Source of the DNA: Amphiura filiformis
Taxonomy: Eukaryota; Echinodermata; Ophiuroidea; Amphilepidida; Amphiuridae
Assembly: GCF_039555335.1 (NCBI RefSeq)
Contig: NC_092628.1
Location: forward strand, 77,936,713-78,000,712
DNA: 64,000 nucleotides
Direction of reading: 5' to 3'
Shown: positions 1 to 64,000 of the stretch, piece by piece
Numbering within the stretch: position 1 is the first letter of the stretch
Layout of the letters: every line of letters begins with the position of its first letter
Notes under the pieces: model-generated
Databases searched by the model: none
Told to the model about the DNA's origin: nothing
The model's input: only the letters and a program-made list of their open reading frames with translations
Position numbers and translations under genes: made by a program

Positions 1-1333
1 GATGTCATGTTTGTTCCCAAGTACAATATACGTTATTTCCATGATCATTAGAAATTCTGCTCAGAATTTCGACAGAATATGCTTAGCGTTCCAAGTACTT
101 TTTTTCGACGATTGTAGATGATTATATGATTTCTTCATTGGTACCTTCCGCGATTTCGATCATACAATTATTTTTATATTAGCATGGGAAACCGAAAGCA
201 TAAAAAAGTGATTGCATATGACCAATGACCAATCCGACAATTCCTTCTTGATTGCGCGCAATGTTTGTGGGTTATTATCTTGTATTTCTGTTTGCTATAT
301 ATAGTTCATACGTTTTTTTCTTTCTATTTTACTTGCATATTGTTACGAGTCGTACTTGACTCAAGGCCAAAATCAGCTTTTACCCGATCTCACACGAATA
401 CACAACACAAATACACTTGTTTGATTAAGCTAACAAAATCTAAGTCTTTAATTGAAAGCAAGTTATGATTGGTACAATATATGACAACAAGTGCACATAC
501 ACAATAATCAAATATAATCACTCTTTAACTATTTAGTACTTAGCCAGCATTCTTCTTGTTGGTGACCATAAAGAGTTCTTTCAATGTTCTGGACGGCTGA
601 TGTATATACTCATTCTCTTGCCCTGCGAAAATCAGCGAAGTCCTTTGTACACTTGTATTGATAAATATCTTTGCGAATAAAATCCTCACACAAAAATGAC
701 GTTGCTTTCTCCAAACTCTTATCTCCTTGCGCTGTTCTCCAAACGCTTAAATCCGTGCGATGCTTTCTCCACACTTAACTCCTTGCACTGCTTTCTCCAA
801 AGTTAACTCCTTGCGCTGCTTTCTCCAAAATTGGTGCTATTTTCACCTTTCACACAATATCTTCAGGAAGCAGGACTGCGATGCAGTTGTACCCACTTAC
901 GTATATTGACAGTTGCGTTGAATCAAAAAACCATAGATCATCATATTTAGATAATCTATGCATAAACCAGACTTCAGCAAGTCGACAGAAGAATATATAT
1001 TCCTTTCTTGGACGAAGTACGCTCTTTGACGTATTGTAGATCTTCTCCGACAACACTGGCAGGCAGTAGTACATTAACTACAAAATATATTTCTGGTTTG
1101 CAATTTCCTTTCTTTGAAGGAATTGGACTGTAAGCATGTTAGCTAGCTAGCCCAGATCAACACTATAAACTGTCTCAATGATAAAGGCTATTGCAGTCAT
1201 AATAAAGAAACTATTGCATGATTATACAGGTAACTTCCCCTATTTCATGAAATACACTTATACAGGGTACATCACAATATAAATAATTTAAATGTAATTA
1301 ATTGTACACCGTTTTTATTCTTCACCATGTCAG
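1..1333. other. Left flank, probably intron of the squalene epoxidase-like gene
   Basis: No exon could be recognised here. The first visible exon of the gene to the right opens at an acceptor at 1332-1333 and starts in mid-protein, so this stretch is probably intron, or intron plus upstream exons I cannot see. Apart from the short tandem repeat near 690-838 I see only AT-rich DNA with no homology I recognise. Confidence 0.5.
690..838. repeat. Short tandem repeat, about 33-bp unit
   Basis: Four to five imperfect units built on the phrase GCTTTCTCCAAA followed by AACTCCTTGCGCTG. Units vary by small changes, so the array is old or was never homogenised. No coding potential is evident. Confidence 0.6.
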
Positions 1334-3219
1334 GTACTACGCGCTCCTCTCACTGTTGTATGCGATGGTTTGAAATCAGAACTTCGGAAAGACTTTACAA
1401 ATTCTAATGACACTGTTACAGATGCTTACGTTGTAAAAATCAAACTTGAACACTTTGTACCTCAACAAGAATTTTATCGAGAGATTCGTCTAGGGCTTCC
1501 TTTTGCACAAACTATTCTGGAAATGCTAGATGCAGAAACGTCCATTTTGCAACTAATAATTGAAGATAAACCACCCGATGATATCGGCTATTTTCTAAAA
1601 CATAAAGCCGCACCTACTCTTCCAGGTAATTGATAATATCTATTTCAAATGTAAAACTTTTCTAAAGGAAGTATTTTTAGGCACTCTACATTCAATGACC
1701 CCCGTTTGTTAGGCACCTTATACCGAGTCTGTAATAACCTCTTTTTTCGAAAGTTTACACCAAATGTGCGCATTATTTACTCGCTTCGCGCGCATCGCAT
1801 TTTGAACAAATTTAACATTTTTGGGGCAATTTTAGCTTCAATATTTTTTGCAAACGTTTGCACATTCCAAGAAAGTTATTTTCACTGTCAATGACACCCA
1901 ATGTTCAGCAATTCCGCACTGAATTTCTAAGGAGCCCACCTCCTTTTTTCGAAAAGAAAAAACTCATATACCGAAAGACCCCTAGTATCGTACTTCCCCC
2001 ACCCCGCAGGCTGTGTATTTCCCCGAGGGCTGCGTATTTATTTTTTGCAACCATAATGGGCCACAATACTTTAACCTATACCCTAACCCTAATGGGTTAG
2101 TGTTTACGGCCCATTCCATAATGGGTCATTTTTATATGGTTCCAAAATAAATTAAGCGCCCGGGCTACGATTATGATTTTTTTTTCAACAACGGACATTA
2201 TACGTACCTACTACGAACTTTTTTTGTTAATGTTTTGTTTGTTAGTTTGTTTTGTTTTTTACAAATCTCTTGTGTTTATATTAATTTCAGATTACATCCA
2301 GTCCTCCTTATTAACGTCATTAAAACAAAATGTTGAATGCACACATATCACATGGGAGCGATTGGCAGCTACAAGTGACAGCATCCCGGGGGTGCTACTT
2401 CTTGGTGATGCATTTAGACATACTCCTATTCTGGTGTCTGGTATTAATTTAACTCTCCTCGATGTTAGGTTTTGGCAACGCAGTTTATATGATATGATTG
2501 ACTTGGGTAAGAGGAAACTTGTTGTTGGATTTCTTATTCTAAATAAGGTATTTCGTTTTATACCGGAAGTGACCCCTAAATGACCTTTAAACCCAAATCT
2601 GTGTTTACCCCATAGACACTGGGTAATAAAAATGCATGTGTGCAAGTGGCGTCACCGTAGTTGTATAGTTCTGAATGCAATAAATTAAATAATAAATATG
2701 TTTTTAATTTTTTGGTTAATCAATAGTGAACCAGTTTCCATTGTTTATTATTTTTACAGGAGCTGAAGATGACATTTTCTTAAAGAAAAAGGAAGCTTTC
2801 AAAAGAAAAAGGAAATCATATTCTCGAGCCATCAATATACTTTCGCACGTTTTTGTAACACTATTTTTAGAACAAAACAGTAAGTTAAATCACTCCTAAA
2901 AGCAATTGTTGACAAATGGTTTATAGTTAAGTGAAAGTTTAGTTGAAAGTTATTTAACATGAACGTATATATCATTATTAGGAGAAAGGAGACGATGCTA
3001 TCAATCTTCCCGGAGGCCTGGTATGCTCATTGGCGTATATGTACCAGGACAATTACGAAAATGTGAATTTCGAAAATGTGCATTTCCACATTATTTCGGT
3101 GTTGAACAGGCCAAAAAGAAAATGCGCACTGCCCCTGCTCTCAAAATTCCATTATTCTACAAAGTGACAACACTTTTTTAAATTAATTAATTAATTAATT
3201 AATTAATTAATTAATGAAT

Positions 3220-3271
<52 letters not shown>

Positions 3272-3336
3272 TTAATTAATTAATTAATTAATTAATTAAT
3301 TAATTAATTAATTAATTAATTAATTAATTAATTAAT

Positions 3337-3415
<79 letters not shown>

Positions 3416-4018
3416 GTCAGTCAGTCAGTCAGTCAGTCAGTCAGTCAGTCAGTCAGTCAGTCAGTCAGTCAGTCAGTCAGTCAGTCAGTCAGTCAGTCAG
3501 TCAGTCAGTCAGTCAGTCAGTCAGTCAGTCAGTCAGTCAGTCAGTCAGTCAGTCATTTGTGCATTTCTCATTTACAATATAAAGGTTCGTCCATAAGATT
3601 GAGACAAGCCCTCCTTCGTAACATGAAGATGTTAGGGACGGATGGAAAGCAGGAAACTCACAAAAACGTAATTGTGTTCGACTTGTAAGTATAATTCAGT
3701 TGTATGTATATGTAAAATATAATTACTTGTATCTTCAATTAATGGTCACTGAGTTTAATAATTTACTTCTTTTTTCTTCCTTCTCTTAAATTATTCTAAG
3801 GTTATAAATAAACACCAGACTTACCAATAACTTTTGTGCTTCGTGTTTTTAACAGGCTAAACATGGATGGACGAATGTTAACCTTTCTCTGCAGGACATG
3901 CCTTGATGCCGTTCTAAAGTGCATTATATCTGACGCTCTGACAGCACCTTGGACTACAGCTAAAGAAGTTTACGGAATCGTGTCAAAATTTTGGACTGTT
4001 ATTTCATCTCATTGGTGA
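1334..4018 (+). CDS. Squalene monooxygenase-like protein, C-terminal part (5 exons)
   Basis: Exons are 1334-1625, 2291-2506, 2760-2879, 3585-3684 and 3856-4018 (TGA). All junctions are GT-AG and all phases agree, giving 296 residues. Squalene monooxygenase is an ER-membrane flavoprotein that epoxidises squalene in sterol synthesis. Support: exon 1 has APLTVVCDGLKSELRK, matching the family's APLTVVADGLFSKFRK flavin segment. Exon 2 has IPGVLLLGDAF, matching the GVLLLGDA motif. Exons 3-5 keep the length and pattern of the membrane-associated C-terminus, ending in a PWTT..EVYG segment. Oddities: the family's NMRHPLTGGG loop, which should follow GDA(F/Y), is replaced by RHTPILVSGI, so flavin or substrate binding may be altered. 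The N-terminal Rossmann half is outside the window. It could be a diverged paralogue with a new role or a decaying copy; the intact frame and splice sites favour an expressed gene. Confidence 0.82.
3181..3556. repeat. Compound tetranucleotide microsatellite
   Basis: A continuous block changes step by step from TAAT units to TTTA units, back to TTAA/TAAT, again to TTTA, and from about 3414 into some 35 units of GTCA. It lies in the fourth visible intron of the squalene epoxidase-like gene, ending about 30 bp before the next exon's acceptor. Confidence 0.95.
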
Positions 4019-4204
4019 AGATGGCAAGCTGACATAGCATCTGAGACAAATCTCAGCATAGCATCTAGCATACGAATCTTCCAATTTAAATTATTCAAGC
4101 CAATCATGATGCAGTTATGTCTACAGTAGAATTCACCACGACCTTTGCAGGACTTAAACACCATTAAAAGCTATTAAACCAAGATAACACTAATTGAAAA
4201 CAGT

Positions 4205-4440
4205 TTAACTATGTTAAATCAGATCTTCTCTGGTTAAATCCACACTTTACATGTTTCTGTTTTACCTGTGCGATATTACAATGAGCTGGTATAGTTGGGT
4301 GAACGATTATAAACCAAACGCAAGGTAGCAATACTGTGTGTGCCTTTGTTTCCCAAACGAGACAATATGCAGCATTCTTGAAAATGAGAAACATAATGGT
4401 TGTAGACTTACCACGAAATAATGTCTTCATTTTTTTTTCT
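4205..4440. repeat. Diverged copy of a short interspersed repeat (related to 25395-25738)
   Basis: Shares the phrases ACATGTTTCTG, TTTACCTGTGCGATATT and a TTCCCAAA..GAGA block, in the same order, with the better preserved inverted-repeat element at 25395-25738. The terminal inverted repeats are eroded here. It is probably a non-autonomous DNA transposon remnant. Confidence 0.55.
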
Positions 4441-6054
4441 TTTGGTATTATCTGTCATTTACATATCAGGGAGGTACGACCATTTGCAGATGCCCAACCT
4501 ACTCAGTTTTTAGCCTATACATGTATATGGATTCATTATTCTTGATTGACATCAAGTAGGCCCTACAAAAAAATATCCGTCAAGTGGTTTAGCTTTAATG
4601 CCCTTCGCAAGAGAGCGGTACACAAGTGAGTGATAGTCAGTAAAAGATGCATTCGATTTACACAGAAAATTTTGCAGGCTGTGCCGTGCCCTTCCTTCCT
4701 AAAACACCAAAGTGCGAATATTTCCAAACACCTAAATTAGCTAAAAATTTAGGACAGATTACAAAACTATATTTTCTAGATTTTCAGAGAGTACTTTAAA
4801 TATTGGCTGGTTATTTTTCACACAGTGACGTTAACTAGGCAATGCCCTATACCTATAACATATGCCTACACTGTTTGTAGAGGTCACGTGTCAATGGTGA
4901 GAGTACTGCATGTGTATTGTGTATAGGAAAATGAACAGTAACTGTAGTATGTGAGAAAATGACGCATGACATCAAGGTGGGGTGCGCGTGTCACGTACTC
5001 ACGTAAGAGCTCCAATACACTCACGAAATATTTCGTTCTTAACCACTTGACATCACTGTTTATCAACAAAGGCGAGGGATTCGTCTATCGATATGCTTGA
5101 ACGAGCCGCTACACTGTTCAATGGCTTTCTTGTACTGTATGAAATGTGGCGGGCGATTTAAAATGCACGTGCCCTTAGCAAACTACGATGCGTACGCACA
5201 CTGCAGGGCAAAGAACAATGGAAATTGCCATAATTCGCGCGCATGCTGCCGGGCAATGACGTCACATGCCAAGCGGTCGTTTTGAAAAAGAATCTTTACA
5301 TAGATTGAAAAACGGTCATCTGTTATGACCAAACCGAAAAATAAAATAAAATTGTGTGAATGTTTTCAGAAGTTTCACAAAATCAAAGGAATTAGCATCG
5401 TTTACTAACTTAAATTTGAGATGATAAAATACCTTTCGGTGCACCGTGGATGTTGGAAACCAAATGAGAACTTAACACGTAACGTGTTCTCTGCTGGAAG
5501 CCTTGCTGGAAGCCATACGTGCAACCATGGTGCAACTGAACTGGAACAATACATTTGAGGTTCCATGGGGAAACATGTATGACGTCAGCGTCCAACGACT
5601 TAAAAAGATAATTCACACTTCAACACTACTCCGTCAACACCACTCGTGTTAAAGGCCCATTCAGTGATTTGCTCATCCAGACGACAATCGTAAAAATCAT
5701 CAAAATTCAGATATTGGTACCTTTGTCATTGTCATAGATGTGCTAAAAAAAGCGCAGTGATTTTTTGTGCGCTACGCACAGGTACAACGCCTAGACGTTG
5801 ATCCACAAGCCTCAGCACACTTTACAGGTTGTCGCTGACCAGTACGGCCCCACATCATTCCATAAACCATTTAACAACAAATCAGGGACTTTGCTGCTAC
5901 AAGAGCGCACACCCTGTACATTCCACAAATAACCTTCGCAACCAAGATCTGCTCCCCGAGTTTCGTACGGGTTACAACGAGACCATTAGCAGTAAGTTCC
6001 TTGTCCAGGGGAATTTCAAGCTAACACAATTTTCACGAGAGCGTAGGCCTACTA

Positions 6055-6125
6055 GGCACCGCCAGGGTTCGAACCCGCAACCTCTCGCACCATAGTCGAA
6101 CGCCTTAACGATTAAACTTGACTGC
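6055..6125 (-). repeat. tRNA-derived SINE or tRNA-like relic
   Basis: Read on the minus strand it has a B-box-like GCGGGTTCGAACCC at the proper distance from an upstream A-box-like segment (TTAATCGTTAAGGCG). No good acceptor-stem pairing is visible, so a functional tRNA is unlikely. A tRNA-headed SINE is the best reading. Confidence 0.55.
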
Positions 6126-6525
6126 TAACATAACCTGCTGGTGGTTCAGCCAAAAGCCGTGTATTTAATACAAAATAAGGCATTTTACATGAATCTGTAT
6201 TAGCTACGTGAGTGGGGCTTCAACTTCGTAAATACTGCTGTTTTCTTCGGGTTTTGCTATTTTTTTTATTTTAAAAATATCAAATGACAATTTGAATGAC
6301 TTATCCTTCACTTTTAAGCAAATAATAAACAATATATTTTTTTTTTTTTTTTTCACTGGGATGACTGAATGGGACTTTAAAAATGGAAAACAGCAACATA
6401 CGTGACAAACAAACAAGCCATATACGTTATTACATGATAAACTATTGTCAAACCTATCCGAGAAATAAACATTGCATTGATTCCACACTGTCAACGTCTG
6501 CATTTTTATTTGGTTGAAGGAACAC

Positions 6526-6925
6526 TCCTGCAACCACAACATTATGCCTTATAATGTCAGAAAATTAATTATCAAGCACGAATCAGGTGGTTTTATTTTA
6601 AACAAACCATATTGACCATAAAAGCGAATTAATACAGCCGTCTCTCCACACGCGATATTCAAAATTCCCGGGCGCCGAAATTGTCTAGTACAATGACGTC
6701 CCAGTAATACAATAAAGGCTGGCAACAATTGAGCACAAATAACTATGACGTCATTGCACTAGACAATTTTGGCGGCGGGAATTTTGAATATCGCGTGTTG
6801 AGAGCCGGCTGTATTAATTCGTTTTTATGGTCAATATGAGTTTGTTTTAAATACCGTAAAACCTTATGATTCGTGCTTGATAATTATTTTATAACATAAT
6901 AAGGTATAATGTTGTGATTGCCGGA
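6526..6925. repeat. 400-bp palindromic element with long arms (MITE-like)
   Basis: The left arm (about 6526-6715) is repeated in reverse complement at about 6735-6925. Shared blocks include CACAACATTAT, ATTATCAAGCACGAATCA, CATATTGACCATAAAA, CACGCGATATTCAAAATTCC and TTGTCTAGT.CAATGACGTC. The arms are about 85-90% alike and the unpaired middle is short. The layout is that of a foldback or long-TIR non-autonomous DNA transposon. No target duplication could be fixed. Confidence 0.8.
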
Positions 6926-7644
6926 GACGTCCTTTGAGAAAAGGCATGGGATATAACATATACCGTAGTTCTTTTCTGCAATTATTGAGGAACATTCCTG
7001 TTTCCATTTCCTTGTTAGCGATTTCCATTTCGATTAACTTTTTTTATAAAGTTTGTGATGTTTTACGAATGTAATAAAAGAATATGATAATAATTGTCTT
7101 CTATTCTATTCTATTGTTTTCTATCAATTAAAAAAATAGGCAAATGAGAGAGAAACTTACTTTCTTAACTGTCTCTATTGGAGGTGTCCTCGTGAAAAAT
7201 AACAGTTTCGCGCCAACCCCGGGGCGCCAACCTGCCTCCTCAATTTCCGAGATCATTCCATACTTTTTTTTTAATTTCTCATGTTAAATTTTAAGTTTTC
7301 AATACTTTAAGTAAAATGTTAATTTTAATATAAACAAGTTTATTTTAAGTGGTTTTTTTGTGTGAAACTCTATTAAGGGTCTAACCTTAAAAATAAAAAT
7401 AAAAAAGGCCTCGTCGTTGGTAGCAGATTCTTAAAACTGCTACCAATCAATTGTAGGCCTACTTGGAAAGTGAAAGAACAACGACAACAAAAACACCCCC
7501 TCCCTCCTCACTTTTCCAAAAAGGTGGGGACGTGAAACGAATTTTTAATTTTGTGTGGCCTATTAAGATAAATAATTGGCCGTCTATTATGATTAATATT
7601 ACTTTGCCAAGAAATGATGTTTGTAAAAAGAAAAAGGGTTTTTT

Positions 7645-8277
<633 letters not shown>

Positions 8278-9884
8278 TTATACTGTCTGGGTCAGGCCTG
8301 GGTTGCTGATTTTAGACGCCACCATTCGTCAATCGTCATTCAAAATATAATTTTGCACGTATTTATTATTTTGTAACGTATATTCTATGCGGAAAGAACC
8401 ATAACAAATATAGCAGGTAACGCGTTATTTGTATAAGGAGTAGAACATAGTTTCAAAGCTTTATTTTAAGATTTAATTAAATTTTATAAAAAGTTATATA
8501 TATTGTGATTATGTTTAATGCCAATTTAATGTCACGATTATATGTAATTATATTTTATCTAAAATGTTATTTATCGCTGACCAATTACATCAACAGAACG
8601 TTACATAATCACCGTTGGAAACGGAAAGCTGTGCTGATGCTGTGAAAATGGTCTTGATTTTTCATAATTTCTGACATTAACCGTTACTTCACTGGTGTTC
8701 AATATTAATCCATCAGAAAGAAGAGACTAGTAAGTTTTTACATATCAAAAATGACAATTATTATTCAGTGACTAAGTCAAATTCTAAGCTTAAGCTTACC
8801 TAAAATGAGGTCTTATAAATTTAATGAATGTTGATGAAGTTTTTGTCAGAGCTAGTAGAGAAGAACGGCACTTGTTTACATTTCGAGAGCGTGCAGAGCG
8901 TAATCACGGAAGTGTTGTTGTGATTGGCTGAATCAATCGTTTGACAAAATATTAATTTCTGACATGATCGTGTACTGGGTCTGAACTGTTTCCAATCCAT
9001 ATGAAATCTTGATGGCAAATTGGACAATAGAAGCACATGGATGGTTCTACGTGACAGCTTTTTAATCCCTATTCATGTTACGTGAATCACGCTATTGCGG
9101 ACCATCCTTCTGATACTAGAGTGTTTGGACAAGCGGAACGGTCTTATGTCTACCTCTCTGTTTGTAAACAAACCAGGAGGTCGAAATCGTCCTCCTCGCC
9201 GAATACGAAAGTCAGCGTAATATAGGTAACCTAGGCAAACCTTAGTTAACACATTTTCTAGTCAGCGAATTCGCCGAGACCGGGGCCCCAACACAATGCA
9301 TATTTACATAGAAATTTGAATTTTTTTTTTTGAGAATAGGTGGGTGAAGGAAACCTACATAAATATGTTTTCTATACTTCACTTGACCCAAATATATGAT
9401 TTTTATGGTGATAATCAAGTCGCACATGGAATTTTAGAGGATTTTGATAGCAGTTCCATTAATAAAAGCTGCTCATCGCCATGAGACTAAGATCTAGAAA
9501 CACCCCGAAATGCCGTTTTAGGGAATTTTGCTAGCTGAATCTTTTTGATGAAAGTCAATCTTTGACAAGATGTAACTTTGCTACGGAAAGTGCTATGAAA
9601 AAAGGTTTTCAGTTTTGGCTTAGTTTACTCAAGGGCTTTAATTTGATATATAAAATGATGCAATTTGATGTCAAATTTGAATTCACCTAGTATACCTACG
9701 TAATAGTACGGCACTAGCAACAGACCAATAATCTTGGCCGATTGTGTGTGAAATTGTTTGTCAGCGCAGATCGCACCCTAAAGTTATACGTCGAACAACT
9801 GAATACATGCACAACGTATGGACCAATATATTTTTGTAAACATTTTAGGCCTATAACAAAATGTATATTTTGTTTCTACCCTAT

Positions 9885-10145
9885 GACCTTCTTCTTCTTC
9901 TTCTTGGTTGAGTCGGCATATCCAGACTTAGCTGTATTATTAATCGCCAACTTTATCCAGGAACCTAGGACTGAGTGCAGATATCAGAACCGGGATGATC
10001 CCCTTCTCTTTTCGAATAGCTCTGACACTTTAACGTGCACAGGGATGAATCCTCCTGAACACGGGACCAACGGCTTTACGTGACTTCCGAACCACGGACA
10101 TCGCACACACACTACTTATATCTGCACGTGCTAAGCAGTGTATGG
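9885..10145 (-). repeat. SINE-like interspersed repeat
   Basis: On the minus strand it shows CACGTAAAGCCGTTGGTCCC followed by CACGTTAAAG, an arrangement I associate with short interspersed repeats of many marine invertebrates, and ends in a GAAGAA run. The class is uncertain. No protein-coding signal is seen. Confidence 0.4.
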
Positions 10146-12360
10146 GGGAGAAGAAATTCTACAATTAAATTCTGTGATGAAACTGAACTTAATTGAAGGA
10201 TTCCCGACCATATAGGAACTTTTTGGGAGGAAGGAGAATTTTCACCTAAGGCCAACCCAAGGCTCGGCCATCTCGCCCTCTTTAAAAGTCATCTCGACCT
10301 ATAAAAGTTACCTGTTATCAAAGTGTCCGCAAAAACTGGTCATCGCAAGTATCTTTGATGCTGAATTTAACTAATGATATTCACGCAGGGACAGGCCGAA
10401 AACCTTACCTCGATCGTAAAATCCAGCCCATGCATGTCATAAATAATTCATTATTCCATTGTGTAAATGTCACTGATTGTGTCGATGTAATTGTTATTGC
10501 ACCTGCGATAGCAGAAGTCATGCTCAATTTATACTCAATCGCTGGATCAGCACTATACCTGATCTCATGTACCAATACCTTGTGTATTGGTACATGATTC
10601 GGCGAGTATATATCAGCAATAGCGAATAAATGGTCGTTTTTACTCTGTTCAAAGCGTCACATGTACACCAAATACAGCCCCGAAAATGGTCTACTTTTAG
10701 CGTTCCTTAACTCCGAAACAGTTTAGTTAAAGTTAAAAATGCGATCCCCAACCCTTTGCTTACCTTTGGATGAATTTGCAGTTATCTCCGCTAGCTCCGT
10801 GTTGAAATATGTCCGGTACTTGCCCGGTACAAACATAGAAATGGCCACATTTGCTTCAGTCCTGGTATGAATATTTCTTCAGTAATCCAATGGTTCCAAT
10901 GTGGGCATCACGATGATAGTCTCCTACACAACCAGCTTGTGTCGGCCTGAAGCTCGTCGCTCCTAATCGCTAAAGTGAGGACAGCGTGAGCTCTTACCTG
11001 CGTAAAAGTCTGTTCGACAAAGGCGATTGTGAATAAGGATGATTGACAGCGCCGTATATTGGGCGGAGCCATTATGCCCATATTAGGTGCATATATTACG
11101 GCATGGCAGCAGACAGGTTGCGCTGTCCTCTGACCCTGACTGTTCGTCACGTAGACAGACCGTGACCTGGGCAAAGCAGGGGATGCGACTGCAAGCCGCC
11201 ATTTTGACACGAGGTATCTACTCTTCAGGAAAATTACTTTTGTTGACGTTTTATATCAAACAATTTTCGATAACGGTTTCTACTAGGATTTTCAATTTTT
11301 TATTAATGAAGGTGTATGTAGTTTTGAGGAATAACACGGGATGTTTCGAGTTTTATTTCAACTGGTGATGTAGGAAGGTGAGTGAATTCGTGAATGAGGC
11401 CGGGGAATGAGATTTTCTTGTTTCAACGATCCGATAGTAGGATACGAAACGTAGGCTAAAAATGTCTAATGACGCCATGTTTACATGAAAACATTATACT
11501 CTGCTGCGAGGTCAGTGTTGTTCAATTTGTTACCTAAATTCCTTTCAGGATATTCTGATTTCACTTATTTATGATGTGTACGAAAATTCACCATATAAAC
11601 TCAAAAGTATGAATGCAAGCTGTTATTGCTGACAATAGAAACATTGTTGCAAAGTCATTAAAAACAGGTATGTATTACAGACGTTCTTTGGCCGAAACGA
11701 GATGCAGGCTAGTAAGGCAGTCCAGATCAGCACGTGAATTCGCCTCTTTAAAAAAAAAAGAAAACCTCTACAACCAGGTTGTTAAGCATCGAGCACGCTG
11801 ACTGGCTTAGCAATTATCAAAGTAGTTTTGTAAACCAATCAGGTTAGACGTACTTTACTGGCGGGTCACATTAATTCATACCGTAAAAGGCCGTCGCGTT
11901 CATTGATTGGCTTACGATTACGATGAATGGTGTTTGCAACCAATCACAAAGCGGGTTATAAATAAATAAGGCGCCCATCGGAAATTTTGTACCGTCCATG
12001 ATGACGTCATGCCACGAGGTAGCCGGAGGTTTTTTCCTGCGAAAGCGAGCGAGTGGTATAAAGTCAGTTTCACACCTGTGATTTATGGAGTATATCATAA
12101 AATCTCTGAGCACATCCACAGCGCATTTGACAGATAAAAATGACATTTGCAATTCTGAGCAACGGGATTCCATGAAATTGAAGATTATGTAAGTTATTCT
12201 CCAGAATCGGTAATAATTAACAGCTGTCCTGCTGTATTTGAAGTGCATATTGAAGTTTGTAAGTTTATGACTTCGTATGTTATGTGCAATAGATATTACA
12301 AGAAGCTTAAATTGGCACGCTTTCCTGCAATTTGTCTGTCGCTTGCGAAAGTTATTTGGA

Positions 12361-12420
12361 GTTCAGGGCACGTCACACCGAGTGTGACGTGACCTCGCTG
12401 GGCATACCCTAAAGTGAACA
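12361..12420. promoter_or_regulatory. CRE-like palindromic cluster upstream of TCHP
   Basis: The segment holds GTCACACCGAGTGTGAC, a near-perfect hyphenated palindrome, and TGACGTGA, a half-conserved cAMP-response-element core. It lies about 470 bp upstream of the TCHP start codon, at the edge of the most CpG-rich DNA of the interval. Promoter function is inferred from position only. Confidence 0.3.
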
Positions 12421-12888
12421 CACTCAAAGATGATTAGATCCGCGTATGTCGCTCATTAACAGGGGCAGGGCGCTCGCGTCAATCTGAGCAAGGGAGTGCC
12501 ATTCTTCTCTGAAACCCAGTGTAGTGCATGAGTTAGAAACATCCATGATCCCACCGTCGCGTAATTATATCATAATGGGAATTTGTTGTGTGCATTTCCC
12601 AGATAGAAGTATGGTAGTTTTATTAACAGAGAGACTCATAAATCCACACTGTAAATTATATAATCATGCATTTATGTAAATTTTATTATGTTCTACTTGA
12701 CTTTTTAAGTGTGACATGCAGAAACATTTAATATGATGTTGTAGGTCTACCCTATTTTAGACAATGGTTGACCTGAATTTATATGGTTTTAAAATATGTA
12801 TTGTTATTTTCATGCAGGCTAGCCATAGTCTACACATACTATAAATCAAGAGTGAACAACTTTTATTTTCTGAGAGAATTATACTATC

Positions 12889-15800
12889 ATGGCATTGCCT
12901 ACATTGCCTTCTTACTGGACATCCCGTTATAAGAACATAACAGAACGATCCATGGTGCAAAGACGGCAAAATGAAGAGGATTTCAGAGAGAAGTGGGGAG
13001 CAAATGCACAATACTTCCAGAAATCAGAAGTGAGAGCTACAAAGCAAAATGCATGGTCATCAGATCAGTCTTTTCATGACAGGTTAGTAGTGCGAGTCTG
13101 TGAGACAGACCGGACAACAAAGACTATGAGGTTTATTGAGGCTGCAAGATATATCAACATGAGGAATTGGTGGGTAGGGATTGGTGGTGTAGCCAAGATT
13201 TTCCAGTGGGACAAGGGAGGGAATGTAATTGTCAATGTGTGCAAATTGTGACAAAACTGGTCAAACTAGGCCTACATTTTACAGGAGAGGAGAGAAGATG
13301 CCCCACAGGGGGCAGCTCCCCTTGGCTACACCATGCACTAGCTGAGATACTGGTATGGGGTCAGTTGTAACTCATGCATTTTGTGAAGATCAGAGATTTC
13401 AGCGCAGTTGAAGCTATTTTTATATTTTGTTGGAAGTCCATTAAAACACATTTCATTCACAGCATCTGCTTGCTCCATAGCAAATACATACAAAACATAA
13501 TTAAGAGCGGCTTAGATATTGAGAGCTATGGAATGTTTCACAATACTTTGGAGATCATATTTTTTCAAACAAAAGTCTTAACTTCCCTGATATAAGCGAG
13601 TAATTGAAAGTTGAAGTGAGGGATTTTGTGTACACTTTCTATGGCATGTGCAGTTCTACTGTGGTACTGCAGAGCATGATGGGATACACCTATCTGCTGC
13701 TGTGCTGTGCATATCATTAGACATTATTGCCTTATTGATCAAGGAGGCCCTAAACAAGAAATGAGACTGAACTGAACATTCCTTGAACAATTTCTTGCCA
13801 AACTGTAGTACTTACCACTAACAAGGAGTGAATGTTTATGTTCTATGACAGGTATACTACCTTCACTAAGGTAAATCAATTTGACCTAAATGAGTGGCAA
13901 AAGTTCATGTCAATATTGTCATAAGATAAGTGTCCTTGGACTTAAAGTCAATGTGTGTTTTCTTCACAGTATGGATGCTTACAAGATGAGGAATCAAAAA
14001 GAAAGGAAAGCAATGCAGTTGAAACAAAGACAAGACAAGTTACAACAGCTACTACAAGAGGAACGAGAGATGTATGAAGCTGAGCTGAAAGGTTTATCTT
14101 TTGATAACTACAGTAGAATGGAATCCATGAAAGATAGAAGTGAAGAGTTAAAAACAAGCAGAGAATCATCTAGGAAAAAGGTAACAATGGAATACCGTAT
14201 TTTGTCAAATAGTTGCCCCCCCCCCCCCTCAAATAAACGCCCCCACCACTTTTTTCAACCAAGATGTTTCAAAAATGCCGATATTTCCATGCTATCTTGT
14301 GTAGTAAGCTTACCAAGTTAGCACATGGTCCATAATAAGCGTCAATAATTGGCAAAAATCTGGATCAGAAACCCGGAAGTGAGCCAGAAGTCAGTGTTTC
14401 TAGTTCATAGTTCGTCATTTTAGCGTGTGTTTTTAGTTTACCTAATGATTTTAACGGGAATTATGGTTCTAAAATTGACCTTGAATAAACGTCCCCCTTG
14501 GGAAAATGTAATTCCCCCGGGGGCGTTTATTTGACGAAATACGGTATAAGAATAGATTGAATCGTCTCACCGCATGATATGGAAATATGATGTGATGTGA
14601 TGTGATCTGTGAAAACCCTACACATGACAAATTATCCTATTTTGTTTTATAAAGATAATAACTTAAAACTCTTTTAAATATTTCTCTTTTTTCAATCCTT
14701 CTTTGCTCATAACTTTTGATGTTGAAGTCACAGGTAAAAAAATGAAAACATTTTTAAAAAGAGTTCTAAATTTCCATGTTTTTTTGTCTACAAAACTCAA
14801 GAATAAATAAAAATTCCTTTAAAAAAGGAATGGGCGCCCAACTGTTTGGATACTTTTTTTCTCTTTAAAACAATAATGTAATATTAGCATAGAAAGAAGT
14901 CCATTAATTTTGTATTTTAAACAAAGAATATCGCACAACATTTTATCCCGAACATATCAGAAAACAATAATAAAATCAAATCCAAGCAAATTGTGGTTTA
15001 TTTCTAAGCTGGGCATACTTTTAAGCAAAACAGTTGCGAAGTAAATCTAGCAAGACCGAAATTAGGCGCTCTTTGCAAAGTCAAGCCAAACAAGAGAAAT
15101 GTGTCTGATTGGGGAAGGTGTTCTGACAATCCAAATATAAACTTAGTCCACCTCAAATGACCTGTAACAATTTGTGATTGACATTACTTAATTCACCTCG
15201 GATGACTTTGATCTGACATTCAACTTTTTCGTTCTTACACCAATCATATCCATAACAATTTAACTCTTACAACTTCCTGTCAACTCTCTAATTTAAAACT
15301 CTAAATTTCTGTCTGTTTGCCTTTTCTGTCTACAGTTTGTTACAATTATTATGATAAGCAAACATTGCTGGGTAGATAACAGGATTTAGTTATTTACTTA
15401 ATCCAATCATGGAGGTAGTATAGCTACAACCTTGGCGAAAAATGTTGCCACACCTGAAGCGTTAATTGGCCAACATCCTTCCCGCTCCCCTATTGCAATG
15501 TTGATTTGGACAAAATCGTCATCATTTCTACATTACAGTCTCCCAACATTGGAAAATGGGGGGGGGGAAGGGGCAAGAGTAATCCGAATGTGCATTTGAA
15601 ACTATTATACAAAATAGTACGGAACTATCCCATATTTAGCTCCGATTGCGTGCTTTTAACACCAGAACGTGCTGGTGTGGCCCTGGTGTGGGAACGAATT
15701 TCCGCCAGAGTTGTAGTAGGCTTACTACCTCCATGATCCAATCATGGCAATAACGTCAATTTTGGTCTTCAGTGTTTTAAAATACAACAATGTAGAACAT

Positions 15801-18800
15801 GTATAATTAATATGCCGTGTTGTTTGCATACAGTTTTCCGCCCAATTGTGCCACCATATTGCAACTTTGGCAATAACCGCTATATAGATTCTATGGTAAT
15901 TAGCAAACAAAAGCCATCAGTAGAGTCCTCGTTTATAATTGATCTTATCACTATGGACCACAATAGTCTCATCCCAATGGCATAGTCCAATAACCTCAAT
16001 TACATAATCATATAGTGCAAAATTTGACCTCAAGTTGCAGAGTATGAGTTTGTGTACCCAAATTTTCAAAGGATGAAAGTAGGCCTACAAATGTATTAGG
16101 GCTTAAGAACTGTTCCCATGATAGATGAGCATGTTGTGGATCCTAGTGTATGGTCAAATGTCACCGTCTATCGGGTTTCTAAGGCACACGGTAAACTGGT
16201 TGAACCCATACAAAGGTCAGGATTTATTTGGTGTTTTTATAAATCCTAATTTTGTATTTTAAACAAAGAATATCGCTCACCATTTTATCCTGTGCATATC
16301 AGAAAACAATAATAAAATAAAATCCAAGCAAATTGTGGTTTTATTTCTGAGCTGGGCATAATTTTAGCAAAACAATTGCGAAGTCAATCTAGCAAGAGTG
16401 AAATTAGAAGCTTTTCACAAAGAATCACAAAGTCATGCCTATATTTTGGCGCCTCCGTAGAGGGCGCCAAAAATGTCACCATGTAAAGGGTTTTCACAGA
16501 TCACATTAGAAATGTATAATTAGTTCACAAAGTACACTTCCGTTGAAGCACTCTGTTTCTGAGACGTCTACAGTCCAACTTTTCCAGAGAACCATAAATG
16601 CAGGTCAGTCTTAATGCTAACCACAAACCAAAAGTTTACCCTTAAAATCTCTGAAATAATCCCAAATTATATGTAATGATAAGATATAGAGTAACTTTTC
16701 TATGGAAAAGCATTTTATATTACAAAATTGATACCAGCAAAGATGATTACATTTAGCCTCTGGGAGAGTGGTCAATTTGCTTTAGAACCTAATGTGGATA
16801 TTTTTGTTTCGATTTTGTTCTCTAGATTGCTGATGACAAATTGTATGAACATTGGAAACGTAATAATCCCGACCTGAAAAAGGTAAGCGATGAGCAAGGG
16901 AGGAGGGGAAGTTCAAGTATGAAATATCAATAAAACACACTTGAAAGATGATTCATTCAGCAGGAGATTAAAGTGTTATAACATCACAGATTACTGCAGT
17001 CTTTAGTAGTATAACATGTTTAAACAATTTCACTTTTATAAGCAAATTAAACATCTGAAAAAGAAATCCTTGAAAGTAAGCAAATGCTGAGTGTTTCTAT
17101 CACAGGTTAGTCCTTGACTACTTGTGTGATTTTTCTGCTACTGGTCATTAAGAAGTTTTCCACATTTATATACTGTTATGCTTGTATGATTTGTCTTATC
17201 TAGATGTATTCTTTCTTTCTAAAAGACAATCTGCATGTAAATGGGTACAGTATGTTGAATTTGAACAACAGAACCCATATAAAATGAAGCCCATCTTCAG
17301 GGGAAAATAAGTGATGTTGTAATAGAGTTGTTCCCTTCTTGATCCTTAACCATGTTTTTTCTATCAATATGCATTTACATTTCTCTTTGAATAGTTAATA
17401 GGACTGCTATAATGTCATGAAACATATGTGAATAATATTCTAGACTTGTGCAACAAAATCTGACATTCAATACATTTATTATATGTTATTTACATTTCTC
17501 TTTTAAAAATTGTAATGCACCTTGATTTTGTCTTGGCTGTAAACATCTGTCAACTGCTATAAAGCAAAACCTTTGATTTGTCTCAAGATGAGAATTTGTG
17601 ATGCCAGATAATTGTTTTCCTCTGATGATCATTGTAAATGTTCCTTCACACAGATAGAACGTGAGCACCATGAAAAGCATGTAATCAAAGGTTGGGGTAA
17701 ACAAGTGGAAGAACAGGAAGAGAGACTAGCATCATCAAGAGAAGAACAACGAAGATATGAAGCCCAGATGGAATTGGAAAGACAAGCAGCATTAGAGAAA
17801 GAACGGTTGGAACAAGAAGCAAAATTAGAGGAAGAAAAGGAACTTGCAGGGCAACTCAAAGACCAAGTTAAAGAACTAAAATCCAGAGAAGCAGAGGTAA
17901 GAATGTCATATTTTTGTTAAAGAAAATAAACAAATGATGACTGTCTTTACTTGTTTCTTCTTGAGTTAACGGGACATGGTCCAATATTGTCATGTTATGG
18001 TGTCTAACTTACATTGAGGCTGTAACCATTGAAACATTATGTTTCCAAATTTTGAGTTGCATTGCTCCAGCGGTTTTGATATGAGGAGCAAAAATGTGAA
18101 TAACAATGCCCCATAGGATAGCTCATACGCTTCTGATGTGGTTACCACAATTCACCATGTTTTTGTTTACCATGTTTTTTGTTAGGAATGGACATACTTT
18201 GATTTTTCTGGACATTTAGTTTAAAGGTTTCATTTGAAACAAATTTTGAAAAACACTCTAATTTTAGTGTCTTATTTTGTATCCTATTTTATATCTATGG
18301 TGCTCACTAAGTAGAGGAAAAGGATCGGAAAAAACATTGGTGTGAAAGTGAATGAAAGCAAAATAATATCTGTTAATCTGTATTGATCTTTGTTTTAATA
18401 GGCAGAGAGGTTAAAGCATGAACAAGATTCCCTTCAACAGCAGGAATGGGAAATTGGGAAGCTTGAGGAAGAAAGAAAGGAGTTGGAGACACACAGGAAG
18501 AGGTCTGAATTAGGCAGAGTCTTGAAAAGACAGTACAAAGCTCAGCTAAGACGGAAAGCCCAGCAGGTCCAAGAAGCTCTGGTAGGTTTTGTTAGTGTAC
18601 TCAATCCCAATAAACCATAAATACATGTATGTGATTGTTTGAATATGGGTCTAGCAACAAAACTATTAAACACCAAAATATTGGATGATTGGACCATTCC
18701 ATTTAAAATCCACACTACCCCTGTGAAAGATTTTGGACATGGAATGAGCATAACCAACTATTTTTGAAACTCACCCTGCTCCCTCTGTGGAAGATTCAGG

Positions 18801-21800
18801 TTGAATCTTTTTCAGAGGGCGTATGAAATCAAATAGAGCTGCCTATTTGATGTGCTAATTCCATTTGAAATTCATACTCCCCCTGTGGAAGATATTTCCA
18901 AAATCTTCCACAGGGGTAGTGTGGATTTTAAATGGATCAGCCCATTGTTTTATTTAAATTACAATGTGAAAATGCCTGCACACCTTGGTGGGAAAAACTT
19001 TTTAGATAAATTTGTTTTAAATTGCACATGTCATTAGAAATAATTATTATAACATCTTTTTGTTAATGTTATTGTTATTGTTGTTGTGGTTGTTGTTATT
19101 GTTTGTTGTTGTTGTTGTTACTGCTTGATATAAAATCAATTCCATGTAATACAGCTGGTTCTATAATCATACTGTGATCAAACAGGACATTTCATCTAGC
19201 AGTTCTGTTTGTAAAATGGTAGAGAAAAAGCTGATTCTGGGTAAAAGACAATGTCGACCACATACAATCTAGCAGTTCCAGGGTTGTAGCTAGACCAAGT
19301 TGAGTGCCGACTAATTTTACTATCAAATTAGAGTGCTGGCTCGGGGCACAATCTTTTTAGCGAACATGAGGGATCGGGGAATAGGAAAGGGGGTATACCC
19401 AAAAAATGTTTTGGTTTTTTACTCTTTTTATGATGAATAAATCACTGGGGGGGAAAAATTACAACCCTGAGCAATTCTGTTTGTAAAATGGTAGAGGAAA
19501 AGCTGATTCTGGGTAAAATACAATGTCGATCACATACAATATATACAAATTTAAGCGAAACTATGGATATAAATAATAATTTTAATGAAAAATTAAATTT
19601 CTGAACCGTTAGATTTACCAACAATTAAGCTGTTTTATCGGAGGAAATATGGACTTTTCAGGTGCACCTGATAAGCTAACAATTTCCTATATATGTTTTA
19701 ATTTATCTGCATACATATAGGAGCTGGATCGTAAGATTTTAGAATCCTTAGCAGAGAAAGAGGAAGTAGACAAAGCAGTACAGACAGCCAGACAAGATCA
19801 GGCCAAAGCTGATGCTGCCTGGATGAAACAAGTGGTAGAGGAGCAAATTAAATTGGAGAAGGCTAGGGAAGCTGAATTGGATATGCTTTATCAGTAAGTA
19901 CTACTGACTTGATATGTTTTTAAGGGATTCAATCGTGTTACACATTTGTTCATCAGAAATTAAAAACACTGGACCAATACACGTCACATTTTTATATCGT
20001 GAGGGCAGGCTTATCTGCCCGAGTAGTATAAAAATATGCAGATGGTCACGCATCTGGTGCATCATTGTTAGTAATTTCTGATGAACCACTTTGTAACATA
20101 GATAACCCCTTTCAACAACAAAATCAAGCTCAAAATATGTCTAATTCACATGATTATTTCATGAGGAATGATTTCAGTTAGTCATTGCTACTCAACATCA
20201 GGCATTCGAGAAGATCGATTTGGTTAAGTTTATTTCTCTATTGATCAGTGATAAAACTACAGAATAAAACAGCAATGTTTAGCCCAGTTCCTTTAAAGTA
20301 ATGAATTCAACATGTACGTACACCAGTTCCAGTCATGATGAATCTACACCTAACGCCTATGTGCCCTTCCATTAACTTGTCTTTTGTGTATATGCCACTA
20401 TAAAGGTGTAGGTTCATCACCATTTTTACAATGTTTGGCTCCTATAGGAAGAGTTTTAAATTTTTTTAGATTTTTCACAATACCCTCAAAACAACCGATA
20501 CAGTCATTAACCTCTAAACATTTGGAACCTTAATCATTTTCTCTTAACAGAGATGAAGCTGCTAGACAATGGCAAAAACGTGAAGCAGAGTGGGAAAGGG
20601 AACGGCTAGCAAGAGAAAGACTTATGTCTGAGGTATGTATGTAACTTAAATCTTACTATAAATAGTGAAATGTTGTATGTATGTATGTGTGTCTATGTTG
20701 GAGGGCTGATCTAAAGACCTAATGGCCCTGAATGCTGATAAGATAAATCATTTCATCATTCCTTAACCAATTCAAAGGCAAATTATTTTATTTGAGCTTA
20801 CATTGTGGCGTATTATTCTACATGCTATATTTGCCTGTACTTTTAAGAAGTTAATTTCACCTTGTTTTTCAATGGTTAACTAGGTCTTACAAGGTCGGCA
20901 CTATCAGATCCAGAAACGTATGGAATCAAACAGATTACGGCAGGAAGAATCTTTACAGAGAAGAGAAGAATTACTTAGAGAACTTGAGGTTGTACAGCAA
21001 ATGACAGCTAGAGACAAAGTAGAAGAAGAGAGGAGAAAACAGGAAACAAAGAGAGAATTTGAAGCTCAGGTTTGTAGAATGGCAAAGTATGAGACCATGT
21101 TACATCATAGCCGTTCTCATTTTATGCTTCAGTCCATCTAAAATTTTTGTTTGAACAAAATGTGATATGATGATGATGATGATCTGATGCACTTATTGTC
21201 CTAATATCTAGAAGTTTTAATTGAAATATTGGCAAAAATAGGTAGCAAAAACGTTAGGAAATATTTTAAATGGGGCATCATGAAATTTCATAATATCACA
21301 AAAGTATGTTATCAATATAATTTTAGTATTATGGGTTATTGTGATTTTTGAAATATTCCTATACAATTGAACAATGAGATTGCAATATTATGATAACTCA
21401 ATTTTAATGATTGCAGACTTATTCGAAGAAAATCTGATTGTAGAACAAAGGTATACATGTACAGGTATACCAAAAAATTATGGTCTGAGCCTAAATGGCA
21501 TCACCTAAGCTTGATCTATATTTTAACAACCATGAGCTGCTTGCTTATAAAAATAAAATAAAAATATAAATGAACTACATTGTGTAAAATGAAAATATAT
21601 ATGTTTTGCTTGTGTTTCTCATTAGATGACAGAAAGAAAAGAGCGTGTGGCGTCAGCACGGAAATTAAATCAGCAGGAATTAGAAGCAGAAGCAGCTGCA
21701 GAAAGAGAATATGAAGAATTATTACGACAAGAAGCTTCCAGAATGTCATTAGATGATTTTGAACCAAAGGTGAGGATTACTTGTATGAATTTTGCTCTAA

Positions 21801-22529
21801 GAAATAACTGGAATTTGAAAAACATTTAGTATAATAGCTTATACTTTGACTACGATAGATACTTGGTCTATGGTCTATTTATCTACCTCCAGTCAGCGGC
21901 ACTAGCTTTGAAGTTCTGCGTTAGCTTATCGTTACTTGGTGCTTGTACTTTTACATGTGCGAATAAAGTAGCACATGAGCACACTCAACAAACAATGCTA
22001 AGCCAATGCAGCACATAATGTGCTTCAAAAAAGTTAGTGCTGCTGACTGGAGGTAGTGATATAGATTATGAAAAATAATATTGGCTCAGCAGAGAGCATA
22101 GTATGCAAGATTTGATTGTCATTAAAAACTTGAGTATGACTGAAGACCAAGTGTGAAATTTTAGTTTAATGTGCATTATTCTGGTCCAAACAATGTTTCT
22201 GAATTTTGCATTCTCTACCCATATATATAAATAACTATTCACGCTAAAAATGCTAGGATGTGTTTACTTCTGTCCATGATTGCCGGTGTTTATACCTGTG
22301 TGGGGTGGGTGGGTGTGTGTGGTTTCTCATAGTAGTTGTCAATTCTGATCCACTGTTTTGATTTTGCTTTAATGTACTTCACAGTAAAAAGACATTCCCT
22401 TTCAAAGTTATTTTGCTTATAGCATATTTACCAATTGTTCATTGCCATTATCAATGCATTGATGATTTTGTTTCTTTATGATTTTGCTTTCAGTCATATC
22501 CAAGGAGCAGGAAAAGTGCCTGGGACTAA
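12889..22529 (+). CDS. TCHP: Trichoplein (keratin filament-binding protein), complete, 10 coding exons
   Basis: Exons are 12889-13082, 13970-14180, 16826-16882, 17654-17896, 18402-18581, 19721-19893, 20551-20632, 20884-21069, 21626-21769 and 22494-22529 (TAA). Junctions are GT-AG, phases agree, and the protein is 501 residues against 498 in human. Trichoplein is a coiled-coil protein of centriolar subdistal appendages, desmosomes and keratin filaments. In vertebrates it activates Aurora A and restrains ciliogenesis. Diagnostic matches: the N-terminus MALPTLPSYW, the YEHWK.NNP box of exon 3 (about residue 142), long Glu/Arg/Lys-rich heptads across exons 4-9, LGR.L..QY.AQL in exon 5 and REAEWERER in exon 7, and a C-terminal ..KS.Y/P..K.AW ending. 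The start is the first ATG and matches the family. An acceptor-like site at 12814-12815 suggests that the 5' UTR is also spliced. AATAAA at about 23175 and 25909 are possible poly(A) signals. Confidence 0.95.
13184..13335. repeat. Short TIR repeat in TCHP intron 1
   Basis: GGTGTAGCCAAG at the left is mirrored by CTTGGCTACACC at the right, about 150 bp apart, just 100 bp after exon 1. It is a MITE-like unit with no coding content. Confidence 0.5.
14193..14546. mobile_element. Non-autonomous TIR element (TACCGTATTT family), copy 1
   Basis: It starts TACCGTATTTTGTCAAATA and ends in the inverse TATTTGACGAAATACGGTA, and both subterminal regions carry (A)ATAAACG.CCCC. The interior is shared with 23420-23930. 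It begins only 12 bp after the exon 2 splice donor of TCHP, so it must be tolerated by splicing. Confidence 0.85.
14914..15080. repeat. Interspersed repeat, copy 1 of a pair in TCHP intron 2
   Basis: About 165 bp from TTGTATTTTAAACAAAGAAT to the GAAATTAG phrase recurs in direct orientation at 16247-16415 with about 90% identity. Both are in the same intron, 1.3 kb apart. The class is unknown. Confidence 0.75.
15408..15735. mobile_element. Small TIR transposon with flanking ATCCAAT duplication
   Basis: CATGGAGGTAGTA at the left end is mirrored as TACTACCTCCATG at the right. ATCCAAT (15401-15407) is repeated directly after the element (15736-15742), which is good evidence of a transposition event. 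There is no transposase frame. It lies in TCHP intron 2. Confidence 0.8.
16247..16415. repeat. Interspersed repeat, copy 2 of a pair in TCHP intron 2
   Basis: Direct repeat of 14914-15080 with scattered substitutions. See that entry. Confidence 0.75.
18690..18945. repeat. Cluster of CCCCTGTGGAAGAT inverted repeats
   Basis: Several copies, in both orientations, of a phrase joining CCATTT(A/G)AAAT(C)CACACT to CCCCTGTGGAAGAT. The same phrase family recurs near 24245-24360 and 26250-26410. It looks like a foldback repeat family lodged in TCHP intron 5 and downstream of the gene. Confidence 0.6.
19935..20099. repeat. MITE-like inverted repeat in TCHP intron 6
   Basis: GTTCATCAGAAATTA (19948-19962) is mirrored as TAATTTCTGATGAAC (20072-20086), and the pairing extends outward through GTTACA. 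The unit is about 165 bp with no coding content. Confidence 0.65.
21883..22056. repeat. MITE-like inverted repeat in TCHP intron 9
   Basis: The left end CTACCTCCAGTCAGC is mirrored as GCTGACTGGAGGTAG at the right, with GCACTA/TAGTGC continuing inward. The unit is about 174 bp. The CTACCTCC terminus recalls the element at 15408-15735, so the two may be related. Confidence 0.65.
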
Positions 22530-23419
22530 AGAATGTTGTGCAGTAAAATGATTGCCATTGTGCATACAACTAGGATGGAGCCTAATGTGCCTCTGATTTA
22601 GCCTAATGTGCCTCTGATGTAGCTGAGGTTTTCCCTGTCACAACCTCTATTTTTATAGAACATACACACCAAAGATATTATTGATGTTTCAGTTCCTCGG
22701 ACTCCCACCGATAATCCATGTATGTAGTGCACTTCTCCAGATTCAAGAATAATACAGGACTAATTACCTTTTAATAATTTTTTTAAAAATTTTATGTTAC
22801 AATGATATTTAAAAAAGATAATTAATTTATGTATTTTTCTGACATCAGTAGTAGTACATGTTCAGCAGTTGCAGTGTAATGAGCATCTCAAAGTTGAATA
22901 TTTGTATGTAACCAATACCAATTAGCTTGTTTAGAATAATCATGAAAACTATGGTAATATAATCAGACAAGAATACCAACATGTGACAGTAGTATCGATG
23001 TATATTGCTTTACCCCATAAACTATTCCCAAGTGTCCACGTAAGTCCAGTGGAGTGTGATCAATGCTAGACACAGGAAAGATTATTCAAATTGGCATTTT
23101 GCAATGAACCCATGCTTATATGTAGTATTACTTTCCAAAAACCTTGAAGTCATGGGTGAAGTACAGCTGGCTGTAATAAATGGTATTCAATAACATTGAA
23201 ACTGATATTAACGAAATTGTATATTATTATTAATCTCACACTGAACATGTGTAATAATCATGAAATGAATACAAAGGTTAAGTTTCATGTATAAGCTTTT
23301 GTGACAGTAATTTGTTTCATGTTACATTACATGAATATCCGCAGGATTTCTAGATAGTAAAATCAACCAGGTAGCCATCCATTTTTAGATTTGTTTTAGA
23401 TTATATATCTAAATGTACA

Positions 23420-23930
23420 TACCGTATTTCGTCAAATAGTCGCCCCTCCCCCTCAAATAAACGCCCCGCCACTTTTTTCAACCAAGATGTTTCAAAAATG
23501 CTGATATTTCTATGCTATCTTGTGTAGTAAGCTTACCAAGTTGCACACATGGTCAGGGGCGGATCCAGGAATTTTCAATAGAGGGGGCGCCGAGCCACCA
23601 CCGCCGCTGCTGCGGCTCGGCGCCCACACAAAGTCAGGCGCCGCTCTGCAAAAATACACAGAGTCAGGCGCCGATCTGCAAAAAATAGAGGCGCGCAGTG
23701 CGCGCCTCTAAATCCGCCACTGATGGTCGATAATAGCGTCGCTTTTTGGCTGGATTGGAAACCCGGAAGTGAACCAGAAGTCAGTGTTTCTAGTTCATAG
23801 TTCGTCATTATAGCGTGAGTTTTAAGTTTACTTAATGATTTTAACGGGAATTATCGTTCTAAAATTGACCTTGAATAAACGCCCCGTTTGAAAATGTAAC
23901 GCCCGAGGCGTTTATTTGACAAATACGGTA
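23420..23930. mobile_element. Non-autonomous TIR element (TACCGTATTT family), copy 2, interrupted
   Basis: It has the same ends and interior as 14193-14546, but is about 160 bp longer because a second element is inserted at 23554-23722. It lies downstream of the TCHP stop codon. Confidence 0.85.
23554..23722. mobile_element. Nested hAT-like MITE
   Basis: Its ends are inverse: CAGGGGCGGATC at the left and AAATCCGCCACTG at the right. ATGGT flanks it on both sides (23549-23553 and 23723-23727). The uninterrupted relative at 14193-14546 shows a single ATGGTC at the same point, so this is an insertion. The GC-rich core repeats GAGTCAGGCGCCG..CTGCAAAAA. Confidence 0.75.
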
Positions 23931-23999
23931 TTGTAGGGTTTGTCTTCTGTTTCAATGCTATCAGATATTGTTAAATAATGCTCTTTAGGCTGTGATCAC

Positions 24000-24130
24000 A
24001 TAGAAGTATACTGTATACGTTATTCCCCTTTACGCTCATTCGATCAGGCTGAGTTCACATAGTATACTCCTATGTGAACTCGGCCTGATCGAATGAGCGA
24101 ATACCGTATACCACATATAGTATACTTCTA
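24000..24130. repeat. Palindrome with GTATAC arms
   Basis: CGCTCATTCGATCAGGC..GAGTTCACATAG is followed within 20 bp by its reverse complement, with AGTATAC blocks outside. It could form a long hairpin. It is probably a small foldback element. Confidence 0.65.
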
Positions 24131-24960
24131 TTTTTTTTTCAGCCTTAGGCTTGTCTATACATTTGAATGCATGTTGCCACTTCAGCTACATGCATGCATG
24201 ATTCAGAAGGTTACTTGCATATGTAAAGGGTAGAGGAAAATGGGCCATTCCAATTGAAATCCATACACCAGTGAGTTTAGATTTCAAATGGAGTCATCCA
24301 TTTAGGTAACCCCATTTGAAATTCACACTCCCGGGGATGCATGGATTTCAACTCAAATAGCCCAATTTACTCATGAAAATTATTGCCTGATCTTGTTAAC
24401 AATTTCCATTAGATACAAGCTAAAGTAAAAAAATACAGGGTATGTATTTTACTACAATATTATGTTGCTTCTCAAGCTGTTGCAGTGGCATAGCCAGTGG
24501 GGCTACAGACCAGTTGGGTGCATGGGCCATTATTGCAAATTCTGGTGCACTTTTGTCTCAGTTAAGTAATTCTGAAATTTTGTAATTCCAAAGCTACTTA
24601 AGTGGTGGGGGGGGGATTATCCTACCAAATGCAAATAGTTTTCCATTCAAAAAGTTCTTTGAACAAGTCAAACAAAATATATAGCTTGGATACATTTGTT
24701 GCTTCATATACCATAGCACTACTTGTTTACAATGAAGAGTTTATTTTGACGTATTGTATTACGGTACATTGGAGCTCTATTGGGTCAAACTTGTGAATGT
24801 AGCGACAAAACTCAATTTCACACTGGCGCATGTTATGCATTTGCTAGGATAATAATAAGGGAAAAGGTGGTGATGAAAATAACAGGGTAGTAGCAGCCAA
24901 ACAGTGCTAAATTGAACCCTTAATTTAAGCATTATGCAAGAAACAGTATTATTATAGTGT

Positions 24961-25163
24961 GTCTCATCTCAAGTTGAGAGTACCCCATGTTGGATTTGGC
25001 AGTGGCAGATTCAAATCAGTGCATTTACGCTGTTGCGTCGCCAGTGTACAGACAAATAGCCCCACTACATGGATGTATCTGCCCCGCGGATTAGATTAGC
25101 GAACGCTATTCAAATCTGCCACTGTAAAATCCAACATAGCATTACTTTCAACTTGAGACTAGA
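24961..25163. repeat. MITE-like inverted repeat
   Basis: The left arm TCTCAAGTTGAGAG..CATGTTGGATTT..CAGTGGCAGATT is mirrored at the right end. The total is about 200 bp with a non-coding centre. Confidence 0.65.
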
Positions 25164-25394
25164 CATGCTATATAGTGTGTTTGCACACAGGCTCACAGCA
25201 ACATAATCTGAATATCAGAAATACTAAACTCTGTCAAACATCATAGATATATCAGAAATATTGTAATTGATTTCTGTGGTACAGGAGATTTTATGTGTGT
25301 TGCTCAGTTTAAACATGCTGATAGTGATGGTTTTTAATTCAATAACTGCAATTGTTTGTTTCACTAATTTTACTGCAATAAGTGTTTGATACAT

Positions 25395-25738
25395 GAAGAG
25401 CTTGTTTCCAAACCGTGTTAAGTCCACAAACACATGTTTCTGATTTACCTGTGCGATATTGCAATGGGTTGTGATGCTATAGGTATAGTAATTTCAGTTG
25501 GATGCACCATTACAAAGCAAACATTGGATGGATGCACAGTAACAATACTATGTGAGGCATTTGGTTCCCAAATGAGAACAATAGTCTGCATATTGTTAAG
25601 CAGCATTGTTGTGGTAAATAATGGCTTGTTGATGGTACAACTCATGTCAAACTTGTAATTGTGACTGTATCACACAAGTAAATGAGAAACATGCGGTTGT
25701 ATGATACTTAACATGGTTTGGAAACAAGCTCTTTATGT
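25395..25738. mobile_element. Non-autonomous TIR element, about 345 bp
   Basis: AAGAGCTTGTTTCCAAACC at the left is mirrored as GGTTTGGAAACAAGCTCTT at the right. Inner inverted blocks (ACATGTTTCT / GAGAAACATG) continue the pairing. A diverged relative is at 4205-4440. No transposase is encoded. Confidence 0.8.
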
Positions 25739-26223
25739 TAAGTATGGTCATAGAACCTATTGGTAGTATACTGTGTATACAAAATTGATGTATTCAATTG
25801 GCAATAATACTTATGTATAAAATTGATTCATGCATGTAAAGTATGTACTGTATATATTGTATGTTGTACTTTAAAGTGTTCATACCTATCCAATATGAAC
25901 ACTTATGCAATAAAAAGTACTAGTGAATCAGTGTAAAACACAAGCTTTGTGACATGATATTTTAATTGTCCGTGTACACTTTGTGACTTTGTTTTATATT
26001 TCAAACTTGGAAGATTTTTAAATTATTGACTTGGAAGTGGTGTGCAAATAACTTTATTTAAAATGATGATTGAAAATTGGATTCATTTGTGGTAAGAAAG
26101 CCAGCGAATCATGGACACTGACTCTCTCACTCTCTTGTCATCCGAGTCATTCAAGTGTTTGAGTTTCAACCGGCCTTGGTTGAGAGAACTTCTTAAAACT
26201 ATTGAAAAATCTTGGCTGGCAGC

Positions 26224-26420
26224 AATGGGCTATTCCTGTTGCAATCCATATGTCCCTATGGAAGACATGACCTTAATCTTCCACACAGGGGGTGTGAATT
26301 TCAAATGAGGTTACCTGAATGGGTGACTCCATTTGAAGTCTGCATCCCCTGTCTGGGGAGATTAAGTTCATGTCTTCCATAAGGGGTGTGTGGATTTTAA
26401 CTGGAGTACCCCAATACTTG
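26224..26420. repeat. Foldback repeat of the CCCCTGTGGAAGAT type
   Basis: Alternating phrases ATGGAAGACATGA / TCATGTCTTCCAT and CACACAGGGGGTGTG-like blocks in opposite orientations. It belongs to the family seen at 18690-18945 and 24245-24360. Confidence 0.55.
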
Positions 26421-26906
26421 AAAAAGTGGGCTCTGGGCCAAAACCTTGTGAAAGTCACTATGAGCCCACCCTAAAATGTTGTCACCAAAGTTAGTAAAAC
26501 AAACTTAGTGACTTTAACATCAATACATGGCATTATAATGTTCTTGACTTGCGAGCTGAAGTCTTATAAAGTGTCAGAATGTGCACCAGTGTAACATTAC
26601 AATTTTACAACTTGAGTTTGGGCCCCTGAAACTTAATGAGGGCATGTAGATTTCAAACCCAAATAGCCCTTGGAAGGTATGGCTTATTTCAAGTACTATG
26701 CTGGTTGACAGTATGGTATGGTACCACATGATGTAGCTGTAGATAGTAAGAACCTTGTGGTTTTTTTTATCCTGTTCTTATACAATATTCCTCACAAAAT
26801 TTGTCCAAGGTCATTCAGTTTATTATTACATTTATCAAAGTTACAAACATACATGTAGTATGACGGACGATGCGCATGCTGAGTATAGAGCAAAATTTGC
26901 CCTTGA

Positions 26907-27176
26907 GATAGATATGTTTCTCAGATAGACGTGTTTCTCAGATAAATGTGTGTCTCAGATAGATGTGTTTCTCAGATAGACATGTGTCTCAGATAGATGT
27001 GTGTCTCAGATAGACGTGTGTCTCAGATAGATGTGTTTCTCAGATAGACGTGTGTCTCAGATAGATGTGTGTCTCGGATAGATGTGTTTCTCAGATATAT
27101 GTGTTTCTCAGATATATGTGTTTCTCAGAAGATATGTTTCTCAGATAGATGTGTCTCAGATAGATGTGTTTCTCAA
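26907..27176. repeat. Minisatellite, 17-bp unit
   Basis: About sixteen units of TCTCAGATAGA(T/C)GTGTK with length variation at the end of the unit. It is pure enough to be a recent and probably length-variable array. Confidence 0.9.
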
Positions 27177-28343
27177 ACAAGTCCATATCATCATTATCAT
27201 GGAGCATGTTTGTAGTTGCAGGTGTATAGTCTCACTTATTATAGCTGTGTACTCCAAGACACAAATGAGTATAGATAGTTGAATCCATTGACTATGATAT
27301 CTAAGATTTTTGCAAATGTGTTGTTCTCCTTGTTGCAATTTCCCATGGAGTGGTGAGTGTCATTTGTGTATCGCCATAAGAAAGCTTCATGGTTGCTCGG
27401 AAAGGTGTCATCTAAACCTGGAAAATGATCAAATAATAACCATTCTAAATCCCAGTTGTTAAGACATATTGTTACTCACTATATAATAAAAACAATTAAA
27501 GCAACATTTAGCATAGTCTAAGCATAGGTATGTTTATGTTCCAGAATAGAAATGACAATTCCATGTTCATTTTTCAAAAAGTCATGCATGCATGTGACAA
27601 TGCAAACATAAGCACGTCAATCACAAATGTGGTATTAATTGAAAGGGAAGAATAAGATCTATCATTTGAGTGGTCTTTCAGCAAGATTGAAAACATGAAC
27701 TTAGTAAAATTAAAAAAAAAATCATTTTTGGATTTCATTTTAAACATTCACTAGAAAGTAGTAAAGTTGACATAATTATTATTAGTTGAGAAATGTGGTG
27801 AAATAAAGTTGGAAATGAAGTTGGTAATTTCAAGTTAGGTTGGGGAAAGTTCAGTAAGTCTACATGTAGAGCATGCCGAGAAGAAGTCAAATTTAAAGCG
27901 AGTCACGCAAGACTTAATTGGTCATTTAAAAAAATTGCTGATTTCATTTCTAGTTTATTTGCCTCTGGAGTATATGGTCGAATCCAACGAAAAGTGTACA
28001 CGGCATGTTCAGGGCCATAACTTAAAAGTATTAATCAATTGACATTCTTTTTTATATTGTGTTTATTCGCCTTGATCATACGCTTCGCGCCATATATAAT
28101 AAAACCCCCTTCTGTGAAAAATTTAGACACAGAGACCCCAAAACATGCTATTTTTACCCATTTTTTCAAAATATTTCTTAAGGTATTTTTAAAAACATCT
28201 AAATCAGTTATGAAAAGAAGTCATTGGATTGAATCTAAATTGATTTCCTGAAAGGTGTGTATTCAAAGATTGCCTGTTCAATTTTTCACATATTTGTACA
28301 TAATTATGAATTTTTGTGATCATTTTTGAGTGGTATTTTTTAC

Positions 28344-30479
28344 ATTACCTACGAATACAATTTTTCATAGCACTAGATATATCTTTAAAAATGGAAATCA
28401 CTAATAAATGCGCAATTGATACAAGCTTTGATATGTCCAATACTGAAATGCATTGCATTCGGACATCTTTATTATTGTGTTTAGCTGCCAGAAATTCTAA
28501 ATGGCACAAAGGTAGGTTTGGTAAAAAATATGCATTACCTCCGAATACATGTTAAAAGCTGTGTCATTTCCACAAAGTGAGAGAATAGTAAACAATAGTT
28601 AAGGAATAGGTGCAGGGTAATACACTCTTTATTTCTACCAAGTTTCAATAGCCTGCGTTTAAATGTTTCTGAGATGTCAACAATAAAAGCAAGTATTCGT
28701 AGGTAAATTTCGGTAACCGAATATTACCTCTGAATACAATTTGACATCATGACAGTATTGTGAAACACCGCCATTCATGCCAATGCCCATATTGGTACAT
28801 AATGAAGGCCTGTATGTTTGCTATCAAATCATATGTCAATGAAAGTTGCGAATTCACATACATGCCCACCATGCAAAACCGAACTGGCTTAATTGTTGAA
28901 AAATATGTACTGAAATAGACGACGGTCTGCTCATTTGAAAGAAAAATCAGATTCAAAGAAGATTAGAAGGGATAAATACTTGGATTTGTCAACTGTCATG
29001 TGTGCTTCATTTTAAATGTTTACCGACCTTCTGGTTTCTGAGTAATTTGTGTCCAAATTCATTTATTCGAAGGTAACTTTTGACGTTTTCGCTAAGGTTA
29101 CCTACGAATACCATGGAAAAAACGACTGTTCTCATTGTCTCATGATCTAGACAACACAGTGATGGACCCTGTATAAACCTAATTGTAGTTGCCCTCAAAA
29201 GAAAGGCCACAAGACGTAACCGACTCCAAGGTGGACTTCACAAGTCTGCAATAACGGTTTTAAGCGATTTGTGTGCAATTAATCAAATTAAAGTCACTTT
29301 AGTGCCTTTGTTTCTTACTTAAATCCTCTTTCAACCGCTGTGAACCGACATTATTAATACATGATAGGGTCCTAAGTATCAATAAACGCACATAAAGAAA
29401 ATATTACATTCAAAGTGCTTTATAAAATGAAGTTTTGATTGCGATATCCACCAAAAGTCTAATTCTTACCTACAAATACTGAAATGTTACTTACGAATAC
29501 ACCATAATACATGACATGTGTAATGAAGTGTCCCTGCCAATGGAAATTAATTGTCAAAAACTTTAAGCGGTACCCCAGGACACTATTATTACCCATATAC
29601 GGATTCATTCAACAATTATTTATTATGTAAAATTGCTGATTAACTACTTGTATATCAAAATGAAGTGGTCAAAATCTTGCTAAAAGCATCAAAAATTTTT
29701 GATCTAAGGTAATAGCATTTATTCATTTGGACGTACCATCTGAAAGAGATCTAAAACTACCATTTTATTAATTCATTACCATAATAGCCAAATTTAAACC
29801 TCTAAACTCAATATAGATATTGTTAAATCGCTCATGTTACCTACGAATACCCGGGTTTCTTCACCTTTTCATTGTATAAAGCGTTAGGTGTATGCGTATA
29901 ATTCCTAATATTCTTGAAAACATATATCCTACTCGTTATTATACAATGTGTAAATTGATTCATACTCATTTGATAAATAAAATACAGAAACTGACCTAAA
30001 CTTCATTTTCAAAAATAAACTAGCATAAACTGACAAAGATCATATTGATCGCGTTATAAAAATAAAAACAAATATTTTCTGGTTGAGCTAGAATTTTCCT
30101 GACACCCTGTGGTCTACATTACACGAAAAAAGCGTTAATGGTGTATGCGTTAGGTGTATGCGTATAATTCCTAATATTCTTGAAAACATATATCCTACTC
30201 GTTATTATACAATGTGTAAATTGATTCATACTCATTTGATAAATAAAATACAGAAACTGACCTAAACTTCATTTTCAAAAATAAACTAGCATAAACTGAC
30301 AAAGATCATATTGATCGCGTTATAAAAAATAAAAACAAATATTTTCTGGTTGAGCTAGAATTTTCCTGACACCCTGTGGTCTACATTACACGAAAAAAGC
30401 GTTAATGGGAATATTCCATTTGTTTTAGGTTGATTAGTATTGCGATAGTGAAAGCATCCTAGTGGTATTCGTAGGTAAC
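28344..30479. repeat. Ten dispersed copies of a GTTACCTACGAATAC motif
   Basis: Copies with 0-3 mismatches start at 28344, 28534, 28723, 29097, 29465, 29486 and 29836 on the plus strand and at 28693, 29063 and 30465 on the minus strand. Spacing is irregular (21 to about 630 bp) and the DNA between copies is not repeated, except for the 266-bp duplication listed below. Function is unknown. They could be transposase-binding sites of an unrecognised element, or protein-binding sites. Confidence 0.75.
29881..30408. repeat. Tandem duplication, 266-bp unit, two copies
   Basis: GCGTTAGGTGTATGCG at 29881 recurs at 30147, and the following 260 bp are almost identical. The near identity points to a recent event. 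The unit is non-coding. Confidence 0.95.
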
Positions 30480-31000
30480 ATTGGGTTTTGATATCACATT
30501 TACTATCACACGTCCTGGATTTATTTTTCAAGATTAGTAATGGCACTTTTGGTTCCTATAAGGCCAATATGTCATCAATCAATGGGCAAAAGGAAAAAAT
30601 TGTGGAGACATTTTTATTTCGGACTTTTATTTTTGGCCCGTGGACACTTTTGGTTGGATTCGACCATATATATTTCGGACGTTTGTTTGAGAAGAAATGC
30701 TGGATAAGTAAGGTACCAAATATAGGGTGTGCACTTTTCAGATGGTGATCACCACTCGCTGATGAAAGATGAATTGGAGTACCATCTGAAAATTCCGAGG
30801 TAGGAATTAATTCCTTGTGTTTGGATTAAAAGTTTAAATTAAAATCAAGTTCTTGTTTAAATGTATTTACAGGAGACTGATTATGTCAATTCTGTCAAAA
30901 AATGTAACACAGGGAATACGGGATTACATATCATTCTTTCTCAGTATCCTAGGACACTTGTGCTTATTTATTCGTTTTAAGAACGCCAATGGCAATGCCC

Positions 31001-31622
31001 TAAGGGAAGGGGTATGAACGTTTGGGCAGTATTTATTGTGGGTCATTAGAGCACATCAGACATATCGAATCGCATTCTGAACACGAAGAATGTCCTTCTG
31101 ATATCAAATAATTTTGATTTTTGAAATTCGCAATGTAATACACATTTTATGGCAAATCATTAAAATTGATATTTTTGATATTTAACAGTACTCGAAGTAA
31201 ACTTTATAAATCTGATGATTTATATTTAAAGTGTATGTAGGTGGGATGAAAAGCCGACGATCAATTGAAAATTTTGACCTTTCGTATTGAAGATATGGAT
31301 TTTTTCCCAAAACACCAACAAAAATAGGTCTTTTTCAATTGATCGTCGGCTTTTCCTCCCAGCTACATACACTTTAAGAATATATCATTAAATTTATAAA
31401 ATTTACTTCGAGGACTGTTATATCTCAAAAATGTGAAAAATATCCGAATTTATTAATTTGTCATAAAATTTGTATTATATCGTAAATTTCATAAAATGAA
31501 AATTATTTGATATCAGAAGGACATTCTTCGTATTCAGAATGCAATTTGATATGTCTGATGTGCTCTCATGTCCCACAAAAATACCGTCGAAACGCTCAAA
31601 ACGCTCATTCCAGTTCCCTTAA
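31001..31622. mobile_element. Long-arm TIR element (TTAAGGG family), copy 1
   Basis: The left and right halves are inverse copies: CACATCAGACATATCGAAT, GAAGAATGTCCTTCTGATAT and AAAAGCCGACGATCAATTGA all recur inverted, with ends TAAGGGA and TCCCTTAA. The family recurs at 35205-35355 and 36251-36922. A TTAA at the ends would fit a piggyBac-type target site, but the class is not certain. Confidence 0.8.
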
Positions 31623-31644
31623 CTGCAGAGAATGAGTGACATTT

Positions 31645-34600
31645 TTAATGAAATACTAATTCTATAATGGGATACCTGCCCGGGATACCTGATTCCAGCA
31701 ATTCCTTAGTGTGTGGATCATAAACCAACCAATTCCATTCATCTTCATTTTCTAGGGAATTAATAGAGGTCACATAGTTTCCGTGTGTTTCATCATGTTC
31801 TGTGGTGAACCTGAAAGGAAAAAGAGCAATAATATTATTAGCTGACATTTTAGTAATAATTTTACAACCATTTACATGTTCTGATTTCATTACTATTAAT
31901 CGAAGAGGTTTTCAGAGTTTTAGTTGAATCTGCTGACACTTTTATTTGGTATTAAGGAAAAATTCGAGACCTTATACACAAAAGACCATGAAGTATCTTT
32001 ATTATTTATGCAGTTAACAACTAGTAGACTTTTGGCAATATATAAACCAAAATCTTCTGGGCACAATCTCGAATTTTCACTGCTACTCTCGATCAGAATG
32101 GAATGTTTTTATTAAACGAACATACTTTATCATTTTTGTTGTATTGCTAAGCAGTATCCAGAAGCAAAGAGAAATACATAATAAAAGTAAACATCTCAAA
32201 AAAGGTAACTAACCCCCTTAAATAATGACCATTATTCAAAAAGGGGCTATTGTATTACAAATCTGTAAAATGCGTTGGAAGCAGAATTTATTTCAGCCTA
32301 TTTTGACACCACATTTGATACGATAGCCCAGAAAACAATAAAACACCGGTCAATTTAATGTAGTAAGGTCCAGATTTGAAAGTTGCACTTATATACAATA
32401 CAAAAACACTATATCATTACACCGATTTCCTTCCACATACTGAATACAAAATCAATACAATTTACTGCAACTTTCAGATGTTGGGTTACATTGATTTAAA
32501 TGTACGCTGTGACGTCAGTATTTGGTTAATTGCTACAAATGAGGTGTCAAAATGTGCAGAAATAAATTCTGCTTCCAACGCATTTTACAGATTTGTAATA
32601 CAATTGCCCGTTTTTGAATAATGATCATTATTTAAGGGGGTTAGTTACTTTTTTTGAGATGTTTAGTTCGAAATGTTGACCCTTTTAAAATTGCAAAAAC
32701 TAACATTTGACGGCTCTATATGTTTCTAAAATTAGGAATTCTAACACATTTATTGGTCTACAAAGGATTACATTTTTTTTGGCAAGTATGTGTCAAAACG
32801 CCCTCAACTTTGACTTCCAGTCAAACTTCAAGAAAAAACGACAACATCTTATTGTGACAGACCAGAAATACACATACTCAAATTTCTTTGGATGTTGTGA
32901 GTGCGCATCAACTAAGACTTGACCAAGCGTTGAACCAGATGTGGCAATGACAGGCAGATGACATACAGTAGGCCAGGAAGGATCACGATCATTGACAGCA
33001 GTAAACTTCACCTTGATGTTGGGATGACTTGATGCAGAAGATCTCTTCTCACAGTTATCTTATTTGAAATGATAATATCAAAACATTACTTGGTTAAAGT
33101 AGCCCTTAGGGATCAACAAGTTTATCAGGCCATAGACCCTATAGGGTAAAAATCAGGCGTAGGATGTATGATACTAAACTCCTTGGTTCTAAGAGCAAAA
33201 GGCTGCCACCAAGTGCAGATTTGTTTCCCTCTCTTTGGATCATGAATTAAGGGTTCGGTAACAAGTCATCTTTGGGGAAGATAAACTTGTTTCCCTTTAA
33301 GTTCATTTTGATACATTGTAAGACATACCGACATTTTGATGGATATTGGACTTAAAAGCAGGAAGGCCTGAAAACGAAGAATACAGTACATTGTATGTAT
33401 AAAGAAGCCTAACAACATTATTTAAAAAGATATGAAATAAAAGCCAACAATTACTATGGCAAATACCAGACTTATTTAGCTCGATCGCATCACATACCAT
33501 TATTGCATAACACCACTCACCTGGTAATGTTAAATCCTCATTTCCTCCTTCATACAGGTATATATCGTTGATGACTGAAGTAACGTCCATGTATTTCCAA
33601 ACTATGTCACTATCCTTCCCTGGATAAGTCTCGTCAACTCCTGTACGGAAGGTAAGATTGTCACACCAGGATTGGTATTCTTAACTCACTGAGTACATTT
33701 CCGAGAATAATATGACTGCAGTTTATAAGTACAAAGTTAACGCCAAATTTCACTCACAAATAGTAGACATTGCCATGCATTCAAAAACAAAGAGTCGAAA
33801 AAACGTTTCATACCTTTTTCCAGAAGTTGGTTAGTGGTTCCATTAAATACCATCCAGTAGTATGGATGTCTGTTGCATACATCGTTGATGCATTCTACCA
33901 TACGTCCAATAGAGTGTGTAGTATAGTTGAAACTATAAAAGATGTAAGACACGTAACAGTAAAGTGTTTTATCATATTAATTTGTATATTGTTTAAATCA
34001 ATCTACTTTAATTAAGAGCAGAAGAAATACAAAGCATCAGCTAGACGAGCAATGAATGCATGACATACGAAATAAAATATCAAATGTAATTTACGAAAAA
34101 TGCAGGCATCTGCCAAATGTAAATAGTAATAAATGTTGAATATAGCCGTGCACAGAGAAGTGTGGCCCAATCGCTTCAAAAGAGAGCTGGACACTCCGGC
34201 CTATGAAAGCTCAAAGGTGCAGGTCCTGATTGACAGGGCTTACGCCCCCCCCACCCCCTCCCCCATCACCTGTGGTTAGGCCACTAAATTTACCTAAAAT
34301 CCTGAGGAAAGTGATGATTCCCTACGGTCATCACTTGGTATAAATTGGTATTCCTTGGTGTGGAAACATGGAATTGACAATCCGGAGAAGACGGTATGTT
34401 GTCATCTCCACTTACAACTGTCATCAGCACTTTGAATGCCGCGTCTTGATTATCGAAGCCTCTACTGATGGGGCATGTCTCTGAAATGTAAATTCAATGA
34501 TTACTAGCATTTAAAAAAGTTTGAGTGGTCACATTTTATTCAAACCAAAACTAGGAAACTTTTACGTTTTTCCGTGACCAACAGAAATGTTGAGACAGAC

Positions 34601-34900
34601 TGGAAAGAAGCTCTTTGGAAAGAGAGAAGACATAAACTCGACATCAAAGCATGAAGTTTCCATATACCGTGAGCTCCATAGAGCTCATCATGATATCAAA
34701 TGTGGTTTTCCAAGTTTCCACTATTTAGCTTTTCAGTGTCACTTATAAGCTTCTGATTATCTATCTAATGTCAAATACGTTCCATCGCAATTATATCATC
34801 AGTTATTTTAGACCACCTTACCTTCTTGATTGTCTATGGGGTTCGAGGAAGCACTTGAAATATACAAAGCTATCGTCAAAGCAATCCAGAGTCCTGCCAT
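31645..34900 (-). CDS. Secreted protein with two transcobalamin-like (DUF4430-type) domains, 6 exons
   Basis: Read on the minus strand: 34900-34822, 34480-34294, 33932-33814, 33640-33521, 33058-32878 and 31810-31645 (TAA). GT-AG junctions and phases 1, 2, 1, 1, 2 all agree, giving 283 residues. Residues 1-19 (MAGLWIALTIALYISSASS) are a clear signal peptide. Two similar modules follow. In the first, a beta-rich stretch with a short STPRNTNLYQVM phrase leads to G.MVECIND and YYWMVFNG (residues 113-120), then a GVDETYP..SDIVWKY close. In the second, GSTLGQVLVDA leads to YVTSIN and EWNWLVYD (253-260). This order matches the C-terminal beta domain of transcobalamin and intrinsic factor (DUF4430), which contacts cobalamin. 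Sequons lie at N91 and N119. There is no alpha-barrel domain, so cobalamin binding is unproven. The last exon could instead splice at a GT after S269; the stop used here gives a plausible but short C-terminus. Confidence 0.7.
32190..32662. repeat. Palindromic element in intron 5 of the DUF4430 gene
   Basis: CATCTCAAAAAA.GTAACTAA, CCCCCTTAAATAATG and ATTACAAATCTGTAAAATGC at the left are all mirrored at the right end. The arms are roughly 150 bp and the centre about 170 bp. It is a non-coding, MITE-like foldback element. Confidence 0.8.
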
Positions 34901-35204
34901 GTTTACAAATGCAGCATGCAAAATCAAATCTGCAAAACGTTTTTGTTTTTTAATTATTTGATTTGCAAATCCATAAAATGCGACACTCACTCATATGCCA
35001 GGATTTGATAATACGTCTAGTCGACTACTATCTTGTCTATTTGTCTTTCGACACTACACAATAGAAGTAAAGTTCAAAGGTCACACACCTGAGTTGAACT
35101 ATTTTGTGAAGTTTGCATAAACTTCAATCTAGTTTCACAAATGCGATTTAACCTCAGGTTTGTTTACACGAGGTTATTAATGAATATAGCATTCTTAACG
35201 CTTT

Positions 35205-35355
35205 GTGTTATATCATGAATTTCAAAAAATAAAAATTATTTGATATCAGAAAGACATTCTTCGTATTCAGAATGCAACTCGATATGTCTGATGTGCTCTC
35301 ATGTCCCTCAAAAAATACTGTCGAAACGCTCAAAACGCTCATTCCAGATCCCTTA
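35205..35355. mobile_element. TTAAGGG family TIR element, one-ended fragment
   Basis: Matches only the right terminal 150 bp of the family (GATATCAGAAAGACATTCTT to CCAGATCCCTTAA). Confidence 0.75.
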
Positions 35356-36250
35356 ATTGCTTATGCTTATCTAATACGTGCCGTTGCTATAAATTATAAA
35401 TCTTTGAAACTGTTTCGTTATAAAATTTATGATCAAAATTCGTTTCGGTTAAGACCAAAATTAGCAAGAAAAGTGCAAAATTTTCTCGTGGAGCCATTGA
35501 AAGTAGTGTCTTGTCTCAGTTTGCCATTTCCCAACTTGGACCGCTGCATTGCTTGCCTGTGTTTTCACAAATGCAAAACCTCTTACTTTTTTCCCCTATC
35601 TTTATAAAATATTAATTGAACATTTATACTGCAAATTGAATGACTCCACTGCCCCATACAGGCCTGCCCGTCACCCCCCCCCCCCCGGCAAAATCCCAGT
35701 ATGCTACTCCTTCAAATCCATAAACAGAAGAAACATATTTACAGCAATTTTGTATGATTTCGGAAATATAATTTTATATTTATTAAAATGATATTAGTTT
35801 TCACTGACAGATATGTTCCCATATTTCATTTTGAGCAGAACTATATGAAATAAAGTAAGAAGGACTCGCTATTTGCAGCACCCAGATCGTGAATGTAATC
35901 GGCGAAGGCTAGCATCTCATTGGTTGATTTAAGATTAACATCACGGGATTAATATTGAATCTCAGATTTTTGTCACAAATATTGCGCCCATAGTGACCGC
36001 ACTTGCAGGTCCCATACCATAGTTGAAGTCTGTGAAAATCGAAAATCTTACACTAGAAGCCTAAATTTCACACCTAAGTTTAACATCAGGGTTTGAAAAA
36101 ATATACAGTACCAAGCATTATAGTTTTCTTCTGACATTTACTGAAAAGAAAAGAAAATTATTGCTTTAAATTAATTTTACATTGAAAAGGTGTAACTCAA
36201 AATTTTGCTAATTTCAACACCAAATTCGATTGTTTGCATTGATTGCCTCA

Positions 36251-36922
36251 TTAAGGGATCTGGAATGAGCGTTTTGAGCGTTTCGACAGTATTTTTTGTG
36301 GGACATGGGAGCGCATCAGACATATCGAATTGCATTCTGAATACGAAGAATGTCTTTCTGATATCAAATAATTTTCATTTTTTGAAATTCACGATATAAT
36401 ACAAAAATTATGACAAATTATTAAAATTTAATATTTTTCACATTTTTGAGATATAACAGTCCTCGAAGTAAATTTTTATAAATTTAATGATATATTCTTA
36501 AAGCGTATGTAGCTGGGAGGAAAAGCCGACGGTCAATTGAAATTTTGACCTTTCGTATTGAAGATATGGATTTTTTTTTCTAAAATGACCTATTTTTTTT
36601 TGTTTTTTGTAAAAGATTCCATATCTTCAATACGAAAGGTCAAAATTTTCAATTAATCGTCGGCTTTTCATCCCACCTACATACACTTTAAGTATAAATC
36701 ATCAGATTTATAAAGTTTACTTCGAGTACTGTTAAATATCAAAAATATCAATTTTAATGATTTGCCATAAAATGTGTATTACATTGCGAATTTCAAAAAT
36801 CAAAATTATTTGATATCAGAAGGACATTCTTCGTATTAAGAATGCAATTCGATATGTCTGATGTGCTCTAATGTCCCACAATAAATACTGTCCAAAGATA
36901 CTGTCAAATACCCCACCCCTTA
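36251..36922. mobile_element. TTAAGGG family TIR element, full-length copy
   Basis: It starts TTAAGGGATCTGGAATGAGC, is built of two inverse halves as at 31001-31622, and ends CCCCACCCCTTAA. It lies about 430 bp upstream of the start codon of transporter copy A. It has no coding content. Confidence 0.8.
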
Positions 36923-37347
36923 AATGACTAAGTGAGCCTTGTACAACAATAGCCATCGGTTGACTAGCGTTCTGATTGAATGAACCATCAATTTAACGTG
37001 CATCTGGTTTATCCTAATTTGTTTTTATTTTTATTTTTTTAAATCGCTGTAAAACACCGATGCCTATAATATTGCTCAATTCTTTTGTTTATTGACCTTT
37101 AAGTTCTGTTTTGCTTTCTTCAAGTTGGCAGCTAGCAATATTCAGTATCATCATTATCATCATCTTTCAATACTGTGCAGAATACCTCCGCTGGAGTATT
37201 CGCATAGTAGTCTATAGTCTATGAGTATTAGTAAGTGCAACATAGCATTACAAACTGCATCCATTACTACTGCTCTGATGTTACTCTCGTGGTGCCAGGT
37301 AACAGATATTCAGTTTGCCAATGGTGTTCTGATAGCAAAAAACAATC

Positions 37348-40300
37348 ATGGGGACCTTAAAGAAATATGTATTACCAGGCCTTGGATTTTGTGAAATACT
37401 GTTTTACAGTGGGATCATATATGGATGGGCTGCTCTAGTGTATGTCCTGAAGGAAGAAGGCTTCTACAGCCATTTATGCCAGAATCAGACAATGCATCCA
37501 GCAGATGAAGACATCGCTACTATCTCGTGTGTCAAACAGGACGCCATTTTGAATCTGATTTTTACTATCTCTTCTTTTGTACTTCAAGGATCTTTATTTT
37601 TGTTTGGAGTGCTATTTGACAACCTTGGAACCAGGTTTACCCGTTTGTTATTACAGTAAGTAAAAATGCGTACATGTAACAGGGAAGTTGATGAATGTTC
37701 TCAGTCATCCAGTTGTAGTAACATGAAATTTGGAATAGAGGTTATCCACTTCACATATCATGATATGCGTGACTTCTGGTTCCCGTAGTAGCCTATTCCT
37801 CATTCAAACTAATTCAATGCACGACCTCGGAGTTACCTGCATGACTTTGGCGAGCTATTTTGAAACAGTCATGGTTGCACATGCAGGTACTTCTTTAGAA
37901 TGTCATAAACAAGGTATAGCAGTCGTTGAATTCCAAATTTCATGTAACAGGGAAGTTATGCCGATGCTTAACTCGTAATACTCGTCTTAACGCTTTGTTT
38001 AAAAGTGATCGATTTATATCTATTATGAAAAAACGAGCCTCGGTCGACTACACTATAATCAATCTGGTTGTGCAGGGTGTCCCAACAAAAAATCTTGACA
38101 CTAAGTAGCAAATTATACGGTAAAACCTACATAGTGTATTTAAAACTGTACATGCAGCAAATAATTACCGTAATGGAGTGTCAAGTTTCATTTTAAAAAA
38201 ACATAAAAAAAAAAATTAAAAAAAACGTGATTGGGCCTATCCTTTTTCCTAAATTTGTTTCAAAAACATTGCGATTTCTCCACATGTGTTGTTTTTACAC
38301 CACATCTGTGCTTATATTTAAATTCTTTGGCTAATTCCCTCTCCAAAAATGCATGCTTTCTTATATCTTTCCTGATTTAAGAAGTTACGCCACTTTTAAT
38401 TAATGAATTTCTGCGAGTGCACATTCCCCTCATGTATGTTGAATGGTGAAATTTCATCATGCTCATATTCCAGTCTGAATAAAACAACGTGATATTTGAA
38501 AAGAAAGAAACAATTGCTATTTGCAATGCATGCATGCATGTGCGGAAATTTTAATTTTCTTTCTTCCCTCTCGCAAACAGCATATTACTCGTAGCAGGAT
38601 TCGTGACGATGCTTCTATCTTCTCCTTCGTTACCGCAGCTACTATTTCCTGGGATGATTTTGCTGGCCTTAGGTGGTGGCCAGTTTATTCCTGCTAATTT
38701 TCAGGTAACAATAGTTGAACAATAAAGTTAAATTGAATATGAAGAAATAAGCTATACCAGCTTATACATATGTCTGTATCTACTGTGTTAAGGTGACGCT
38801 TAAAAGAAACTCAAACTTTAACAGATCTTTTATAGGATCGTCAAAATTTATAGAAGCAGTGTAAAACATTGCGCAAATTCTAACACAATGATTCTTTTTA
38901 CTCTCGAAACTTAACATTAATGCCCTTTAGCTCTTTTGTTAGGTCTTTAGTCTTCAGATATATGCTGATATACCGACAGATTCGCCTAATGACGCAGATG
39001 GGAACCCTTGACCATAACTGTAATTTTAGGCACAAGCTAAAAGTGCCTTCACTTAATTCTAGTTGGGATTTTCAGAGTAGGGAGCTCTCTGTACGTGAAA
39101 TCTACCATAAGGCAAAGGAGCCTATGTGCGCCGCGCCGTTAGGCAAATCTTTGCGGAGTTTTAAAATATGGATCGGCACTTGAAGGTCAACGGCAGTATA
39201 CACTGCCGCTGATTGTATTTATTTGAATTCACTGACATTCAATCTAACACAATGCATAGGCCTAATTTATATAAAATGCTTTACCTTTCTTAGAATAAGT
39301 CGAGAAGCTGTCAGTAATGACTGTCAAATTAAATAACCGTCGCCGTATGATGCCATTTGCCAACGGAGTAGCCTACAATACACCGCTTTAACCGATTTGA
39401 CGCTATTTTGTTTCCCGGGTTTGTTTCCTAACTTCCAGATAGGTAATCTGTTCAAGAATCACCACGCAACAGTGAGAGCTACTTTAAGTGGCGCTTTTGA
39501 TTCGTCTGCCGCCGTGTTTGTTCTTGTCAAGGTTAGTAATGTCTTTAATGGTTGCTTTTGAATTGCGGTAAAAAAGGTGTGCTTTTCCTCATCTCAGCTT
39601 TTAATCCCTGCGTTTATAAAAAAAAACCCGCTTCAACATTGTGGTCTACATTAAAAATAAACATGATTAAAAGTGCCCTTTTGATGCTTATTATTAGATT
39701 AAAATATACATGTTACAGATAATACCATAAAGAATTCAAAAGGTACCCCGGTAAGCCTTAGTGGTGTTATAGACTGGGATCACTTTGTGCTAGTCTTTTG
39801 ACGTTGCTCAAAATGTTAGAGCAAATAATTATTGTATCACCCAGCATCATGTCCAAAAAGTCTTTAAAATGGCATTTCATGAAACACAAAGGACTACAAT
39901 TTGTAAATATTGGCATATTAATTGTTGCTTGACGTAGACCGAGGGACGGGGTATGCGAATCACAACCCTCCTCTCCTATTATGGGTTGTAATCGAGTTCG
40001 TATATACGGCAAGATTGTTTAAAATAAACAAACAAACACATACTCCAATAATATTTATGATTAAAACCGCTTTAGTTTCAAGAACCATTCAATGTTATCA
40101 TAAAGGCACATTTTTGCAATAGCCTGTCTTTGCATTCCCGATTCACTTTATACGACACCAATTTATTTGCAGTTGGGATACGACGGAGGTATTTCTCTGC
40201 AGACATCATTCGCTATCATGATAGGAATCACAGCATTATTCTTGATCAACACATTTCTACTGATGCCGGTTGATCATATTCATTCAAGCAAAGATGATAG

Positions 40301-43300
40301 TAACCAAGATGATGAGATAAATAATCCCAATGATGAGACTAGAAGCGATAACCAAGAAAGTACGTTGACATGTCCACTCATAGTAAATTATGTCTGTATT
40401 TCTTAAACGTCAAATGTGACCGTCTTATCTTGAAACTGTTACACGATTAACCTACTCATCAGCAGGTGTACTTATTTTATGTGACATACATTATACTATA
40501 CTTTTAAAACAAATTCACACATTTTTTTTTCAGTTTCAAGAAGACAGGCAGAAACTTTAAAGAACGAAACTTTCCCTACATTGAAGTCGTGCGTAACTTC
40601 CCCGTCATTCCTGCTCCTTATTCTGTGGTTCTCAATTCTTCAACTCCGGACAGTATACTACGTTGGAACATTGAATTCTTATTTGATTCGTGTGACCAAT
40701 GAAGATGACAAACAAGGTGTGTGTGTTTCGTCCGCGGTAATGTTCGTATCAGTATCTGTGTGCGAAATGTTTTTGTTCCGAACGGTTTTCATTACGAAGG
40801 GTCATTTATCATGTTTGCCCGAACACGCTTTTGAGGTTACAGGGGCTATTTTAGGGGAAAAACACTGCACATTGGCAAATATAACTTTCTGGTTAAATGT
40901 ACTTTTGCCTAAATGCCCAAACAGGCTACATGTTGGCACTTGTGCGGAGTGTTGGGGACGATGTGTTCCCCTCCAGTTTCTGAGATTTTTTTTTTATTTA
41001 CTCAATTTAATGCTATATATTTTTTATCTAAACCAGTGGCGTAAAATATTTCTCTTTGACATGGGTACTGGCGGTCGTCCCGCCCGGGAACATTCAGTTT
41101 TCTCTTATATCATTTATGATCCCAATGTGTTTGTTTGTTCCAGTACACAATGCGTACAGGGTGTATCAAAATGATTGGTACCCATCAATTTTGATGCTTA
41201 TTGAAAAGCCTGCCTCTTCCAAATACAACAGTAGATACTCTTGAAATGTCCAGAATGTATAGTTTATGATTTGTTTTGCAACGGATCTGCAAATTATTTG
41301 CATTTTATGTTGAATTTTGATGAGTCTAGCTCATCCATTATCAATGAAAACTGATGGGTACCAATCATTTTGATACAGCTTGTAGGCCTAAATCTTCTTG
41401 CTTTTAAAATACCTTACTAATGATAGTATATTATTAAATGAATTATCATTTATATATACTAAAAAAGGGTCCAAGAATTTAACCTTGGTTAAACTAGTTT
41501 TGAAACTTTAACTTTAAACATTTAATATCATTATTTATATTATCTGCAATTCTCATTTACAATTTTTCAAAATGTTGGCGTATCAGGACGTGTTGTTGTT
41601 TCTAAGATTGGTCACACGATTAAGAATATTGCAAATAATAAGCATGTTAACCAAACGGCTCATTAGTCCACTATGCTCATTATTTTGTGATGTGACGTTT
41701 TTTCTGCCAAAACTAAATGTCTACAATTAAGCATGTATATATTTTGAAAGTGCATTTGACTCGATTTAAAAAAATGAATCTAGCTACAGCTCGATGAAAG
41801 TATACACACCTGGTTCACTAATACCAAGTTAATGTTATTATGTTATACAAAATGATTATTCAGAAAATATATTCTGGGATTTTTTTTAAATAGGTAGGTT
41901 TTCATTCAAAATGTAAATCCATTTAATTGACTTGTCATTATTTTCACTTAGCTACAGCTTGATGAAAGTACACATCTGGCTCACTAATATCAAGTTAACG
42001 ATATTATGTTTAAAAAATGTTTAAAAACGGTATTATGTTTTATGTTAATCATAAAAGAAATTGGGTGGATGGTGTTATTTAGAAGGGTAGGGTTTGATTT
42101 AAAATATAAATTCATTTAAAGGAATTGTAATTTTTTTTACCTAGCTGTAATTTGATGAAAGGACACGACAAAATGCAAAAACGCATACAAATGTTACAAA
42201 GGTGTACAAAGGTGCCTACAATTTCTTGAAATATCGCACAGCCGCTTAAAATTATCAGAATGTGATACGATTGCTGTAAATTTCACAACTTTAGTGACAC
42301 GCAAAGGTGCATATAAGGTATCTGCAAATTGTATAAAATTTGTCAAAGTTGCATGCAAGTATTATTACAAAAATTTAAACGCACTGTCTATGAACTAAAT
42401 GTCCAATAGTGCTTAATTTAAAACTTAATCACTAAGATGTTCAGTTCATAAACATGGTGTTAAATTGTCTACAAGCAATACACATAAGGTTATACCTAAA
42501 TGATTTGATGAGTTTATCATTTAGTGTTCAGGATCATCTACAGGATAACTCAATAGAAATAGGCCATGTGGATTGGGGACTTAGCTTAAAATATCGGTAG
42601 TAAACCTAAAACGTTCGTGAAGATTCCAAAACCATAAATTGTCTTCTTCACAATGTTGCAAAAATCATCAAAATCACTGATCTGCTCGTCCCAAGGCTTA
42701 TCCTCACTATAACTCACAACTAACTCCTCACAAACTATACCCATTTTGAAACTTGAATTGTATATTAATATTTTAAGCACGGATTTTTAATTCTCATTGC
42801 ACGGATGTTCATCCTCACTGCACAAACGTGCCAGGAGGCACGTTAAAATAGCCCATGAGTTTATGTACGGGGATTACTTCAGTTAAGAAAACGCCCGTGT
42901 TTGTTTAGTTTTTTGTTTGCTTTAATAAAAGGATATGCATATTGGTTTACTTTTTATGACTTTCAACTTTAAAAGTAACACTTTTGCCACCAATTTTGCT
43001 TTGTACGTATACGTTTCGAGTGTCAACATCAGTTTGATTGTGCTTGAAAACTATATAGACACCGTATTGACCATTTGTTTCTTCCTCTTTCAGTGAGCCA
43101 TTATACTGAGGTATTCAGCTATTTACAACTCGGCTCAGTTTTTGTTGCATCATCTTGTGGCTTGCTCCTTGATAGAAATAAATGCAGGAAAGGTATGAAA
43201 ACAAAACAATATTAAATAACAATGTCGGATATTAAATTGAAACTTGATGGGCGTCAACTTTGTTACAGTGCTGTGTGTATACACGTACACTCTAGAAGTA

Positions 43301-46300
43301 GGATACATCTAAATTCTTATAAGGAACTTGTCAGGCATGGTGATTGGTGAACTTTTGTATCAATGTATAATACACAAAAGTGAAAAACTAGTCAGAGCAA
43401 AAAACAAAACACAATGTACAACGCAAACAACGGACTACATGAACAAGGAATCAAACGCCACATTGCCGTGAGAGAGCTACAATTCCGAAAAAAACGTGTT
43501 TGAACACCCACTGTAATTCCCATGTTCTTCTTAGTATAGTGCGCACACTATATGAGTCAATGGAAACTAAGGATTGTAGTAGTATTGTCTCAATGTTCAT
43601 CTTAAGCATACCCCTCCCCTTTCCCCACCAAACAATGTTGGGATAAGATATAGTGAAGATGAGCATATTGGGCATGCCAACATTATACGGGGTAGAAGAG
43701 GGACCATTTCCAATAAGGCCTTAAAAGGATTCGAACAATTATTTCTAAGATTGTAGAATTGTAAGATTTGAGTTACATAACTAAACGTTAACGTGGATTT
43801 TCTCAATGCAGGAGTTTCTCACATTGTTCGAGGTCCATACGCAGATCTTGAAGACAGTGTTACTGGCTTCGTCGTGACTACCATATTGTACATCTTATTT
43901 TCTATTGTTAATCTCATCTCCATATTGGAAGTGCAATATCTGACATTTGCATTGCAAGTGATAACAAGAACATTTTTCTACGCAATTGCTGTAGCAATTA
44001 TACCAATTATGTAAGTTAATTAATTAATGATTATCATTAAAGATTACTTAGTATGGGATATCAATATTGTCCAGGATGTATGTGCATGGAAGATTTGAGT
44101 CTATTAAATAAGCTATATCATGCCGGGTGGCATCTAAACCGTAGACGAATATATGTTGTCAAGCAAAATCAGTCTGAAGTAGGCATACTACACTGGAATT
44201 TCAGTGACTCAAGACAAGCGGTACGTTATTTATGATGAGAAAAGAGGTACCGCTAGAATGTACCTCATTTCTTAACATATAATGAACCACTTGTCTTGAA
44301 TCACTGAAATTTCAGTTAAGTAATTTCTTAACATATATAATGAACCACTTGTCTTGAATCACTGAAATTTCAGTGAACATTTGTTAACAAAGTTACGACA
44401 ATTTGAACACCGGCGGTACATTAAAAAGAAAGAAACGGATCGAGAAAATCAAGTTAGAGTATGATGTAAATACATAGTCAACTTAACAACGATACCTTTG
44501 CTGGTTTAAGATATGGCTACGTAATTTGGCATAACAAAACATAAAATCCGAGCTGCTTTTGGAATAATTTTACGATTTTTGACAATTATCGAAGTTGGAG
44601 GGGAGAGGGGGGGGGGGTCACTTTTTTAACATTTTCATTAGAAATATGATCTCTTAATCTGGCCCGCACGGAAACAACACATTAGTCCGAGTCCGAAAAG
44701 TGGTACTACACCCCTGATAAATTTTGTGAGTAATTTTGTATTTTTCTCAAAAAATAACTACACACTGGTAGCAAAAGTCATGTATATTATAGGGGCAAGG
44801 AATCCAATTACTTATATTACTTGCTTAAGATGAGTGGTGTCCTCGAACTACAACAGCACGCCAAACCCTTCTGTCCTGCATGGCCGTCCCCAAATCATTA
44901 TATGTTAAGAAATGAGATACATTCTAGCGGTACCTCTTTTCTTATCATAAATAACGTACCGCTTGTCTTGAGTCACTGAAATTCCAGTGTACAGTAGTAA
45001 CTGGATATCTTTTGTTACCAGTGTGTTATTATTTTTTGAGAAAAATGCAAGAATAGTCACAAATTTATCAGGAGGTGTAGTACCATCTTAAAGTTAGGGA
45101 TTAGGGCATTTTAGGTTACGATTAGAGTTAGGGATAATGTAAGAGTTAGGGTTAGCATTGGGGTTCGTGTTAGGGATAGGGTTAGGTCATAGTTATGGCA
45201 AGTGTTATAGTTTGGTTTTTAGGTTAGGGATATATATTTACGGCTAGAATTAGGGCTTTTAAAAGTTATTGAATAGGGTTAGGGTGTAAACCTTGCGTTT
45301 GTGGGAAGAGAAGAAACTTTTAACCTATTACGTCGCTCTTGATCAGTTTAAGATTCAGCTTAATTGGTAGAGCATGCACACAAAAAGCAAACTTTGAATC
45401 CTGAATAGCTGAAATGATTTTATGTATTTTTTTTTCTCTCTATAGGTTTCCCAGCAGGTACTTTGGATCACTTTTTGGACTTCTATCAACTACGGGAAGT
45501 GTGGTTTTACTCCTACAATTTCCACTTTTCTTGTTAACTCAGCATGTATTTGACGATGACCCATTGGTGGTAAGTCAATATAACTCATGATAAGATTGAT
45601 TCTTGTCGTGGCTGTTTACATCTTTTTCTGCTGAAAAGATGCATGTTCATCCAAATTTACAAGGCACATTGAGTAATTTTATTTTATCTCTACACAGTAA
45701 AAATGTGATGTAATTCTACGGAATTTTTTGACGAAGAATATCTATATTATTATGGAAACATTTTTACGGAATAGTTTCGGCAACTTTTTAGTAGGGGAAT
45801 TTCAGTAATGTTATTTTTTACTTAAGATATAGCTTTCAACATGTAAATATTATTTATTTTAAGAAACCTAAACCTCCCAGGACTACAGTCTCAACGCATA
45901 TCTGATCAAACTTTGAGGACGAGAAATTTGATTTCAGATATTCTAATTTGAATCAAATTTGGAAATTTGAACTGGTCCTAAATCAATGGCATTTAAAGTT
46001 TTAATAATTCATTATAGTCATATGAATTGCAAAAAGTTATAAAACGACATTAGAGTCCATGATATTACAAGAAGTGATAAATCTACGTTATAGTCAATGG
46101 TATAGTAAGAAGAAGTAACACTACGTTATAGTCAATGGTATTGCAAGAAGTGGTAAAACTATATACGTTATAGTCAATGGTCAAAACTACGTTATAGTCA
46201 CTGGTAGTGCAAGAAGTTTTAAAACTACGTTATAGTCCACGGTATTGCAAGAAGTGGTAAACTACGTTATAGTCAATGGTGCTGCAAGAAGTGGTAAAAC

Positions 46301-47755
46301 TACGGTATAGTCAATGGTATTGCAAGAAGTGGTAAACTACGTTATAGTCAATGGTACTGCAAGAAGTGGTAAAACTACGTTATAGTCCACGGTATTGCAA
46401 GAAGTGGTAAAACTCCGTTATAGTCCACGGTATTGCAAGAAGTGGTAAAACTACGTTAAAGTCCATGGTATTGCAAGAAGTGGTAAACTACGTTATAGTC
46501 AATGGTACTGCAAGAATTGGTAAAACTACGTTATAGTCACTGGTATTGCAAGAAGTGGTAAAACTACGTTAAAGTCCATGGTATTGCAAGAAGTGGTAAA
46601 CTACGTTATAGTCAATGGTACTGCAAGAAGTTGTAAACTACGTTATAGTCAATGGTATTGCAAGAAGTGGTAAAACTACGTTATAGTCAATGGTATTGTA
46701 AGATATGGTAAACTATACGTTATAGTCACTGGTATTGCAAAAAGTGGTAAAACTACGTTATAGTCAATGGTACGGCAAGAATTGGTAAAACTACGTTATA
46801 GTCACTGGTATTGCAAGAAGTGGTAAACTACGTTAAAGTCCATGGTATTGCAAGAAGTGGTAAACTACTTTATAGTCCGCGGTATTGCAAGAAGTGGTGA
46901 AACTACGTTAAAGTCCATGGTATTGCAAGAAGTGGTAAACTACGTTATAGTCAATGGTACTGCAAGAAGTGATAAAACTACGTTATAGTCAATGGTATTG
47001 CAAGAAGTGGTAAAACTACGGTATAGTCCATGGTATTGCAAGAAGTGGTAAACTACGTTATAGTTAATGGTACTGCAAGAAGTGATAAAACTACGTTATA
47101 GTCAATGGTATTGCAAGAAGTGGTAAACTACGTTATAGTCAATGGTACTGCAAGAAGTGATAAAACTACGTTATAGTCAATGGTATTGCAAGGAGTGGTA
47201 AAAGTACGTTATAGTCAATGGTATTGCAAGATGTGGTAAACTACGTTATAGTCACTGGTATTGCAAGAAGTGGTAAAACTGCATTATAGTCAATGGTACT
47301 GCAAGAAATGGTAAAACTGCATTATAGTCAATGGTACTGCAAGAAGTGGTAAAACTACGTTATAGTTCATGGTATTGCAAGAAGTGGTAAAACCTCGTTA
47401 TAGTCAATGATAGTGCAAACACACGAGTTACAACACATCTTAGGAAAGCTTTGAGAATTAAATTTGGACTTTGTGGATTTACCTAGTAAATACCGATATA
47501 ATTTTCAAGAAATTTCAAGAATCCAGCCCTTGCCATTTTTAACTTTAAAAAGAGCAAAAATCCAACTGGTGTCTCCACTTAAATTTGAAATTATACTGTA
47601 TCAATATCTCTCTTTCTTTTTTCTTCCAGATCAATGCAATTCTTCTCATCGCTTGTCTATTCACACTAACCTTGCCGATTTACATATTCATTTCCACGAA
47701 AAGGAAAAACAAAGAAATAGGTTCACGTAGGCAAAACAAAGTCTTAATTGGGTAA
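37348..47755 (+). CDS. SLC43A3-type membrane transporter, tandem copy A (9 exons)
   Basis: Exons are 37348-37655, 38581-38704, 39439-39531, 40173-40359, 40534-40716, 43094-43192, 43812-44010, 45446-45569 and 47630-47755. All introns are GT-AG with matching phases, and the protein is 480 residues. The family is an MFS carrier of the plasma membrane. Vertebrate SLC43A3 is an equilibrative purine nucleobase transporter, while SLC43A1/2 carry neutral amino acids. Closest to A3: GW..LV.V.K.E.FY..LC in TM1/loop 1, IGNLF..H..T......GAFDSS.AVF, TFLLMP.DHI, QL.....VGTLN and QYLTF.LQVI.R. Loop 1 has a cysteine pair (C44, C61) and a sequon at N46. G87-R99 (GVLFDNLGTRFTR) is the MFS loop 2-3 motif. Compared with copy B, indels after residue 470 put the tail in another frame, shortening it by about ten residues. 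A tiny upstream ATG-GTG-TTC-TGA lies about 28 bp before the start. Confidence 0.92.
41157..41382. mobile_element. Small TA-flanked TIR element in intron 5 of copy A
   Basis: CAGGGTGTATCAAAATGATT at the left is mirrored as AATCATTTTGATACAGCTTG at the right, and both ends abut TA. Size and TA target fit a Tc1/mariner-type MITE. Intron 5 of copy B lacks it. Confidence 0.8.
44191..44989. mobile_element. TA-flanked TIR element, 0.8 kb, in intron 7 of copy A
   Basis: About 90-bp terminal inverted repeats begin CACTGGAATTTCAGTGACTC and include CAAGACAAGCGGTACGTTAT. The flanks are TA on both sides. The interior lacks a transposase frame. Next to the left TIR, the CTTGTCTTGAATCACTGAAA phrase is repeated twice more. 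It fits a Tc1/mariner-type non-autonomous element. Confidence 0.8.
45080..45300. repeat. Degenerate interstitial TTAGGG repeats
   Basis: A dozen or more GTTAGGG/TTAGGG-like words are scattered through about 220 bp of intron 7 of copy A, many as AGGGTTAGG. The array is eroded. TTAGGG is the telomere unit of most metazoans. Confidence 0.75.
46010..47418. repeat. Minisatellite, 37-38 bp unit, about 37 copies, intron 8 of copy A
   Basis: The unit reads CTACGTTATAGTCAATGG then TATTGCAAGAAGTGGTAAAA, with subtypes (CACGG or CATGG for AATGG; TACTGC for TATTGC). Length alternates by one A. It occupies most of the last intron, ending about 210 bp before exon 9. Intron 8 of copy B has a handful of degenerate units of the same sequence. 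Confidence 0.95.
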
Positions 47756-47866
47756 TAGAGGCATCGACTTCTCTAATAAGACTTGGACATGAACAAAGCT
47801 TTTAACATGTTTGCAGTTGAACTATTCTGTGTCACAGCCCATAAAACTGCCATCATAATATCGTGG

Positions 47867-48135
47867 GCTTAGAGCCAGATCTAGCTATGTCCACAATTAC
47901 ATGTTACTCATTTCGGCAACAAATGGACGGTTAATTCTGCCCTCTATAATATAATGTGACTTTGGGGTATGTACATCATGGCCACTTGCGTCTAACTAAC
48001 CATGCTAACTGTTTAAGTGACCATGCATATACCCCAAAGTCACTTGCATTTAGTTTGGAGATCATAATTAACCATCCATTTGTTGCCGAAATGAGTAACA
48101 TGTAATTGTGGACATAGCTAGTTCTGGCTCTAAAC
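47867..48135. repeat. 270-bp palindrome
   Basis: AGAGCCAGA.CTAGCTATGTCC, TACATGTTACTCATTTCGGC and ACTTTGGGGTATG are each mirrored at the other side. The centre of about 60 bp is unpaired. It is a foldback MITE-like unit just 3' of copy A. Confidence 0.8.
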
Positions 48136-48484
48136 CTATGCAGAGTATAGGAGTATGGCGGGTGAAAATGCCGTCACACTGTAATGTGACAATTTCGACG
48201 ATCGACCCTGGATCGCGAGGGTCTTTTATATCAAAGAATACGCCTGAAAAAGTTGATGTAAAATGAAGAGTCGTTATATGGATGACCGATTACATCTTCT
48301 CTGGGATGACCTATCATTCTTAATATGGAAAAAGGTCCATCGGTGTTTTGAAGAAAATGGGACAATCTACCAATTTTTTGCAGGATATTTGAGTTCATCT
48401 AATTTTACATTGGTGTAGAAATCATAATTTGAGAGCAAAATAACCATCAATAAATTAAATTTGCCATTATCGTGTGTTTTATTC

Positions 48485-48488
48485 GCAT

Positions 48489-48555
<67 letters not shown>

Positions 48556-48556
48556 T
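48485..48556. repeat. (TTTA)n array, left border of the Penelope-like element
   Basis: About 18 pure TTTA units directly adjoin the Penelope-like terminus, as happens at 8036-8090 and 49663-49774. Confidence 0.9.
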
Positions 48557-48586
48557 AAACAAAAAGTAATGCAAAAATTAAATTTT

Positions 48587-48629
48587 TATGCAACTGGCAG
48601 TTTCATCCATGATGGAATCATCAGGCATA
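48587..48629 (-). ncRNA. Hammerhead ribozyme motif (Penelope-type), copy 1
   Basis: On the minus strand: TATGC, CTGATGA, stem II TCCA/TGGA with a 3-nt loop and a U-U pair at its base, GAAA, a 3-bp stem III ACT/AGT, cleavage site GTT, then GCATA closing a 5-bp stem I with TATGC. All core positions are canonical. The U-U at the base of stem II, where a G-C is usual, may slow the reaction. The small stem III is typical of retroelement hammerheads. Confidence 0.72.
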
Positions 48630-49125
48630 CTGATCTTAAAACTACATTACAAGCACACACATATATAAATACAATCGTTATACACTTGACATAAACTGCT
48701 TGAACTTAAGCTACAATAGTCCATCATAAAACGAGTTAGTTGAAGTTGTGAAAAACCGTCAAACTGTCTTAATTCCGGGACTGATGGCGTCGGTTTGCTG
48801 CTTTTGAAGCCGTATGTTTCTTTTTTGGCAGTCTCTGTCTGTCTGAGGAAGAAGAAAGCCTTCCACCTCATCCTGTGTATTAGACTTTCAGTTTTTTCGA
48901 TCATCCTCTTGATGAAGTTCGAGTGCGTTGGGATCGGTATGTTTTTGGTGCTGTAGTCGAATTTAACTTGCTGCATTGTTGATGCTGGTGAAGTCAAAAA
49001 GTGCTCTACCGAAGATTGGGAGCGATATATACGAAGTAGATAAAGCTGACTTGCCAGTAAACAAAGTGCTCGATCCGTAAGGAGAGCGTAAGTATAAACA
49101 AAAAGTAATGCAAAAATTAAATTTT

Positions 49126-49168
49126 TATGCAACTGGCAGTTTCATCCATGATGGAATCATCAGGCATA
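49126..49168 (-). ncRNA. Hammerhead ribozyme motif (Penelope-type), copy 2
   Basis: Identical to copy 1 over the whole 43-nt motif, and same strand, about 540 bp apart. It marks the other terminus of the minus-strand unit, so a transcript across the unit could be trimmed at both ends. Confidence 0.72.
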
Positions 49169-49522
49169 CTGATCTTAAAACTACATTAAATTCGACTACA
49201 GCACCAAAAACATACCGATCCCAACGCACTCGAACTTCATCAAGAGGATGATCGAAAAAACTGAAAGTCTAATACACAGGATGAGGTGGAAGGCTTTCTT
49301 CTTCCTCAGACAGACAGAGACTGCCAAAAAAGAAACATACGGCTTCAAAAGCAGCAAACCGACGCCATCAGTCCCGGAATTAAGACAGTTTGACGGTTTT
49401 TCACAACTTCAACTAACTCGTTTTATGATGGACTATTGTAGCTTAAGTTCAAGCAGTTTATGTCAAGTGTATAACGATTGTATTGATATATGTGTGTGCT
49501 TGTAATGTAGTTTTAAGATCAG

Positions 49523-49565
49523 TATGCCTGATGATTCCATCATGGATGAAACTGCCAGTTGCATA
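49523..49565 (+). ncRNA. Hammerhead ribozyme motif (Penelope-type), copy 3
   Basis: Same 43-nt sequence on the plus strand: TATGC 49523-49527, CTGATGA 49528-49534, stem II 49536-49546, GAAA 49548-49551, stem III 49551-49559, predicted cleavage after 49560, stem I close 49561-49565. Confidence 0.72.
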
Positions 49566-49662
49566 AAAATTTAATTTTTGCATTACTTTTTGTTTATACT
49601 TACGCTCTCCTTACGGATCGAGCACTTTGTTTACTGGCAAGTCAGCTTTATCTACTTCGTAT

Positions 49663-49775
<113 letters not shown>

Positions 49776-50130
49776 CTTACTATTAGCTCTGCTTATGCAT
49801 CGAGCAATCTGCACGAAGGCTATTTAAAGTTTTGCTTGAAAGCACCAAGCAAAGTTACTTACACTGAGCCGTAGAAGCATTGGACTGGAAATAAATTCTT
49901 TTGTTTATATGACCTCTACAGGATTTTGTTTATAGTAGGGTTCAGCAGATAGAGTATATGCAATATAAAGTATGGCAAACTATAGCCTACGTACTATTAT
50001 ATTGTACTGTTATGAGTTACCATACAAAATTGAAAGTGCAAGGTGAAAGTGCGACACTATTTTGTCAATAATATTCTGATTAGCACGATAACTTCAACAC
50101 TCTCAGGGAGAATTATTTTTATGGCAAATC

Positions 50131-53100
50131 ATGGAGACTGCAAAGAAATATGTGTTGACCGTCCTTGGATTTTGTGAAATGCTGTTTTTCAGTGGGATCA
50201 TATATGGATGGGCTGCTCTGGTGTATGTCCTGAAGGAAGAAGGCTTCTACAGCCATTTATGCCAGAATCAAACAATGCAACCAGCAGATGAAGACATCGC
50301 TACTATCTCGTGTGTCAAACAGGACGCCATTTTGAATCTGATTTTTACTATCTCCTCTTTTGCACTTCAAGGATCTTTATTTTTGTTTGGAGTTCTATTT
50401 GACAATCTTGGGACCAGGTTTACACGTCTGTTATTGCAGTAAGTTATTTAGGCAGGCATGTTGGCAATATACTACGACTCGCCCTTTGATATCAAGACTA
50501 GGCCCTGTGTACGACGATGTCCCGGGGGGGGGGGGCACTCCAACTTTGGAGGTGACGCGCATGTAGGGCTGTTAAGACCCCCTTTTTCAGCGTCGCTGTC
50601 ACCCAAAGACCCCATATTTTTTACGAACACATGCTCTGTCACCCGAAGACCCTTATTTTTTCAATTGATCTGTCACCCAAAGACCCTTACTTGTTCAATT
50701 TGAACAGCAACTTTCATTTATCACTGATTTTGTCACTTATTTTGAAAAAACAAAGAAATTTGAAGCCATTTAGAACTAGAAATTCGATTTTCGAGGTTTC
50801 TGAGGCGCAATTTCGGCTCTCACCCAAAGATGCCATTTAAAAAAGGTCATGTTCTCACCCAATGACCCCATATTTTTTACATTTTGCTCTCACCGAATGC
50901 CCAAAATCAAGCTCTCACCCAATGACCCCATATTTTTTACATTTTGCTCTCACCGAATGCCCCTTAGTGCGGAAGCGCCAGCCCTACACCTATATCCATT
51001 TCAAATTGAAGTGCCCCCCCCCCGGGGACGATGTATGTACATGTAATATAGCAGCTTCACCTGTAGCTTCAATTCAACCGATACACGATTTGATTATCTA
51101 ATATAGTAATAAAATAAATCGATCGCAGACATATCATCGTCGAAATGTACCAGAATGTAGACACATTCATACCTCTGCCACGTGAAGTTACAATAACTTT
51201 TTTTTTTAAATCATTATTTTTTTTGGAAACAGAAAATGTCCCAATTTTAATAGCCACTTGTAAGGGAAGTAAAATGGTTTGAATCAACATAGAGTCACGT
51301 TGAAGATGACGTTAAACAGGAAGTCCCACCAGAGCAATTCCTCTGAGATTCAGAGATAATCTTGTCACTGATTAATTTTATAACCAGGCAGGTTTGGTTC
51401 ACCCCAGAAGAACTGCTCTGGCGGGACTTCCTCTTTAAGTCATTATAAGGCCCAGAGAGTATATTCATGCGACACTTTGCTTCTTCTTACCTACAATTTA
51501 ACAGCATATTACTCGTAGCAGGATTCCTGACGATGCTTCTATCTTCGCCTTCGTTACCGCAGTTACTCTTTCCTGGAATGATTTTGTTGGCCTTAGGTGG
51601 TGGACAGTTTATTCCTGCGAATATTCAGGTAACATTAGAATATATCTCGTAATAATTTCAGAATATACGCAAAACAGAAACTCATTTTTTGTTTCATATT
51701 AGGTCTTCGAAATTAGTTCAAATTAACAACAGGGCTTTGGTTCTAATATATGAGAGGGGTAATTTCTTTGACAAATACCTTCTACAAGGATATTTATGAA
51801 AAAATGCTTACTTTTCTTAGAATAAGCATGACAAGTATAGAATTTAAGTGTCAGAAAGGACTGTCAAAATTAGCCATCGCCGTAAGCAGTGGTAGGGTGA
51901 TTACATTTTCCTGCGGAGTAAAATATCGCGATTTAACGAGTTTGACATTATTTTGTTTCACAACTTCCAGATAGGAAATCTGTTCAAAAATCACCACACA
52001 ACAGTGATATCTATTTTAAGTGGTGCTTTTGATTCGTCTGCTGCCGTTTTTGTGTTTGTCAAGGTTAGTAATGACATGTGTGGCAAGAAAAATGCCCGGT
52101 AATGCCAAAAAACAGTTTTTTTACATTGAAAAACAAGGTTTCTCACCGTGAATCCAGGTTTGTCGATCGAAAAACTTGATTGGGTATTTGGCTTGCCATA
52201 GACGTGACCAAATGGTTGCTTTTGAGTTTACGTTTATCAGGAGTGATTCCTGGACATCTCAGCTTTTTAATCCCGACGAATATCACTGAATAAAACCGCT
52301 TCAACGTTTGGAGCAATATGTACAAGATAAATACCGTAAAGAAATCAAATACCCCAATTTGAACTTGTTATCACAAAGGCACTTTCTGCAATACCTCTGC
52401 ATTCTCGATTCACTTCATACATGCTATATGTTACCAATTTATTTGCAGTTGGGATACGACGGAGGCATTTCCCTGCAGACTTCATTCGCTATCATGATAG
52501 GAATCACATCATTATTCTTCATCAACACATTTCTACTGATGCCGGTTGATCATATTCGTCTTTATGATTTACCAATCAAGGGTCATGGTAACCAAGATGG
52601 TGAGATAAATAATCCCGATGATGAGACGATAATAAGAGATAACCAAGAAGGTTAGTAGAGGCAAGACGGTAGTTTGTTATGACGAATACTAATGGTGACC
52701 TTCGGTTATATTTATAAATGCGCTTTAATAAATACGCACCTGACTCATGGGCACGACATACCAAGACCAGCAAGCGTGACCAAATCATCATGCATTGACC
52801 ACTATGATACAGAAAAGGATAGGAACTCTCTAGATAAATATCATCAAATTTAAGTTTTACAGCAAAATTATTACACATGGGGGGATTCCGAATTTGTAAT
52901 ATTTTATCAAAAACAACATTTTGAAAGTATTTGAAAAATATTCAACGACGGAACCGTTTACAATATAATACAAAGTTGAACAAAGTAGACAATTTTGCTG
53001 CACAGTAGTCTCATGTTGTTCCGCCATTGCATTCAAATATGTGACCCGTTCCGACAAAACTAGGAACAAGTCGCATGTTTGACATTTCATGATTTGAATA

Positions 53101-56100
53101 AAAAGGTAAGCTTTAAAATGATACCAAAATTATACAAATAGCATCAATACTTTTCAAGATGTTGATAATTTTGTAAATGATACCTCGATATTTTTGCCAA
53201 ATTGTTAGTCTGATTAATTGGCTGATTAGTTTCCTGTTTTACACAGGATTGAATAGGGATTATCATAGTTCAACTGTCAATTATTGATTAAATAAACCTC
53301 TTTTTTAATAAATACTTTCAAGGATTTGAAAGTCCACTTAGTCTCAAGGTCAAATATGATAAAATTAAGAATTCCAAAATTAGATTTTTTTATGGGAATG
53401 TCATCTTTAAATGCCAATAACTCAAAAACATGCTTGGCGACTTGTTCCGGGCTTTGTTGGAGCTGGTCACATATATAGAAAGACCACCCACGATGTAGAA
53501 GGTCACTTCGAGTCTTACTGTCTACAAGCTGTTATGGTAGCGCGGCTGGTCACGTTCGTATTTATAAAAGCGCATTTATAAATATAACCGAAGTACACTG
53601 ATAATGTCAAGTGTGATTATAATTATATTGTAACATATTTTACTATATGCTCCATATATTTAAGTTTGAATGAATATAATCGTGCTATTAAGGCAAATTT
53701 GGCAGAAAACGATTTTCTTCACTTTGTGAAACGATTATTGTATTTTGTTTTTTCCTTGTTTTAATTTGTTTTTCAGATTCTAGAAGAGAAGCAGAAACAT
53801 TGAAGAATGAAACTTTCCCTACATTGAAGTCCTGCGTAACTTCCCCGTCATTCCTGCTCCTTATTCTGTGGTACTCAATTCTTCAACTCCGGACAGTATA
53901 CTACGTGGGAACATTGAATCCATATTTGATCCGTTTGACCAATGAAGATGACAAACAAGGTGTGCATGTGTGTATTTTTCCACTTTTTTCTACATAATAT
54001 TAATGTTTTATCGATATAGAGCTGGAATATTCGGGAAAGTCTTGCACTTTTATTTAACAAAATGTAAGCAACCGTTACAAGTAATGCACTGATAAAAGGA
54101 TTGTTATTATATCTTGGTATGTGACACTTATAATGCAACATAACCAAATAACCAATGAAACATTTGTTTGCTTTTCACCAATTGATTGATGATTTAGAAG
54201 GGTTGTGTGAGTTCTCATCAGTTTAAGGTACAGGGTGAGTCAAAAAACTGCAATAGAGCAAAGAATCGATATTTATGTAACAACCAAATCGAACTTTCCC
54301 AATATTGAAAGATTATATAAATGCTACACTCAATAGCCACCTTCTGTTAAAATATGAAGTGAATCGCAACTACCGTTGAATTTTGATGAGTCCTTTTGCT
54401 GCGATACCCAATTTCGTTTTTGTCCACGAGGTACCATGTATTTTGAATGAGATCAAACAGTGCGCGATAAAGGCACCATATCTGAAACTGACTTTAACTT
54501 AAATAAGGTTGATTTTTGCGTTATTTTAATTTCGTTTTTCTGTTCAAACAAACTTTCTAACATTACTTTAAGTCCTTCATACCTCACTCGACTCCAGCTC
54601 CAGTTTTTTTAATCCCAATATGTCCAACTTACTGGATATTTGTGTAATTCACTCCATTTCAATTTGCGCGCATTTCATTTTGACATTTGAAAAACCCGCC
54701 TACAAATTTGTATGTTTTTGATAGAGAATAAACATCTTTAAAGTAAAGGAAAAATTAAAATAACAACAAATAATGTTTCTTCTCCTTAAACAGGACCAAG
54801 GACAATAACACTTTGGGTGCTCCATTTTATTTTAATGCCAACGAGGTTAAGAAAATGGCAGTTGTTCCAAATCTACCTTACACAGAGTGGGCTGACATTC
54901 AAATTTTAGATGTCTCGTGGACAAACATTAAATTTGGGTAGCGCTATAAAATGTGTCATAAAAACAAAACGGTTAATGTTAATTCCTCAATTTTTTCACA
55001 CAAGGTCACTGATGGATATACCATATATAAAATGTTTTCAAACCTAAAAAGTTCAACTCGGTTCTTAAGTAAAAATGGATTCTTTTCTCTATTGCACTAT
55101 TTTTGACTCACCCTGTATAAAACGGATAAGGGAATTACATCGGTTGACAGTTGAAGGAAACACTCTTGTTTGTTTCTTCATTTTCTTCTTCTAGTGAGCC
55201 ATTATACTGAGGTATTCAGCTATTTACAACTAGGCTCAGTTTTCGTTGCACCATTTTGTGGCTTGCTTCTTGACAGAAATAAATTCAGGAAAGGTATGAA
55301 ATCAATATTGAATAACAAAGTTGATAAATTAAAGCTTAGCTGCATCGACGTTGCTTTAGTGTTGCTTGTACAAACACGATGAGAGTCCTGTGGGATAGTT
55401 CGTATTCAGGGAAGAAACATTTGAAATGTAAAAATAGGAAAAACACAAAAACAAACCAGCGATAACAAAAAACAAGACAGTATGTATAAAAAAAAAAAAA
55501 CGAACAACGAGTCAAGCGACACATTTCACTTCATTTTTATCTAAGAATTTGAGTTAGGCTAATATTATATGTTTTTTCCAATGCAGGCGTTTCTCGAATT
55601 GTTCGAGGTCCATACGCAGATCTTCAAGACAGTGTTACTGGTTTCGTCGGGACTACCACGTTGTTTGTTTTATTTTCTCTTATTAACCTGATACCCATCC
55701 TCGAAATGCAATATCTGACATTCGTATTGCAAGTGATAACAAGAACATATCTCTACGCACTTGCTATGGCAATATTACCAATAATGTAAGTTATTACTGT
55801 GATTACGGATTTTAGACATGTAATATGGCAAATTATTCTCTACCTCGTTAGCTCTCGGTTAGACACAAGAAATGGAAAATCGACCATCACCAGGGGTTGA
55901 ACCAGTCACCTTATGTCTCTAGACCAACACTCTTACTATATACAAGGAAGAGTGCCTCCTCGAAACGTAAAATGATCATTATTAAGACCTGTAGTCTAAG
56001 ATAACAGTACTTCTCCCACTACCATGGCGAAAAGTAATGTTATTGGGTAAATTATAGAGAAATTTGAGATTATGAAACAACCAATTTATATCATTTTACC

Positions 56101-57862
56101 TGGTCGGGAAATGCAGTGGATCCATGTAACAAGGTTCAAATTCAGCAGCATTGATTTGATTTAAAAAATGTACTTGTCTTGATCAGAAATATTGTCGTAA
56201 GTTTAGGCCATCAGTATTCACAATCCAGTACCAACTTATTACTATATTAGCTAACCTGTCATTGGGGGGGAACAGAAGAGCTCGTCAACTGATCCAGTGT
56301 CCAGAGTTATTATAGCTCATTCCCTCGTTTCAAATTATACGTTTTCGTTTTTCATTTTGTTCAGAAACCACTAACACTCCGCCCCACCCACCCACACACA
56401 AAAATACTGTTTCCCTCTCTCTTCTCATTTCTTTCGAGTAATAAATAACTTTTATAACAGTCAAATAGCCTATATTGGAAGTCATATATCTTTCTATCGA
56501 CCCTCCTACATACGATAAGTACATGAATAGATGTTGTTTATATCACTGTAGTATCTATTCTTTTGTAATCTCGAGAGCAAATATTTCGACGTTCTATACT
56601 TTTTGACAGAGCAATTAGCCTAGGCTTATTAGATTTTCTATACCACGCTTTTAAATGTAGATTGACATATACTCGATTTCTCTGCTCGTGAATATTGCAC
56701 TTTATATGAAACTTTAACATTTCTTTTGTGTACTTAGATCAGGTCACTTCAAACCAAGCGAGTATGCGTTCACACTGAAATGAAAACCAAAACTACTTTT
56801 AAGTTTCTAACAAAGGGTACAGACAAAGATATCGATAATGATGTCAGTCAAGAGCTTAGGCAGGATAACGAAACCACGTGACCAAAATCAATACTGAAAC
56901 TCAATATTTGAAACGACTGAATGTGCAGAACACCAGACAACAAAAATCTATTTTTTGTGCTCCATATAGGTTTCCCAGCAGGTATTTTGGATCACTTTAC
57001 GGACTTCTATCAACTACGGGAAGTGTGGTTTTACTCCTACAATTTCCACTTTTCTTGTTAACTCAGCATGTATTTGACGATGACCCATTGGTGGTAAGTC
57101 AATATTTGTGTCAAAATATATCATTGATGTTACCTTTTTATGATTTATTCTTAGCGTGGCTGCAAGTTTTTTCTAACGTTAGTTGCAGTAAAATCAAATC
57201 TAAGTTAATACCGGAAGAAGAATTTCCATATTCTTAGTATTTTTACGGAATACTTTTACGGAACAGTTACTTACGACAACTTTGTTGTCGGGAAATTTCA
57301 GTAATCGTATTTTTTTAGATAGCTTGCAAATTGTAACATTATAGTCAATAGAATTGCTAGAAATGGTAAATTGCAATGGAGTCAATGGTATTGCAGGAAA
57401 TGGTACTGCAAACCACATTATAGTCAATGATATGTTATTGCAAGAACTTGGTGATCTGCATTATAGTCAATGATATATTGCAAGAGTTGGTAAAAGCATA
57501 TTTGAGTCAATGATATTGCAAGAAGTGTTAAAACTACATTATCAGATGAAAATTATATACTTAGTTCTCAAGGTTGATGGATGAACAAATTTTAATCTTT
57601 ACCCATGAGCAGCCAGCGCACATAGACGTTGAAAAAAACCCATCCAAAACAGTGCATCTGGTCGGTTTCGAACCGGCGATCTTCGTATTACTAGCACGAC
57701 GCTCCAACCAATTAAGCCAAAGAGGCATGCTGGAGAAGAGCGGGAGATTCCTCGATCTTACTGATATTTCAGCACAACAGTAGCATGTATACAATGTAAA
57801 AAGTGTTTTTTGCCACACCCTACTGCACATGGAGTATGAAATTTCTCAAAATAGCCCGCCAA

Positions 57863-57893
<31 letters not shown>

Positions 57894-58457
57894 AGTAATG
57901 AACTAAAGTTTCTTCAGAGAGTGCTCAACTTTAAGTGTAAAGGAGCGATAAATAAATAAATAAATATACAGATGGATCAGTTCATTAAATTTTATTCATA
58001 TCCTACAAACTTGTTTCAAGAAGACTGCTGTCTCCTCTCATCAGGGATAGTCAAATGTAATGAAAACAAAACAAAACAAGATGAAGTGTATCTTTCCTGT
58101 GCGTAATTGCGGAATTAGCGTGCGCATTTAACTCTCGCGCGCGCATTTAACTCTCGCGCGAGTATAGGTTGTGTCTACGCGAGATTAGCGCATGCCGACA
58201 TGCGGCAAACTTCAAACTGAAAAATCTCGCGTAAAAATCTCGCGTAGACACAACCTATACTCGCGCGAGAGTTAAATGCGCGCGCGAGAGTTAAATGCGC
58301 ACGCTAATTCCGCAATTACGCACAGGAAAGATACACTTCATCTTGTTTTGTTTTGTTTTCATTACATTTGACTATCCCTGATGAGAGGAGACAGCAGTCT
58401 TCTTGAAACAAGTTTGTAGGATATGAATAAAATTTAATGAACTGATCCATCTGTATA

Positions 58458-58498
<41 letters not shown>

Positions 58499-59005
58499 TG
58501 TATAATGCGTACAAGTAATACAAGTATTGAAACACAATTATGGTTCGAATTTAAGAGTGTATGAATTGATTTTAATGAGGAATACGTGAATGAAGTGGAT
58601 AATGTCTATTGAAAGGAATGATAAAGGTACATTATAGTCAATTTGCATTTAAGCAAGTAGTAAAACTACGGTATTGTAAGAATTTACAAACTACATTGCA
58701 GTCCGTGGTATTGCAAGAAGTAAATGTCAAAGAAAATGGTTTTCCAATCCCATTATTGCTTCCACTTCAATTTGAAATGATAATCCCTGTTTTATTTCAT
58801 TATTTCTTATCATTATAGTTTTCTTTCTTTCTACTTTTGTTTTTTCCAGATCAATGCAATTCTTCTCTTCGCTTGCCTTCTTACACTTACCTTACCAATT
58901 TATTTATTCGTTTGGACCAAAAGGAAAAACAACGAAATCGCTTCGCGTGAGGAAAATATAGGCTTGGATAATGAAGGCATCGATCTTTCAGAAACTTGGA
59001 AATGA
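50131..59005 (+). CDS. SLC43A3-type membrane transporter, tandem copy B (9 exons)
   Basis: Exons are 50131-50438, 51505-51628, 51971-52063, 52449-52650, 53777-53959, 55195-55293, 55587-55785, 56970-57093 and 58850-59005 (TGA). Phases and exon lengths equal copy A, except exon 4 (15 nt longer, adding residues around LYDLPIKGHG in the central cytoplasmic loop) and exon 9 (30 nt longer). The protein is 495 residues, close to the 491 of human SLC43A3. It keeps the loop 1 cysteines, the sequon, the GVLFDNLGTRFTR motif and the GAFDSSAAVF segment. Exon 1 is roughly 95% identical to copy A, so the duplication is fairly recent. Its introns carry different transposons from those of copy A. An ATG at 50121, out of frame and overlapping the start, could reduce initiation. 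AATAAA at about 59045 is a possible poly(A) signal. Purine nucleobase transport is inferred from family; the substrate is not provable here. Confidence 0.93.
50521..51026. mobile_element. hAT-like non-autonomous element (CCCGGGGG family), 506 bp
   Basis: The ends are CCCGGGGG..GCACT and its inverse AGTGCCCC..CCGGG, flanked by an exact 8-bp duplication GACGATGT (50513-50520 and 51027-51034). The interior repeats phrases of the type CTCACC(C/G)AATGCCC and CCCATATTTTTTAC. It lies in intron 1 of copy B and is absent from copy A. Confidence 0.88.
51314..51437. repeat. Short TIR repeat in intron 1 of copy B
   Basis: AGGAAGTCCCACCAGAGCA is mirrored as TGCTCTGGCGGGACTTCCT, about 125 bp in all. It is a MITE-like unit, 68 bp upstream of exon 2. 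Confidence 0.75.
52698..53594. mobile_element. Non-autonomous TIR element, 0.9 kb, in intron 4 of copy B
   Basis: Terminal inverted repeats of about 45 bp: CTTCGGTTATATTTATAAAT with GCGCTTTAATAAATACG is mirrored at the right end. The interior is AT-rich without a transposase. It is absent from copy A intron 4, which is only 174 bp. Confidence 0.75.
54231..55115. mobile_element. TA-flanked TIR element, 0.9 kb, in intron 5 of copy B
   Basis: The ends CAGGGTGAGTCAAAAA and TTTTTGACTCACCCTG are inverse and flanked by TA. This fits a Tc1/mariner-type element without its transposase. The position differs from the TA-flanked element of copy A intron 5. Confidence 0.85.
57337..57543. repeat. Degenerate minisatellite units, left part, intron 8 of copy B
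   Basis: Five to six diverged units with the phrases CATTATAGTCAATG and TATTGCAAGAA.TGGTAAA, clearly related to the large array at 46010-47418. They are separated from their continuation at 58612-58722 by inserted repeats. Confidence 0.85.
57655..57726 (-). repeat. tRNA-Thr-like SINE head or tRNA pseudogene
   Basis: The minus strand reads like tRNA-Thr(AGT): TTGGCTTAATTGGTTGGAGC for the D arm, a CTAGTAA anticodon loop, and GCCGGTTCGAAACC for the T arm. The 3' acceptor strand does not pair with GCCTCTT at the 5' end, so it is unlikely to be a working tRNA. A SINE derived from tRNA-Thr is the better reading. Confidence 0.6.
57999..58049 (-). ncRNA. Hammerhead ribozyme motif, palindrome left arm
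   Basis: Exact reverse-complement copy of the motif at 58373-58423, read on the minus strand. Same core, stems and GTA cleavage triplet. Confidence 0.82.
58373..58423 (+). ncRNA. Hammerhead ribozyme motif, palindrome right arm
   Basis: TATCC (58373-58377), CTGATGA (58378-58384), 8-bp stem II GAGGAGAC/GTCTTCTT with loop AGCA (58385-58404), GAAA (58405-58408), stem III ACAA/TTGT (58408-58417), cleavage after A58418 (GTA triplet), GGATA (58419-58423) closing a 5-bp stem I. Every invariant core nucleotide is present. It is type I in layout with the very short stem III known from Penelope-like and retrozyme hammerheads. Confidence 0.85.
58612..58722. repeat. Degenerate minisatellite units, right part, intron 8 of copy B
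   Basis: Two to three diverged units (CATTATAGTCAATTTGC, AGTAAAACTACGGTATTG, GGTATTGCAAGAAGT) continuing the array interrupted after 57543. Exon 9 begins about 130 bp further on. Confidence 0.8.
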
Positions 59006-59639
59006 GTAAAGCGTTTTAATAATAATAATAACAATGTTACTAATAATAAACGCAGCTGATCAAGAGGAGGAAACACAACATTAACAAATGAAGTGTAAAA
59101 AAAGCACAGCGAAAAGAAAATGTGTGTAAGATATCTACAGTCAACTGTATGTCGCAAATGCAATAACAAAAACACAAAATTATAAGGTAAATCTTCATCG
59201 CCTTGTTCAACTTGAAGACACCAAGCGACGTGATTTGCTGAATGTGTGCCGACGATTCTACTGCAAAGGATCCGTAATAAGAGTCTGAGATCTATCAGGA
59301 TTTGAAGTAAAATGACTTCAATGACTCGACATTTCAATGACTTGACATCTGAAAAGGAGCGAAATGAACGAGTGGGATTGTTAACTTGCTTGAGCTTGAA
59401 TTATGGTTTTGAAGATTCAAGCTCCAATAATATAATAATTAAAGAAATACATGTACTTGCAAGTACCGATTCCGAACTTTCCTCGTAGCAAGTGTAATGT
59501 GATCTTCACGTCACACTTATTATTGTCCCCTGTGAATACTGCCATCTGCCATTTATACTATATAGGCCTATATTTTAATATATTTTTTGATATGAATGAT
59601 TTTTTAAATGTTTCAATTAATGACTCGACATATTAAGTT

Positions 59640-60050
59640 GCGATAAACTAGTAACTTGATAGTGCCATAAGATTGCATTTTCTCGACTATCTATCATTAA
59701 TCTTGTTTTGATTTTCTGTGAGCATGGTGAGCGGTGGTATTGCGTCCTTATTCCCAACCTTAAGGATGTCATCGACATAGCGCTTCCATAGATTAGATAT
59801 GATAGAAGCTGTTGCATTGGCCGACTCTTCCAAATATTCCATACCAATATTGGCTGCTTGCAGAGAATCCGGGATGCCCATTGTGCCAAAACGTATCTCT
59901 GAAGATTAGTTGCATCAACTGCACACCTGGCTTGGTTACGTCTGAATGTTCATTTTCATAAATCCTTACTTCTTCGTCGGTTCCTTCGTCTGGGTATATT
60001 TTCTCTCGTCAAGCTTGTAAATTTGTTTCGGTTTGAAAAAGTGCCTGTCA
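59640..60050 (-). mobile_element. Penelope-like reverse transcriptase fragment
   Basis: Between 59881 and 59687 on the minus strand a frame reads MGIPDSLQAANIGMEYLEES then, after a short gap, LWKRYVDDILKV. This matches the G(T)AMGSP..P..AN..ME..EE and RYVDD blocks of Penelope-like reverse transcriptases. No endonuclease domain or complete polyprotein is present, so this is a truncated relic. Its relation to the hammerhead-bearing pieces upstream is unknown. Confidence 0.75.
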
Positions 60051-60720
60051 GCAATGGCGCTGGATGGGGCACGTGTAATATATAGTTAAAATTCTTATGC
60101 CATGGTGTTCATTCAAAAGGTATTTTTATACCATCATGAAGTTGTTAATATATATATTATGTCTCATTGTGATATTAAAATATATCAAAATTTAATACAG
60201 TTCATGTTGCTCCTTGTTTATACACCTTGGTTGTAATTATGTCTCCCTACCTTTTTATCATTCATCCCGTCGTTTGTTAGGAACTCCAATCCCAGGAACC
60301 TCCACTGCATTTCCCCTTTGTGCCATTTTAAGTTAAGATACGTGACAATACAAACGTTGGATAAAATAGAGAGAAACCAGAAAGAGAGGGACCAACTCAC
60401 CACCATGAACAGGGAGGGACAACATAATCCCAGTCAGGTATTTGACGATCTCCTTCAGAAAAAGACAACTGGTAATCAGCATCATCTGCGGTATACCATG
60501 TATACAGACGATCGTCACAAACATCAACAGTTGAGTGAATGTTCTAAGTCATCCAGTGATTTTTAAGACAGGAATTGAAGTTACTTTTTGCAACTTTGCT
60601 ACGTTGCGTCTGGAAACACCAAAAAGACCTCAAGAAGACCTCAAAAAGAAGCTAAAAGACCCCATAGGATCGTATAGGGGGAAAACATTAATATTACTGA
60701 TTACTCCAATAACACCGTAC

Positions 60721-61879
60721 CCCGGGGGCACTCAACTTTTTTTGGTAGGGTGTGCCACCGCCAGTTTCGAACTTGAGGTCTAAGGAACTGATCGGCAGGT
60801 CAAAAAGGGGGTCTAGGGAACTGATCGGTCGGTCAAAAAGGGGGTCTTGAGAACTGTTTGACCGGCAAAAAGGGGGGTCTTGGGAACTGATCAGCGTTCA
60901 TCATCAGCCGCCAAAATCTGAAAAATCTCGCAACTAAACCATGCAGGCCAAACCAGGGTTCAATTTTGTTGCGTTTTTGCCAGATTTTTGAAGGAATCGA
61001 TTTCACTTTGAATTGTGCATTAAGTTATTAAATCGGGAAAACCATTAAATTTAATGCAAAATAGGTCTGGTTTGGCCTATTACGATGAAAATCTCAGCAA
61101 AACAAAACAGCATTCGAATCAAAATTACTAGACCCTGCAGGCCTACAATCTATGCTATTAGCCTACTGATAATTATAGCAGCAGCTAGCAGCATTTAAAA
61201 AGCCCACCATAAAAACAAACCCACAGGAATATTTTTTCAGTGCCGAAAAGAAAAAACATTTTGACTACATTGAACTGCATGAGATGATTGAGTGAAGTGT
61301 GCAGAATTTGACACCATTCCACTAGACCAGTAGATCGTAAATTACCTTTTAATTCACTGTTATGGCCAGCTGCAAGGATGTGCACACAATTATTTGAGGT
61401 ACTTTTCCTCATATTTGGCAATTTTATTCCCAAAAGAGATCTCAAAATCATTTATTTCTAGCAAAATGTTCATCAGCTGAAGGCATCGGCATCGCGGCAG
61501 TGCAGTGCTGTTTATAACAACAAACCAGTGTTGCCACTACTAAAGGAGCCCAAAATCCCGCCCAAAGTTCACCTTATTCCTAATACAATGTGTTTCAATG
61601 GGGAAGAAATTTATGGAAAATACCTTTGACGTTTTTGGGCTCGCAAAAGTAGCTTTTGGGCTTGAAATAGTAGGAGAGAAAACACGCCTGTCAAGATGCC
61701 AATGAGAGCGGAAATCGATGATCTGAGGGTCTAGGGAACGGGTAGAAAAATTTCGGGGCTTCAGAGCGGGCAATCAATGAATTCAGAGGGTCTAAGGAAC
61801 GGCTAGCGGCTCTGAAAAAGGGGGTCGTCGCCGCGGCATATACCCGTATAGCTGGGAAATGTGAGTGCCCCCCCCCGGG
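60721..61879. mobile_element. hAT-like non-autonomous element (CCCGGGGG family), 1.16 kb
   Basis: The ends CCCGGGGGCACTCAAC and GAGTGCCCC..CCGGG are inverse and flanked by an exact 8-bp duplication CACCGTAC (60713-60720 and 61880-61887). Subterminal phrases of the type GGGGGTCTNGGGAACTGATC and GGGTCTAGGGAACGG repeat inside. It encodes no transposase. It is related to 50521-51026 only by its ends. Confidence 0.85.
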
Positions 61880-64000
61880 CACCGTACATGTCAAATTAAG
61901 CGTCTGGGCCCATACCACGGATCCCAGAAATGTAATGGACGTGTGCGATCAATCGATAAGAAGTTATGGGGCACAAAAATGTCACACGTCGATTTGCTTG
62001 TTGTGTGTGGGTCAAAAGTCAAAGTTGCTCCAATTTTGGTAAAAGTTGAAGGAAATTTGTTCGCTTAGCTTAGAGGTTTCAGAAAAGAACAGTTTGCACC
62101 ATATGCGATGTCTAATTAGCATATTACACAACAAAGAGTCAAAAGATATGCAGGACTCCATATGATTCAATGGAATTTGTATTTATTTGTCATCTATCTT
62201 CTGAACTTGACATCGCAGATAGTAAAAACCTGAGGAACAGTTTGCGTCCATTCTTACGAAAATCGGATGAACTTTAATTTTCCACCCCTGTATAACATGC
62301 AAATTGACCTTCAACCTGAATATGCCTCATAACTTGATAACTATGTACTACATGCAAATATGTTACATTTTTGTGATCCTTAGACCATGTAGACCCACGA
62401 ATAATTTGACATGTTTTTTTTCAGTGAATTTGGAGCATGTTTAATTTTTGCCCCCTGTATGATCATGTAGGGGGTTTAGGGTCACGGGGTTCCAATATAG
62501 CTTAGCAGACAAAAATGTGTTTATTTATTTATTTCATTCTTATTTAACCTGGGTAAACCTTTCAATGCACTGGCATTGTTCTTATTTTGGTTGCCAGCTT
62601 TTACGCGAACTTGCCGCTTGATTTTTAAATAAGAACCAGTCTGCAAGACCTCCCAGCCTCGAGGGCGCATCCCCATTTTTACGGTATTTACGGTTCAGGC
62701 GTTAAAACAAAACTCTCAGGTCAACTTAATACTAGGTTGAGTTTATGGTCATTTGGGATCTAAATCGTCTGGTGTTACTGGCTTTTATTCTTTTATATGT
62801 GTGAATTTATGAGAAAATCTTGCACAAAATGAGCAATTTTTCCATTTAAAACAAATGTGCAATTTAATAGTATTTAAATTACCCGTATTTGGAGAAGGGT
62901 AAAAGGGGTTGTGTTTGGAGTGGTATGGATAGGGTGTTTATTCAAACAATTGAAATATAAAATAATGTTTATAGGCTACATATCCCCAATAGTAGCAAGT
63001 GACCTATGGTTTAACGTTTAGTTCTTATTATAAAACCTTTAACATGATTCACATGTTGCAAAAAATATATTTCGTATCTTGGATGTGTTTCAGATCATGT
63101 TCATATTAATATGTTTAACGTCTCATACACAAGTGCACAATAGATTGATGTTGACAATGGAAAGAGCACAAGGTGTAACCGAACTCCATCAGGGGAACAA
63201 TAGTATTCCTTAAAACAATTGAATATGGATACTCACCTGCCATAAATCTATCGCAGCATACGGTCAAAATTCACCCAAAAGGTAAATTACTTTCATAATA
63301 CGATCATTTGCAATCCCACAAAGCATCGCGAAGCGTATCCCTTGCCATTAAACCAATCCACGCTGCTGGAGATACTGGACGTCAACAAATGGTCGATATT
63401 ATAAAGGGGTGGCACAATAATCATGTGTACCCCGGGGTGGTGAATTATTGGAGGGGGCAAAGATTTTTGGCAGGCCAAAGCATTTTTGGTCTGTCGAAAG
63501 GGGGATACAACCGATTTTGTCTTGGGCATCGTTTCTAAAGTGTATGAATATGTTCAAATATGCAAAATTTCCCGCTAGCTGATAAGACAATTTAACAAAC
63601 AACAAACAAACAAAGGTTTTAAAGTGAAAGCCCCACTTTTGGTTCAAGTTCCTTGTGGAATTAGTCAAGGTTAAAATTTATCCATGCAAATTCTGTTCTG
63701 TCCGAGTCATCAAAGTAAAAGGTGTATTGTCAGTTCTTCTGTGGAGAACTGGGCAAGCGGGCTTCCTGTTAAATTTGGATTCCCCAAAATCTTGCATCTG
63801 TGGGGACCAAGCAAAGATTTTTTGGGCACGGCTAAAGGGGTAAAAGCTTGAAAAGGTCTATATAAAGCCCGATTTACTGTGCACGTCTGCTACATGTATA
63901 GCTGTCGATATCGTCAAGTAGTTTTAGTTTGCATGTGTAGACCGTCAGCATAAGCCTACACGCATTTAGGCCTACATTGACTAAAAAAGTCTGTACGAAA

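Follow-up and report, generated by a model that had tools for sequence, protein, structure and literature searches.

A palindrome with two outward-facing hammerhead-like motifs in an intron of an SLC43-like gene of Amphiura filiformis: a probable Penelope-type retroelement copy

The last intron of an SLC43-like gene in the window (the whole stretch of 64,000 nt of Amphiura filiformis DNA that was analysed) contains a palindrome, which is probably a copy of a non-autonomous hammerhead retroelement of the Penelope-like element (PLE) type, its terminal-repeat region having been doubled head-to-head on insertion. Judged from its sequence, it carries in each arm a hammerhead-like motif, a candidate ribozyme. 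The insertion mode of PLEs and the purpose of their hammerheads are presented as open questions in the available parts of two papers (PMC11167929, PMC7761336), and a near-perfect head-to-head copy with a candidate priming footprint is well suited to tests of the self-priming model of PLE insertion. A deleted PLE with a like motif and a paralogous intron devoid of the insertion add to its value for such tests. Among the titles and abstract beginnings surveyed, which cover part of the literature, none concerned hammerheads paired head-to-head within an intron of a host gene. The coordinates of all features are given in Table 1.

The palindrome and its host intron

A base-by-base check of the inverted repeat (57948-58186 // 58236-58474) showed that its arms are 239 nt long with one mismatch (57951/58471), and perfect over 235 nt, in agreement with the identical arms of about 235 bp announced by the earlier note. 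The half-unit, made of the spacer and one arm, measures 288 nt and has a GC content of 0.385. No ORF of at least 100 aa was listed in 57948-58474, and no reverse transcriptase or endonuclease sequence was seen in the palindrome; the ORF for a telomerase-like reverse transcriptase and a GIY-YIG endonuclease that characterizes autonomous PLEs is therefore lacking, and the palindrome was not classified as an autonomous PLE because no coding sequence is visible in it.

No second copy of the palindrome unit, direct tandem copies included, was found within the window. The exact hammerhead core had no copies in viral contigs or in prokaryote genomes, and a plasmid search for further copies returned 30 records, the 20 listed all having an E-value of 9, which was taken as chance. 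Rfam MIR538 matched twice over 58122-58300, with 77.9 and 76.4 bits for a cut-off of 100; an MIR538 identity was rejected, and these sub-cut-off scores were attributed to the long hairpin.

Compared with solved chains, the first exon of the host gene matched LAT4 (E 1.6e-12) and equilibrative nucleobase transporter 1 (E 3.8e-11). This SLC43-like gene is the second of two tandem copies. The intron that contains the palindrome has GT-AG ends and is directly followed by the exon that holds the stop codon, which confirms the location in a host intron claimed earlier. The last intron of the first copy matches it at both ends, and a related 38-bp minisatellite is present in both introns; the segment 57543-58606, which includes the palindrome, has no counterpart in the paralogous intron except simple repeats. 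In the first gene the minisatellite occupies 46178-47418 (38-bp units, 32.9 copies), and short relics of it persist in the second. A tRNA-Thr(AGT)-like cloverleaf, either a tRNA gene or a tRNA-derived SINE, lies in the same intron as the palindrome (57652-57726, minus strand).

Arms that are perfect over 235 nt might be produced by an assembly error, a single arm being mirrored from fold-back reads. We consider such an artefact very improbable, because the paralogous intron gives an approximate empty site. The two flanks differ; further out, beyond 405 unmatched nt on the left side and 132 on the right, they correspond to both ends of the paralogous intron and to its exons. The asymmetry of the 49-nt spacer and the single mismatch between the arms also argue against a mirrored arm.

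Table 1. Positions and strands of the features discussed (window coordinates)
Feature	Position	Strand	Remarks
Last intron of second SLC43-like gene, contains palindrome	57094..58849	+	GT-AG ends
Paralogous last intron, first SLC43-like gene, without palindrome	45570..47629	+	approximate empty site
Left arm of palindrome	57952..58186	-	235 nt perfect; 239 nt with one mismatch counted from 57948
Right arm of palindrome	58236..58470	+	235 nt perfect
Spacer between arms	58187..58235	.	49 nt, asymmetric
11-nt copy of right-arm start, within spacer	58223..58233	+	complementary to left-arm inner end
(TTTA)n, left-arm outer end	57949..57964	-	
(TTTA)n, right-arm outer end	58458..58469	+	
Putative one-sided tail of left arm, to (TA)n tract	57891..57948	-	
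Type I hammerhead-like motif, host-gene sense	58373..58423	+	51 nt; predicted cut 58418/58419
Mirror hammerhead-like motif, antisense to host gene	57999..58049	-	51 nt
PLE, apparently internally deleted, head-to-head, outward-facing	48554..49664	.	(TTTA)n on both sides; 9 kb from palindrome
PLE terminal repeat	49503..49664	+	162 nt; hammerhead motif 49523-49565
Identical PLE terminal repeat, opposite orientation	49027..49188	-	hammerhead motif 49126-49168
Partial PLE terminal repeat (positions 1-96)	48554..48649	-	hammerhead motif 48587-48629
ORF fragment, N-terminus of Penelope-like reverse transcriptase protein	48647..48976	-	
Second ORF-fragment copy, opposite orientation	49187..49505	+	99.7% identical to first
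Fragment of PLE terminal repeat (positions 40-96)	8035..8090	-	56 nt; within (TTTA)n

The hammerhead-like motif and its predicted folding

Each arm carries one motif, and both motifs point outward. The core consists of CTGATGA, GAAA and the cleavage triplet GTA; stems I, II and III have 5, 8 and 3 bp, the pair of stem II next to the core being G-U and stem III ending in a loop of 4 nt. The motif thus has the CTGATGA...GAAA...NUH core, the three helices and the opening at stem I of a type I hammerhead. The frequency of such a structure by chance was measured in 4538 dinucleotide-shuffled windows with a descriptor specifying CTGATGA, GAAA, a flush stem II, a stem III of at least 3 bp and NUH, the two copies in the palindrome being counted as one event. 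Matches with both stems I and II of at least 3 bp were obtained 45 times, and those with a stem II of at least 4 bp and a stem I of at least 5 bp three times; none combined a stem II of at least 7 bp with a stem I of at least 5 bp. The hammerhead fold of the 51-nt motif is beyond chance, and its earlier description (core, triplet and three stems in each arm) is confirmed, no shuffled window being as good. A relaxed descriptor gave 251 matches in 3682 shuffled windows and only five in the window itself, at two loci, the palindrome and the PLE. The stability of the 51-mer is not unusual, since 37 of 200 shuffles fold equally well or better; for segments of 66 and 147 nt that include the sense motif, 61 of 200 and 41 of 200 shuffles, respectively, were as stable.

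The earlier note was prepared to give up the motif if covariance-model scores fell below threshold, and this is literally what happened, as no hammerhead family matched. In searches run without an independent positive control, the Rfam hammerhead families gave no match at gathering score, none at E <= 5 on the window and none at E <= 10 on 1001- and 76-base stretches. This result is not decisive, because the PLE-associated motif of the window, itself a candidate ribozyme, was also missed by Rfam, and because the published survey of animal hammerheads, in the available part of its text, used motif descriptors (RNAmotif; PMC7229834).

Long inverted termini are also a property of foldback or MITE-type DNA transposons, in which a hammerhead-like motif would be present by chance. 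Other self-palindromes do exist in the window, for instance at 36281-36896 (82%), 31015-31598 (80%) and 6517-6934 (81%), as do spaced pairs of 93-98% identity (for instance 35202-35357 // 36250-36405, 44189-44285 // 44895-44991 and 32185-32317 // 32536-32668). A transposon of this class is nevertheless an improbable origin for the hammerhead palindrome, given a hammerhead fold beyond chance. Its target duplication does not exceed 2-4 nt; for the 14 boundary pairs examined (three of them for the hammerhead palindrome) a duplication of 2-4 nt or none was found, and this test was likewise empty for the other palindromes of the window, hence uninformative. Together with a fourth repeat at 47866-48136, the three self-palindromes have arm identities of 79-82%, the first two forming one family; they are perhaps older foldback or MITE-type elements.

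Folding was predicted with energy models that include neither tertiary contacts nor proteins. In RNA 57097-58849 the arm duplex had a probability of 0.977 and the hammerhead pairs 0.000, a value also obtained for the RNA running from 57948 to 58423. When the left arm opposite the motif was omitted by starting the RNA at 58050 or 58100, stem II reached 0.98, and stems I and III remained at or below 0.07. In 51- or 81-nt RNA the motif formed stem I at 0.78-0.90, stem II at 0.98 and stem III at 0.11, and in longer single-arm RNA stem I decreased to 0.002-0.03. The 43-nt hammerhead motif of the PLE gave 0.067, 0.008 and 0.694 for stems I, II and III, other structures being favoured; either folding predictions may say little about motifs of this kind, or the PLE motif may itself be weak.

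The earlier suggestion that pairing of the arms masks the ribozyme is supported by the arm-duplex probability of 0.98. Self-cleavage of the host pre-mRNA, which the same note had thought possible, is not, because the left arm, transcribed first, pairs with the right arm; in these models cleavage of the host pre-mRNA appears unlikely. A working intronic ribozyme, whose sense hammerhead would cut within the last intron of the transporter pre-mRNA and tune expression, would fit the complete core, the GUA triplet, the sense orientation and the stems I and II predicted in 51- and 81-nt RNA. It is extremely unlikely in view of the absence of hammerhead pairs when the whole left arm is present, the weak stem III, the low stem I of longer single-arm RNA and the paralogous intron, which has no such motif. 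The mirror form probably keeps the ribozyme closed in the host transcript. The arms would form one long hairpin that masks the ribozyme, and all of it would be removed with the intron. The insertion is probably neutral. Action of the hammerhead would be confined to transcripts that start in the loop or contain one arm. The palindrome illustrates why an intronic sense hammerhead need not cut its host transcript. The Cpeb3 ribozyme, which is not known to be a hammerhead, offers a comparison. It is also a self-cleaving motif in a host intron (PMC10919898, available part), the palindrome motif being likewise intronic but predicted to be masked by its inverted copy.

The head-to-head arrangement might be a functional state of the element, the ribozyme being masked in read-through host RNA and active only in RNAs that initiate within the loop or whose hairpin is opened. 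Such a state would render intronic insertions harmless and let element-initiated RNAs self-process; we give it very little credence.

A neighbouring Penelope-like element

The PLE located 9 kb from the palindrome appears from its ORF to be internally deleted. Residues 1-108 of this ORF matched 73 of 95 candidate proteins at E <= 0.01, and 58 of the 73 are 617-824 aa long. A telomerase-like reverse transcriptase fold is expected of PLEs. The model of one relative, P0001, had a pLDDT of 82, and its nearest solved folds include telomerase reverse transcriptases, which come first in both lists, in structural comparisons that cover residues 1-478. We read the C-terminus of these relatives as GIY-YIG-like. 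A profile of 16 PLE proteins had no match among PDB sequences. In a Pfam scan of six of the 73 relatives, four had no match and P0021 had a reverse transcriptase match below the cut-off; the weak match of P0002 was judged irrelevant. Neither of the two ORF fragments of the window matched a Pfam family, and a search of viral contigs for a relative of the PLE confirmed none.

Two observations concern the structure of the PLE itself. The fragment at 8035-8090 and the partial copy at 48554 end at the same internal position, 96, which suggests a recurrent end point in the terminal repeat. Two of the hammerhead motifs of the PLE (48587-49168) are in direct repeat on the minus strand, 539 nt apart, and the repeated unit retains the beginning of the ORF. 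The template RNA of the Anolis Penelope element has to include the first 172 nt of its ORF (PMC11167929, available part); the direct-repeat unit could behave like a mini-Penelope or a retrozyme.

Similarity between the palindrome and the PLE was sought in the terminal repeats. BLAST of the arms against the PLE terminal repeat aligned only the 22-nt (TTTA)n end. TATA ends 39 nt after the predicted cut in the palindrome and 38 nt after it in the PLE, and at both loci (TTTA)n adjoins this TATA in at least one copy. The left-arm end with the 57 nt beyond it aligned with the post-cut part of the PLE terminal repeat with a score of 45, which was reached by 9 of 2000 shuffles, or by 3 of 2000 when a longer PLE stretch was used. 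The score was also compared with those of real window positions, the background leaving out the two compared loci and the (TTTA)n-rich stretches 7600-8300 and 3150-3450. It was reached at 8 of 4638 positions and, in the reverse test, at 1 of 4634; global scoring gave 4/4638 and 2/4634, and shortening of (TTTA)n gave 10 and 7 of 4638. When the (TTTA)n-rich stretches were kept, the background rose to 25/4731 and 7/4729 positions, at least four of these seven being the PLE fragment at 8035; with (TTTA)n shortened as well, 10/4731 positions reached the score. The tail beyond the left arm was by itself no better than shuffles (329 and 417 of 2000). The post-cut similarity is weak to moderate support for a relationship between the two loci, because the likeness had been noticed before it was tested; it exceeds the background but is sensitive to the treatment of (TTTA)n.

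Origin of the palindrome and comparison with known systems

The palindrome consists of head-to-head inverted repeats with a palindromic junction, as do published PLE copies, and from comparison with the neighbouring PLE its hammerhead motif is taken to lie inside a terminal repeat. That PLE also has its hammerhead motifs head-to-head, which supports the earlier reading of the arms as terminal repeats joined in inverse order. Hammerheads of Penelope-like elements were reportedly described by Cervera and de la Pena in 2014 and by Lunse in 2017.

For Adineta vaga Penelope families, inverted copies of the terminal repeat have been published, together with palindromes where the inverted repeats join and a preference for the head-to-head arrangement, and self-priming was proposed there for inverted terminal repeats (PMC3846280, available part). 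Those families resemble the palindrome in their head-to-head inverted terminal repeats and palindromic junction. The same text, in which the word hammerhead does not occur, describes for them a tail that may be present on one side, insertion into AT-rich targets and a target duplication that varies. The palindrome differs from them in being only the terminal-repeat-like part, with no coding sequence and copies 49 nt apart. Inverted pLTRs are named a peculiarity of PLEs in the available part of another paper (PMC8969392). In Anolis PAc a type I hammerhead motif lies in the PLE terminal-repeat region, as in the palindrome, and AT-rich sites are targeted; its hammerhead cut only with its protein, and cleavage was dispensable for insertion in vitro (PMC11167929, available part). 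(TA)n is present on both sides of the palindrome, after the right arm and at the far end of the sequence beyond the left arm (57864-57948). It fits the AT-rich targets of PLEs, and the flanks could represent a one-sided tail with a (TA)n target duplication, in a repeat too simple to constitute proof.

The start of the right arm recurs as an 11-nt copy in the spacer, and none of 200000 letter-shuffled spacers, in which base composition only was kept, contained it. There is a 13-nt tandem pair at this copy, whose register is shifted by 13 nt relative to the arms. We propose that it is the footprint of a cDNA end that folded back and copied itself. An RNA with a hammerhead near its 3' end would have been reverse-transcribed by a PLE enzyme acting in trans; the growing cDNA would have folded back via the 11-nt complement AATCTCGCGTA / TACGCGAGATT and served as its own template, leaving an asymmetric loop flanked by two arms that face outward, and the product would have been fixed in an AT-rich site of the intron. 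The 13-nt offset might tentatively be attributed to slippage. This model operates on sense RNA, unlike the antisense template argued for in the available part of PMC3846280, and the data fit either.

The main rival to a PLE origin is that the half-unit is the monomer of a metazoan non-LTR retrozyme, here inverted, and not a Penelope terminal repeat. In size and GC content it falls within the approximately 170-400 nt and the low GC of retrozymes, with which it shares a type I motif and the lack of an ORF of at least 100 aa (PMC7229834, available part). Helix III, with 3 bp and a tetraloop, exceeds in length that of minimal PLE hammerheads, which may act as dimers (PMC7761336), and is nearer the invertebrate type (PMC7229834), again as described in the available parts of these papers. 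Retrozymes are normally direct tandem and form circular RNAs, whereas the palindrome is an inverted pair and the window holds no direct tandem copy of its unit; we find this origin rather unlikely. The two readings overlap, because PLEs are named strong candidates for mobilising retrozymes (PMC7229834, available part), and a retrozyme may be mobilised by the same enzymes.

Outside the loci described above, the window contains a direct duplication at 29881-30408 (262 nt, 99.6% identity) and an ORF fragment at 1298-1630 that matches squalene epoxidase (Pfam PF08491).
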